From: an uncultured Oscillospiraceae bacterium | GTDB lineage: Bacteria; Bacillota; Clostridia; Oscillospirales; Oscillospiraceae | Length of the DNA stretch: 41,207 nucleotides | Direction of reading: 5' to 3' | Assembly: GCA_951801655.1 (NCBI GenBank) | Contig: CATONV010000015.1 | Location: 1 to 41,207, forward strand | Shown here: piece by piece, positions 1 through 41,207 of the stretch | Layout: each line of letters begins with the position of its first letter | How positions within the stretch are numbered: position 1 is the first letter of the stretch | Program-made: the position numbers and the translations under genes | Notes under the pieces: generated by a model | Seen by the model: only the letters and a program-made list of their open reading frames with translations | Told to the model about the DNA's origin: nothing | Database searches by the model: none

Positions 1-118
1 TGGTGGAGGCGCGGCTCCAGGTCTTCAGGACCTTCTTCTCGTTCTTTTTGTTCAGTTCGTCAACCCGCTTCAGCAGCTCAGGGGCGCAAAAGGGGCCTTT
101 TTTAACACTTCTGCTCAT
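1..118 (-). CDS. rpsS: 30S ribosomal protein S19 (partial)
   Basis: Ribosomal protein uS19 of the 30S head. Only the first 39 codons are in the window; the 3' end is cut off at base 1. The N-terminus [10 protein letters not shown] and the following basic segment ([20 protein letters not shown]) are the family signature. The ATG at 116-118 is preceded by an AGGAGG Shine-Dalgarno. It follows rplB by 16 nt, the standard S10-operon position, so it is co-transcribed with the genes above it. Confidence 0.95.
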
Positions 119-134
119 CTTTTACACTCCCTCC

Positions 135-968
135 TTATTTGCTGTTGCGGCGCTTGACAATGAACTTGTCAGTGCGGTTCTTGGTCTTGCGGGTCTTGTA
201 GCCCAGGGCCGGCTTGCCCCAGGGGGTGACAGGGCCGGGACGGCCCACAGGACTCTTGCCTTCGCCGCCGCCGTGGGGGTGGTCATTGGGGTTCATGACG
301 CTGCCGCGGACGGTGGGCCGCCAGCCCATGTGGCGCTTGCGGCCGGCCTTGCCGATCTGGATGTTGGCCCAGTCGGTGTTGCCCACCTGGCCGATGGTGG
401 CCTTGCAGTTCTCCCGCACCAGACGCACCTCGCCGGAGGGCAGGCGAATCTGGGCCATACCGTTCTCCTTGGCCATCAGCTGGGCGGCCACGCCGGCGGC
501 GCGGACCAGCTGGGCCCCCTTACCGGGGTAGAGCTCAATGCAGTGGATGGTCTCGCCCATAGGAATGTTGGCGATGGGCAGGCAGTTGCCGGGCAGAATG
601 TCGGCGTTGGGGCCGGTCATGATCACGTGGCCCGCCTTCAGGCCGTTGGGGGCCAGAATATAGCGCTTCTCGCCGTCTTCATACTGAATCAGGGCGATGT
701 TGGCGGAGCGGTTGGGGTCGTACTGGAGATTCAGCACGGTGGCCTTGCCCTCTTTATCCCGCTTAAAGTCGATGATGCGGTACTTCTGCTTGTTGCCGCC
801 GCCGTGGTGGCGTACGGTGATGCGGCCGTAGCTGTTGCGGCCCGCGTGCTTCTTGAGCACCTCGGTAAGGGCGCGCTCGGGCTTGGCCTTTTTGTCGATC
901 CCCTCGAAGGCGGACACAGTCATGTGACGGCGGGAGGGGGTTGTGGGCTTATAAGTCTTGATCGCCAT
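135..968 (-). CDS. rplB: 50S ribosomal protein L2
   Basis: Ribosomal protein uL2, a primary 23S rRNA binder needed for subunit association and peptidyl-transferase activity. The product is 277 aa, the normal bacterial length. It begins [14 protein letters not shown] and carries the C-terminal signature around [15 protein letters not shown], including the conserved histidine of the family. The start is supported by a GGAGGAG site just upstream (the sequence there also contains GGAGATA at 973-979 on the minus strand). It lies 14 nt after rplW in canonical S10 order. Nothing unusual in the protein. Confidence 0.98.
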
Positions 969-982
969 TTTCTATCTCCTCC

Positions 983-1282
983 TTACACCATACCCTCGAA
1001 GAATTCGATGGACTTGGAGTCAGCGGTCAGGGTGACCATGGCCTTTTTCCAGCTGGGCCGGCGGCCGGCGGGACGGGCGCCCATGCGCTTCTCCTTCCCC
1101 TGCATGTTCAGGGTGTTCACCTTGGCCACCTTCACGCCGAAGATCTCCTCGATCGCCTTGGCGATCTCAATCTTGTTGGCGGTCTTGGCGACCTCAAAGG
1201 TGTAGCGCTTCATCTCGGTCTGCTCCATGGACTGCTCGGTGATGATGGGGCGCTTGATGATATCATAGGCAGTAGTGGCCAT
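983..1282 (-). CDS. rplW: 50S ribosomal protein L23
   Basis: Ribosomal protein uL23, located at the polypeptide exit tunnel where trigger factor and SRP dock. The 99-aa product has the usual length and features: the N-terminal [13 protein letters not shown] segment and the [21 protein letters not shown] motif, followed by the basic loop with [15 protein letters not shown]. The start codon overlaps the stop codon of rplD by one base (TAATG), indicating translational coupling. Confidence 0.97.
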
Positions 1283-1902
1283 TACGCATACACCTCCTCG
1301 ATGATAGCCAGGGCAGCCTTGTCGATGACCAGCTGCTTGGCGTTGACGATGTCGTAGACGCTGAGGACCTTGGCGGTGGTGGTGACCACGCCGGGAATGT
1401 TCCGGGCAGAGAGAACTACGTTCTTGTCCACCTCAGAGGTGATGACCATGGGCTTGCCGGCCTCCAGACTGTTGAGGAAGCTCTGCATGGTCTTTGTCTT
1501 CACCTCGTCCAGCTTCAGGCCGTCCACTACCAGCACATTGCCGGCGGCAGCCTTGGCGGACAGGGCAGACTTCAGGGCCAGCCGGCGGGCTTTCTTGTTC
1601 AGGCTGGTGCGGTAGCTGCGGGGCTTGGGGGCAAACACGATGCCGCCGTGAGTCCACTGGGGGGCCCGGGTGCTGCCCTGACGGGCGTGGCCGGTGCCCT
1701 TCTGGCGCCAGGGTTTCTTGCCGCCGCCGGAGACCTCAGCCCGGGTCAGGGCGCTCTGGGTGCCCTGACGGCAGTTGCCCAGGTGGTTCTTAACCGCCTC
1801 ATGGACCACGGCCTGGTTGGGCTCGATGCCGAAGATGGCCTCGGAGAGCTCGATCTCGCCGATCTGCTTACCGGCCATATCATAAAGGTTCGCTTTAGGC
1901 AT
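1282..1902 (-). CDS. rplD: 50S ribosomal protein L4
   Basis: Ribosomal protein uL4, which lines the exit tunnel; in some gammaproteobacteria it also represses its own S10 operon. The 206-aa product has the long basic tunnel loop ([18 protein letters not shown]) and the [18 protein letters not shown] helix. It lies 19 nt after rplC and overlaps the rplW start by one base. Whether L4 autoregulates this operon cannot be told from sequence, but two structured RNA segments upstream (the rpsJ leader and the rpsJ-rplC gap) are the places to look. Confidence 0.97.
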
Positions 1903-1921
1903 GACTCAATCTCTCCTTTCC

Positions 1922-2650
1922 TTACTTGTTGCGGGCGGAAGCCTTCTGCGGGTTGACACGGGCAGAAGCCTTCTGCGGGTTGACGCGACCGCCCTCGGTG
2001 GCGTGCTTCTCGATGAAGGTCTTAACGGTGTTCTTCAGATAGACCACGCCGCCCTTGGGGCCGGGAATGGCGCCCCGAACGGCGATAAGGCCCAGCTCCT
2101 CGTCCACCTGGACCACGTCCAGGTTCTGAACGGTGACCTGCACATTGCCCATCTGGCCGGCGCCGTCGCGGCCCTTGGCGATGTGGCCGGGGGTGGTGCC
2201 GGGGCCCAGAGAGCCCTGGTGGCGGTGGACAGGGCCGCCGCCGTGGGTGTTGCGCTTGACGGCCGCGCCGTGGCGCTTGACAACGCCCTGGAAGCCGTGG
2301 CCCTTGCTGGTGCCGGTCACGTCCACAAAGTCGCCGGCGGCGAAGACGTTGGCGGTGAGGACGTCGCCCACCTCGTACTTGGAGCAGTCCTTCAGCGGGA
2401 ACTCCTTGAGCACCTTCTTGAACTCGGTGAGGCCGGCCTTCTTCTGGTGGCCCAGCTCAGGCTTGGTGAGCCTGCGCTCGGCGGTCTCCTGGAAACCCAG
2501 CTGGATGGCCTCATAGCCGTCCTTCTCGGCGGTCTTCTTCTGCACCACGGTGCAGGGGCCGGCCTGGATCAGGGTGACGGGCACCACCCGGCCGGCTTCA
2601 TCGAAGATCTGGGTCATGCCGATCTTTTTGCCGATGATCGCTTTCTCCAT
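1922..2650 (-). CDS. rplC: 50S ribosomal protein L3 with a duplicated C-terminal tail
   Basis: Ribosomal protein uL3, one of the first proteins to bind 23S rRNA, reaching close to the peptidyl-transferase centre. The core is typical: MEKAIIGKKIGMTQIFDEAG at the start, the GTSKGHGFQGVVKRHG segment, and the W-loop region near HRHQGSLGPG. At 242 aa it is about 30 aa longer than most bacterial L3. The excess is a C-terminal tail in which VNPQKASAR occurs twice in tandem, encoded by a 27-bp direct repeat (1935-1988). The ATG has a strong AGGAGG site. It is separated from rpsJ by an unusually long 273-nt gap. Confidence 0.97.
   Translation of the reverse strand: MEKAIIGKKIGMTQIFDEAGRVVPVTLIQAGPCTVVQKKTAEKDGYEAIQLGFQETAERRLTKPELGHQKKAGLTEFKKVLKEFPLKDCSKYEVGDVLTANVFAAGDFVDVTGTSKGHGFQGVVKRHGAAVKRNTHGGGPVHRHQGSLGPGTTPGHIAKGRDGAGQMGNVQVTVQNLDVVQVDEELGLIAVRGAIPGPKGGVVYLKNTVKTFIEKHATEGGRVNPQKASARVNPQKASARNK
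1935..1988. repeat. 27-bp tandem duplication in the 3' end of rplC
   Basis: Two adjacent 27-bp units, 1935-1961 and 1962-1988, differ at only three positions and keep the reading frame. They encode the nine residues VNPQKASAR twice at the end of L3. The third-codon type differences suggest the duplication is not extremely recent. Confidence 0.9.
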
Positions 2651-2923
2651 GGGGATATTTCCTCCTATAAAGGTTATTGGTCAGCGGAGTTGGCTCCCAT
2701 TGGGCTGGGACCATTGCTCCGGTGACTTGACCCGCCTGTCTCTATATGGGCGACAGGCAGCGGGTACACAGGGTGGGTGCTGTTGTCACGCCTCGGTTCC
2801 CTCGCGGCCAGGTCGATAGCTTCTCCGCCTCCAGGCAAACCCATCCGGGGCCTTCGGCCCCTCCTTGGGCTTTGCCCTGCTCTCCGGCGCTATCTCCCCT
2901 GCTCGGGAATTCGGCGCTTCTGC
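2651..2923 (-). promoter_or_regulatory. Structured gap between rpsJ and rplC (possible r-protein leader)
   Basis: No gene fits this 273-nt stretch, although S10-operon genes are normally a few tens of bases apart. It holds at least three inverted repeats: GGGGCC/GGCCCC around a 3-nt loop (2847-2861), GCCTGTC/GACAGGC around an 11-nt loop (2734-2758), and a nested pair just before the rplC start, with outer arms CGGAG/CTCCG (2685-2689, 2717-2721) and inner arms TCCCA/TGGGA (2695-2699, 2706-2710). The nested element sits directly above the rplC ribosome binding site, where it could act as a translational or attenuation control. No promoter or U-tract was identified, so function is inference. Confidence 0.5.
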
Positions 2924-3238
2924 TTACAGCTTAATCTCGATCTCCACGCCGGCAGGCAGTTCCAGTCTCATCAGGGCCTCCACCGTCTTGGGGGAAGGCT
3001 TGACCACGTCGATGAGGCGCTTGTGGATGCGGCGCTCAAACTGCTCGCGGCTGTCCTTGTACTTGTGGACGGCCCGCAGGATGGTGACCACTTCCTTCTT
3101 GGTGGGCAGGGGAATGGGACCGGAGACATTGGCGCCGGTGCGCTTGGCGGTCTCCACGATCTTCTCGGCGCTCTGGTCGATGAGCTGATGGTCATAGGCC
3201 TTGAGGCGGATGCGGATCATTTCTTTCTGAGCTGCCAT
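2924..3238 (-). CDS. rpsJ: 30S ribosomal protein S10
   Basis: Ribosomal protein uS10, also NusE, a component of transcription antitermination complexes. The 104-aa product starting [18 protein letters not shown] contains the whole family fold, including the [24 protein letters not shown] loop. The ATG at 3236-3238 is chosen because AAGGAGGAAACAACC lies immediately upstream; an in-frame start eight codons earlier would place that Shine-Dalgarno inside the gene. It is the first gene of the operon, behind a promoter at 3511-3539 and a leader with an intrinsic terminator. Confidence 0.97.
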
Positions 3239-3504
3239 TGGTTGTTTCCTCCTTAGATTCATACGAAGTGATTTTCTTGTCCCTCGCTCCGTACGGTGAG
3301 AGTCCCTTCATTTCCACGCTTTCGTGCGTATCATTCCAGACCGCGAAAAAACCGGCGCAAGACAGGCCGGTTTTCTCCGGGCCGGGCGATATACGCCGCG
3401 GCACGAAGCTCTCAGCCGCCCGATCAAACGGACATACTCCGCGGAAGTTACCTCATTTTATGAGCAATCTCCCGCATCATCGCAGACTGCGCCCTTTCAG
3501 ACGC
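3239..3504 (-). promoter_or_regulatory. S10 operon leader RNA
   Basis: About 265 nt separate the predicted transcription start (near 3504) from the rpsJ ATG. The leader includes an intrinsic-terminator-like hairpin at 3346-3374 followed by a U-run, roughly midway, so much of the transcription could stop before rpsJ. It has no convincing open reading frame. This arrangement implies attenuation; the ligand (an r-protein or other factor) is unknown. Confidence 0.55.
3346..3374 (-). terminator. Intrinsic terminator/attenuator in the S10 leader
   Basis: Read on the minus strand, ACCGGC and GCCGGT arms enclose a 9-nt loop and are followed at once by six T residues. It lies inside the rpsJ leader, downstream of the operon promoter and upstream of the gene, so it is best read as an attenuator rather than an end-of-operon terminator. 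Confidence 0.75.
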
Positions 3505-3510
3505 CCCGTT

Positions 3511-3539
3511 ATCATACAACACCCGTCCGTGTGTGTCAA
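3511..3539 (-). promoter_or_regulatory. Consensus sigma-A promoter of the S10 operon
   Basis: TTGACA (minus strand, 3534-3539) and TATGAT (3511-3516) are separated by exactly 17 bp. This near-perfect promoter fits a strongly expressed ribosomal protein operon. Confidence 0.88.
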
Positions 3540-3621
3540 GGGTTTTTTGAAAAAAATTTTGGCGGATTTCCCTGGATTCTCCCCGTGTCCTTTGTCCATT
3601 TTGCGCTGCTCTGCCGCTTAC

Positions 3622-3715
3622 GGCAACGGGCCCCGGCTTTTAGCCGGGGCCCGTTGCCTGTGTGTGTTGTAAAAGGAGAGGGAGAAATGGGAGATACATG
3701 TTGTAGCCTTGCTAC
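3622..3715 (-). ncRNA. Predicted small RNA, copy A
   Basis: A predicted ~94-nt RNA. From the -10 box at 3722-3727 transcription should start near 3715 at GTAG. The RNA opens with a 5-bp hairpin (GTAGC/GCTAC, loop AAG), continues with a C/U-rich, probably unpaired stretch that contains ATGTATCTCC, TTTCTCCC and CTCTCCTTTT, then ACAACACACACAGG, and ends in a perfect 17-bp stem with a 3-nt loop (3622-3638/3642-3658). It aligns along its whole length and through its promoter with copy B at 12704-12795. Differences between copies are indels of 1-2 nt, totalling 7 in the C/U-rich part, so a conserved peptide is unlikely. The U-tract after the stem is poor. Role inferred: antisense control of translation initiation. 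Confidence 0.75.
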
Positions 3716-3721
3716 AGTGTT

Positions 3722-3775
3722 ATCATAAAATACAAATGCGGCGATTTCGTGACATCTCCGTGAACTTTTTGTAAA
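3722..3775 (-). promoter_or_regulatory. Activator-type promoter of small RNA A with 11-bp direct repeats
   Basis: Read on the minus strand: TTTAC (3771-3775), TTCAC (3760-3764) and GTCAC (3749-3753), each exactly 11 bp apart, then 21 bp to the -10 TATGAT (3722-3727). No -35 hexamer is present at the right distance, which suggests dependence on an OmpR/PhoB-family activator. PhoB, WalR and CiaR boxes all use direct repeats with about one helical turn spacing; the exact family cannot be told. The first repeat abuts the stop codon of the upstream gene. Confidence 0.72.
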
Positions 3776-3781
3776 TTCCCC

Positions 3782-4027
3782 CTATGACTCTGTGCCCAGG
3801 GTCTGAATCAGCAGATTGCGCAGAGAGATGGCGCTCTGCCGGTTCATCACAATGGAGGCCACAGTATCAGCGGCGGGGGTAGCCACGTTTTCGATTCCCC
3901 CTTGGGAATTGACGGTAATGGCGTTCTCCATATATTTATAGGAAATATCCAGGGTGACCTCTAGCAGGTTCCCCTCCTTGTCGGACACCTTGCGCAGTCC
4001 AAAAGCGTTGGCGTATTCCGGTCTCAT
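3782..4027 (-). CDS. Small protein of unknown function
   Basis: An 81-aa acidic-to-neutral protein that I do not recognise. It starts MRPEYANAFGLRKVSDKEG, has no signal peptide, transmembrane segment or cysteine, and its middle (VTLDISYKYMENAITVNSQGG) reads like beta strands followed by a helical C-terminus. The ATG has a good AAAGGAG site 9 nt upstream. It lies 19 nt after the NUDIX gene and is the last gene of the minus-strand block that begins with the response regulator at 8082. Its stop codon is six bases from the repeat box driving small RNA A. Confidence 0.7.
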   Translation of the reverse strand: MRPEYANAFGLRKVSDKEGNLLEVTLDISYKYMENAITVNSQGGIENVATPAADTVASIVMNRQSAISLRNLLIQTLGTES

Positions 4028-4046
4028 GGTTCCAGTCTCCTTTCCA

Positions 4047-4514
4047 TTATTTTATCCGCGTTCCATTCAGCACCGCTTCCGCCAGCCGCTCCCCCTGGTA
4101 GCACACCTTCAGAGAGAAAAAAGGGACGTCTTTCCAAATCAGATCCAGAAAGATGGCGTCTCCCTCCCAGTGTGGGATCTCCAGCAGCTTCTCCCGGGGG
4201 AGCCACTCCAGCACTCCCTCGTCGCACTCTTTCAGTGTCCCGGTAAAGCTGTCGGCGGTAAACAGGTGCATGTATTCGGTGGGCCAGCGGTCGGAGACAA
4301 AGGTGACAATCCCTCGATACCGGTAATCAGTAAGAGTCAGGCCTGTCTCCTCCTCCGCCTCCCGGAGAAGGCAATCCTCGGGGCTCTCCTTGTCCAGAAA
4401 TTTCCCTCCGACGCCGATCCACTTGTCCCTGTTCAGGTCGTTTTCCTTTTTGATCCGGTGGAGCATCAGATATTCCTCTCCCCGGCGAATATAGCAAAGT
4501 GTTGTGTTTATCAT
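4047..4514 (-). CDS. NUDIX hydrolase (MutT-like)
   Basis: A 155-aa NUDIX-fold hydrolase, expected to cleave a nucleoside diphosphate linked to another group, for instance 8-oxo-dGTP. The NUDIX box is complete: GGKFLDKESPEDCLLREAEE followed by ETGL, matching G-x5-E-x7-REUXEEXGU, so the Mg-binding glutamates are intact. The C-terminal part, with LPREKLLEIPHWEGD, resembles MutT-type 8-oxo-dGTP diphosphatases. Its ATG overlaps the HtrA stop by four bases (ATGA), so it is translationally coupled to a stress protease. The substrate is not determinable from sequence. Confidence 0.9.
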   Translation of the reverse strand: MINTTLCYIRRGEEYLMLHRIKKENDLNRDKWIGVGGKFLDKESPEDCLLREAEEETGLTLTDYRYRGIVTFVSDRWPTEYMHLFTADSFTGTLKECDEGVLEWLPREKLLEIPHWEGDAIFLDLIWKDVPFFSLKVCYQGERLAEAVLNGTRIK

Positions 4515-5740
4515 GGTTCAACCAGCTCCACATCTACGGTAAATCTCTCTCCGTTCCGCAGGCAGGTGAGGGTCACCGTGTCTCCCGCGCCCAGCTCCAG
4601 CTTCAGCCGGGTCAGATCCTGAATCCCGGTGACAGGCTGGCCGTCGGCCTCTAAAATAATATCGCCGGGCCGCAGGCCCTTGGTCCAGGCGTCACTTTCC
4701 TTCTCCACCTCCACCAGCTCCAGGCCGCCGACTTCGGGCACCATGGTGCTGACCTTGAAGCCGAAAATTCCCGCTCTGACCTCCTCCCCGGCAATCAGCC
4801 GGTCAGCCACGTACTTCACCCGCCGGGAGGGAATGGCAAAGCCCAGGCTCTCGGCGGAGCCGTCCTCGGTCACAATTTTAATGGTGTTGATCCCGATGAC
4901 TTGGCCGTACTGGTTGAGCAGGGGGCCTCCGGAGTTGCCGAAGTTGATGGCGGCGCTGGTCTGAATCAGCACCATGGTAATGCCGTCCACCTCAACCGAC
5001 CGGTCCAGAGCGGAGACGATGCCATCGGTAAAGGTGGCCCGGTAGCCCAGAGAGTCCCCCAGGGCGGCCACCGGCTCGCCGATGCGCAGGCTGTTGGAGT
5101 CGCCGAAGCGGGCCGGGGTAAGCCCTTCCGCCGCCACCTTCAGCACGGCGATATCCTCTACCGCGTCAAAGCCCACCAGGCTTGCCGGCAGGATGCGGTT
5201 GCTGGGGAGGGTCACCCGCACCTCCTCCGCCCCGGCTACCACGTGGGCATTGGTAATGATATACCCGTCCTCTGTCAGCACCACGCCGCTGCCTGAGCTC
5301 CCGTGCCCCCCGGCTGACAGGGAGTCAATGGACACCGCCGAGGGCAGGGCCTGGTCGTATATCTGGGTATAGGTCAGCGCGCTTCCCTGGGCGGGAAGGA
5401 GGGACACCGTCACCCCCGTCCCCGTCTCCACTCTGGGTATGGCAGGAGGCGTGTCGTCCAGCACCGTGTCCTGAACCTCTCCCCGATAGGGCGCCTCCCA
5501 GTTTCGAATGGCCGCCTTACCGGAAAAGTACTGCTCCAGAAGGGCCGTCGCCAGGCAGATCACACAGATCAGGGTCACCAACCCCATAAACCAGGGCCAC
5601 CTGTTCCTCCGCCTGGGGCGAAGCACCGGACACTCAGCGGCCCGGCCCGTCGGGATCCGGACAGCCGGCGGCGGCGGGAACGCCTGGCCAGGCCTCTCCC
5701 AGCAGCCGCCCTGCCACAGGTCGTCGTTTCGGTTGTCCAT
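4511..5740 (-). CDS. HtrA/DegP-like membrane-anchored serine protease with PDZ domain
   Basis: A 409-aa trypsin-like protease of extracytoplasmic quality control. Order: basic, proline-rich cytoplasmic N-terminus (1-48), one transmembrane segment (about 50-68), linker, protease domain with the triad His166 (TNAHVV), Asp196 (VEDIAVL) and Ser270 (NFGNSGGP), and a C-terminal PDZ domain (about 315-405, with RPGDIILEADG). The ATG at 5738-5740 is chosen for the GGGAGG site 8 nt upstream; longer in-frame starts would run into a GC-rich repeat. It lies downstream of a two-component system on the same strand, like htrA genes controlled by CssRS or CiaRH, and overlaps the NUDIX gene. Confidence 0.95.
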   Translation of the reverse strand: MDNRNDDLWQGGCWERPGQAFPPPPAVRIPTGRAAECPVLRPRRRNRWPWFMGLVTLICVICLATALLEQYFSGKAAIRNWEAPYRGEVQDTVLDDTPPAIPRVETGTGVTVSLLPAQGSALTYTQIYDQALPSAVSIDSLSAGGHGSSGSGVVLTEDGYIITNAHVVAGAEEVRVTLPSNRILPASLVGFDAVEDIAVLKVAAEGLTPARFGDSNSLRIGEPVAALGDSLGYRATFTDGIVSALDRSVEVDGITMVLIQTSAAINFGNSGGPLLNQYGQVIGINTIKIVTEDGSAESLGFAIPSRRVKYVADRLIAGEEVRAGIFGFKVSTMVPEVGGLELVEVEKESDAWTKGLRPGDIILEADGQPVTGIQDLTRLKLELGAGDTVTLTCLRNGERFTVDVELVEP

Positions 5741-5768
5741 AGCAGCACCTCCCATCGAAAATAGACGT

Positions 5769-5831
5769 GTAGGGGGCGGCCTCCGCGCCGCCCCGTAGGG
5801 GGACACGGGGCGGGACAAAGTCCGCCCCTAC
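5769..5831. repeat. GC-rich palindromic intergenic repeat (GTAGGGGC type), R1
   Basis: Between the kinase and htrA lies a composite of imperfect palindromes beginning and ending with GTAGGGG/CCCCTAC. One part pairs GGGGGCGGC with GCCGCCCC, another pairs GGGGCGGGA with TCCGCCCC. Related pieces occur at 7312-7341, 25160-25183 and 33191-33214, all intergenic, so this is a dispersed repeat family rather than a terminator. Confidence 0.6.
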
Positions 5832-5836
5832 TGTTT

Positions 5837-7285
5837 TCACGCCAGAGTCAAGGTAAAGTGGAACTGGGTTACCCCATCCTCGCTGGTCACGTTGATGCTC
5901 TCCTTCAGGTTTCCCAAAATAGTCTTGACTATATACAGGCCCAGTCCCACGCCCTCCCTGTCCATGGAGCGGGAGTAATCCGCCTTGTGGAACCTCTCAA
6001 AGAGAAGAGGCAGCTCTTCCGGCGGGATAGTGGCCCCCAGGTTTCGGATCACCACCTGGGCTTTTCCGTCCTTTTTGGTAATCTGAACGGTGATGGCGGT
6101 GCCCGGCGCGGCGAATTTGGCCGCGTTGTCCAGCAGGTTGTAGCACACCTGTGTAATGGAGTCCGGATCGCCCCACACCATCAGCTTGTCCTCGGGCATC
6201 TGCACGTCCACGTCCAGCTGCCGGTCCGTAATTTTCGTCTCCAGGCTGATCAGCACCCTGGACATCACCTCGGTGAGGTCAAAGGTTTCCTGGGCAGTCA
6301 CGGTACTCTCCGCCAGAGCGTTGAGGCGGCTGAGGTCCAGCATCCGCCGCACCAGGCGGCTAAGGCGCCGGGTCTCCGACACCACAATCTCCAGCGACTC
6401 TCTCTCCCTCTCCGGAGGAATGGTGCCGTCCAGAATCCCCTCGGCAAAGCCGGCAATGGTGGTCATGGGAGTTTTCAGCTCATGGGAGACATTTGCGATA
6501 AATTCCGAGCGTTGGCTCTCCACCTTCTCCAGGGAGTTGGCCATGGAGTTAAATGCCTCGGCCAGGGCACTCACCTCGTCGCACCGGTCCTCATAGCCGG
6601 TGACCCGGATGTCAAACTCCCCCTGTCCAAACTTTCGGGCCGCCTCGGCCATCTCATTGAGGGGGCGGGTCTGGTAGGCGGAGGTGAGGGTACTGGCAAT
6701 CACAGAGATCAGAAATACCACCACGGCGGAGAAAAAGAAAATGGTAGCGGTGGACGACCACATCTCGCTCAGGTTAGAGGCGCTGGCCGCCACCAGAACC
6801 ATCCCCTGGGTAACGGTCACCGGGCCGATCTGGTTGGTCACAGGCAGGGCGGAGGTGTAGCGTCTCTCGGAGTAGCGTCCGCCCAGACTGGTCATGCCGC
6901 TGTAAAATCCCACATTCTCGTCCATCACCTGGGCGACAATATCCTCTGGGAGCTGTTCATCCTCCTGGGTGTAGAACTGTCTGCCGTCGGTGGAGAACAG
7001 GATTTTCCCGCTGCTGTCGGCCACAATAATGTGAGAGTTGGAGATCATGGCGATGGAAGCCATGTAGCTGCTGTAGAACTCGTCCTGCACCTCCAGGGTG
7101 AGGTAGCGCCGGTAGTAGGTGGAGGTAAAGCTGGCAATATAGCCCGCGTTTCGAATCACCGAGTCCCGTGTCTCCCCAATGATATACCGGTAGGACAACA
7201 GCATAAAGGCCCCGGCCAGCAGCGTGAAGGAGAGCAGCATAATACTCACCATCATGGTCAGCTGGCGGCGGTAGAGGGAACGCAT
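5837..7285 (-). CDS. Membrane sensor histidine kinase
   Basis: A 482-aa sensor kinase. Order: TM1 (about 10-32), extracytoplasmic sensor domain (33-178), TM2 (about 180-203), HAMP (204-257), HisKA with phospho-acceptor His268 in NVSHELKTPMT, and a HATPase with N-box NLLDNAAKF (383-391) and G2 box GVGLGL (445-450). There is no PAS domain. The G1 region reads NLGAT (415-419) where canonical kinases have DxGxG; a similar Asn variant occurs in some clostridial kinases. The ATG has an AGGAGGTG site. It follows the PhoB-type regulator by 104 nt, so the two should be co-transcribed and form a pair. The stimulus is unknown; the htrA neighbour suggests envelope stress. Confidence 0.93.
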   Translation of the reverse strand: MRSLYRRQLTMMVSIMLLSFTLLAGAFMLLSYRYIIGETRDSVIRNAGYIASFTSTYYRRYLTLEVQDEFYSSYMASIAMISNSHIIVADSSGKILFSTDGRQFYTQEDEQLPEDIVAQVMDENVGFYSGMTSLGGRYSERRYTSALPVTNQIGPVTVTQGMVLVAASASNLSEMWSSTATIFFFSAVVVFLISVIASTLTSAYQTRPLNEMAEAARKFGQGEFDIRVTGYEDRCDEVSALAEAFNSMANSLEKVESQRSEFIANVSHELKTPMTTIAGFAEGILDGTIPPERERESLEIVVSETRRLSRLVRRMLDLSRLNALAESTVTAQETFDLTEVMSRVLISLETKITDRQLDVDVQMPEDKLMVWGDPDSITQVCYNLLDNAAKFAAPGTAITVQITKKDGKAQVVIRNLGATIPPEELPLLFERFHKADYSRSMDREGVGLGLYIVKTILGNLKESINVTSEDGVTQFHFTLTLA

Positions 7286-7311
7286 TTGGCTTCACCTCCT
7301 GAGAAAATACT

Positions 7312-7341
7312 TGTAGGGGCCGACGACCTCGGCGGCCCGCC
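7312..7341. repeat. GTAGGGGC-type intergenic repeat, R2
   Basis: A short GC-rich imperfect palindrome (TGTAGGGGCCGACG ... CGGCGGCCC) in the gap between response regulator and kinase. It shares its first nine bases with R1 and R3. No U-tract follows on either strand. Confidence 0.45.
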
Positions 7342-7389
7342 TGTTAAAGCTGCGGTGTTGGCTGAAACGTCTCGCCCTGGGCGCAGATC

Positions 7390-8082
7390 TTACCCCGCCG
7401 TCCCCAACTCAAATTTATACCCCACGCCCCACACAGTCTTCAGCCGCCACTGGTCGCTGACGCCCTCCAGCTTCTCCCGCAGACGCTTGATGTGGACGTC
7501 CACCGTGCGGCTGTCGCCGAAGTAGTCAAAGCCCCATACCTCGTCCAGCAGCTGGTTTCGGGTAAACACCCGGTTGGGGGAGGAGGCCAGGTGGAACAGC
7601 AGCTCCAGCTCCTTGGGGGGCGTGTCCACCCGCTGGCCGTCCACCAGCAGCTCGTAGGAATCCAGGTTGATCACCAGCTTGTCAAAGGACAGCTTTTTTT
7701 CTCCCGTCTCCTCCTCCACGCCGCTGCGGCGCAGCACGGCGTGGATGCGAGCCAGTACCTCCTTCATCTCAAAGGGCTTTACGATGTAGTCGTCCGCCCC
7801 CTGTTCCAGGCCGGACACCTTGTCCTCTGTCTCTCCCTTGGCGGTCAGCATGATTACCGGGGTCTTGTCCCCCTCCCGGATCTTTTTCAGCACGGACCAG
7901 CCGTCCATAATGGGCAGCATAATGTCCAGCAGCACCAGATCGGGCTGGAAGGAGCGGAACAGCTCCACTCCCTTTCCGCCGTCCTTGGCCACATGGGTCT
8001 CGAAGCCCTCTTTCTCCAAGTAGAGGTGGAGCAGCTCTGCGATGTTGGCGTCATCCTCGACGATCAGGACTTTTTTCGGCAT
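7390..8082 (-). CDS. OmpR/PhoB-family response regulator
   Basis: A 230-aa transcription factor with an N-terminal receiver (phospho-acceptor Asp53 in LLDIMLP, Thr80, Lys102 in YIVKPF, acidic pair near residues 10-11) and a C-terminal winged helix of the PhoB type (SRTVDVHIKRLREKLE, then WGVGYKF). Start: ATG with GAGGTG 7 nt upstream. It heads the minus-strand block RR-kinase-HtrA-NUDIX-unknown. Its promoter carries TTTAC-N6-TTCAC repeats 20 bp before TATAAT, matching the promoters of small RNAs A and B, so autoregulation is likely. PhoP, WalR, CssR and CiaR all belong to this family; residues visible here do not decide among them. Confidence 0.95.
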   Translation of the reverse strand: MPKKVLIVEDDANIAELLHLYLEKEGFETHVAKDGGKGVELFRSFQPDLVLLDIMLPIMDGWSVLKKIREGDKTPVIMLTAKGETEDKVSGLEQGADDYIVKPFEMKEVLARIHAVLRRSGVEEETGEKKLSFDKLVINLDSYELLVDGQRVDTPPKELELLFHLASSPNRVFTRNQLLDEVWGFDYFGDSRTVDVHIKRLREKLEGVSDQWRLKTVWGVGYKFELGTAG

Positions 8083-8122
8083 AAAACGGCACCTCGCTTT
8101 TATATAAACGTATATGTTAGAA

Positions 8123-8159
8123 GGGTGCGACGACTCGGCGCGCCGGGGTCGTCGCGCCC
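8123..8159 (-). promoter_or_regulatory. Long hairpin in the response-regulator 5' UTR
   Basis: A 12-bp stem (GGGTGCGACGAC with GTCGTCGCGCCC, one G-T wobble) encloses a 13-nt loop that is itself a CGGCGCGCCG palindrome. It lies in the ~100-nt leader between the predicted start (near 8185) and the gene. No T-run follows, so it may stabilise the message or be a GC-repeat insertion. Confidence 0.5.
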
Positions 8160-8191
8160 TTCACGGCGTCTCTCTATATCGTGTCGTCTCT

Positions 8192-8233
8192 ATTATAGCG
8201 CAAAAAAGGAGGCTTGGGTGAATAATCTGTAAA
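8192..8233 (-). promoter_or_regulatory. Autoregulated promoter of the response-regulator operon
   Basis: On the minus strand TTTAC (8229-8233) and TTCAC (8218-8222) lie exactly 11 bp apart; 20 bp after the second comes the -10 TATAAT (8192-8197). There is no -35 hexamer. The layout matches the two small-RNA promoters (21 bp there), which points to one activator, probably the regulator encoded just downstream. The first repeat abuts the CDF stop codon. Confidence 0.7.
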
Positions 8234-9409
8234 TTAGGGCGTTTTTCTTCCCTCCACATAGGAGTGATCCACCTGGATCACCGGAAAATACCGGTCGGAC
8301 AGCTGCTTGATGCGCTGAGTCAGCTCTCCCCGCACCTGCGCGTCGGACAGGCAGAAACCATAGGGGGCCACCACGTCAAACAGAAGGTTGGTGTGGATGG
8401 GGCCAGCGGTAATACGGAAGTCGTGAATGGTGAGACAGGGGTCCAGGTCGCGGGCCAGCTGCGCCACCTGTTGGCGCAGGGCCTCGGTGCGCCCGTCCCG
8501 CACCACCGGGTCCATATGGATGGAGGTCTCGATGTGGTGTTTGGCCTTCAGCTCTCTCTCAATATGGTCGATCACGTCGTGGATCTCCAGCAGGTCGCCA
8601 TCGGCGGGCACTTCGGCGTGGAGGGACATCATGGCCCGACCGGGACCATAGTCGTGGTAGACCAAGTCATGGATGCCCAGGATGTAGTCGTGACCCAAAA
8701 CGATGCGGTCGATATCGGCGGCCAGCTCGGGGTCCATGGGCCGGCCCAACAGGGGGTCGATGGTCTCCTTGGCGGCCCCCCAGCCGGTCCGCAGAATAAA
8801 CAGGGCCACAGCCAGCCCCAGCCAGCCGTCCAGGGGCAGGCGCAGGAAATGTCCAACGGTCAGTCCCAGCAGCAAAGTGCCTGTGGCGGCGCAGTCAGAC
8901 AGAGAGTCGGCGGCAGTGGCGGCCAGGGCCGGGGACTGGATGGCTTTGGACAGCCCCCGATTAAAGAAGAACATCCACAGCTTCACCCCGATGGAGGCGG
9001 CCAGAATACCCGCCGACACAACGGAAAAATCCACCGATTCCGGACGGAGGATTTTTTCCGCTGACGATTTGGCCAGCTCCAGTCCTACCAGCAGAATCAG
9101 CATGGATACTGCCAGTCCGGCCAGATACTCCATCCGGCCGTGGCCAAAGGGGTGCTCCTCATCCGCCTCCCGTCCGGCCAGACGAAAGCCCACCAGGGTC
9201 ACCACCGAGGAGGCCGCGTCAGACAGATTGTTAAAGGCGTCGGCAGTGACGGCGATGGAGGCCGTGAGAAGGCCAGCCGCCAGCTTGCTCAGGAAGAGAA
9301 GCAGATTCAAAGCAATGCCGATCCCGCCGGACCGTACACCGCACCGCCTGCGGGTGTCGGGGTCCTGAGGGTCCCCGCCCCGAAGACAAAAACGGATAAA
9401 AAAGTCCAC
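8234..9409 (-). CDS. Cation diffusion facilitator (CDF) metal exporter, Mn-type motifs
   Basis: A 391-aa CDF transporter that would export divalent metal from the cytoplasm in exchange for protons. Six transmembrane helices are followed by a long cytoplasmic domain with two ferredoxin-like metal-binding modules. The intramembrane site reads N60-x3-D64 (DAFNNLSD) in TM2 and D168-x3-D172 (DSLSD) in TM5, the pattern associated with Mn-exporting CDFs rather than the H/D pattern of Zn exporters. A GTG start at 9407-9409 is chosen because AGGTGG lies 9 nt upstream and homologues start at this point; an ATG 14 codons earlier has no such site. A DtxR/MntR-type regulator lies at 38417. Confidence 0.9.
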   Translation of the reverse strand: MDFFIRFCLRGGDPQDPDTRRRCGVRSGGIGIALNLLLFLSKLAAGLLTASIAVTADAFNNLSDAASSVVTLVGFRLAGREADEEHPFGHGRMEYLAGLAVSMLILLVGLELAKSSAEKILRPESVDFSVVSAGILAASIGVKLWMFFFNRGLSKAIQSPALAATAADSLSDCAATGTLLLGLTVGHFLRLPLDGWLGLAVALFILRTGWGAAKETIDPLLGRPMDPELAADIDRIVLGHDYILGIHDLVYHDYGPGRAMMSLHAEVPADGDLLEIHDVIDHIERELKAKHHIETSIHMDPVVRDGRTEALRQQVAQLARDLDPCLTIHDFRITAGPIHTNLLFDVVAPYGFCLSDAQVRGELTQRIKQLSDRYFPVIQVDHSYVEGRKTP

Positions 9410-9838
9410 GAAAAGAACCCACCTCACAGTAGAAAAATTGAAAGGCCACATAATATTTCTGGTCTTATAATCTTTTTATTTTCTCATATATCTTCTTTTC
9501 TGTCAAGAAAAGATTCCGATAAGAATTTAAAAAAAGAAATGTTCTATGCAAAAAACAAGAACCGTGTACAGTTTAAAATCAGTTGTCCTTTTATGACGGA
9601 CAAATTGTTTTTTGGCGCCCCCTTGTGCAAAAAGACGAATCAATCATAGCTCACGAAACTCCATCTTGTCAATGTGCTTGCTTTTTGGATAAAGCTATGC
9701 TACAATAGCCAAACTGCGTCCTCATTCTCGGGGAGAGCGTGCAAATAGCGCGGAAGGGAGGAGAGAGAACCGCTTTAAACTGTACGCCGCAGAAACACAC
9801 GAGGACATACATTTTGAAAGCTTGAAGGAGAGAAATCA
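9410..9838. promoter_or_regulatory. AT-rich divergent intergenic region with two promoters
   Basis: This 429-bp region is much more AT-rich than its surroundings and holds no gene I can support. For the CDF gene a minus-strand TTGACA (9501-9506) is followed 17 bp later by GAAAAT (9478-9483). For the AbgT transporter a plus-strand TTGCTT (9678-9683) is followed 17 bp later by TACAAT (9701-9706), leaving a ~125-nt leader. No riboswitch was recognised in that leader. Confidence 0.65.
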
Positions 9839-11431
9839 ATGGCAAAAAACAAAGACATCCAGAAGGTCAGCATGTATGACCGCTGGCTCAACGGCATCGA
9901 GGCCGTGGGCAACAAGCTGCCCCACCCCGTGGCTCTGTTCGGAATTTTCTGTCTGTTCATCATCGTCATCTCCGCCATCTGCGCCGCTCTGGGCGTATCC
10001 GCCACCGGCAAGCTGATTGCCAACAATGAGCTGGCAGAGACCACCGTCACCGCCGTCAGCCTGCTGACCAAGGACGGCCTGGCCTACATTTTCTCCCACG
10101 CGGTGAGCAACTTCACCTCCTACGCCCCTCTGGGCATGGTGCTGGTTGCCATGCTGGGCGTGGGCGTGGCCGAGCAGTCCGGCCTGATCAACGCCCTGCT
10201 GAAGCAGACCGTGAAGGCCACCCCCAAGTCCCTGATCACCCCCGTGGTGGTCTTCCTGGGCGTTATGTCCAACATCGCCTCTGACGCGGGCTACGTGGTG
10301 CTGATCCCCCTGGGCGCCATGGTCTTCCGGGCCTACGGCCGTCACCCCATGGCCGGCCTGGCGGCCGCCTTCGCCGGCGTGTCCGGCGGCTTCTCCGCCA
10401 ACCTGCTGGTGGGCACCACCGACCCCCTGCTGGCCGGCATCACCCAGACCGCCGTGTCCATCATCGACCCCAACTACCATGTTCAGGTGATGGGCAACTA
10501 CTGGTTTATGTTCGTCTCCACTTTCCTCATCACCATTGTGGGCACCTTTGTCACCGACAAAATCGTGGAGCCCCGGCTGGAGGCCTTTAGCGGTGAGCTG
10601 CTGGGCGAGGAGGACGCCTCCCTGACCACCATCACCGGCGCCGAGCGCAAGGGCCTGCGCCGGGCCGGCATCACCGCCCTGATCTTTGTGATTATCGTTG
10701 TGGCCTGCTGCATCCCCGCCAACTCCTTCTTCCGGAATGTGAACGGCGCTCTGCTGGGCCGTCCCGCCTCTCCCCTGATCGAGGGCATCGTGGTCCTCAT
10801 CGCCCTGCTGTTCTTCCTGCCCGCCGTGGCCTTTGGCAAGACTGTGGGCACCTTTAAGAACCACCGCGAGGTGTGCAACGCCATGGCCAAGTCCATGTCC
10901 ACCATGGGCTCCTTCCTGGCCCTTGCCTTTGTCTCCTCTCAGTTCATCCAGTACTTCAACTACACCAAGCTGGGCACCATCATCGCTCTGAACGGCGCCA
11001 ACTTCCTGGACTCCATCGACATCGGCCTCATCCCGCTGATGGTCATCTTCGTGCTGTTCTCCGCGTTCATGAACCTGTTCATGGGCTCCGCCTCCGCCAA
11101 GTGGAACATCCTGGCCCCGGTGTTTGTCCCCATGTTCATGCTGCTGGGCTACAGCCCCGAGCTGTCCCAGCTGGCCTACCGCATCGGCGACTCCTGCACC
11201 AATGTCATCACCCCGCTGATGACCTACTTCGCCGTCATCGTGGTCTTTGCCCAGCGCTATGACAAGAAGGCCGGCATCGGCACCATCACCGCCACTATGC
11301 TGCCCTACTCCATCGCCTTCCTGTTCTTCTGGACCGTTATGCTCATCATCTGGCTGGCCATCAGCCAGGCCACCGGCGGCTTCCCGCCCATTGGTATCGA
11401 CACCGGCCTGTTCTATACTCTTGGCGGTTAA
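9839..11431 (+). CDS. AbgT-family transporter
   Basis: A 530-aa polytopic membrane protein of the AbgT family (p-aminobenzoyl-glutamate uptake in E. coli; some members instead export sulfonamides). Family marks include the N-terminal WLNGIEAVGNKLPHP, the N-S-S-like SNIASDAGYVVLIPLGA stretch and the MNLFMGSASAKWNILAPVFVP hairpin, with about 11-13 hydrophobic segments across the protein. The ATG has GAAGGAG upstream. It is followed by a terminator and then an M20 peptidase; in enterobacteria abgT is likewise next to M20 peptidases that split p-aminobenzoyl-glutamate. The real substrate here is uncertain. Confidence 0.88.
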   Translation: MAKNKDIQKVSMYDRWLNGIEAVGNKLPHPVALFGIFCLFIIVISAICAALGVSATGKLIANNELAETTVTAVSLLTKDGLAYIFSHAVSNFTSYAPLGMVLVAMLGVGVAEQSGLINALLKQTVKATPKSLITPVVVFLGVMSNIASDAGYVVLIPLGAMVFRAYGRHPMAGLAAAFAGVSGGFSANLLVGTTDPLLAGITQTAVSIIDPNYHVQVMGNYWFMFVSTFLITIVGTFVTDKIVEPRLEAFSGELLGEEDASLTTITGAERKGLRRAGITALIFVIIVVACCIPANSFFRNVNGALLGRPASPLIEGIVVLIALLFFLPAVAFGKTVGTFKNHREVCNAMAKSMSTMGSFLALAFVSSQFIQYFNYTKLGTIIALNGANFLDSIDIGLIPLMVIFVLFSAFMNLFMGSASAKWNILAPVFVPMFMLLGYSPELSQLAYRIGDSCTNVITPLMTYFAVIVVFAQRYDKKAGIGTITATMLPYSIAFLFFWTVMLIIWLAISQATGGFPPIGIDTGLFYTLGG

Positions 11432-11445
11432 CCATTTCGCGCCCC

Positions 11446-11472
11446 AGGGCGGCCCTCTGGGCCGCCCTTTTT
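11446..11472 (+). terminator. Intrinsic terminator after the AbgT gene
   Basis: AGGGCGGCC and GGCCGCCCT arms around a 5-nt loop are followed by TTTTT. It lies between the transporter and the M20 peptidase, so the second gene is probably read by partial readthrough or its own weak promoter. Confidence 0.8.
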
Positions 11473-11497
11473 AAATGATGATAAGGAGGTCATTCCC

Positions 11498-12604
11498 ATG
11501 ATTAACAAAGAACGCCTGCTCAGCACCTTTTTAGACTATGTCCAGATCGACAGCGAGAGTACCCACGAGGGGGCCATCGCCGCCCGGGTGGCGGAGGACC
11601 TGAAGGCCATCGGCTGTCAGATCTCAGTAGACGACAGCGCCGCCAAAACGGGCAGTGAGACAGGCAATCTGTATGCTGTCCTCCCCGGCAGCATGGAAGA
11701 GGAACCCATCCTCTTCGCCGCCCACATGGACACGGTGGTCCCCGGCGTAGGGGTAAAGCCTGTGATTGAGAACGGCGTCATCCGCAGCAGCGGCGACACC
11801 GTCCTGGGCGGAGACGACAAATCCGGCATCGCCGCCATTGTGGAGGCCCTGCGCACCATCGTGGAAAACAACCTGCCCCACCCCACCATCGAGGCCCTGT
11901 TCACCGTCTGTGAGGAGGTGGGCCTGCGGGGCTCCCGCAATATGGACTACAGCCGCATCACCGCCAAAAAGGCCGCCGTGCTGGATAGCAGCGGCGACGC
12001 CGGCAAGATCATCGTCGCCGCTCCGGGGCAGTACAAGCTGAACGCCGCCGTCATCGGCCGCCGGGCCCACGCCGGCGTGGCCCCCGAGGAGGGCATCAGC
12101 GCCATCCAAGTCCTCTGCGAGGCCGTTTCCAACATGAAGCTGCTTCGTATTGACGAGGAGACCACCGCCAACATCGGGACTATCTCCGCCCAGTACGCCA
12201 CCAACATTGTCCCTGAGAGAGCGGAGCTGGTGGGCGAGTGCCGCAGCCGCCGGGACGACAAGCTGGAGGCCCAGGGCAGACACATGATGGACTGTCTCCA
12301 GGCCGCCTGCGACAAATTTGGGGCCACTCTTGAGGGCGGCCTGACCAAGGCCTACAGCGCCTACTCCTATACGGAGGACGACCCCTTTGTTCAGGAACTG
12401 ATGGCCGCCTGCCGCAAGGCAGGTCTGGAGCCCACTCTGGCCGCCAGCGGCGGCGGCAGCGACGCCAACAATATGAGTACCCACGGCCTGAAAGCACTGG
12501 TACTGGGCACCGGCATGGCCAAGGTCCATACCGTTCAGGAGGAAATCACCGTTAAAAATCTGGAGGACACCGCCGCCCTAGTGCTGGCCATCGCCGCCAA
12601 ATAA
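11498..12604 (+). CDS. M20 family metallopeptidase (PepT-like)
   Basis: A 368-aa zinc aminopeptidase-type enzyme related to tripeptidase T. Metal-site motifs are visible: HMDTV (about residue 76), GGDDKSG, the catalytic EEVG, and the dimerisation domain begins near GQYKLNAAVIGRRAHAG. GGGSDANN near the C-terminus is the usual last loop of the family. The ATG has AAGGAGG 8 nt upstream. Paired with the AbgT transporter 66 bp away, it could hydrolyse an imported acyl-glutamate or small peptide. PepT-like (PepT-2) assignment is favoured over carboxypeptidase G2 or AbgA/B, but substrate specificity is inferred. Confidence 0.88.
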   Translation: MINKERLLSTFLDYVQIDSESTHEGAIAARVAEDLKAIGCQISVDDSAAKTGSETGNLYAVLPGSMEEEPILFAAHMDTVVPGVGVKPVIENGVIRSSGDTVLGGDDKSGIAAIVEALRTIVENNLPHPTIEALFTVCEEVGLRGSRNMDYSRITAKKAAVLDSSGDAGKIIVAAPGQYKLNAAVIGRRAHAGVAPEEGISAIQVLCEAVSNMKLLRIDEETTANIGTISAQYATNIVPERAELVGECRSRRDDKLEAQGRHMMDCLQAACDKFGATLEGGLTKAYSAYSYTEDDPFVQELMAACRKAGLEPTLAASGGGSDANNMSTHGLKALVLGTGMAKVHTVQEEITVKNLEDTAALVLAIAAK

Positions 12605-12643
12605 GACGGACAAATGAGAGGATAGGAAAATCGTACGCAAATG

Positions 12644-12697
12644 TTCACAAAAAGTTCATCGCCGCGTCATGATTTAGCCGCATTCATATTTTATGAT
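12644..12697 (+). promoter_or_regulatory. Activator-type promoter of small RNA B with 11-bp direct repeats
   Basis: TTCAC (12644-12648), TTCAT (12655-12659) and GTCAT (12666-12670) lie exactly 11 bp apart, then 21 bp to the -10 TATGAT (12692-12697). No -35 hexamer is seen. It shares ACAAAAAGTTCA, GCCGCATT and TATTTTATGAT with the promoter of small RNA A at identical spacing, so the two were duplicated as a unit and keep the same control. Confidence 0.72.
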
Positions 12698-12703
12698 GAT
12701 ACC

Positions 12704-12795
12704 GTAGTCAAGTGAATGAAATGTATCTCCTTTCTCTCTCCTTTACAACACACAGGCAAAACGTCCCGGTTAATCGCCGGGGCGTTTTGCCGTTT
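12704..12795 (+). ncRNA. Predicted small RNA, copy B
   Basis: A predicted ~92-nt paralogue of small RNA A. It should start at GTAG near 12704, carries the shared ATGTATCTCC followed by C/U-rich CTCTCCTTT and ACAACACACAGG, and ends in a 15-bp stem (12755-12769/12777-12791, one T-G wobble, 7-nt loop) and a short T-run. The stem differs in sequence from that of copy A while its strength is kept, as expected for a functional terminator. A 5' hairpin like that of copy A is weak or absent. It lies between the M20 peptidase and a convergent LCP gene, with a second terminator at 12804. Confidence 0.75.
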
Positions 12796-12803
12796 ATAGA
12801 GAG

Positions 12804-12836
12804 AAAAACCCGCGGCCCGTCGGGCCGCGGGTTTTA
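12804..12836. terminator. Bidirectional intrinsic terminator
   Basis: A 14-bp stem, AAAACCCGCGGCCC with GGGCCGCGGGTTTT around a 3-nt loop, gives T-runs on both strands. It ends the LCP gene on the minus strand (stop at 12838) and backs up the end of small RNA B on the plus strand. Confidence 0.88.
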
Positions 12837-12837
12837 T

Positions 12838-13992
12838 TCAGCTGTGGTAGCCGTCCGCTTTGGCAATGTTCATATCCTTCAGTGTCAGGTCCCGGTCGTA
12901 GGGGTTGATCAGCTGGTTGACAGTCTCCAGTGTCTTCTCCGGGTCCAGCTCATAGCAGTATTTGTACCCCCGGTATTTTCCAAAACCGTTGCCCTCCAAG
13001 GTGGCCGTCTCTACGGCGGAGGAGGGGTCCAGGTTAACGGCCTGTCCTGCAAAATACATCATGTTGTCCAGCGACAGGTCGGTGGACACATTCTTGTTAA
13101 AGATCTCCACAAAACCCTTTATTTTGGTAATATTGTTCCAGGACAGCACCTTTTTGGCCAGCGCCACCAGCAGCTTCTGCTGGGTCTGGGTGCGCCCGGT
13201 GTCTGAGTAGCCGCTGCCGTCGTTGTTCTTCCGGAAACGGGCCACCTCCATGGCCTGCTGGCCGCTCAGCTTCCGCTGCCCCTCCTTGTAGTGGATGGAC
13301 AGGTCCTGATAGGGGTCGTCGTAGTCCATGTCGCAGGGGATGTAGAAGTCCACCCCGCCCAAGTAATCCACCAGGGTGATAAAACCCCCGATGTTCACCT
13401 TCACATAGCCGTCAATGGGAATACCCAGCATCTCAGACACATCCTCTACCCGCTGCTCCACGCCTCCCTTGCCATAGACCAGGTGGGGGTTTCCGCTCTC
13501 CCGGGCCACCAGGGTGTCTCTGGGAATGGATACCACCCCCACAGTCTGCTTCACTGTGTCGTAGCACATCACCATCATGGTGTCAGTGCGGTAACCCTCT
13601 TTGTCCGTAGCGGCCAGGAAGATGGTGTATACCCCCTCCCGGCGCTTCAAAGCGGGCTCCACGGCGGCGTCGCCCGTCGTTCCCGTCGTGCCGGCGTCCG
13701 CGCTGAAATTGGGGCCCAGCGCCTGCCCTGTTCCGTTCTGAGGGGGCTTTGGCGGTTGCTTCTGCTCCGGGGCCCGAACGATCAGGGAAACGCCAATATA
13801 AACCGCCACAATAAGGGCGGAGAGGATTACAATTGCCTTGTAAAAACCCATAGCCACCGACGCTGCTCCGCCCCGTTTGGCCTTTTTCTGCCGCCGGGAT
13901 GGCGCGGCACGTCTGGGGGCGGCGCGCCGCAAAGGCGGATCATCCCGATAATCCGACCGCCGTCGGCGCACGTTCATATATCTCTCTTCCAC
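12838..13992 (-). CDS. LytR-CpsA-Psr (LCP) family cell-wall ligase
   Basis: A 384-aa membrane protein. LCP enzymes transfer lipid-linked anionic polymers (teichoic acid, capsule or other glycan) to peptidoglycan on the outer face of the membrane. A basic, arginine-rich cytoplasmic tail (1-45) is followed by one transmembrane segment (about 46-70), a proline/threonine linker and the LCP domain with DTMMVMCYD, VGVVSIPRDTLV and GQQAMEVARFRKNN containing the conserved Asp and Arg residues. The GTG start (13990-13992) has GGAGGG six bases upstream. Its promoter is TTGCCG-N17-TATACT at 14025-14053. Confidence 0.9.
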   Translation of the reverse strand: MEERYMNVRRRRSDYRDDPPLRRAAPRRAAPSRRQKKAKRGGAASVAMGFYKAIVILSALIVAVYIGVSLIVRAPEQKQPPKPPQNGTGQALGPNFSADAGTTGTTGDAAVEPALKRREGVYTIFLAATDKEGYRTDTMMVMCYDTVKQTVGVVSIPRDTLVARESGNPHLVYGKGGVEQRVEDVSEMLGIPIDGYVKVNIGGFITLVDYLGGVDFYIPCDMDYDDPYQDLSIHYKEGQRKLSGQQAMEVARFRKNNDGSGYSDTGRTQTQQKLLVALAKKVLSWNNITKIKGFVEIFNKNVSTDLSLDNMMYFAGQAVNLDPSSAVETATLEGNGFGKYRGYKYCYELDPEKTLETVNQLINPYDRDLTLKDMNIAKADGYHS

Positions 13993-14024
13993 CGGGTTCC
14001 CTCCCCAGAAAGTCGTTCTTTTCC

Positions 14025-14053
14025 AGTATAATCATTCCGACCTTTTTCGGCAA
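14025..14053 (-). promoter_or_regulatory. Sigma-A promoter of the LCP gene
   Basis: Minus-strand TTGCCG (14048-14053) and TATACT (14025-14030) are 17 bp apart, 32 bp before the GTG start. Confidence 0.7.
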
Positions 14054-14134
14054 GGGGAAAACACCGCAATTCATAAAAAATTAAGAATTATGTAACCTTG
14101 AGCAGCCCGTCCTTCCGGACGGGCCACCCTATCG

Positions 14135-15571
14135 TTACATAGTTTCTTCCACCATTTCCCACACCTGTCGGGCGGTCAGGCCGTCGCAGCGGTAGGAGAC
14201 CAGCGTCCCGTCAGAGTGGAGAACATCAAAGGAGTAGGTCATCCCGCCGGTGTCATGCTCCCGGCCTCTGGCCTCTACGATGGCCAGAGACATGTCCTCC
14301 GCCCGGAAGGCGGGGGCGTTCACTGTCTCCCAGTATTTCTCAGGCACGCTGTCGCACCAGGGGATGGGGTAGAGTCTCAGGTCATAGGTCTCCGGTTCAT
14401 CGGGAGACGTGAGGTGATAGGGATAGGTTCCGTCCCGGTAGACGCACACCTCTACGTTGTCATACTCCCGGCTCCAGCGGACGAAGAGAATATTTCGCGT
14501 GCCCTCCTGATAGCTGAGGCGGCCATAGAACTCCTTGTTCCCGGCATAAGTGCTGTAGCCCTCCGGCTCGGAGGTGGGCAGATAGGGGGCAAAGTCCGAT
14601 TCTTCCCGGGCCTGTGCCAGGGTGGAAAACTCCTCCTCCCGCCAGGCGGGGACGCTTTCGGCTGTTTTCAGGTGGTCCAGGTACAGCCCGCCGGCCTCTA
14701 TCAGGGCCTGGCGGACAAAAAACGTGTTGAACAAAGCCTCTCTCTCCAGGCTGCCGCCGTTATTCCAGGCGTTGTTCCAGTTCTTAAACCGGACGCCGAT
14801 ATCGTTTTGGGTCATAAACTCGCTGCCGCAGATATAGTCCGTGATATCGTCGCCGTCCCGGTCGTAGGCCTGACTCCAGCCGACAATCTCCACACCGTTG
14901 AACTCGCTGAGCCCGTCCCCTCGGTTCAGGTCAATACAGCAGGTGATGGGCAGCGTCCCCAGGCGCAGCTCCAGCTCAAAGCCAGCCCGCCCCTTTTCCC
15001 CCCAGAGGGTCAGCTCCATCAGTTGTCCCTGACCGTCGTACCAGGCATAGCCGTGAAGGGTGTAGCCGTCCCAAAACAGCGTCCAGGGCAGGTCGGCCTG
15101 TTCCGCTTCTGGTTTTCCATCGAGGCCCCAGAAGATGTCCTGAATCTCCTCCTTTGTCAGGTCCACGGTAAAGCTCCCCGGGGCATAGACACGGGAGACG
15201 TCTGCCTGGAGCCAGTCCGAGATATCCTGGTAGTTGATAGCGGGAATCATGGGGGGCATCAGACTTTCGCCATATATTAACGGGCTGTCCACCACAAACA
15301 GGTCGCCCGGCCCCACCACATCTGTCTCCCCGGGCAGAGGGTCATAGTCGGCGGCAAACTGGCCGGAACTCTGCCCCGGACCGAGAGCCGTTTGGGACTG
15401 GAGGGCCAGCTTCCACACCCCCATGCCGACAATCAGGACGGCGCAGGCGGCCAGTGCTCCGTATGTGATCCAGGGACGGACGGACTTTTTCTCCGGTTCC
15501 AAATTCAGCATTTTTTCGTGGGCCGCCGGAGAAATTTCCTGCCGGTCCATATACGAATTGTAATGTTTCAT
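14135..15571 (-). CDS. Anti-sigma factor-like membrane protein
   Basis: A 478-aa protein with a short cytoplasmic N-terminus (1-33), one transmembrane segment (about 34-55) and a large extracytoplasmic part of about 420 aa that I do not recognise as a named domain. It resembles clostridial ECF-linked anti-sigma proteins: it starts at an ATG (15569-15571, AGGAG upstream) overlapping the sigma gene stop by ATGA, and the N-terminus (MDRQEISPAAHEKMLNLE) is a plausible sigma-binding helix. It probably holds the sigma factor at the membrane and releases it on an envelope signal. No zinc-finger (ZAS) motif is present, so the assignment rests mainly on context. Confidence 0.72.
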   Translation of the reverse strand: MKHYNSYMDRQEISPAAHEKMLNLEPEKKSVRPWITYGALAACAVLIVGMGVWKLALQSQTALGPGQSSGQFAADYDPLPGETDVVGPGDLFVVDSPLIYGESLMPPMIPAINYQDISDWLQADVSRVYAPGSFTVDLTKEEIQDIFWGLDGKPEAEQADLPWTLFWDGYTLHGYAWYDGQGQLMELTLWGEKGRAGFELELRLGTLPITCCIDLNRGDGLSEFNGVEIVGWSQAYDRDGDDITDYICGSEFMTQNDIGVRFKNWNNAWNNGGSLEREALFNTFFVRQALIEAGGLYLDHLKTAESVPAWREEEFSTLAQAREESDFAPYLPTSEPEGYSTYAGNKEFYGRLSYQEGTRNILFVRWSREYDNVEVCVYRDGTYPYHLTSPDEPETYDLRLYPIPWCDSVPEKYWETVNAPAFRAEDMSLAIVEARGREHDTGGMTYSFDVLHSDGTLVSYRCDGLTARQVWEMVEETM

Positions 15572-16047
15572 TGAAATTCTCCTTTTTGTTGCAGCAGCTT
15601 TCGCAGCCTCTCCCGGGCCCGGTACAGCCGGGAGCGCACTGTCCCCGGGCGGCAGGAAAGCATCCGGGCGATCTCGTCGGTGCTGTACCCCTCGTAATAG
15701 TGCAGATGGATGACCGCACGGTCCTCCGGCGGGAGAGAGAACAACTCCTCCAATTCCTCTCTCTCCTCCGGGCCGGGGGCGGGGAGGGTGCCGGGCAGGG
15801 GACCCTCCCTCCTCCAGGCCAGCCGCAGGCGGCTCTTGCAGCCGTTCACCAGCACCCGCGTCAGCCATGCGGAGGGGTTCTCCAGGTCCGCCGGAGCCTT
15901 TTCCAGATACCGGACAAAGGCGTCCTGTACCGCGTCCTCCGCCTCGTGGGGGTCCCCCAGAATGGCCAGAGCGGCCCGGTACAGGCGGTTTTCATTTTCT
16001 GTGACAAGGCGTTCCCAATCCACCGGCCGGTTGGATGTTCGGAACAT
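15568..16047 (-). CDS. ECF-type RNA polymerase sigma factor
   Basis: A 159-aa sigma-70 family protein with only regions 2 and 4. Region 2 spans about 10-75 (YRAALAILGDPHEAEDAVQD, then WLTRVLVNGC) and region 4 about 100-152 (LPPEDRAVIHLHYYEGYSTD, then GTVRSRLYRARERLRK, the helix-turn-helix). The ATG at 16045-16047 is chosen since AAAGGAGGTG lies just upstream; an in-frame GTG six codons earlier would sit inside that Shine-Dalgarno. It overlaps the membrane anti-sigma gene by four bases, the standard regulatory pair. ECF pairs usually autoregulate, but no second copy of a candidate promoter was found in the window. Confidence 0.93.
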   Translation of the reverse strand: MFRTSNRPVDWERLVTENENRLYRAALAILGDPHEAEDAVQDAFVRYLEKAPADLENPSAWLTRVLVNGCKSRLRLAWRREGPLPGTLPAPGPEEREELEELFSLPPEDRAVIHLHYYEGYSTDEIARMLSCRPGTVRSRLYRARERLRKLLQQKGEFQ

Positions 16048-16102
16048 AGGGCCACCTCCTTTCACTCATATAGACGCGTCAGAAGGGCAGATTGCTGCAA
16101 GC

Positions 16103-16136
16103 AAAAAGAAAAAGCTTCCTCCGTGTGGGAGGAAGC
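16103..16136 (-). terminator. Intrinsic terminator of the alpha-hydroxyacid dehydrogenase gene
   Basis: Minus-strand GCTTCCTCC/GGAGGAAGC, 9-bp stem with a 5-nt loop, followed by TTTTTCTTTTT. It lies ten bases after the stop codon at 16146. Confidence 0.88.
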
Positions 16137-16145
16137 CTCTTTCAC

Positions 16146-17159
16146 TCAAAAAATCATATCCCGCGAAATTTCCGCCAGGGAGTGGACACCGCACATGGCC
16201 ATGGTGTCGGCCAGCTCAGCCTTGAGTTTGTCGGTGAGCACCTGGACGCCCTCGGCTCCGCCGCCATAGACGGCGGTGACATAGGGCCGGGCCAAAATGC
16301 AGGCGTCAGCCCCCAGGGCCAGGGCCTTGCAAACGTCCACGCCAGACCGAATGCCGCCGTCCACCATAATCACCATTTGCCCCTTCACCACCTCAGCGAT
16401 GGCGGGGAGGACCTCGGCGGTGGCGGGGACGCCGTCCTGCACACGGCCGCCGTGGTTGGACACCACGATGCCCGCCGCCCCGGCCTCCAGGGCCTTTTTA
16501 GCGCCCCGCACGGTCATAATCCCCTTGAGAATAAAGGGCACGCTGGCATATTCGATGACCTCCCGCAGCTCGGCCACCGTCTTGGAGCCGGCGGGAGGAT
16601 TGAGACCCTTGAGGAAGGGCAGGCCGGCGGCGTCGATGTCCATGGCGAACATCTGGGCGCCGGAGGCTTTGCCCTGGTCCAGCTTGGCGAAAAGGGTGTC
16701 CCGGTCCCAGGGTTTCACAGTGGGGATACCCTTGCCGCCGTTTTGGCCGATGGCCTTGGCGGCGGCGGCAAAGACGGCGGGATCGGTACCGTCGCCGGTA
16801 AAGGCGGCGATGCCGGCCTGGGCGCAGGCAGGGACCAAAATCTCATTGTACCCCTGGTCCGTGAGTCTGTCGCCGTAGTGGAGTCTCACCGCCCCCACCG
16901 GTCCGGCGAAAACAGGCAGGTCATAGGTCTGTCCAAATAGGGTAAACCGGGTGTCCACCGGGCCATTGGCGCAGATGGTGTCCATATTCAGGCACACCTC
17001 CTGCCATGCGTCGTAATTTCGGGCGGCCACGGTGCCGGTCCCCTTGGCGCCCGGACCAGGCATGGTGTTTTTGCAGGCCCGGCCGTTGCACACCGGGCAG
17101 GCCTTGCAATACGGGCCGCTGCATGTTCGGGCGGCCTCTAAAACTTCCTGATAGGTCAT
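16146..17159 (-). CDS. FMN-dependent alpha-hydroxyacid dehydrogenase (lactate dehydrogenase/oxidase family) with Cys-rich N-terminus
   Basis: A 337-aa TIM-barrel flavoprotein of the lactate/glycolate oxidase family, which oxidises a 2-hydroxyacid to the 2-oxoacid. Seen: Lys212 in FILKGIM, the catalytic His236 with SNHGGR (Arg239), and the phosphate-binding DGGIRSG (267-273). Position 80-90 (LPVFAGPVG) matches the family's PxxxAP region. Unusually, the first 30 residues hold five cysteines, C13, C18, C21, C24 and C29, in a ferredoxin-like spacing (CxxCxxC core). This could bind an Fe-S cluster or zinc. Anaerobes lack an oxygen acceptor, so an electron-transfer partner would be expected. The gene lies 62 nt after the Hpt gene's upstream end, on the same strand. 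Confidence 0.85.
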   Translation of the reverse strand: MTYQEVLEAARTCSGPYCKACPVCNGRACKNTMPGPGAKGTGTVAARNYDAWQEVCLNMDTICANGPVDTRFTLFGQTYDLPVFAGPVGAVRLHYGDRLTDQGYNEILVPACAQAGIAAFTGDGTDPAVFAAAAKAIGQNGGKGIPTVKPWDRDTLFAKLDQGKASGAQMFAMDIDAAGLPFLKGLNPPAGSKTVAELREVIEYASVPFILKGIMTVRGAKKALEAGAAGIVVSNHGGRVQDGVPATAEVLPAIAEVVKGQMVIMVDGGIRSGVDVCKALALGADACILARPYVTAVYGGGAEGVQVLTDKLKAELADTMAMCGVHSLAEISRDMIF

Positions 17160-17221
17160 TGTGACCCCTCCTTACCTCTCTATCCCTGACACCGGGCCGC
17201 CCTTTCGGACGCCCGGTCTCT

Positions 17222-17575
17222 TCAGCCGCCCTGAAAGGCGCGAATAGCGTCCGCAGTCTGCTGGTAGTCCGCCTTCACCTTGGACAGCAGCTGTGCGGCC
17301 AGGTCATAGTCCTTGGTGCGCAGCGCCTCCGTAATGGCGTGGCTGGATTGATACAGCTTGGTAAAGCTGAGATTCTGGGATACGCCCTTCAAGGTGTGGG
17401 CGGCCCGGAACGCATCGTCGTAGTTCTCCGCCTTCAGGGAATCCTCCAACTGCTGAAAGGATTGATCAGACAAAAACTTCCCCACAAAACGCTGTACCAG
17501 CGCGTCGCTGTACAGTCGGCCCAGCACCTCCTGGTAATCGCCCTCCAAAGAGGCGTAACACTCCTGAATGGTCAT
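17222..17575 (-). CDS. Hpt (histidine phosphotransfer) domain protein
   Basis: A 117-aa four-helix-bundle phosphotransfer protein. The phosphorylatable residue is His60 in FRAAHTLKGVSQNL, the standard Hpt motif. It starts MTIQECYASLEGDY, has no membrane segment and covers one domain only. The start overlaps the stop of the HD-GYP response regulator by four bases (ATGA). With the hybrid kinase (19115-21670) and the REC-HD-GYP protein (17572-19110) it makes a complete phosphorelay in one operon. Confidence 0.92.
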   Translation of the reverse strand: MTIQECYASLEGDYQEVLGRLYSDALVQRFVGKFLSDQSFQQLEDSLKAENYDDAFRAAHTLKGVSQNLSFTKLYQSSHAITEALRTKDYDLAAQLLSKVKADYQQTADAIRAFQGG

Positions 17576-19110
17576 TGCGCATCCTCCTTTTTCTCGCGTT
17601 CCTCCACCTTGCCGATCGCGCCGGTATACTGCGGCGGGTCCTCAGAGGACCACATGGCCCGGCCGGTGATATGGACAGGCCGTTTGCTGCCGTCCAAAAT
17701 TACCTCGCAGTCAAACTCCACCTCTGGCGCTTCGGGCGTGGTGCCCTGAAGCAGCTGGGCCAGTTCCGCCAGCAGGTCCAGGTCCATCAGGGACTTCACC
17801 TGCTCGTTGTGATAGGGGTCCACCGTTGTCTCCTCCAGCCCGGTGCGCTGTGCTCCCAGCGGGGAGAGGGTGAGCATGGGGGGCGTAGTGGTGTATTCAA
17901 ACAGAATCTGCTGCGACACGGCAGTAAAGAAGCGGTGAATGGTCCTTTCCTGCTCCAGCACCCGCAGGGTGCGGTCTGCGGCGGAAAGCTCCTCATACTC
18001 CATCAGCTCCGCCGCCGTGTTCTCCATAGCCCGCTGGTCGCCCTTGGTGATGGTGTCCACCGCCATCTCCCGCTGAATCACGTCGCTGCTCTCCACCAGG
18101 CACTCCAGCAGCAGCGGCTGGAAAGCCCCGCACTCCCCGTTGAGAATCATGGATAGGGCCTTTTCATGGGAGTGGGCCGGCTTATAGACCCGCACGCTGG
18201 TCAGTGCGTCATACACGTCGGCCAGAGAAACCACCTGGGCGGAGATGGGGATATCCTCCCCTACCAGCTTATCCGGATAGCCCCGGCCGTCGTAGCGCTC
18301 GTGGTGCCAGCGGCAGATTTCATAGGCGTATTTCACCAGCGGTTCGTCCTGGAAGGGCACTCCCTTCATCATATCCGCGCCCATCTGGGAGTGGCCTTTC
18401 ATAATGGCGAACTCCTCGTCGGTAAATCTGCCCGGCTTGTTGAGTATCTCGCTGGGAATGCAGATCTTGCCCACGTCGTGCAGGGTGGAGGCGTTGCTGA
18501 TCAGGTTGATGGTCTCCCGATCCAGCTGATATTTGTTCGTTTTGCGCATCAGGCTTTTCAGCAGAATCTCCGTCATAGTCTGGATATGGAGAACATGCAG
18601 GCCGCTCTCCTCGTTCCGGAACTCCACGATGTGGCTGAGGATGGAGATCATCAGGTTGTTGATTTTCTCCTTCTGATAGATCTGCTCATTCACCATGGCC
18701 GCCAGACGGCGCTGTTTGGCGTAGAGCATGATCGTGTTGATCACCCGTCGGCGGACCACCATCATATCAAAGGGACGGCTTATGTAGTCGGTGACGCCCA
18801 TGTCGTAGGCCCGTTCAATAAAGGCGTGGGTACTCTCCGCCGAAATCATGATCACAGGTACGCTGTCGATCCAGTTGTACTGGTTCATGGCGGACAGTAC
18901 GCCGAAGCCGTCCAGGTTGGGCATTACAATATCCAGAAGGACCAGAGAAATTTCCTGTTCCTTCTGCTGGAGAACGGCCACTGCCTGCAGGCCGTCCTCC
19001 GCCTCAATAATATCGTAGGACTCCTCAAGCATGGAGCGCAGGATGGAACGATTCATCTCCGAGTCGTCGGCTACCAAAATAGTATAACGTTGCTCTCTCT
19101 TTTGAGCCAT
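17572..19110 (-). CDS. Response regulator with HD-GYP domain (c-di-GMP phosphodiesterase-like)
   Basis: A 512-aa protein. The receiver domain (1-125) has Asp60 in LLDIVMPNLDG, but the conserved Lys is Arg112 (YISRPFD). An HD-GYP domain follows (about 150-330): His211-Asp212 in TLHDVGK, HH at 269-270 and GYP at 277-279, matching active c-di-GMP phosphodiesterases. The last ~180 residues are a less clear region ending in a sensor-like beta-rich segment (CEVILDGSKRPVHITGRA). The ATG at 19108-19110 is used, with GGAAGGTGA upstream; a GTG four codons earlier lies too close to that site. It overlaps the Hpt gene and follows the hybrid kinase by four bases. Confidence 0.92.
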   Translation of the reverse strand: MAQKREQRYTILVADDSEMNRSILRSMLEESYDIIEAEDGLQAVAVLQQKEQEISLVLLDIVMPNLDGFGVLSAMNQYNWIDSVPVIMISAESTHAFIERAYDMGVTDYISRPFDMMVVRRRVINTIMLYAKQRRLAAMVNEQIYQKEKINNLMISILSHIVEFRNEESGLHVLHIQTMTEILLKSLMRKTNKYQLDRETINLISNASTLHDVGKICIPSEILNKPGRFTDEEFAIMKGHSQMGADMMKGVPFQDEPLVKYAYEICRWHHERYDGRGYPDKLVGEDIPISAQVVSLADVYDALTSVRVYKPAHSHEKALSMILNGECGAFQPLLLECLVESSDVIQREMAVDTITKGDQRAMENTAAELMEYEELSAADRTLRVLEQERTIHRFFTAVSQQILFEYTTTPPMLTLSPLGAQRTGLEETTVDPYHNEQVKSLMDLDLLAELAQLLQGTTPEAPEVEFDCEVILDGSKRPVHITGRAMWSSEDPPQYTGAIGKVEEREKKEDAQ

Positions 19111-19114
19111 GGGT

Positions 19115-21670
19115 TCACTCACCTTCCGTCGGTCTTATATTCCGGGCGCGGTCGCGCCGCAGCATTAGTTTGGTCAATGTGATACACAGCTGTTCGATGT
19201 TGATGGGCTTGGCCAGATGGGCGTCCATGCCCGCCTGGGCGGTGCGGGTAATGTCCTCTGCAAAGGCGTTGGCCGTCAGCGCCACAATGGGCACTGTCCT
19301 GGCATCGGGCCGGTCCAGGGCCCGAATGGCCTTGGTGGACTCGCAGCCGTCCATTTCGGGCATCTGCATATCCATCAAAACCGCGTCGAAGAAACCGGGC
19401 TTGGAACTTTGGAAGGCCTCCAGGGCCTTGCGCCCGTCCTTTGCCGGCGTCACCTTGGCGCCCCGCATCTGGAGAAGCTCGGTGGCAATCTCCATATTCA
19501 GGAAGTTGTCCTCCGCAAGAAGGATGTTGCGTCCCTCCAGCTGAGCCGACTCCCCGGTCTCCTCCTCCACAACCGGCTGGATCTGCTCGCCCACGTCAAA
19601 GGGCAGGGTAACCGAGAAGGTGGTGCCCTTGCCCAGGGCGCTGGTCACGGCAATCTGACCGCCCATGCGGGTAACCAGATTTTTTACAATAGGCATTCCC
19701 AGTCCGGTACCCATTACCTCCTTCGCTCCGAAGCGGACCTCCCTCTCGTAGGGGTCGAAGAGCTTGGGGAGAAACTCCTCTGACATGCCGGTGCCACTGT
19801 CCTCCACCACAAAGAGGTAGTTATTTCGCTTTCCCTCGTCCATCTGACGCAGAGAAACAGAGATGCGATCCCCCTCTCTGGTAAACTTTATGGCGTTGGA
19901 CACCAGGTTGTTGATGACCTGCCCCAACCGGGCGGGATCGCCCTTGATCAGATTGTCCTTGATGTCGATGGACAGCTCAAACGTCTTGTTGCGGGCCTGA
20001 GCCTGGGCCTGGAAGGGCGAGGTCCATGTCTCCATGGACGAGCGCAGGTCAAAGGTCTTGATCTCCATAGACACGTTGCCCTGCTCCAGCCGGGAGATCT
20101 CCAAAATATCATTGATCAAGGCCAGCAGCTGCTGGCTGGCGGCGCCTATCTTGTTCAGGTAGTCCCGGTTTTTCTCCGGTCCGCAGTCAGACTGGAGGGC
20201 CAGACTCGTCATACCAATAATGATATTCAGCGGGGTGCGCATGTCGTGGCTCATCACAGAGAAGAACTGCTGCTGGGACTTCTCGCTCTGTTCTGCGGCG
20301 GACAGGGCCCCCTTCAGCAGTCTCACCTGCCGCTGCTGCTCCTCCTTCTCGTTCTCCACATCCCGGAAGCAGATTACCACCTCGCCCGGGATCCTATCCG
20401 GGTCGGTGAGCATGCGCACACTGATCCAGCGTTCCTCATCTTCAAACTTCCGCAAAAACTCGCCGCCGAAATCCCGGGTTCCCTGCTCCACCAGCTGTCT
20501 GATGTTCTCCAGGGCAAAATTCCGGACAAAGTCCTCCGAGGTCCACTCGTCCAGGGCGGTGGCAATCACCTTCAGCAGCTCGCTGTACTCGCCGGTCATG
20601 CCTTCCATCCTCTCCCGCACGTAGGGGGAGGGCTTTGTCATCTCAAAGATACCCGTTACAATATTCACGCGGTAGAAGGCGTAGTAGATATCCCCCATCA
20701 CCTGCATCGTCTCGGCGGTGCGTTTGGCCGTTTTGCTCAGCTTCCGGTCCCGCAGCCACATGCCCATGGCGATGCCCAAAAACAGCACCAAGGCTACGCC
20801 GTAGCACACCAGGATATTCTGCACCCCCTGGAGCAGCGTCTCATAGGGGACTGTAAGAATACACAGCCAATTATTTTCAGCGTGCTGGTAGTATAGCCCT
20901 CGGGTCAGCTTCTGCATGCCTATAATCTCGTTGTCTTTGCCGTCCAGCTCCCCTTGGTTGACCCGGTCAAACAGGTCTTTGGTATAAGCCTGAAGTTCCT
21001 CCTCCGTAGACTCAAAGGGAATGTTGTAGTACAGCAGACTGCCACGGTTGTCCAGCACATAGTACGCGCCGCCCGCCGGCAGCTCCTGAACGGTGTGGTC
21101 GGCCCGGAAGTGCTTCAGAGGCACATCAAAGGCAATAGCATTGTCGCTCCCGCTGGCGGAGACGGCCACGGTGACCACCATCTCGCCGCCATAAGCGTCG
21201 CTGGCGTAGGCGTCGGTATAGATCACCCTGCCCTCCGCCGCCATGGCCTGCTGATACCACGACTGGCTCTTGTAATCGTAGTCCCAGTCCCGGACCCCTC
21301 CGGTAGAGATGACCTGTCCGTCCAGCACGGCGTAGATATCCAGGTCGCTGGTGCTGAGCAGGGCGGTACTCTTTCCCAAATAGTCCACCAGCCACTCTTC
21401 AAACTCCTCCGAGCCCACTCCCTGCTTGTCCATATCCTCCAGATAGAACATGGCCATTGTCAGGATGCGGTCATACTCGCTGAGCTGACTGTTCTCATCG
21501 TTGGCATAACTGGTGACCAGATTTTTCCCCATGGACCTGGCGCTGTCCAGCAGCAGCCCCCGGCTCATAATCATGCCAGCCGCAGCCACCACCACAAACA
21601 GCGCCAAAATCCAAAGGATCCGCCAGCTGCTCCACTGGTTGGGCGAGCCCTTTACCTTGTTATGTCGCAT
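19115..21670 (-). CDS. Hybrid sensor histidine kinase/response regulator
   Basis: An 851-aa membrane kinase. Order: TM1 (about 18-35), large extracytoplasmic Cache-like sensor domain (about 40-275, with DWDYDYKSQSWYQQA typical of dCache sensors), TM2 (about 283-305), a cytoplasmic PAS-like region (about 325-440), HisKA with His475 in SVMSHDMRTPLN, HATPase with VVEDSGTGMS and GTGLGM, then a receiver domain with phospho-acceptor Asp near 767 (LMDMQMPEMDG). ATG at 21668-21670 with AAGGAG eight bases upstream. Promoter TTTACA-N17-TATACT at 21757-21785. It heads a three-gene operon whose outputs are an HD-GYP protein and an Hpt protein. Confidence 0.93.
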   Translation of the reverse strand: MRHNKVKGSPNQWSSWRILWILALFVVVAAAGMIMSRGLLLDSARSMGKNLVTSYANDENSQLSEYDRILTMAMFYLEDMDKQGVGSEEFEEWLVDYLGKSTALLSTSDLDIYAVLDGQVISTGGVRDWDYDYKSQSWYQQAMAAEGRVIYTDAYASDAYGGEMVVTVAVSASGSDNAIAFDVPLKHFRADHTVQELPAGGAYYVLDNRGSLLYYNIPFESTEEELQAYTKDLFDRVNQGELDGKDNEIIGMQKLTRGLYYQHAENNWLCILTVPYETLLQGVQNILVCYGVALVLFLGIAMGMWLRDRKLSKTAKRTAETMQVMGDIYYAFYRVNIVTGIFEMTKPSPYVRERMEGMTGEYSELLKVIATALDEWTSEDFVRNFALENIRQLVEQGTRDFGGEFLRKFEDEERWISVRMLTDPDRIPGEVVICFRDVENEKEEQQRQVRLLKGALSAAEQSEKSQQQFFSVMSHDMRTPLNIIIGMTSLALQSDCGPEKNRDYLNKIGAASQQLLALINDILEISRLEQGNVSMEIKTFDLRSSMETWTSPFQAQAQARNKTFELSIDIKDNLIKGDPARLGQVINNLVSNAIKFTREGDRISVSLRQMDEGKRNNYLFVVEDSGTGMSEEFLPKLFDPYEREVRFGAKEVMGTGLGMPIVKNLVTRMGGQIAVTSALGKGTTFSVTLPFDVGEQIQPVVEEETGESAQLEGRNILLAEDNFLNMEIATELLQMRGAKVTPAKDGRKALEAFQSSKPGFFDAVLMDMQMPEMDGCESTKAIRALDRPDARTVPIVALTANAFAEDITRTAQAGMDAHLAKPINIEQLCITLTKLMLRRDRARNIRPTEGE

Positions 21671-21756
21671 ATTGTTCACTCCTTGCCTGGTCAGGCCCCG
21701 GCTGGCAAATAAAGCCGTTCTTTCAGCTTAAATGGGCAGACAGTCATACAGGATGT

Positions 21757-21785
21757 AGTATAGCATATTCCGTCCTTTGTGTAAA
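21757..21785 (-). promoter_or_regulatory. Sigma-A promoter of the hybrid-kinase operon
   Basis: Minus-strand TTTACA (21780-21785) and TATACT (21757-21762), 17-bp spacer, about 87 bp before the ATG. Confidence 0.75.
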
Positions 21786-21814
21786 GATACTTTGCTAAAA
21801 TTCCGGTCCTCCAC

Positions 21815-21843
21815 TTGCCAAGCGGAATAAAAGGCATTATAAT
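21815..21843 (+). promoter_or_regulatory. Sigma-A promoter of asnS
   Basis: TTGCCA (21815-21820) and TATAAT (21838-21843) are 17 bp apart, giving a ~56-nt leader before the ATG at 21906. No T-box specifier was recognised in that short leader. Confidence 0.82.
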
Positions 21844-21905
21844 AAGGAACGCCTTACCTGACACCGGGGAGGCCAACAATTCTGCACGATTTGGAGAGGA
21901 TATCT

Positions 21906-23300
21906 ATGGAACGCACCACTATCGCCGCCATTTTCGCCGACCAAGAGAACCTGGGCGGACAGACCGTCACCGTAATGGGCTGGGCCCGGACTATCCGCGA
22001 TATGAAGACCTTCGGCTTTATTGAGCTCAACGACGGTTCCTGCTTCAAGAACCTCCAGGCTGTCATGGACGCCAACGTCCTGGACAACTACAGGGAGATC
22101 GCCGGTCAGAACGTGGGCGCCGCTCTCATCGTCAGGGGCGAGGTGGTTCTCACCCCCGGAGCCAAACAGCCTCTGGAGCTGAAGGCGGCCTCCATCGCGG
22201 TGGAGGGTCCCTCCACGCCGGACTATCCCCTTCAGAAAAAGCGCCACAGCATAGAGTATCTGCGCACCATCCAGCATCTGCGCCCCCGGACCAACCTGTT
22301 CTCCGCCGCCTTTCGGGTGCGGAGTGTGGCTGCCCACGCTATCCACTGTTTTTTCCAGGACCGGGGCTTTGTCTATGTCCACACCCCCCTCATCACCGGC
22401 AGCGACTGTGAGGGAGCCGGCGAGATGTTCCAGGTGACCACCCTGGATCTGAACAATCCCCCCCGCACGCCCGACGGGCAGATCGACTACTCCAGGGACT
22501 TCTTCGGCAAGCAGACCAGTCTCACTGTATCCGGTCAGCTCAACGCCGAGAACTTCGCCATGGCCTTCGGCAACGTGTACACCTTCGGCCCCACGTTCCG
22601 GGCGGAGAACTCCAACACCCAGCGCCACGCCGCTGAATTCTGGATGATCGAACCTGAGATGGCCTTCGCCGACTTGGGCGACTATATGGACACCGCCGAG
22701 GCCATGATCAAATATATCATCAAGACGGTGCTGGAAAAGTGCCCAGATGAGATTAACTTCTTCAACTCCTTCGTGGACAAGGGTCTGAAGGAGAGGTTGG
22801 AGCACGTGGCCTCCTCCGACTTTGGCCGTGTGAGCTACACCGAGGCGGTGGAGATCCTGAAGAAAAACAATGACCAGTTTGACTTTAAGGTGGACTGGGG
22901 AGCCGACCTGCAGACCGAGCACGAGCGTTATCTCACCGAGAAGGTGTTCAAGCGCCCCGTTTTTGTCACCGACTACCCCAAGGAAATCAAGGCCTTCTAT
23001 ATGCGCCTCAACGACGACGGAAAAACCGTTGCCGCCGCCGACTGCCTGGTACCCGGCATTGGGGAGATTATCGGAGGCAGTCAGCGCGAGGAGCGGCTGG
23101 AGTTGCTGGAGGGCCGCATCAGAGAGTTGGGCATGGACCCCAAGGACTACTGGTGGTACTGCGACCTGCGGCGTTATGGCTCCTGCCGCCACGCCGGTTA
23201 CGGCCTGGGCTTCGAGCGCATGGTGATGTACCTCACCGGCATCAGCAACATCCGCGATACCCTGCCCCATCCCCGCACCGTGGGCAATGCGGAGTTCTGA
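21906..23300 (+). CDS. asnS: Asparaginyl-tRNA synthetase
   Basis: Class IIb aminoacyl-tRNA synthetase that charges tRNA(Asn). The 464-aa product has the N-terminal OB-fold anticodon-binding domain (about 10-110), then the class II core: motif 2 in [23 protein letters not shown] and motif 3 near [21 protein letters not shown] plus AEFWMIEPE distinguishes AsnRS from AspRS. The ATG at 21906 has GGAGAGG upstream; an in-frame TTG five codons earlier would overlap that site. The stop (TGA) overlaps the next gene's ATG by one base. Confidence 0.96.
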
Positions 23301-23548
23301 TGAAGTCGGAGCTGCAAAAAATCCCCGGCGTGGGCCCCAGCATGGCCCGGCGCCTGGAGAACATCGGCTGTCCCACCCTGCAGTCCCTCAAGGGACAGGA
23401 TCCCGAGGAGCTCTACCACCGTGACTGTCTGGTCCATGGCTGTCAGGTGGACCGGTGCGTTCTCTATGTCTACCGCCTGGCAGTCCACTATGCTGAGCAC
23501 GGCGCGTGTCCGCCGGATAAGGGGAATTGGTGGGATTGGAAGGACTAA
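23300..23548 (+). CDS. Cdd1-like helix-hairpin-helix protein
   Basis: An 82-aa protein of the Cdd1 'pathogenicity locus' family named from the C. difficile toxin locus; the name does not imply virulence. Residues 5-40 form a helix-hairpin-helix (IPGVGPSMARRLENIGC) of the kind that contacts DNA backbone, followed by the family motif LKGQDPEELY...GCQVDRCVLYVYRLAVHYA, with conserved cysteines. Its ATG overlaps the asnS stop (TGATG), so it is translationally coupled. Function is unknown. Confidence 0.85.
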   Translation: MKSELQKIPGVGPSMARRLENIGCPTLQSLKGQDPEELYHRDCLVHGCQVDRCVLYVYRLAVHYAEHGACPPDKGNWWDWKD

Positions 23549-23552
23549 ACAT

Positions 23553-23582
23553 AAGGTCTGCCGTTAGAATACGGCAGACCTT
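23553..23582 (+). terminator. Hairpin after asnS operon
   Basis: A 12-bp perfect stem (AAGGTCTGCCGT/ACGGCAGACCTT, 6-nt loop) right after the Cdd1-like gene, without a clear T-run. It precedes a stronger bidirectional terminator and may be a backup or RNA-stability element. Confidence 0.55.
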
Positions 23583-23590
23583 GGACTGTC

Positions 23591-23630
23591 TAAAACACCC
23601 CTCAGCGCAACCGCGCTGAGGGGTGTTTTA
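23591..23630. terminator. Bidirectional intrinsic terminator
   Basis: An 18-bp perfect stem with a 4-nt loop, flanked by TAAAA and TTTTA, giving T-runs on both strands. It separates the asnS operon from the convergent small gene, whose stop codon (23628-23630) is part of the stem. Confidence 0.9.
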
Positions 23631-23879
23631 TCCCCAATCGTGGCGGCTTGTACTTAATCCGTTGGCATAAAAGGTTTTTACTATCCGTTCAATCTTCTCA
23701 AAGCACTCAGGATCATCTAACGTTTCATCGTCTAAAATTTTCTGTATTTGTGTCAAAATATGCAACGCATCACCTTCAATTTCCGTTGCGACCTCGCCGG
23801 GATGTTCTTTTCTCAGGTAGTCTAACACCTTCCAGCCGATCGCACGGGCGTACAGTTCATCTTGAATCGAAATAGTCAT
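23628..23879 (-). CDS. Small acidic protein of unknown function
   Basis: An 83-aa protein that I do not recognise, starting MTISIQDELYARAIGWKVLD. It is rich in Asp/Glu, mostly alpha-helical in appearance (DALHILTQIQKILDDETLDD), with one cysteine and no membrane segment. The ATG at 23877-23879 is chosen for the GAGGTG six bases upstream; an earlier ATG exists 16 codons before. GC content is clearly below that of the neighbouring housekeeping genes. It is divergent from a small XRE-type regulator 95 bp away, with an inverted repeat between them, which suggests a linked small cassette. Confidence 0.65.
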   Translation of the reverse strand: MTISIQDELYARAIGWKVLDYLRKEHPGEVATEIEGDALHILTQIQKILDDETLDDPECFEKIERIVKTFYANGLSTSRHDWG

Positions 23880-23904
23880 ACACTTCACCTCAAACGCCAT
23901 AATA

Positions 23905-23918
23905 CCCGATATTTCGGG
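23905..23918. promoter_or_regulatory. Candidate operator dyad between divergent small genes
   Basis: CCCGA-TATT-TCGGG, a 5-bp dyad in the 95-bp gap between the small acidic gene (minus) and the XRE-type regulator (plus). Its position fits an operator for the regulator, controlling both directions. A TATAAT at 23944-23949 could be the plus-strand -10. Confidence 0.4.
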
Positions 23919-23974
23919 AATATTCAAGACCCTATGCGCAAAATATAATGGGAAATCACAGGGAGGTGTTTCTT

Positions 23975-24181
23975 GTGATTTCCTATGACCCCATGTGGGA
24001 GACGATGCGAAGGAAAAATATCACAACCTATAGCCTCATTAAAAAATATAATTTCAGTAAAGGAACGTTGGATTCCTTGAAGCAGGGCCGAAATATCTCC
24101 ACCATGACCCTGAATGATATTTGTCGAATTTTAGATTGCAGGGTAGAAGAGGTTTTACTCTATATTCCAGATAAAGAATAG
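23975..24181 (+). CDS. Small XRE-type (Cro/C1) helix-turn-helix regulator
   Basis: A 68-aa single-domain DNA-binding protein. The pattern MWETMRRKNITTYSLIKKYNFS-KGTLDSLKQGRNIS-MTLNDICRILDCRVEEVLLYIP is that of the short clostridial HTH_26/YozG-like group. The GTG at 23975 is selected because GGGAGGTG lies six bases upstream; an in-frame ATG nine codons earlier lies before that site. The gene is AT-richer than its surroundings, is divergent from the small acidic protein gene, and ends in its own terminator. Such proteins often control a neighbouring small gene or a mobile element; no toxin or transposase is visible nearby. Confidence 0.82.
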   Translation: MISYDPMWETMRRKNITTYSLIKKYNFSKGTLDSLKQGRNISTMTLNDICRILDCRVEEVLLYIPDKE

Positions 24182-24213
24182 GCTTGCCTGCGTCAGCGGC
24201 AAGCCTGTTTTTT
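24180..24213 (+). terminator. Intrinsic terminator of the XRE-type regulator gene
   Basis: AGGCTTGCC/GGCAAGCCT, 9-bp stem with a 9-nt loop, then GTTTTTT. It overlaps the stop codon of the gene and touches the end of the convergent dehydrogenase gene. Confidence 0.88.
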
Positions 24214-25145
24214 CATATTACCAGATTGTGAAGCTTCTCCCCGGCCAGATAGCGCCGCAGATTCTCCTGGGCCATCTCCACGCATTTTCGGCGGGTGATC
24301 TCCAGCCGCATCCCCCCGGCCACGTGGGGGGTGAGAAGCAGGTTGGGCACATCCCACAGAGGGCTGTCTGCGGGGAGAGGCTCAGGTTCGGTGACGTCCA
24401 GGGCGGCCCCCCACAGCTTGCCGGCGGTCATGGCCTTTGCCAGGGCGTCCTGGTCCAGCACGGACCCGCGCCCGGCGCTGATGAGAATGGCGTCGTCCTT
24501 CATCAGTGCGATGCGCGCCTCGTTCATCAGTTTTTCCGTCTGGGGGGAGTGGGGCAGGGTGAGGGCTACCACGTCGGCCCGGGGGAGGAGGGCGTCCATC
24601 TCATCCATGGTGCGCACCTGGTCAAATCCCTCAATGGGGCCGGCGACAGTCCGCTTCAGTCCAACGGTTTTGGCCCCCAGGGCCTGGCACAGCCGGGCGA
24701 AGTCGGCCCCCACGTGTCCCGCCCCCAGCACCAGAACGGTGCCGCCCAAAATGGTCTTCATGGGGCCCTCGTCCTTCCACACGTGGGCGCGCTGGCTGTC
24801 CAGATAGGTGGGCAGGCAGCGGCAGACGGCCATCAGCCCGGTGAGCATATGCTCAGCCACGCTGCGGCTGTTGGATCCACTGGAGGAGGTAAACAAAATT
24901 CCCTCCGGCAGGGCGCCGTCGTACTCCTCGGTGCCCGCCCACATGGTCTGGAACCACTTCAGGCTGATGGCCTGCTTCATTGCCTCCGCCCGGGGCCAGC
25001 CAAAGATGACGGTAGCCGCAGCCAGCTGCTCGGCGGTGACGGTGCTGCTGCGGGCGTAGACGTGGGTGGCGGCGGGGGCGATGGCCTCAAATTCCTCCCT
25101 CTCCCCCTCGTGCAGGGGAAGAAGATTTAAAATATACTCAGACAT
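24213..25145 (-). CDS. D-2-hydroxyacid dehydrogenase (NAD-dependent)
   Basis: A 310-aa oxidoreductase of the D-isomer 2-hydroxyacid dehydrogenase family, which interconverts 2-oxoacids and D-2-hydroxyacids with NAD(P)H. The Rossmann motif is VLGAGHVG (GxGxxG, about residue 140), followed by catalytic Arg in SAGRGSVLD, Glu in DVTEPEPLP, and His in LTPHVAGG. The closest general type is the glyoxylate/hydroxypyruvate reductase (GhrA-like) group; the exact substrate is uncertain. ATG at 25143-25145, preceded by AAGGGAG. Promoter TTGCCA-N17-TATAAT at 25228-25256. Confidence 0.9.
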   Translation of the reverse strand: MSEYILNLLPLHEGEREEFEAIAPAATHVYARSSTVTAEQLAAATVIFGWPRAEAMKQAISLKWFQTMWAGTEEYDGALPEGILFTSSSGSNSRSVAEHMLTGLMAVCRCLPTYLDSQRAHVWKDEGPMKTILGGTVLVLGAGHVGADFARLCQALGAKTVGLKRTVAGPIEGFDQVRTMDEMDALLPRADVVALTLPHSPQTEKLMNEARIALMKDDAILISAGRGSVLDQDALAKAMTAGKLWGAALDVTEPEPLPADSPLWDVPNLLLTPHVAGGMRLEITRRKCVEMAQENLRRYLAGEKLHNLVI

Positions 25146-25159
25146 GACGTACTCCCTTC

Positions 25160-25183
25160 GTAGGGGCGGCCTGGGGCCGCCTG
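25160..25183. repeat. GTAGGGGC-type intergenic repeat, R3
   Basis: GTAGGGGCGGCCTGGGGCCG followed by CCTG. It matches R4 at 33191-33214 at 20 or more of 23 positions and contains GGCGGCC/GGCCGCC arms. It lies in the leader of the dehydrogenase gene. Confidence 0.55.
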
Positions 25184-25227
25184 TTTGTATTCGGCTGATG
25201 CTGCGGACGACCACAGGCCGCCTCTGC

Positions 25228-25256
25228 ATTATATAAAATCCCGGCAGTCGTGGCAA
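25228..25256 (-). promoter_or_regulatory. Sigma-A promoter of the dehydrogenase gene
   Basis: Minus-strand TTGCCA (25251-25256) and TATAAT (25228-25233) with a 17-bp spacer. Confidence 0.8.
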
Positions 25257-25271
25257 GTCCCATTCTTCGCC

Positions 25272-25300
25272 TTTACTCCCGGAAAAAGCTGTGGTAGAAT
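25272..25300 (+). promoter_or_regulatory. Sigma-A promoter of recG
   Basis: TTTACT (25272-25277) and TAGAAT (25295-25300), spacer 17 bp. The leader to the GTG start is about 125 nt; no structured element was recognised in it. Confidence 0.65.
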
Positions 25301-25431
25301 GAGAGAAATTCTCAAACTTTCCGATGCCTCTATCTGAATTATGGATGGGTGTCTGCGGACGGATAATATCCGTCCCTGCGAAAAGATGGAATTGCTATAG
25401 CAAACAACCCGAAAGAAAGGGGGCCTCTGCT

Positions 25432-27522
25432 GTGGATGTCACTCCTAATACCCCGCTGACCGATTTCCCCGGCGTGGGGGAGGCCCGGGCGAAAAAGCTG
25501 GAGAGGCTCGGCCTGAAAACTGCCGGCGACCTGCTGGTCTGGTATCCCCGGGACTACGAAGACCGGCGGAAGGTCTATACCGTGGCCGAGGCCCCGACAG
25601 AGGGCCGGGTCTGCGTCCAGGCCATGGCAGCTGAGCACCCCCGCCTTTCCCGTATCCGAAAGGGGCTGGAGCTGGTCCAGGTGAAGGCGGCGGACCACAC
25701 CGGGGCCCTGCATCTCACCTTTTTCAACCAGGGATACGTGGAGAGGGCCATCCGAGCCGGAGAGGAGTACATTTTCTACGGCGCAGTGGAAATTCAGGGC
25801 CGCCGCCGTTCCATGGTCAACCCCATCTTTGAGAGGGCGGGAAAGCAGAGTGTCACAGGCTGCATTATGCCCGTCTACCGGCTGACGGCGGGGATCAGCA
25901 ACCATCTGCTGGCCTCCCTCACCCGGCTGGCCCTCCCCTGCGCCGCCAGTCTGCCCGAGACCCTGCCCCAGAGTGTTCGTCAGGAGCATCAGCTGGCGGC
26001 GGTGGAATTTTCTGTTACAAACATTCACTTCCCCGGGGACGAAAAGTCTCTGGAGACGGCCCGGAGGCGGCTGTCCTTTGAGGAGCTGTTCTACCTGGCG
26101 GTGGGCCTGAGTCTTTTAAAAAGCCGCCGGGATAAAGGCGGCGCCGGCCTGTTCATCCCCTCCCGGCCCCTGGAGGAATTTTCAGCCCTTCTCCCCTTCA
26201 CCCCCACCGCCTCTCAGCTCCAGGTGATGGAGGAGGTGGCCGCCGACATGGCCTCGGGGCGGCCCATGAATCGGCTGGTCCAGGGGGACGTGGGCTCCGG
26301 CAAAACCGCCGTGGCCGCCTGCGCCGGCTGGCTGTGCGCCAAGGGTGGGTATCAGACCGCCCTCATGGCCCCCACCGAGGTGCTGGCCGAGCAGCACTTC
26401 AAGTCTCTGTCCCAGCTTCTCTCCCCCGCAGGCGTCCGTGTGGGACTGCTTACCGGCTCCATGACGGCCTCCGAAAAAAAGCGGGTCCGGGCCGCCCTGG
26501 AGTCGGGGGAGATCGACTTTGCCGTGGGCACCCACGCCCTCATCTCAGAGGGGGTAGTCTTCCGCCGCCTGGCCCTCATCGTGGCCGACGAGCAGCACCG
26601 CTTCGGCGTGGCCCAGCGGGCCGCCCTGGCCGCCAAGGGCGGGGAGGGGGCCGCCCCCCATGTGCTGGTCATGTCGGCCACCCCTATTCCCCGCACCTTG
26701 GCCCTCATCATCTACGGCGACCTGGATGTCTCCGTCATCGATCAACTCCCCCCCGGCCGCACTCCCATCTCCACCTACGTGGTCCGGGAGGACAAGCGGC
26801 AGCGGATGTACGGCTTTGTCCGCAAGCAGGTGTCCGAGGGGCGGCAGGTGTATATCATCTGCCCCGCCGTGGAGGACAATCCGGACGCCGCCCTTCCCGG
26901 GGAGGAGTCCCCCGCCCTGAACCTGAAGGCGGTAAAGAGCTACGCTGAGAGTCTCCAGCGCGAGGTCTTCCCCGACCTGCGGCTGGGCATCCTCCATGGC
27001 AAGCTGAAACCCAGGGAGAAAGAGGCGGCTATGACCGCCTTCGTCGGGGGGGAGACCCAGGTGCTGGTGGCCACCACCGTGGTGGAGGTGGGGGTGGACG
27101 TGCCCAACGCCTCCCTCATTATCATTGAGAACGCCGACCGCTTCGGTCTCAGTCAGCTTCACCAGCTCCGGGGACGGGTAGGACGGGGGGAATACCCTTC
27201 CCACTGTGTCCTCATCACCGGTACCCGCAGTCTGGAGGCCATGGAGAGACTGCACACCCTGGCCTCCACCACCGACGGCTTCAAGATCTCCGAGGAAGAC
27301 CTGAAGGCCCGGGGACCCGGCGACTTCTTCGGCAACCGGCAACACGGTCTGCCCCAGATGAAGCTGGCCGACCTGGCCGGGGACATGCGTCTTCTCAGCG
27401 AGGCCCAGCAGGCCGCCCGGACACTGTTGGAGAACGACCCCCGTCTCACCCGGCCGGAAAACCACCCCGTCTGGGAGAGGGTTCGCCGGCTCTTCGCCGA
27501 CACCCCGGATATTTTTAACTGA
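25432..27522 (+). CDS. recG: ATP-dependent DNA helicase RecG
   Basis: Branch-migrating helicase that remodels stalled forks and Holliday junctions. The 696-aa product has the N-terminal wedge/OB domain (about 60-160, starting TDFPGVGEARAKKLERLGL), Walker A QGDVGSGKTAVA near 285, the DEQH box (ADEQHRFGVAQR), motif III MSATPIPRTLAL and the C-terminal helicase motif with RGRVGRG. Full length for RecG. A GTG at 25432 is chosen as the start because AAGGGGG lies eight bases upstream; an ATG 36 codons earlier lacks such a site and extends beyond the family N-terminus. The next gene follows after 18 nt. Confidence 0.96.
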   Translation: MDVTPNTPLTDFPGVGEARAKKLERLGLKTAGDLLVWYPRDYEDRRKVYTVAEAPTEGRVCVQAMAAEHPRLSRIRKGLELVQVKAADHTGALHLTFFNQGYVERAIRAGEEYIFYGAVEIQGRRRSMVNPIFERAGKQSVTGCIMPVYRLTAGISNHLLASLTRLALPCAASLPETLPQSVRQEHQLAAVEFSVTNIHFPGDEKSLETARRRLSFEELFYLAVGLSLLKSRRDKGGAGLFIPSRPLEEFSALLPFTPTASQLQVMEEVAADMASGRPMNRLVQGDVGSGKTAVAACAGWLCAKGGYQTALMAPTEVLAEQHFKSLSQLLSPAGVRVGLLTGSMTASEKKRVRAALESGEIDFAVGTHALISEGVVFRRLALIVADEQHRFGVAQRAALAAKGGEGAAPHVLVMSATPIPRTLALIIYGDLDVSVIDQLPPGRTPISTYVVREDKRQRMYGFVRKQVSEGRQVYIICPAVEDNPDAALPGEESPALNLKAVKSYAESLQREVFPDLRLGILHGKLKPREKEAAMTAFVGGETQVLVATTVVEVGVDVPNASLIIIENADRFGLSQLHQLRGRVGRGEYPSHCVLITGTRSLEAMERLHTLASTTDGFKISEEDLKARGPGDFFGNRQHGLPQMKLADLAGDMRLLSEAQQAARTLLENDPRLTRPENHPVWERVRRLFADTPDIFN

Positions 27523-27540
27523 ACGAGAGGAGAACTGATT

Positions 27541-27909
27541 ATGACACATTTGGAAAAAGCGCAGGAACTTCGGGCCCGCACCGACATACACTTCAACTGC
27601 TGCCAGGCCGTGCTGGTCACCTTTGCGGAGGAAATGGGCCTGACCGAACAGCAGGCCTACAACCTGGGGGCCAATTTCGGCTCCGGGATGCGCTGCGGCT
27701 CAGTCTGCGGCACCCTCACCGGGGCGCTGATGGTGCTGGGCATGACGGGCTACGACGAGGAGCAGTCCACCGCCTTCCTGCGCAGGTTCCGGGAGGAAAA
27801 CGGGGAGGTCAACTGCGCCGCCCTGCTGAAGAAGTCCCACGAGGCCGGCATCCCCCGGAAGGAGCACTGCGACGGCCTGGTCTTTGAAGTGGTGCAGATG
27901 CTGGGATAA
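27541..27909 (+). CDS. C_GCAxxG_C_C family redox-type protein
   Basis: A 122-aa member of the C_GCAxxG_C_C family, small cysteine-rich proteins of anaerobes thought to have a redox role; no reaction is established. Family cysteines are present: NCCQAVL (20-21), the MRCGSVCGTLTGALMVLG block (with Cys in place of Ala in the GCAxxG pattern), Cys near 98 in NCAALL, and HCDGLV. ATG has GAGAGGAG upstream. Co-directional with recG, 18 nt apart, probably one transcription unit. Confidence 0.85.
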   Translation: MTHLEKAQELRARTDIHFNCCQAVLVTFAEEMGLTEQQAYNLGANFGSGMRCGSVCGTLTGALMVLGMTGYDEEQSTAFLRRFREENGEVNCAALLKKSHEAGIPRKEHCDGLVFEVVQMLG

Positions 27910-28251
27910 ACCACGCAGGCGTCCCTGCCGCCCCGCGGAAAACCACACAGGGGCGCCCCGACGGGGCGCCCCTGTGTGGTGATCTGGAAGGATGGATGAA
28001 AAAGGAATGATGGAGTCAAAGGCCGCAAATCCTCAGTAACCGCCGGCAAGAGCGGCAGCCGGCGCTTCGTTAAATTTTTAACCCTTGCTCTGTTCAAGAC
28101 TTTACCACTCTGCCCGGGGAAATACCATCCCCAAATCCATTATATTCATCATTACTTTTTAATTATATTTTCAATCAAATGTCAATCATGATACCTCGCC
28201 CCGAAAAGCCTGTACAATTCCATAAAGAACCTCACAGAAAGGAGTCTGACT
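27910..28251. other. Intergenic region with a very strong hairpin and AT-rich segment
   Basis: Between the C_GCAxxG_C_C gene and mutY. It holds the 18-bp hairpin at 27942-27980, then a CGCCGGC/GCCGGCG inverted repeat (28042-28065), and an AT-rich stretch around 28135-28185. No protein gene is supported. On the minus strand the hairpin is followed by TTTT and preceded by a C/U-rich stretch, so a minus-strand small RNA is possible but no convincing promoter was found. Confidence 0.45.
27942..27980. terminator. 18-bp hairpin (terminator-like)
   Basis: A perfect 18-bp stem around a GAC loop. On the plus strand no T-run follows; on the minus strand TTTT follows directly, so it would terminate a minus-strand transcript better than the plus-strand recG unit. 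Confidence 0.6.
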
Positions 28252-29298
28252 TTGGAGGAATTACATCAGCTTCCCATCCCGCTTCTGGTCTGGTACCGGG
28301 AGAACGCCCGCACCCTGCCCTGGCGCAGCGACCCCACGCCTTACCATGTTTGGGTTTCGGAAATCATGCTCCAACAGACCCGGGTGGCAGCGGTGCTGGA
28401 CTACTACCGCCGCTTTTTGGAGGCGGCCCCGGACGTAGCTGCGCTGGCCGCCCTGCCTCAAGACCGGCTGATGAAGCTATGGCAGGGACTGGGCTACTAC
28501 AGCCGGGCCCGAAACCTGCAAAAAGCGGCAGAACAAATCATGTCCTGCCACGGCGGAGTATTTCCAAATACTTATGAGGCGATCCGGGCTCTGCCCGGCG
28601 TGGGGGACTACACCGCCGGGGCGGTGGCCTCCATCGCTTTTGGACTGCCCGTTCCGGCGGTGGATGGCAACGTCCTGCGTGTGGTTGCCCGGATCACCGG
28701 AGACAGCGGGGACATCGCCTCTCCGGCCATGAAGCGGCGGGTAAGCGCCTGTCTGGCGCAGGTAATCCCTCTGGAGGCCCCGGGAGATTTTAACCAGTCT
28801 CTGATGGAGCTGGGGGCCACGATCTGCCTGCCCAACGGCGCCCCGCTGTGTGAAAAGTGTCCGGTGGCGGCACTCTGCCGGGCCTTTCAGGAGAGCCGCA
28901 CCGGGGAGCTGCCCGTCAAGGCGGCCAAAAAGGCCCGGCGCGTGGAGGAAAAGACCGTCTATCTTATCTTTCACAGGGACAGCGTGGCCCTCCGCCGCCG
29001 CCCGGACCGGGGGTTGCTGGCCGGACTGTGGGAGTACCCCAATGAGCCGGCGGACGGCACGGACTGGCTGGCACAGTGGGGGCTGTACACCCCTTCGCTG
29101 GAGAAAGCCGGGACGGGAAAACACATCTTCACCCATATCGAGTGGCACATGACTGCCCTGATCGGGGAGTTGGAGGGCCCGGCGCTTCCGGAGGGCTGGG
29201 TGTGGGCGGACCGGGAGGCCCTGCGGGACACCTACGCCCTTCCCAACGCCTTCGGCTGCTTTGCCCGGCCGGTGCTGGACCGGCTGGGCCACTTCTGA
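28252..29298 (+). CDS. mutY: A/G-specific adenine glycosylase
   Basis: Removes adenine mispaired with 8-oxoguanine. The 348-aa protein has the catalytic Glu37 (SEIMLQQTRV), the helix-hairpin-helix LPGVGDYTAGAVASIAF with Asp138 in PAVDGNVLRV, the Fe-S cysteines C192, C200, C203, C209, and a C-terminal NUDIX-like 8-oxoG-recognition domain (about 225-345). The cysteine spacing is C-x7-C-x2-C-x5-C; E. coli MutY has x6 in the first gap. A TTG start is favoured: AAAGGAG lies seven bases upstream of 28252 and no ATG is suitably placed. The radical SAM gene follows after 13 nt. Confidence 0.94.
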   Translation: MEELHQLPIPLLVWYRENARTLPWRSDPTPYHVWVSEIMLQQTRVAAVLDYYRRFLEAAPDVAALAALPQDRLMKLWQGLGYYSRARNLQKAAEQIMSCHGGVFPNTYEAIRALPGVGDYTAGAVASIAFGLPVPAVDGNVLRVVARITGDSGDIASPAMKRRVSACLAQVIPLEAPGDFNQSLMELGATICLPNGAPLCEKCPVAALCRAFQESRTGELPVKAAKKARRVEEKTVYLIFHRDSVALRRRPDRGLLAGLWEYPNEPADGTDWLAQWGLYTPSLEKAGTGKHIFTHIEWHMTALIGELEGPALPEGWVWADREALRDTYALPNAFGCFARPVLDRLGHF

Positions 29299-29311
29299 GA
29301 GGAGGAGTACC

Positions 29312-30190
29312 ATGATTTGCCGCCTTTGTCCCCGGAACTGCGGGGCCCTGCGTACCGAAGCCGCAGGGACGGGCTATTGCCGCATGCCGTCCGTCCCAGT
29401 TTTGGCCCGGGCCGCCCTCCACCACTGGGAGGAGCCCCCGATCTCTGGGACACGTGGTTCCGGAACGATCTTCTTCTCCGGCTGTTCTCTGGGCTGCGTA
29501 TTCTGTCAAAATGAGAAAATCAGCCATCAGGACTTCGGAAAGGCCGTCACCCTGGAGAGGCTGCGGGAAATCTGTGAGGTACTCATCGCCCAGGGGGCCC
29601 ACAATCTAAACTTTGTGAACCCCACTCACTACGCCCATGTTGTCGCCGCCCTGCTGAAGGACTGGCGCCCCCCTGTCCCCGTTGTATTCAACACCGGGGG
29701 ATATGACGCGGAGGATACCCTCCGGAAGCTGGAGGGCCTGGTGGACATCTACCTCCCCGACCTGAAATACCTGGACGGGGACACCGCCCGCCGCTGTTCC
29801 GACGCCCCCGATTACCCAGAGATTGCCCAGGCGGCCATCCGGGAGATGGTCCGACAGACTGGTCCCTGCCGGTTTGATGATAACGGGCTGTTATTAAAGG
29901 GGACAATCATACGCCATTTGATTCTTCCCGGCCAAGTGAGTCATGCCAAGGCGGTGATGGACTGGGCGGCGGCAGCCTTTCAGCCGGGGACGGTTCTCTT
30001 CTCCCTTATGAGTCAGTACACCCCCTGGGGGGACCTGTCCGCCTGTCCGGAGCTGGACCGCCGCCTGCGCCCCAGCGAGATACGGACCGCCCAGGCGTAT
30101 ATGCGTAATACAGGTCTGGACGGCTTCACCCAGGAGAGGACCTCCGCCAAAGAGGAGTACACCCCGCCTTTCGACCTGACGGGAATATGA
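29312..30190 (+). CDS. Radical SAM protein, PflX/COG1313-like
   Basis: A 292-aa radical SAM enzyme with the CxxxCxxC cluster motif at C58-C62-C65 (GCSLGCVFCQN). The N-terminus has a second cysteine set (CRLCPRNC, then GYC at 21-23), as in the PflX group, related to pyruvate formate-lyase activating enzymes. The target protein of PflX is not known, so an activase role is only suggested by similarity. ATG with GAGAGGAGGAG upstream. It follows mutY by 13 nt and ends at a hairpin at 30194. Confidence 0.85.
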   Translation: MICRLCPRNCGALRTEAAGTGYCRMPSVPVLARAALHHWEEPPISGTRGSGTIFFSGCSLGCVFCQNEKISHQDFGKAVTLERLREICEVLIAQGAHNLNFVNPTHYAHVVAALLKDWRPPVPVVFNTGGYDAEDTLRKLEGLVDIYLPDLKYLDGDTARRCSDAPDYPEIAQAAIREMVRQTGPCRFDDNGLLLKGTIIRHLILPGQVSHAKAVMDWAAAAFQPGTVLFSLMSQYTPWGDLSACPELDRRLRPSEIRTAQAYMRNTGLDGFTQERTSAKEEYTPPFDLTGI

Positions 30191-30193
30191 ACG

Positions 30194-30219
30194 GAGCCTG
30201 ACGGTAACCCGTCAGGCTC
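30194..30219 (+). terminator. Hairpin terminator between the radical SAM gene and rlmH
   Basis: GAGCCTGACGG/CCGTCAGGCTC, 11-bp stem, 4-nt loop, followed by TTACTTAT. It lies between convergent genes; the T-run is weak on both strands. Confidence 0.65.
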
Positions 30220-30699
30220 TTACTTATGGTAGGACGACCCCTCATTGATTTTAAACGCCCGGTAGATTTGCTCCAAAAGCATAACCCGGGCCAGGTGGTG
30301 AGGGAAGGTCATGGGGGACATGGACAGCCTCTCCCGCGCCTCCGCCTTGATGGAGGGGTGGAGGCCACAGCTGCCGCCGATGACAAAGACCAGGTGTTTA
30401 TCCTGACCGCTCTGAGCGGGAATCATATGGGCCAACTCCTCGCTGGAAAGCATCCGCCCCTCTATACACAGAGCAGCTACCCTGGAACCGGGCGGAATTT
30501 TGCCTCGGATGGCCTCCCCCTCCTTTGCCAGGGCGTTGGTAATCTCCCCCAGGGTTGGGTCCTTGGGCAGCTTGGCCTCTGGGATTTCAACGACAGTCAG
30601 TTTGCAGTAGGGGGACAGCCGCTTGCTGTACTCAGCGCAGGCGTCCTTGTAAAACTGTTCCTTCAGCTTGCCCACGCAAATCAGCCAGACACTCAGCAT
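30220..30699 (-). CDS. rlmH: 23S rRNA (pseudouridine(1915)-N3)-methyltransferase RlmH
   Basis: SPOUT-family methyltransferase acting on helix 69 of 23S rRNA. The 159-aa product has the typical length and motifs: the N-terminal VGKLKEQFYKDACAEY, the knot region LVFVIGGSCGLHPS, and the C-terminal LARVMLLEQIYRAFKINEGSSYHK tail, all highly conserved. ATG with AAGGAGG. The start overlaps the end of the YycJ-type gene by seven bases; yycJ and rlmH are also neighbours in many Bacilli next to walRK. Confidence 0.97.
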   Translation of the reverse strand: MLSVWLICVGKLKEQFYKDACAEYSKRLSPYCKLTVVEIPEAKLPKDPTLGEITNALAKEGEAIRGKIPPGSRVAALCIEGRMLSSEELAHMIPAQSGQDKHLVFVIGGSCGLHPSIKAEARERLSMSPMTFPHHLARVMLLEQIYRAFKINEGSSYHK

Positions 30700-31493
30700 A
30701 CAGCCGCCTCCTTGGCTCTCCAGGTGGCGCCCAGGGATTCCGCCGGGGCCACACTCAAATCAATATCTTGGCCACAGCCCATGGCCGCCAGACGCCGGCT
30801 GACCGTCTCGTAGGCCCGGGCCGGCGTGTTGTTCTGTCGGGACAGGTGGGCCAGGATAACCGACCGGGTTCCCCTCTCCACCGCCCAGGCGGCCAGCTCC
30901 GCCCCCGCCTCGTTGGACAGGTGTCCGTAGTCCCCCAGAATGCGCTGCTTTAAGTAGTAAGTATAGGGCCCGGACTTTACCCAGTCCACATCGTGGTTGG
31001 TCTCACACACCAGCAGGTCACATCCCTCCACTGCCCGGCAGACCTCCTGCGTAACCCGGCCCAGGTCGGTACACAGCACCATGCGCTGTCCCTCTCCGGC
31101 GATGGAGTAGCCTACGCTGCCCGCCGCGTCGTGCAGCGTGGGGAAGGACTCCACCCACAGGCTGCCGATCTGCACCCCGGCGCCCGCCTCCTGGGGACAA
31201 AACAGTCTCATTACCTCGTCGCACCGGTTTTTCCCATACCACTCCAGGCAGGTGGGCCGGGTGGCGTAGATGGGGACTTTGATCTTTTTGGTCAGCACCC
31301 GCAGGCCGGACACATGGTCGCTGTGCTCGTGGGTAATCAGGATAGCGGACAGCTGGCTGACGCCCAGCTCCGCCAGTCCGGCGGCAATGCGCTTGGCGGA
31401 GATACCGGCGTCCAACAGGATGTGGGTATCTCCGCAGGACACCAGGGCGGCGTTGCCGGCGGAACCGCTGGCAAACGTGGTAAAGGTCAGCAA
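30693..31493 (-). CDS. YycJ/WalJ-type metallo-beta-lactamase-fold nuclease
   Basis: A 266-aa MBL-fold hydrolase of the YycJ (WalJ) group, which in Bacillus is a DNA-acting nuclease linked to the walRK operon. The metal motif is THEHSDH (54-60), with further ligands in FPTLHDAAGS, the CTDLG and the GHLSNEAG and LAHLSRQNN motifs. TTG at 31491-31493 is used as the start because AAAGGAG lies seven bases upstream; no ATG is close. Overlaps rlmH by seven bases, so they are co-expressed. A classical walRK locus is not adjacent here. Confidence 0.88.
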   Translation of the reverse strand: MLTFTTFASGSAGNAALVSCGDTHILLDAGISAKRIAAGLAELGVSQLSAILITHEHSDHVSGLRVLTKKIKVPIYATRPTCLEWYGKNRCDEVMRLFCPQEAGAGVQIGSLWVESFPTLHDAAGSVGYSIAGEGQRMVLCTDLGRVTQEVCRAVEGCDLLVCETNHDVDWVKSGPYTYYLKQRILGDYGHLSNEAGAELAAWAVERGTRSVILAHLSRQNNTPARAYETVSRRLAAMGCGQDIDLSVAPAESLGATWRAKEAAVC

Positions 31494-31629
31494 AATATCT
31501 CTCCTTTTGCAGCAAATCAGGGCCCGACATCTCTGCCAAGCCCTGGGAAATATCATTCAGGGCAAAGCGGCCCCGACGCACCGCCTTATCATCCTGCAAA
31601 ATCGGACCACCGGCCCCTGTGGACGGCGG

Positions 31630-32925
31630 TTATCCCACCTGGGCCTGGTCTTCCTCCCCGGGCACGCTGACAATCTGAATCTCAGCCCCCAGGTTGGCCA
31701 GCTTTTCCACGATGGTCTCGTATCCCCGTTCAATGTGGTGGATGCCGTCGATTTCGGTGGTGCCCTGAGCGGCCAGGCCGGCGATAATCATGGCGGCTCC
31801 GGCCCGCAGATCGCAGGCGTGGATGGGGGCCCCCGTCAGGTGGTCCACCCCCTCGATCACGGCCACCTTGCCGTCCACCTGGATACGGGCCCCCATGCGG
31901 CGAAACTCGTCCACATAGCGGTATCGGTTGTCCCAAACGCCCTCAGTCAGTACGCTGGTCCCCCGGGCAATGCACAGGACTGCGGCAATCTGCGGCTGCA
32001 TGTCGGTGGGAAAGCCCGGATAAGGCATAGTCTTCACATTCACCCGGCTGAGAGGGCCTGTCCGACGCAGGCGGATGGCCTCGTCCAGCTCCTCCACCTC
32101 CACCCCCATCTCCGCCAGTTTGGCGGTAATGCAGTCCAGGTGCTTGGGGATTACATTCTGAATGAGTACATCTCCGCCAGCGGCGGCCACGGCGGCCATG
32201 TAGGTGCCCGCCTCGATCTGGTCGGGGATGATGGAGTAGGAGCCCCCCTTCAGGCGGGAGACACCCCGGATTTTGATGACGTCAGTGCCGGCCCCCCGGA
32301 TATCAGCCCCCATGGAGTTGAGAAAATTGGCCAGATCCACGATGTGGGGCTCCTTGGCCGCATTTTCAATCACCGTTCTGCCCTGGGCCAGGGTAGCAGC
32401 CAGCATAATGTTCATGGTGGCCCCCACGGAAACGATGTCCAGATACACCTGTCCCCCGGACAGCCGGGCCGCGTTGGGTACGCGGGCGTCGATCAGGCCA
32501 TTGCGCACCTCCACCTCGGCCCCCATGGCCACAAAGCCCTTGATATGCTGATCCACGGGCCGTCCCCCCAGGTCGCAGCCGCCGGGCAGGGGGACCTCCG
32601 CCCAGCCGAACCGGCTGAGAAGGGCGCCCACCAGATAGTAGCTGGCGCGGATCTTCCGGGCCAGCTCATAGGGCACCTGACGGTTGCGGATATGGGAGCA
32701 GTCCACCTCCACGGTGGTGCGATTGACCAGGCGCACGTCGGCGCCCAGCTCTCTCAAAATCTGAAGGATCAGCGTGACATCGCTGATCTGGGGTACGTTT
32801 TCAATGCGGCACACGCCGTCCACCAGCAGGGCGGCGGGAATAATGGCAACGGCGGCGTTTTTTGCGCCACTGATATGAATGGTTCCGTGGAGGGGATTGC
32901 CTCCGTGAATCAGATACTTGGTCAA
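31630..32925 (-). CDS. murA: UDP-N-acetylglucosamine 1-carboxyvinyltransferase
   Basis: First committed enzyme of peptidoglycan precursor synthesis, adding enolpyruvate to UDP-GlcNAc. The 431-aa protein has the catalytic Cys117 in LPGGCDLGGRPVDQH (the fosfomycin target residue) and Lys22-Asn23 in SGAKNAA. The start is TTG at 32923-32925, with GAGGGTGCAGG upstream. It is preceded by a promoter (33041-33069) and by a TTTAC-N6-TTCAC pair (33086-33101) identical to that of the response-regulator promoter at 8218-8233. Confidence 0.95.
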   Translation of the reverse strand: MTKYLIHGGNPLHGTIHISGAKNAAVAIIPAALLVDGVCRIENVPQISDVTLILQILRELGADVRLVNRTTVEVDCSHIRNRQVPYELARKIRASYYLVGALLSRFGWAEVPLPGGCDLGGRPVDQHIKGFVAMGAEVEVRNGLIDARVPNAARLSGGQVYLDIVSVGATMNIMLAATLAQGRTVIENAAKEPHIVDLANFLNSMGADIRGAGTDVIKIRGVSRLKGGSYSIIPDQIEAGTYMAAVAAAGGDVLIQNVIPKHLDCITAKLAEMGVEVEELDEAIRLRRTGPLSRVNVKTMPYPGFPTDMQPQIAAVLCIARGTSVLTEGVWDNRYRYVDEFRRMGARIQVDGKVAVIEGVDHLTGAPIHACDLRAGAAMIIAGLAAQGTTEIDGIHHIERGYETIVEKLANLGAEIQIVSVPGEEDQAQVG

Positions 32926-33040
32926 AAACCTGCACCCTCTTTTCCATGTCTTGGAATCTATAAGAAACAATACGGCGTAGGCGCCATATGTAAAAATCAA
33001 AGGAGTTTCTGCCGTCGGCAGGGCGTAACAAACCGGATAC

Positions 33041-33069
33041 ATTATAGCACTATTATATCCCGGTTGCAA
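33041..33069 (-). promoter_or_regulatory. Sigma-A promoter of murA
   Basis: Minus-strand TTGCAA (33064-33069) and TATAAT (33041-33046), 17-bp spacer. A second TATAAT lies 11 bp upstream of the first, so an alternative start is possible. Confidence 0.75.
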
Positions 33070-33085
33070 CAAAAATTGCGCAGGC

Positions 33086-33101
33086 GTGAACAAATTGTAA
33101 A
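33086..33101 (-). promoter_or_regulatory. TTTAC-N6-TTCAC repeat pair upstream of murA
   Basis: TTTAC (33097-33101) and TTCAC (33086-33090) are exactly 11 bp apart on the minus strand, just upstream of the murA -35. Sequence and spacing equal those of the response-regulator promoter, but here a -35 box is present and the distance to the -10 is longer. A candidate operator only. Confidence 0.45.
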
Positions 33102-33190
33102 AAAAGACGGACAGCGGGGTGCAAACTGCCTTTTCGCTGTCCGATACTCAAAATTTTCCTGTCATTTACTGTAAACTGCTGTGTTTTCCG

Positions 33191-33214
33191 GCAGGGGCGG
33201 GCTGGGGCCGCCCT
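33191..33214. repeat. GTAGGGGC-type intergenic repeat, R4
   Basis: GCAGGGGCGGGCTGGGGCCG followed by CCCT, nearly identical to R3. It lies between murA and hemW and overlaps the hemW stop region. Confidence 0.5.
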
Positions 33215-34436
33215 ATTTTTTCCCCTGATATTTCTCCTGGACCCGGGGCAGCAGATTAGACAGCCGCACCTTCTCCTGCCTCTCCAGCAGGTCGCCGATC
33301 AGCCGGTTAGACACCAGAAAGCCCTTCGCGGTCAGCCGCCACCGGCCTTCCCCGGTCCTCTCCGCCCAACCCTGGGCGGCAAATTCCCGCAGCCTCTCCT
33401 CAATGGGGGCAAAGTCCATGAAGTAGTTTCCCCGGTACTCCCACTCTTCAATGCCCATGGCGGTGCGCAGGCGGAGCATCAGGTACTCGCTGCTTCTCTC
33501 CTCCCGGGGAATCAGGTCCTCGCTGTCCAGCAGCCTGCCTCCCTCCAGCACGCCTTTGATGTACCCCTCCAGGTCCCGAACCCAGGCGTATCGCCGGCCG
33601 CCGAAGTCGGAGTGGGCCCCGGGCCCGAAGCCGATATAGGGCCTGGTCATCCAGTAGCGCAGGTTGTGGCGGGAGAGGAAGCCCGGCTTGGCAAAATTGG
33701 AGATCTCGTACTGCCCGTATCCCGCCCGGGCCAGCCTGCTCACCGTCCACAGGTAGAGGTCCGCCTGGGCATCGTCGCTGAGGATCCTCTCTCCCCCGGC
33801 CACCCGGGCGGCCAGGGGGGTACCCTCCTCCACCTTCAGCCCGTAGCAGGACAGGTGGTCTGGTTCCAGCGCCAGCACGTGCTCCACCGTGTTCCACCAC
33901 TCGGACACAGTCTGAACGGGCAGTCCATAAATCAGATCCAGCGACAGGTTGGTAAAGCCCGCCTTTCGGGCGGCGGCCACCGCCTCGTCCCCCTGTTCCA
34001 CCGTATGGGGCCGGTGGACGGCGTCCAGCTCCGCCTGGCAGGCGGACTGAAAGCCGATGGAGATCCGGTTAAATCCAGCCCGGCGCAGGGCCTTCAGGGA
34101 CTTGAAATCCACGCTGTCCGGGTTGGCCTCCAGGGTAATTTCCGCGTCCTTGTCCACCCTGTAGTGCCGCTTCACCGCTGCAAGCAGCTCCCGCAGCCGC
34201 TTTTTTCCATAGTAGCTGGGGGTGCCGCCGCCAAAGTAGACGGTGTCCACCGACAGGCCCTTGGCGGCGAAGGCGGTCTCCTTCAGGTGGGCCAGCAGAG
34301 CCCGCTGAAAGCTGTCCATCCGGTCCTCCCGGCCTGTCAGGGAGTAGAAATCACAGTAGTCGCACTTGCTGCGGCAAAAGGGGATATGAATATAGATGCC
34401 CAGCTTTTCACCGGCGGGCTTTTGTTTTCCCAGCAT
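33213..34436 (-). CDS. hemW: HemW-like radical SAM heme chaperone (CPO-like)
   Basis: A 407-aa member of the HemW family, proteins related to oxygen-independent coproporphyrinogen oxidase HemN but acting as heme chaperones. CxxxCxxC cluster at C21-C25-C28 (PFCRSKCDYCDF), then TVYFGGGTPS, ITLEANPDS, GFNRISIGFQS and a C-terminal helical domain with RVQEKYQ at the end. The extra HemN cysteine pattern is absent, so it is HemW rather than HemN. ATG with GGAGG eight bases upstream. Confidence 0.9.
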   Translation of the reverse strand: MLGKQKPAGEKLGIYIHIPFCRSKCDYCDFYSLTGREDRMDSFQRALLAHLKETAFAAKGLSVDTVYFGGGTPSYYGKKRLRELLAAVKRHYRVDKDAEITLEANPDSVDFKSLKALRRAGFNRISIGFQSACQAELDAVHRPHTVEQGDEAVAAARKAGFTNLSLDLIYGLPVQTVSEWWNTVEHVLALEPDHLSCYGLKVEEGTPLAARVAGGERILSDDAQADLYLWTVSRLARAGYGQYEISNFAKPGFLSRHNLRYWMTRPYIGFGPGAHSDFGGRRYAWVRDLEGYIKGVLEGGRLLDSEDLIPREERSSEYLMLRLRTAMGIEEWEYRGNYFMDFAPIEERLREFAAQGWAERTGEGRWRLTAKGFLVSNRLIGDLLERQEKVRLSNLLPRVQEKYQGKK

Positions 34437-34542
34437 TGCGCAGACCTCCGAATCTGTTGTAGAGGCCGTCCCCCCCTGGGCGGCCCGTTAAGACGGATTT
34501 ATTCTCTCAGGAGAAGGCCGCCGAAGGCGGCGGCCCTTACCG

Positions 34543-35052
34543 TTACCGGTATAGAAAATCCAGCTGTTCCAGCGCCCGTCCCACCCGGTCTGCGGCCTCC
34601 TGGTCAGGGCACAGCACGGTGTGCAGGTGGACCCCCTCGGTAAGCTGGGACAGGGGCGCGGCGTCCTCCTCCCGGCAGCGGGCCACAAACTGAGTCACAT
34701 CGTACCGGCTGGCCAGCCGCAGCGGGCCGGTGAGCTGGCCGTAGATAGGGTGCTCCACGATAACGTCCAGCACGGTACATCCCTGATCCACCATGGCGTT
34801 GAGCTCCGCCTCCATCTGGTCGGCCCGGTGGCGGCAGGCGAAGGTGCGTCTCACTCCGGCGGGAGGGCGGGGCAGGATGTAGCCCCGGGGGGTGGCGGTG
34901 ATATCCAGTCCTCCGGCCCGGAGAAGGGCCACGTCGCCCACGATGATCTGCCGGCTTACCGACAGCTCCCTGGCCAGGGCGGCGGCGCTCAGCGGTCCGT
35001 CCGCCTGTCTCAGCCGCCGCTCCAGTTCTCTGCGACGCCCCTCGCTGTCCAT
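34543..35052 (-). CDS. niaR: NiaR-type NAD biosynthesis repressor
   Basis: A 169-aa niacin-responsive repressor (formerly YrxA, HTH_11 plus 3H domain). The N-terminal winged helix (about 1-60, LSAAALARELSVSRQIIVGD) is followed by the 3H domain with conserved histidines in CRHRADQ, VEHPIYGQL and VHLHTV that bind metal and ligand. It normally controls nicotinate/nicotinamide uptake and NAD synthesis genes; none is in this window. ATG at 35050-35052 with GAGGAGGG. Promoter TTGCCC-N17-TAAACT at 35097-35125. Confidence 0.9.
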   Translation of the reverse strand: MDSEGRRRELERRLRQADGPLSAAALARELSVSRQIIVGDVALLRAGGLDITATPRGYILPRPPAGVRRTFACRHRADQMEAELNAMVDQGCTVLDVIVEHPIYGQLTGPLRLASRYDVTQFVARCREEDAAPLSQLTEGVHLHTVLCPDQEAADRVGRALEQLDFLYR

Positions 35053-35096
35053 CAAATCCCTCCTCTGCCCCCTCTGTCCGGGGCGGTATTTTCTTC

Positions 35097-35155
35097 AGTT
35101 TAGCACACTGTTCCCCCCAGGGCAAGCTTGACTTTTCTGACCCAGGGTGTATTAT
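35097..35155. promoter_or_regulatory. Back-to-back promoters of niaR and the lipoprotein gene
   Basis: Minus strand: TTGCCC (35120-35125) and TAAACT (35097-35102), 17-bp spacer, for niaR. Plus strand: TTGACT (35128-35133) and TATTAT (35150-35155), 16-bp spacer, for the lipoprotein. The two -35 boxes are 2 bp apart. Confidence 0.65.
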
Positions 35156-35226
35156 GTGAGGTGAGACGATCTCCGCCTGCACAGGGAGGGGAGACCGGAT
35201 ATTTTTTAAAAAGGAGACTGAACGGG

Positions 35227-35913
35227 ATGAACAAAGCATTAATCAAGCGGCTGGCCGCAGGCGCCCTGGCCGGCTGTCTGCTGACCGCCCTGGCCGCCTG
35301 CGGCGGAGGGCTGACGGAAAAGGACGCCGAGACCTATGTGAAGGGTCACTTGGACGCCGCCTATCTGGGCAGCTATGACAAGGCGTACATCGATCTGGTG
35401 GAGGACATGTCCGAGGACGACGCCAGAGAACTGCACGAGAACAACGTGGCGGACGAGACCGAGTACTGCCTGCTGGAATTTTTGGAGATCGACTACCCCA
35501 CCGACGAGATCATCCAAAAGGCGGAGGAAGTCATGGAGAAGATCTATGCCAAGTCCAAGTATACCGTTGGCACGGGCAGCAAGACCAAGGACGGGGACTT
35601 CGTGGTGGAGGTAACCGTCTCCCCCCTGGAGCTGGGCCTTCTGCTGACCCAAGACGACTTCTTTGACGCCCTGGAGCAGGCCGGCTTTGACGAAGCCGAG
35701 ACCGAGGAGGAGTACGAGGCGGTGGACGCCGTCTACGGGATGCTGATTCTGGAGAAGCTGGACAAGCAGCTGGGCAGGATCAGCTACGGCACGGACCAGA
35801 TCATCATGCTCCAGCTCAAGCCGGATGATGAGGGCTACTACACCCTGGTAGAGGCCGGCATGCAGAAGGTGGACGAGGTTATGGTAGATTACTACGGCTC
35901 CTACAGCGACTGA
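35227..35913 (+). CDS. Lipoprotein of unknown function
   Basis: A 228-aa secreted lipoprotein. The signal peptide (1-24) ends in a lipobox ALAAC with the lipidated Cys25 followed by GGG. The mature part is acidic, rich in Asp/Glu and Tyr, with repeated helical segments; no catalytic motif or domain is recognised (a DUF5105-like protein is possible). ATG has AAGGAG 10 bases upstream. It is alone between niaR and proS with its own promoter. Confidence 0.8.
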
Positions 35914-35954
35914 TACGCGTTCACTGTCCCATTCGGCGCCGCCCCCTTTTTCTC

Positions 35955-35983
35955 TTGACTTTTTTCACCGGAATCCATAAAAT
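35955..35983 (+). promoter_or_regulatory. Sigma-A promoter of proS
   Basis: TTGACT (35955-35960) and TAAAAT (35978-35983), 17-bp spacer, giving a ~40-nt leader. Confidence 0.78.
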
Positions 35984-36029
35984 AAGGGAGTATTTCCAAT
36001 CCACTTTAACACGAAGGACTGAAGACGAT

Positions 36030-37472
36030 ATGAGCAAGGAAAATAAAAAGCAGGTGGAGCAGATCACTGATATGGAGGCAGACTTCGCCCAGTGGTACAC
36101 CGATGTGTGTACAAAGGCGGAGCTCATCGACTACTCCTCCATCAAGGGCATGTTTATCTACCGCCCCTACGGCTACGCCATTTGGGAGAATATTCAGCGG
36201 GAGCTGGACAAGAAGTTTAAGGAGACGGGCCATGAGAATGTTTACCTGCCTATGCTGATCCCCGAGAGTCTCCTTCAAAAGGAGAAAGACCACGTGGAGG
36301 GCTTCGCCCCCGAGTGCGCCTGGGTCACCATGGGGGGCAGCGAGAAACTGGAGGAGAAATACGCCATCCGTCCCACCTCCGAGACTCTGTTCTGCGAGCA
36401 CTACAAAAACGTGATTCACTCCCACCGGGACCTGCCCAAACTGTACAACCAGTGGTGCTCTGTGCTGCGGTGGGAAAAGACCTCCCGTCCCTTCCTGCGC
36501 CACCGGGAGTTCTTGTGGCAGGAGGGCCACACCATGCACGCCGACGCCCAGGATGCCCGGGAAGAGACCATGCGCATGCTCAACATCTATGCCGACTTTT
36601 TGGAGAACGTGCTGGCTATGCCGGTGGTCAAGGGCCGCAAAACCGACAAGGAGAAGTTCAACGGCGCCGAGGAGACCTACACTGTGGAGTGCATGATGCA
36701 CGACAAGAAGGCCCTTCAGGCAGGCACCAGCCACTACTTCGGCGACGGCTTCGCCAAAGCCTTTGATATCACCTTCACGGGAAAAGACAACCAGCTCCAC
36801 CACCCCCACCAGACCAGCTGGGGGGTATCCACCCGGATGATCGGCGGCATCATCATGACCCACGGCGACAACAACGGTCTGGTCCTGCCCCCCCGCATCG
36901 CCCCCATTCAGGCCATGGTCATCCCTGTGGCCCAGCACAAGGAAGGGGTGCTGGAGGCCGCCTCCGCCCTGCTGGAGAGGCTGAACGCCACCGGAATCCG
37001 AGCCAAAATGGACGACTCCGACCAGTCCATGGGCTGGAAGGCCGCCGAGTATGAGATGAAGGGCGTCCCCCTGCGGGTGGAGATCGGACCCAAGGACATG
37101 GAGAAGAACCAGTGCTGCATCTGCCGCCGGGACTCCGGGGAGAAGATTTTTGTCCCCCTGGAGCAGCTGGAGGACACCGTCAAACGGCTGCTGGACGAAG
37201 TCCATGTGGGTCTGTACAACCGGGCCAGGAAGAACCTGGACGACCACACCCGGGTGTGCATGACTCTGGAGGAGGTCAAGCAGTTCATGGAGGCCGAGGG
37301 CGGCTTTGCCAAAACCATGTGGTGCGGCGAGCTGGACTGCGAGCTGGCCATGAAGGAGAAGGCCGGCGTCACCTCCCGGTGTATGCCCCTGCAGCAGGAG
37401 AACGTGTCCGACGTGTGCGTCTGCTGCGGCAGGCCCGCAAAGCACTCCATCCTGTGGGGTGTGGCATACTAA
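36030..37472 (+). CDS. proS: Prolyl-tRNA synthetase (archaeal/eukaryotic-type)
   Basis: Class IIa synthetase charging tRNA(Pro). The 480-aa protein is the archaeal-like type: no editing insertion between motifs 2 and 3, a zinc-binding C-terminal domain with [17 protein letters not shown] and CVCCGRP, and a C-terminal tyrosine. Class II motifs are seen in [34 protein letters not shown] and the [12 protein letters not shown] region. ATG at 36030 fits the usual N-terminus. It ends at a bidirectional terminator. Confidence 0.95.
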
Positions 37473-37483
37473 AAAATACAGAA

Positions 37484-37515
37484 GGCCCGCTCCCGGCTGG
37501 GAGCGGGCCATTTAT
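37484..37515. terminator. Bidirectional terminator between proS and the stalk-domain gene
   Basis: GGCCCGCTCCC/GGGAGCGGGCC, 11-bp stem, 4-nt loop, with ATTTATGTTTTT on the plus strand and a later TTTTTT on the minus strand. It serves two convergent genes. Confidence 0.85.
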
Positions 37516-37527
37516 GTTTTTGGGGAA

Positions 37528-38241
37528 TTACTCAGCGGCGGGAGCGGTGGTGGTGATGGAGATACCGGTCTCATTGCTGTAGCCCACGGTGAAGCCCAGA
37601 ACGGCACCCAGGTCGCGGAGCTTGAAGTAGTTGTAGCCGCCGCCGTTCTCGTCATAGAGGGTGATGGCGGTCATAGCCACGTCCTTGCCGTCCACCTTGA
37701 TGGTCTGGGCGCCGCCCTTGTAGGGGTGATCGCCGGAGAAGGGAGTGGTGGTGTCGGCACCGCCGGTGTAGGCGGTCTTGGTAGTGAGGATAATAGAGCC
37801 GTCGAAGCCTACCTCGAACTGGGCGTCGGTGCCGTTGATGGCCACGGCCACGTCACGCAGCTTAACGTAGTTGGTGCGGTTGCCGTTGGCGTCCTCCAGA
37901 GCGTAGGCGGCAAACTCCACGGCCGTTCCGTCCACGGTAATGTTCTGAGTGGAGGCGATGGCAGTGCCCTCGGCGGGAATCTCGTCCACCGTCACAACGG
38001 GCTCAGAGGGGGTGGCGGGCTCATCAGTTTCAGTGGACTCGGCGGGTTCAGCGGGCTCAGTGGGCTCGGCGGGTTCAGCAGGCTCAGTGGGCTCGGCAGG
38101 GTCGGCGACGTCGGGGGCGGCAGTATCAACCGTATCCGGGGCGGCGGGGGCCGCCGGCTCCTCGGCCAGGGCGGCGGTGCAGGCCAGACCGCACACCAGG
38201 GCGGCGGCCAGCAGGGTACTCAGGATTTTTCTCAATTTCAT
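37528..38241 (-). CDS. Secreted stalk-domain (copper amine oxidase N-terminal-like) protein
   Basis: A 237-aa exported protein: signal peptide (1-26, cleavage near ALA-EE), a low-complexity Pro/Glu/Thr linker (about 28-80) and two repeats of a stalk-like motif, NYVKLRDVAVAING and NYFKLRDLGAVLGF, typical of copper amine oxidase N-terminal-like domains found on clostridial surface proteins. There is no oxidase domain and no anchor, so the role is probably cell-wall or matrix binding. The linker is encoded by a 27-bp tandem repeat (38041-38094). Promoter TTGCAT-N17-TACAAT at 38292-38320. Confidence 0.82.
   Translation of the reverse strand: MKLRKILSTLLAAALVCGLACTAALAEEPAAPAAPDTVDTAAPDVADPAEPTEPAEPAEPTEPAEPAESTETDEPATPSEPVVTVDEIPAEGTAIASTQNITVDGTAVEFAAYALEDANGNRTNYVKLRDVAVAINGTDAQFEVGFDGSIILTTKTAYTGGADTTTPFSGDHPYKGGAQTIKVDGKDVAMTAITLYDENGGGYNYFKLRDLGAVLGFTVGYSNETGISITTTAPAAE
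38041..38094. repeat. 27-bp tandem repeat encoding a Pro-Glu-Thr linker
   Basis: Two adjacent 27-bp units (38041-38067, 38068-38094) with one mismatch, giving nine-residue Pro-Glu-Thr-Ala repeats in the stalk protein linker. Shorter 9-bp repeats are visible inside and after it, so length variation between strains is likely. Confidence 0.85.
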
Positions 38242-38291
38242 GTCTGGTTTTCCTCCTCATTTTTTCCTTGGACACTGGTTTCGCTGTTTTT

Positions 38292-38320
38292 ATTGTACCG
38301 TATTGCCCGCCGGGATGCAA
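38292..38320 (-). promoter_or_regulatory. Sigma-A promoter of the stalk-domain gene
   Basis: Minus-strand TTGCAT (38315-38320) and TACAAT (38292-38297), 17-bp spacer, about 50 bp before the ATG. Confidence 0.72.
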
Positions 38321-38416
38321 GAACTTTTTTCCTTTTTTGCCAAAAGCATCCCATGATCGCCTCTTGCTTTTTCTGTCGACTTATGATAACCTGACATACC
38401 AGAGGAAGTGGGATTC

Positions 38417-38797
38417 ATGAACATTTACGAGTCCGCCGAGGATTATCTGGAGGCCATTCTGATCCTGCGGGAACGCCAGGGAATGGTGCGCTCCATCGAC
38501 GTCGCCCACCAGCTGTCGCTGACCAAGCCCAGCGTCAGCGTGGCCATGAAGCGGTTCCGGGAGAACGGCTACATCGAGATGGACGGCGACGGCCACATCA
38601 CCCTTCTCCCCCCCGGGGAAGAGATCGCCCAGCGCATCTATCAGCGTCACAAGCTGCTCACCCGGTTTCTGGTCCGTCTGGGTGTGAGTGAGGAGGTCGC
38701 CGCCGCCGACGCCTGCAAAATGGAACACGACCTCAGTGAAGAGACCTTCGCCCGCATTAAAGAGCACGCTCAAAAATACGGGGCAGTGGAAGAGTAG
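38417..38797 (+). CDS. DtxR/MntR-family metal-dependent regulator
   Basis: A 126-aa protein with an N-terminal winged helix (ESAEDYLEAILILRERQGMV, then LTKPSVSVAMKRFRENG) and a metal-binding dimerisation domain with KMEHDLSEETFARI. No SH3 domain, which fits MntR-type Mn regulators rather than full-length DtxR. ATG at 38417 with AGAGGAA upstream; a GTG three codons earlier would be too close. It may regulate manganese genes such as the CDF at 8234, but no operator has been identified. Confidence 0.88.
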   Translation: MNIYESAEDYLEAILILRERQGMVRSIDVAHQLSLTKPSVSVAMKRFRENGYIEMDGDGHITLLPPGEEIAQRIYQRHKLLTRFLVRLGVSEEVAAADACKMEHDLSEETFARIKEHAQKYGAVEE

Positions 38798-38798
38798 C

Positions 38799-38826
38799 AG
38801 TCCCGCCTGCCTGGCGGGGCTTTTTT
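38799..38826 (+). terminator. Intrinsic terminator of the DtxR-type gene
   Basis: GTCCCGCC/GGCGGGGC (one T-G wobble), 5-nt loop, followed by TTTTTT directly after the stop codon. Confidence 0.85.
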
Positions 38827-38899
38827 GCGCCCAAAAATGGGCGCACTGACCCCTTATTCCCAATAAATGTATGGAAACGTCCCACTTTGGGGCGTTTCC
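38826..38899. other. Two further hairpins before the tail-fibre-like gene
   Basis: TGCGCCCA/TGGGCGCA (38826-38845) and GGAAACGTCCC/GGGGCGTTTCC (38873-38899, one wobble, followed by TTTT). Together with 38799-38826 there are three hairpins in 100 bp; no gene lies here. Confidence 0.6.
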
Positions 38900-38957
38900 T
38901 TTTGCTATGTAGAGGGGCCCCTGGGACGCCCTTGACAACAATGAAGGAGGAATTTTC

Positions 38958-39485
38958 ATGGCAAGCAATTACACAGAACACTACCATCTCAACCAGTGGA
39001 AGGCCGAGGACGCAGTGCGTCGGGTGGACTTCAACGAGGACAACGCCAAAATTGACGCCGCCCTCAAGGCGGTAGACCAGCGCGTGGACGGTCTGACGCA
39101 GGCTGTGGCCGGTAAGGCCAGTCAGAGCGCCCTGAGCTCGGAGGCCAGCACACGCTCGGCCGCAGTGGCGGCGCTGAACGCTGCGGTGGCACGGCGGGGC
39201 AACTGCCAGATTGAAACCTCTGCCTACACCGGAAACGGCGAGCAGTTCAGAACCATTTCCTTCCCGGCTGTGCCCAAGCTGATTATCCTGATCGCCAATC
39301 AGCGGCTGGCCCTGATCACCCAGGACAACAGCGTCAATTTCTACATCAACAACGGCCTGAGCTTTAACACGGTGATTACCTCTTGGAACGGCTCGCAGCT
39401 TACCTTCAGCGTCAACGGCCCGGTTCACTATCTCAATACCGCCGGGTGGGCCTACACCGTGATCGCCTTCTACGACATGTTTTGA
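38958..39485 (+). CDS. Orphan phage tail-fibre-like protein
   Basis: A 175-aa protein starting MASNYTEHYHLNQWKAED, followed by VDFNEDNAKIDAALKAVDQRVDGL, a pattern I associate with N-terminal segments of clostridial prophage tail-fibre or receptor-binding proteins. Residues 45-75 form an Ala-rich coiled-coil-like stretch and the rest is beta-rich (about 85-175). No other phage gene is nearby, so it could be a remnant, a domesticated protein or part of a surface display. ATG has AAGGAGG eight bases upstream; a terminator-like hairpin follows. Confidence 0.6.
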   Translation: MASNYTEHYHLNQWKAEDAVRRVDFNEDNAKIDAALKAVDQRVDGLTQAVAGKASQSALSSEASTRSAAVAALNAAVARRGNCQIETSAYTGNGEQFRTISFPAVPKLIILIANQRLALITQDNSVNFYINNGLSFNTVITSWNGSQLTFSVNGPVHYLNTAGWAYTVIAFYDMF

Positions 39486-39494
39486 CGCAAAAGC

Positions 39495-39523
39495 GGGACC
39501 CCGGGCCAAAGCCCGGGGTCCTT
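39495..39523. terminator. Terminator-like hairpin between the tail-fibre-like gene and the surface-protein gene
   Basis: GGACCCCGGGC/GCCCGGGGTCC, 11-bp stem, 4-nt loop, with TTGCGCTT on the plus side and CGCTTTTGCG on the minus side. It lies between convergent genes. Confidence 0.7.
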
Positions 39524-39552
39524 GCGCTTGGATTCGCTTTTGGGGGTAAGGA

Positions 39553-41207
39553 TTAGGTGCCCTGCTTCAGGGTGATATTCTTAACGCCCAGAGTGAAGTA
39601 GACCCAGTTGCCGTCCTTCGCGAAGCCGGTGACGGAGTCCTTGTTCACAGTAATGTCGCCGGTACTGTCATTAGCCTGAGCGGCAATCTTGGTGCCAGTC
39701 TTGACAACAGCACTGTTGCTAGTAACAGTGATCGGGCTCTTGTCGCCGCGGTCGTTTTCCGAATTGACCCCGGTCCAAGTACCATCCGTAGTAACAGTGA
39801 CAGCGGCATCCAGAGTAACCTCAGCGGCCAGGTTGGCAATATCGCTTGCCTCGCTGGCGGTGTTGCTGACCTTGCCGTCCTTCAGAACAGCAGTGCCCTT
39901 GCCGTCAACAGCGGCGATGCTCTCGATCTTCTGACCCTTGGCCACATAATACAGGCCGTCGGCAATGTCGACAGAGCCGACCTTCGCCTTGACGCCGTTC
40001 AGAGTGACCTTGAAGGCGCCCTTCAGGGTAACTTCCTCGTTGCCGATCTCGTAGCCATTGTGGACACGGTCATTCGCAACGTTCACAGCGGTAGCGCCCA
40101 CCTGAACGATAGCAGCGGAGACGAGATCGTCACTAATGTCAATGCTCACAGCCAGCTTCACGCCGGGACGGATGTAAGCCTCGCCAGAAGACTTCCAGGT
40201 ACTTCCATTGTTCGAGCTTGTGTCGCTGCCGATTCCGTAGGAGTTATTGCTGTATCCGAAGCACGCAGTGTTAATGTTATTGAAGTTCACCTTGGTTGCG
40301 CCGACCACATAGGCGTTGGCGGTACCAGTGCCCAGAGTGATTTCCTGAGAGGTGGTCTTGGCGGAAGCGGCGTTGACAGGGCCGGTCTTGGGCATAGCGC
40401 CCTGAGCGGGATCCGTGGTGATAAAGGCGTAGTCAGTGTCAGTGGTCTTGACCTTCACCTTCACAATGTCGTCCTCGGCCTTGACATAGTACACATTGTC
40501 CTCCTTCTTCACGTTGGAGGTCTTATCGCTGCCGTCCCTGGCCTCGAACTTCTCAATGGTAATGCCATCCTCAACAGTGAGGGTGAACACTTTGGAGGCA
40601 GGAGCAAAGTCGGTGCCGTTCAGGGTCTTGTCGTCGTCCATGGTGACCTTGACAACGCCATCCTTCACGGTGAGGGTCTCGCCGTTCACAGTGAAGCTTC
40701 CGTTGGTAGCCAGAACCGTGGCACTCTTGACCTGAACGACTGCGTCGCCGGGAATAGTGTAGGTCTTCGTATTGCCGCTCATTCCGGGTACAACAGTAGC
40801 ATCGTACTGCTTCGTACCGTCGGCGTTCCAAACCTGAACATCGCTGGCAGTAGCAAAGGTACCGGCCAGAGTCAGTGTCTTGGGGTTGGTGACAACACCG
40901 CCGACGGGCTCAATCTTAATCTCCACAGTGCTGCCGGTAGCAGTGAACATATAGACATTGCCGTTCACAACGGGAGCGTTAGCGCCCTTCACGGCAACGG
41001 CCTTATAGCCGCTGTTCACAGTGATGCTGATGATGTCGCCAGCCTTCACAGTGGCGCCGTTGGCGGGAGTGCTGATGTAGCCGGAATTATCAGCGTCGGT
41101 AATGGTCAGCTTGCCGGTTTCAGTGCCGGGCTTATTGCCGCCATTGGGCTTGTTGTCGGGAGCGGGCAGCTCGTCGTTGATGATGATGGTGGTGGCGCGG
41201 CCATTCT
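39553..41207 (-). CDS. Large surface/exported protein, C-terminal part (5' end outside window)
   Basis: The frame is open to the window edge, giving at least 550 residues; the true start is beyond 41207. The protein is Thr/Asn/Val/Ala-rich, low in cysteine (one Cys), with many short beta-strand segments and VKAGDIISITVNSGYKAVAV-type stretches, as in repeat-rich surface or adhesin-like proteins. A Pro/Gly/Asn-rich linker (LPAPDNKPNGGNKPG) occurs near the window edge. There is no LPxTG motif or C-terminal anchor; it ends GNWVYFTLGVKNITLKQGT. No catalytic motif is recognised. Confidence 0.7.
   Translation of the reverse strand, partial: NGRATTIIINDELPAPDNKPNGGNKPGTETGKLTITDADNSGYISTPANGATVKAGDIISITVNSGYKAVAVKGANAPVVNGNVYMFTATGSTVEIKIEPVGGVVTNPKTLTLAGTFATASDVQVWNADGTKQYDATVVPGMSGNTKTYTIPGDAVVQVKSATVLATNGSFTVNGETLTVKDGVVKVTMDDDKTLNGTDFAPASKVFTLTVEDGITIEKFEARDGSDKTSNVKKEDNVYYVKAEDDIVKVKVKTTDTDYAFITTDPAQGAMPKTGPVNAASAKTTSQEITLGTGTANAYVVGATKVNFNNINTACFGYSNNSYGIGSDTSSNNGSTWKSSGEAYIRPGVKLAVSIDISDDLVSAAIVQVGATAVNVANDRVHNGYEIGNEEVTLKGAFKVTLNGVKAKVGSVDIADGLYYVAKGQKIESIAAVDGKGTAVLKDGKVSNTASEASDIANLAAEVTLDAAVTVTTDGTWTGVNSENDRGDKSPITVTSNSAVVKTGTKIAAQANDSTGDITVNKDSVTGFAKDGNWVYFTLGVKNITLKQGT

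Follow-up and report, generated by a model that had tools for sequence, protein, structure and literature searches.

Two predicted sibling sRNA genes in the window

We analysed a stretch of 41,207 nt, referred to here as the window, from an uncultured Oscillospiraceae bacterium (GCA_951801655.1, contig CATONV010000015.1). Sequence comparison confirmed two predicted, paralogous sRNA genes in it, copy A on the minus strand (3775-3620) and copy B on the plus strand (12640-12800), with the following features:

3620..3715, minus: sRNA A (class I), ~96 nt, predicted
3622..3658, minus: 3' hairpin of sRNA A, 17 bp, presumed terminator, sense-strand U-tract absent
3672..3689, minus: unpaired segment CAUUUCUCCCUCUCCUUU of sRNA A, exact complement of an idealised Shine-Dalgarno (SD) sequence plus AUG (AAAGGAGAGGGAGAAAUG)
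3703..3715, minus: 5' stem-loop of sRNA A, GUAGC-AAG-GCUAC
3722..3727, minus: -10 element TATGAT of sRNA A, 48 bp from the operator start
3747..3775, minus: operator of sRNA A, TTTACA-N5-TTCAC-N6-GTCAC(GA), 11-bp period, PWM score 42.9
12644..12672, plus: operator of sRNA B, TTCACA-N5-TTCAT-N6-GTCAT(GA), PWM score 39.3
12692..12697, plus: -10 element TATGAT of sRNA B
12704..12793, plus: sRNA B (class II), ~90 nt, predicted
12726..12744, plus: C/U-rich anti-SD segment of sRNA B
12755..12791, plus: 3' hairpin of sRNA B, 16 bp, presumed terminator

With copy B as query, a BLAST search of the window's genome returned copy A with 75% identity (E 8e-19), and both copies lie where a preliminary description of this DNA had placed them. 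The two copies have a common layout of operator, -10 element, C/U-rich body and long hairpin, and the identical blocks reported earlier were all present (the operator, TATGAT, TATCTCC, CTCTCCTTT and ACAACACACA). The predicted starts, a G at 3715 and at 12704, the seventh base past the -10 element, also agreed with those proposed, and the proposed lengths of 92-94 nt were close to the predicted ones, if not identical to them. In Rfam 15, no family scored above its gathering threshold over A or B, where matches were sub-threshold only, and the sole gathering-level match in the window was an S10-Clostridia leader.

The predicted folds of A and B gave z values of -8.1 and -5.8, respectively, and none of 200 shuffles was as good for either RNA. 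The earlier claim of equal hairpin strength was not borne out, the minimum free energy being -46.9 kcal/mol for A versus -35.3 kcal/mol for B. A simple terminator scan flagged no sense-strand terminator at either hairpin; it called hairpin A a terminator, but on the opposite strand. The number of T residues within 10 bases around the model end was mostly 1-4.

Distribution and non-coding character of the RNA family

A covariance model of the transcript only, searched against 64 genomes of the same genus with a cut-off of E<1e-6, detected the RNA family in 55 of them, with 108 copies. Carrier genomes held one to three similar copies, two in 45 of the 55, and tandem copies, unnoticed in the preliminary description, were frequent among the relatives. 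Such a search had been proposed there, with conservation as a mere DNA repeat as the refuting outcome; the proposal survived it, since the RNA was recovered together with its promoter and hairpin. Carriers include Lawsonibacter, Flavonifractor, Pseudoflavonifractor, Flintibacter and Colidextribacter, and the bodies vary between genera yet remain C/U-rich.

We also surveyed 400 genomes of the taxonomic family, combining an operator search with an RNA-model search. The sRNA was detected in 101 of the 400 and the operator in 78, while the reversed operator, used as a control, gave no match. Of the 88 operator matches, 67 are followed on their own strand, at a distance of 30-130 bp, by a match to the transcript model, and these operator-plus-RNA pairs span 58 genomes, 48 of them outside the genus. 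Since the E-values of the R2 model are over-optimistic for hairpin-only matches, operator and RNA were relied on jointly. An extension beyond the taxonomic family was rejected: R2 matches occurred in 11 genomes of the order's other families, and in the 10 of these with loci the operator was not found and the matches look like plain terminators. A match in Lysinibacillus (L052), where the operator is absent, was likewise set aside as due to chance.

Promoters and bodies were compared in 94 distinct copies, which are not 94 independent cases since some come from near-identical species pairs (e.g. L064, L131). Five of them (A, B, two in G039 and one in G128) came from a promoter-containing query, and the remaining 89 from a query with the transcript only, without promoter. 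Left out were duplicate records of genomes already represented (L114, L126, L127, L130), matches truncated at the locus end (L074, L089 at 1-61, L094, and L055 at 7959), L066 at 2440, which leaves too little space for a promoter, and antisense and hairpin-only matches. The named loci had been retrieved with an exact 19-base transcript pattern, so that their identity within the pattern block is partly selected; three of them (L063, L082, L091) matched this pattern and not the RNA model.

One to three similar copies in each genome could also be expected of a dispersed DNA repeat or mobile element, functionless as RNA. The promoter geometry is however fixed, synteny is conserved, the window's genome has no third copy (next BLAST matches at E >1), and all 17 hairpin pairs show compensatory changes, although the alignment in which covariation was seen at 17/17 pairs had been fitted to that structure. 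The repeat reading was rejected on these compensatory changes, and we give it virtually no weight.

The non-coding nature of the RNAs, claimed in the preliminary description, held across 93 copies, the spacing ignoring the reading frame and closed ORFs being few: among 90 measurable copies, the spacing between the C/U block and CACACA was spread over the three frames (35, 30 and 25 copies), and a closed sense ORF of at least 10 codons was absent in 77 of the 93. A peptide might be encoded by the sense strand of the other 16 copies, which have such an ORF, or by the antisense strand, where AAAGGAGAGGGAGAAATG resembles an SD plus ATG and the string is perfect in 55/93 copies. Against this, the antisense ORFs from that ATG run from 4 to 33 codons without shared lengths, the SD-ATG string is missing in 38 copies, sense-strand spacing is independent of the frame, and the operator and -10 element are oriented for the sense strand. 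On the ORF lengths and the frame-free spacing the peptide reading was rejected, and we regard it as highly improbable.

The operator and the neighbouring response regulator

The operator TTyACA-N5-TTCAy-N6-GTCAy was found in 93 of the 94 copies at a fixed distance (48 bp) from the -10 element, and it was kept in 88 of the 89 copies that the transcript-only query had found. In the whole window, the three-half-site PWM matched only twice, at the operators of A and B. The half-sites follow each other every 11 bp and the promoter-proximal one overlies the -35 position; this step, this overlap and the constant -10 distance support the activator-type promoter that had been proposed. The following genes and operator form the neighbouring cluster:

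3782..4027, minus: 81-aa protein, last gene before sRNA A, without a match in Pfam or NCBIfam
4047..4514, minus: NUDIX hydrolase, linked gene
4511..5818, minus: HtrA/Do-family serine protease with PDZ
5837..7285, minus: HAMP-HisKA sensor histidine kinase (HK)
7390..8082, minus: OmpR/PhoB-type response regulator (RR), proposed activator
8218..8233, minus: operator in the RR gene's own promoter, TTTACA-N5-TTCAC; TATAAT 36 bp from the operator start
8234..9451, minus: CDF cation efflux transporter, upstream neighbour of the RR

The box preceded the RR gene in 19/19 loci, and in genomes of 29 other genera it was found at the RR promoter in 22 of 30 (shuffle control 1/600), being weak or missing in the other 8; two of the 22 positives (G003, G007) have a Pho-like TTAAC as second half-site. 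No box of its own was found for the HtrA gene. All 93 sRNA promoters and 19/19 RR promoters have TTCA as their second half-site. Relative to the -10 element, the half-sites are at -48/-37/-26 in the predicted sRNA promoters and at -36/-25 in most RR promoters, so that the registers agree. The same operator at sRNA promoters (93/94) and RR promoters (19/19; 22/30) is what is generally expected of RR-activated sRNAs.

Of 20 loci fetched from the genus, 16 have the genes of the CDF transporter, RR, HK and HtrA in one stretch with the sRNAs, as do both loci fetched from g87. Among 19 loci fetched from other genera, 17 have no such cluster close to the sRNA. The CDF gene adjoins that of the RR in 14 of the 30 genomes from 29 other genera. 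At least 8 genomes from 5 other genera have an operator match no more than 8 kb from the RR (G087, G219 and G273 of g87, G027 of g28, G047 of g47, G104 of g104, G106 and G282 of g106). The RR itself is present in 375 of the 400 family genomes, far wider than either the sRNA or the operator. Adjacency and the same box in the RR gene's own promoter tie this RR to the operator, and it is likely the activator of the sRNAs, a link absent from the preliminary description.

Genuine sRNAs under another PhoB-type regulator reading a similar direct repeat, for example the phosphate regulator, seem quite unlikely to us. The pstS boxes of relatives are indeed similar (TTTACA-N5-TTAAC or TTTAC, also with an 11-bp step) and such boxes precede pstS in 4 of 9 loci, including 4 of the 5 best. 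They carry however A or T where the second half-site TTCA of the sRNA and RR promoters has C; three of the 8 genomes searched (G000, G195 and G210) gave no PstS match and yet keep the operator, although G000 is only 89% complete; and the box is bound to the adjacent RR by its position and by the RR gene's promoter. Pho control was rejected on the differing second half-site and on the lack of a PstS match in the window's genome. Membership of murA in the regulon was also rejected: a box lies upstream of it at 33101-33086 on the minus strand, with the pattern in only 5 of 12 orthologues.

Possible mode of action and relation to known systems

We consider it likely, from sequence evidence, that the sibling RNAs are trans-acting sRNAs that block translation and form a conserved, probably the main, output of an autoregulated two-component system. 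The kinase would sense envelope, secretion or metal stress and phosphorylate the RR. That RR dimers on the 11-bp-spaced half-sites TTyACA / TTCAy / GTCAy would activate both the sRNAs and the RR gene is strongly supported by sequence, the promoter-proximal half-site covering the missing -35 element, and production of an RNA of ~90-100 nt with a strong terminal hairpin is supported. The unpaired C/U-rich segment, which mirrors an SD and start codon, could then pair with mRNA start sites and block translation, while the presence of two to three copies, whose bodies differ (classes I and II), may provide a higher dose and a wider target set.

The exact complement of SD plus AUG (AAAGGAGAGGGAGAAATG) is present in 55 of 93 copies, including copy A, in whose predicted fold it is unpaired. 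In 10 genomes searched, the ideal target was matched exactly by the sRNA genes themselves and by nothing else. Near matches numbered 111 versus 45 for the reversed control (sRNA genes counted), an excess as expected of SD-like strings, and inspection of 15 near-match loci gave no gene in common. Duplex energies with 26 start sites of the window mainly followed SD strength. Across these searches (10-genome pattern, 15 loci, 26 start sites), no conserved mRNA target was found, which would also suit RNAs that titrate an RNA-binding protein through their conserved C/U-rich and ACAACACACA stretches, with no mRNA pairing. Within the transcript, ACAACACACA ranks with the best conserved blocks and lies outside any hairpin, but it is part of the retrieval pattern, and its invariance at the named loci is thus partly selected. 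Moreover, in those 55 copies the C/U segment is spaced exactly as a complement of SD plus AUG would be, and bodies that vary by genus yet stay C/U-rich fit mRNA pairing; we hold titration to be unlikely.

According to the reports on the csRNAs (Ccn sRNAs) of Streptococcus CiaRH, two to six siblings of 51-202 nt, many near 90, occur per genome, in tandem in S. sanguinis; CiaR activates them through the direct repeat TTTAAG-N5-TTTAAG with an 11-bp step, an unpaired region between stem-loops complements SD and AUG, and htrA is among the genes most strongly regulated by CiaR (PMC3091779, PMC8186281). A link to zinc resistance is also described (PMC11478796). The present siblings resemble csRNAs in their predicted size (~90-100 nt, within the csRNA range; 108 copies in 55 genomes), in the SD plus AUG complement (55/93 copies, among them A, in whose fold it is unpaired), in the 11-bp-step direct repeat and, beside the csRNA zinc link, in the CDF transporter adjoining the RR. 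They differ in the operator (TTyACA-N5-TTCAy-N6-GTCAy), in their carriers, which belong to another clade (Lawsonibacter, Flavonifractor etc.) and not to Streptococcus, in a 3' hairpin without clear U-tract, in the conserved ACAACACACA block and in the 5' stem-loop, whose pattern was seen in 29/53 class I copies and which class II lacks.

In Listeria monocytogenes, LhrC1-5 are reported to be five copies that depend fully on the RR of LisRK, which answers cell-envelope stress, and to base-pair with target mRNAs at the SD region through C/U-rich (UCCC) motifs (PMC4132741). The likeness concerns sibling copies with a C/U-rich anti-SD motif and, as proposed here, a stress-responsive RR as activator. 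In LhrC, UCCC occurs in two loops and a linker, whereas the motif here lies in one unpaired stretch, and of the two copies only A has UCCC, in its unpaired body. By analogy, the best reading is that our sRNAs would work like CiaRH/csRNA and LisRK/LhrC, yet are not csRNAs, because no CiaR box (TTTAAG-N5-TTTAAG) was found in the window at up to 2 mismatches.

Whether they constitute a family-wide module of gut Oscillospiraceae, independent of CiaRH/csRNA and LisRK/LhrC, with a frozen promoter and a body rewritten by genus, appears to us an evenly balanced question; that estimate covers jointly a nearly universal, mostly single-copy RR and a most conserved operator that sits at an sRNA gene, not at a protein operon. 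A frozen promoter with a rewritten body that always keeps the anti-SD stretch would mean that target sets are re-tuned while the stress input stays constant. Among the matches listed from the open-licence literature, no paper dealt with such sRNAs in this clade. The regulator, operator and sRNA make up a defined, testable module across many gut bacterial genera, with cultured strains among the carriers, such as Flintibacter muris DSM 110149 and Pseudoflavonifractor phocaeensis An858. If the proposal is true, a third Gram-positive stress kinase would drive sibling anti-SD sRNAs, beside CiaRH/csRNA and LisRK/LhrC, with an HtrA link as in CiaRH, and convergence versus ancient origin of the wiring would become directly testable.

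RsaE/RoxS is a C-rich anti-SD sRNA under the control of a two-component system. Its model (RF01820), not listed over copy A at E<=10, gave a sub-threshold match in sense orientation over the copy B transcript (21.6 bits, E 0.15, gathering score 79).

Two small RNA genes around a kinase cluster

The small RNA gene said in the preliminary description to be duplicated indeed occurs as two paralogues, sRNA A and sRNA B, which are 75% identical across promoter and transcript (BLAST, window's own genome). No third copy was found in this genome, the next BLAST matches having E above 1.

Features around the two sRNA genes
12640-12800, plus: copy B (promoter and transcript), BLAST paralogue of A
8234-9451, minus: CDF cation efflux transporter
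7390-8082, minus: OmpR/PhoB-type response regulator (RR)
5837-7285, minus: HAMP histidine kinase (HK)
4511-5818, minus: HtrA/Do protease
4047-4514, minus: NUDIX
3782-4027, minus: 81-aa protein, no Pfam or NCBIfam match
3775-3620, minus: copy A (promoter and transcript), BLAST paralogue of B
3416-3488, minus: S10-Clostridia ribosomal leader (RF03136), directly downstream of sRNA A, before rpsJ (S10)

The minus strand reads CDF, RR, HK, HtrA/Do, NUDIX, 81-aa protein, sRNA A, S10 leader and S10, and sRNA B is preceded, on the plus strand, by an AbgT transporter and a PepT-like peptidase; the two sRNAs thus flank the kinase cluster. Since tandem copies about 170-230 bp apart are common in relatives, the 9-kb spacing here may reflect a rearranged pair. 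Three loci (L056, L108, L129) each carry three tandem copies whose bodies differ, at a spacing of about 170-195 bp. Many relatives also have the 81-aa protein in their cluster (identity 73-98%). A second phosphorelay of the window, with Hpt, HD-domain response regulator and hybrid histidine kinase genes in succession, lies at 17222-21679 (minus).

Both copies show, from 5' to 3', an operator with an 11-bp half-site step, a -10 TATGAT, a G start, an unpaired C/U-rich body with ACAACACACA(CA) at its end, and a hairpin of 16-17 bp, at which transcription would terminate. A small 5' stem-loop, GUAGC..GCUAC, is present in copy A and absent from copy B. A simple scan gave no terminator on the sense strand of either copy and flagged the hairpin of A on the opposite strand. 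It also left the -10 of A and of B unflagged as part of a sigma-70 promoter, which fits a missing -35.

Conservation of the RNA and its operator

The sRNA family is real and widely conserved, and no Rfam 15 family matches sRNA A or B; the preliminary description likewise recognised no named family. A covariance search of the proposed kind recovered the family: R1, a model built on five copies (transcript part only), matched at least once in 55 of the 64 genus genomes at E<1e-6, giving 108 copies (one in six genomes, two in 45, three in four). No match was obtained at this threshold in nine genus genomes, namely the seven small genomes G159-G165, G167 and G190; at E<=0.01, 60/64 were positive. 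An exact transcript pattern retrieved 63 stretches from the named genome collection, 59 with a model match of at least 39 bits, the carriers being mostly Lawsonibacter, Flavonifractor, Pseudoflavonifractor, Colidextribacter, Flintibacter and other Firmicutes or Oscillospiraceae. Four of the 63 stretches (L052, L063, L082, L091) look like chance matches.

By motif, 94 copies were divided into 53 of class I (the body type of A), 28 of class II (that of B) and 13 others, including L052; the 5' stem is present in 29 of the class I copies. In 92 distinct aligned sequences the hairpin showed two-sided changes at 17/17 pairs with 97.7% of cells paired, and a covariation score of 0.603 versus 0.249 for shuffles and at most 0.145 for slid versions, the covariation counts leaning toward the model's structure because the alignment was fitted to it.

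The operator was found in 93 of the 94 distinct copies, with L052 the sole exception, or in 88/89 as the unbiased count, since the query that retrieved the five seed copies contained the promoter. The consensus promoter is TTtACAaAAAgTTCAy-N6-GTCAyGAttTnGCC; its -10 begins 48 bp from the operator start, with T and A at positions one and two (99% each). In six genus genomes the three-half-site pattern at 0 or 1 mismatch fell on sRNA promoters, bar one place in genome G154; at 3 mismatches chance matches arose, likewise in the reversed control. At locus L220 an operator at 8512 (minus; G154:C1:714486) has three near-perfect half-sites and no recognisable sRNA downstream. Locus L067, with its copy at 4907-5008 (minus), carries an extra operator-like TTCACAAAAAGTTA farther upstream of the usual operator.

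Across the taxonomic family, the covariance model R2 matched in 101/400 genomes and 34/106 genera (E<=1e-5), although many weak matches could be plain terminators. Outside the genus, 23 of the 29 R2-positive loci returned had the operator (score >=14 of 18), as did 0/10 from other families of the order. A degenerate operator pattern occurred in 78/400 family genomes (33/106 genera) and its reversed control in 0/400. At 67 of 88 operator places an R2 match followed 30-130 bp downstream on the same strand; such pairs occur in 58 genomes, of which 48 belong to other genera. Loci were obtained for 8 of the 21 operator places lacking an R2 match; by eye, 4 precede a more diverged C/U-rich RNA with hairpin and 4 have no clear C/U-rich RNA downstream. 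Bodies vary between genera, but those read keep stretches rich in C and U, for example CUCUC or CCUCCC.

The response regulator as candidate regulator

The RR is a well-supported candidate regulator of the family; in phosphorylated form it would activate the sRNA genes. Its own promoter carries TTyACA-N5-TTCAC in 19/19 loci, and the distance between the box start and the -10 is 36-38 bp. Relative to the -10, half-sites lie at -36/-25 in most RR promoters and at -48/-37/-26 in sRNA promoters, which places both in the same register, the sRNA promoters having one extra half-site. We also examined 30 genomes from 29 other genera (RR identity 71-92%), 22 with the operator pattern and 8 without, two of the latter (G121, G066) having an operator by a looser score. 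The RR promoter box (score >=14) was present in 22/30, comprising 18/22 pattern-positive and 4/8 pattern-negative genomes, against 1/600 in the shuffle control.

Control of the sRNAs by a Pho-type regulator was tested as an alternative. The pstS boxes of relatives read TTTACA-N5-TTAAC or TTTAC in 4/9 loci (4 of the 5 best, L303-L307), and in pattern-negative genomes G003 and G007 the second RR half-site is TTAAC, Pho-box-like; a PstS match, however, was absent from 3/8 genomes searched.

For the RR, position adds to the picture. It occurs in 375/400 family genomes (E<=1e-85), almost always singly. CDF, RR, HK and HtrA share one stretch with the sRNA in 16/20 fetched genus loci (19 genomes) and 2/2 loci of genus g87, and in 0/17 further loci from other genera; the CDF adjoins the RR in 14/30 other-genus loci. 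At least 8 genomes, belonging to 5 other genera (g87 x3, g28, g47, g104, g106 x2), have an operator match within 8 kb of the RR; in the g28 genome, G027, the operator and the sRNA are on the strand opposite to the RR, some 0.2 kb from its start. Two operator matches without R2 match, G106:C158:11144 (+) and G282:C249:7286 (-), follow the RR gene at a distance of about 2 kb and are perhaps a promoter within the RR-HK-HtrA cluster of g106. No box of its own precedes HtrA (13 loci), which, if regulated, would be reached by read-through from the RR promoter. A box TTTACA-N5-TTCAC with a downstream TATAAT is found upstream of murA at 33086-33101 (minus), and by pattern in only 5/12 murA orthologues.

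Proposed action and known systems

A noncoding RNA, preferred from the outset over a peptide, agrees with the lack of a conserved reading frame: spacing within the transcript falls in all three frames (35/30/25 copies; 90/93 measurable), and 77/93 copies have no closed ORF of 10 codons. Past the promoter and the RNA itself, the mechanism read from these sequences is likely; in it the sRNA would block translation. In support of blocking, copy A contains CAUUUCUCCCUCUCCUUU, which is exactly complementary to AAAGGAGAGGGAGAAAUG, a Shine-Dalgarno (SD) sequence and start codon in proper spacing; such an exact complement exists in 55/93 copies. Against blocking, perfect matches to the AAAGGAGAGGGAGAAAUG-type target in 10 genomes were the sRNA genes themselves, and all matches with up to 3 mismatches numbered 111 versus 45 in the reversed control, an excess that SD-like strings would give. 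No shared target gene appeared among 15 near matches read, and duplexes with window genes track mainly SD strength.

Among the papers listed in literature searches, none dealt with such RNAs in this clade, and a term search in the main text of PMC8040213 returned no mention of Flavonifractor, Oscillo- or Ruminococc-. Nearest in logic, as far as the cited extracts go, are the csRNAs of CiaRH in Streptococcus (PMC3091779, PMC8186281) and LhrC of LisRK in Listeria (PMC4132741), each described there with a stress kinase, an RR-dependent promoter, sibling C/U-rich sRNAs and SD pairing. The operator (no CiaR box) and the organism place sRNAs A and B outside the csRNA family. An extract of PMC11478796 ties csRNAs to zinc resistance, an analogy that fits the CDF neighbour of the RR and is only suggestive.
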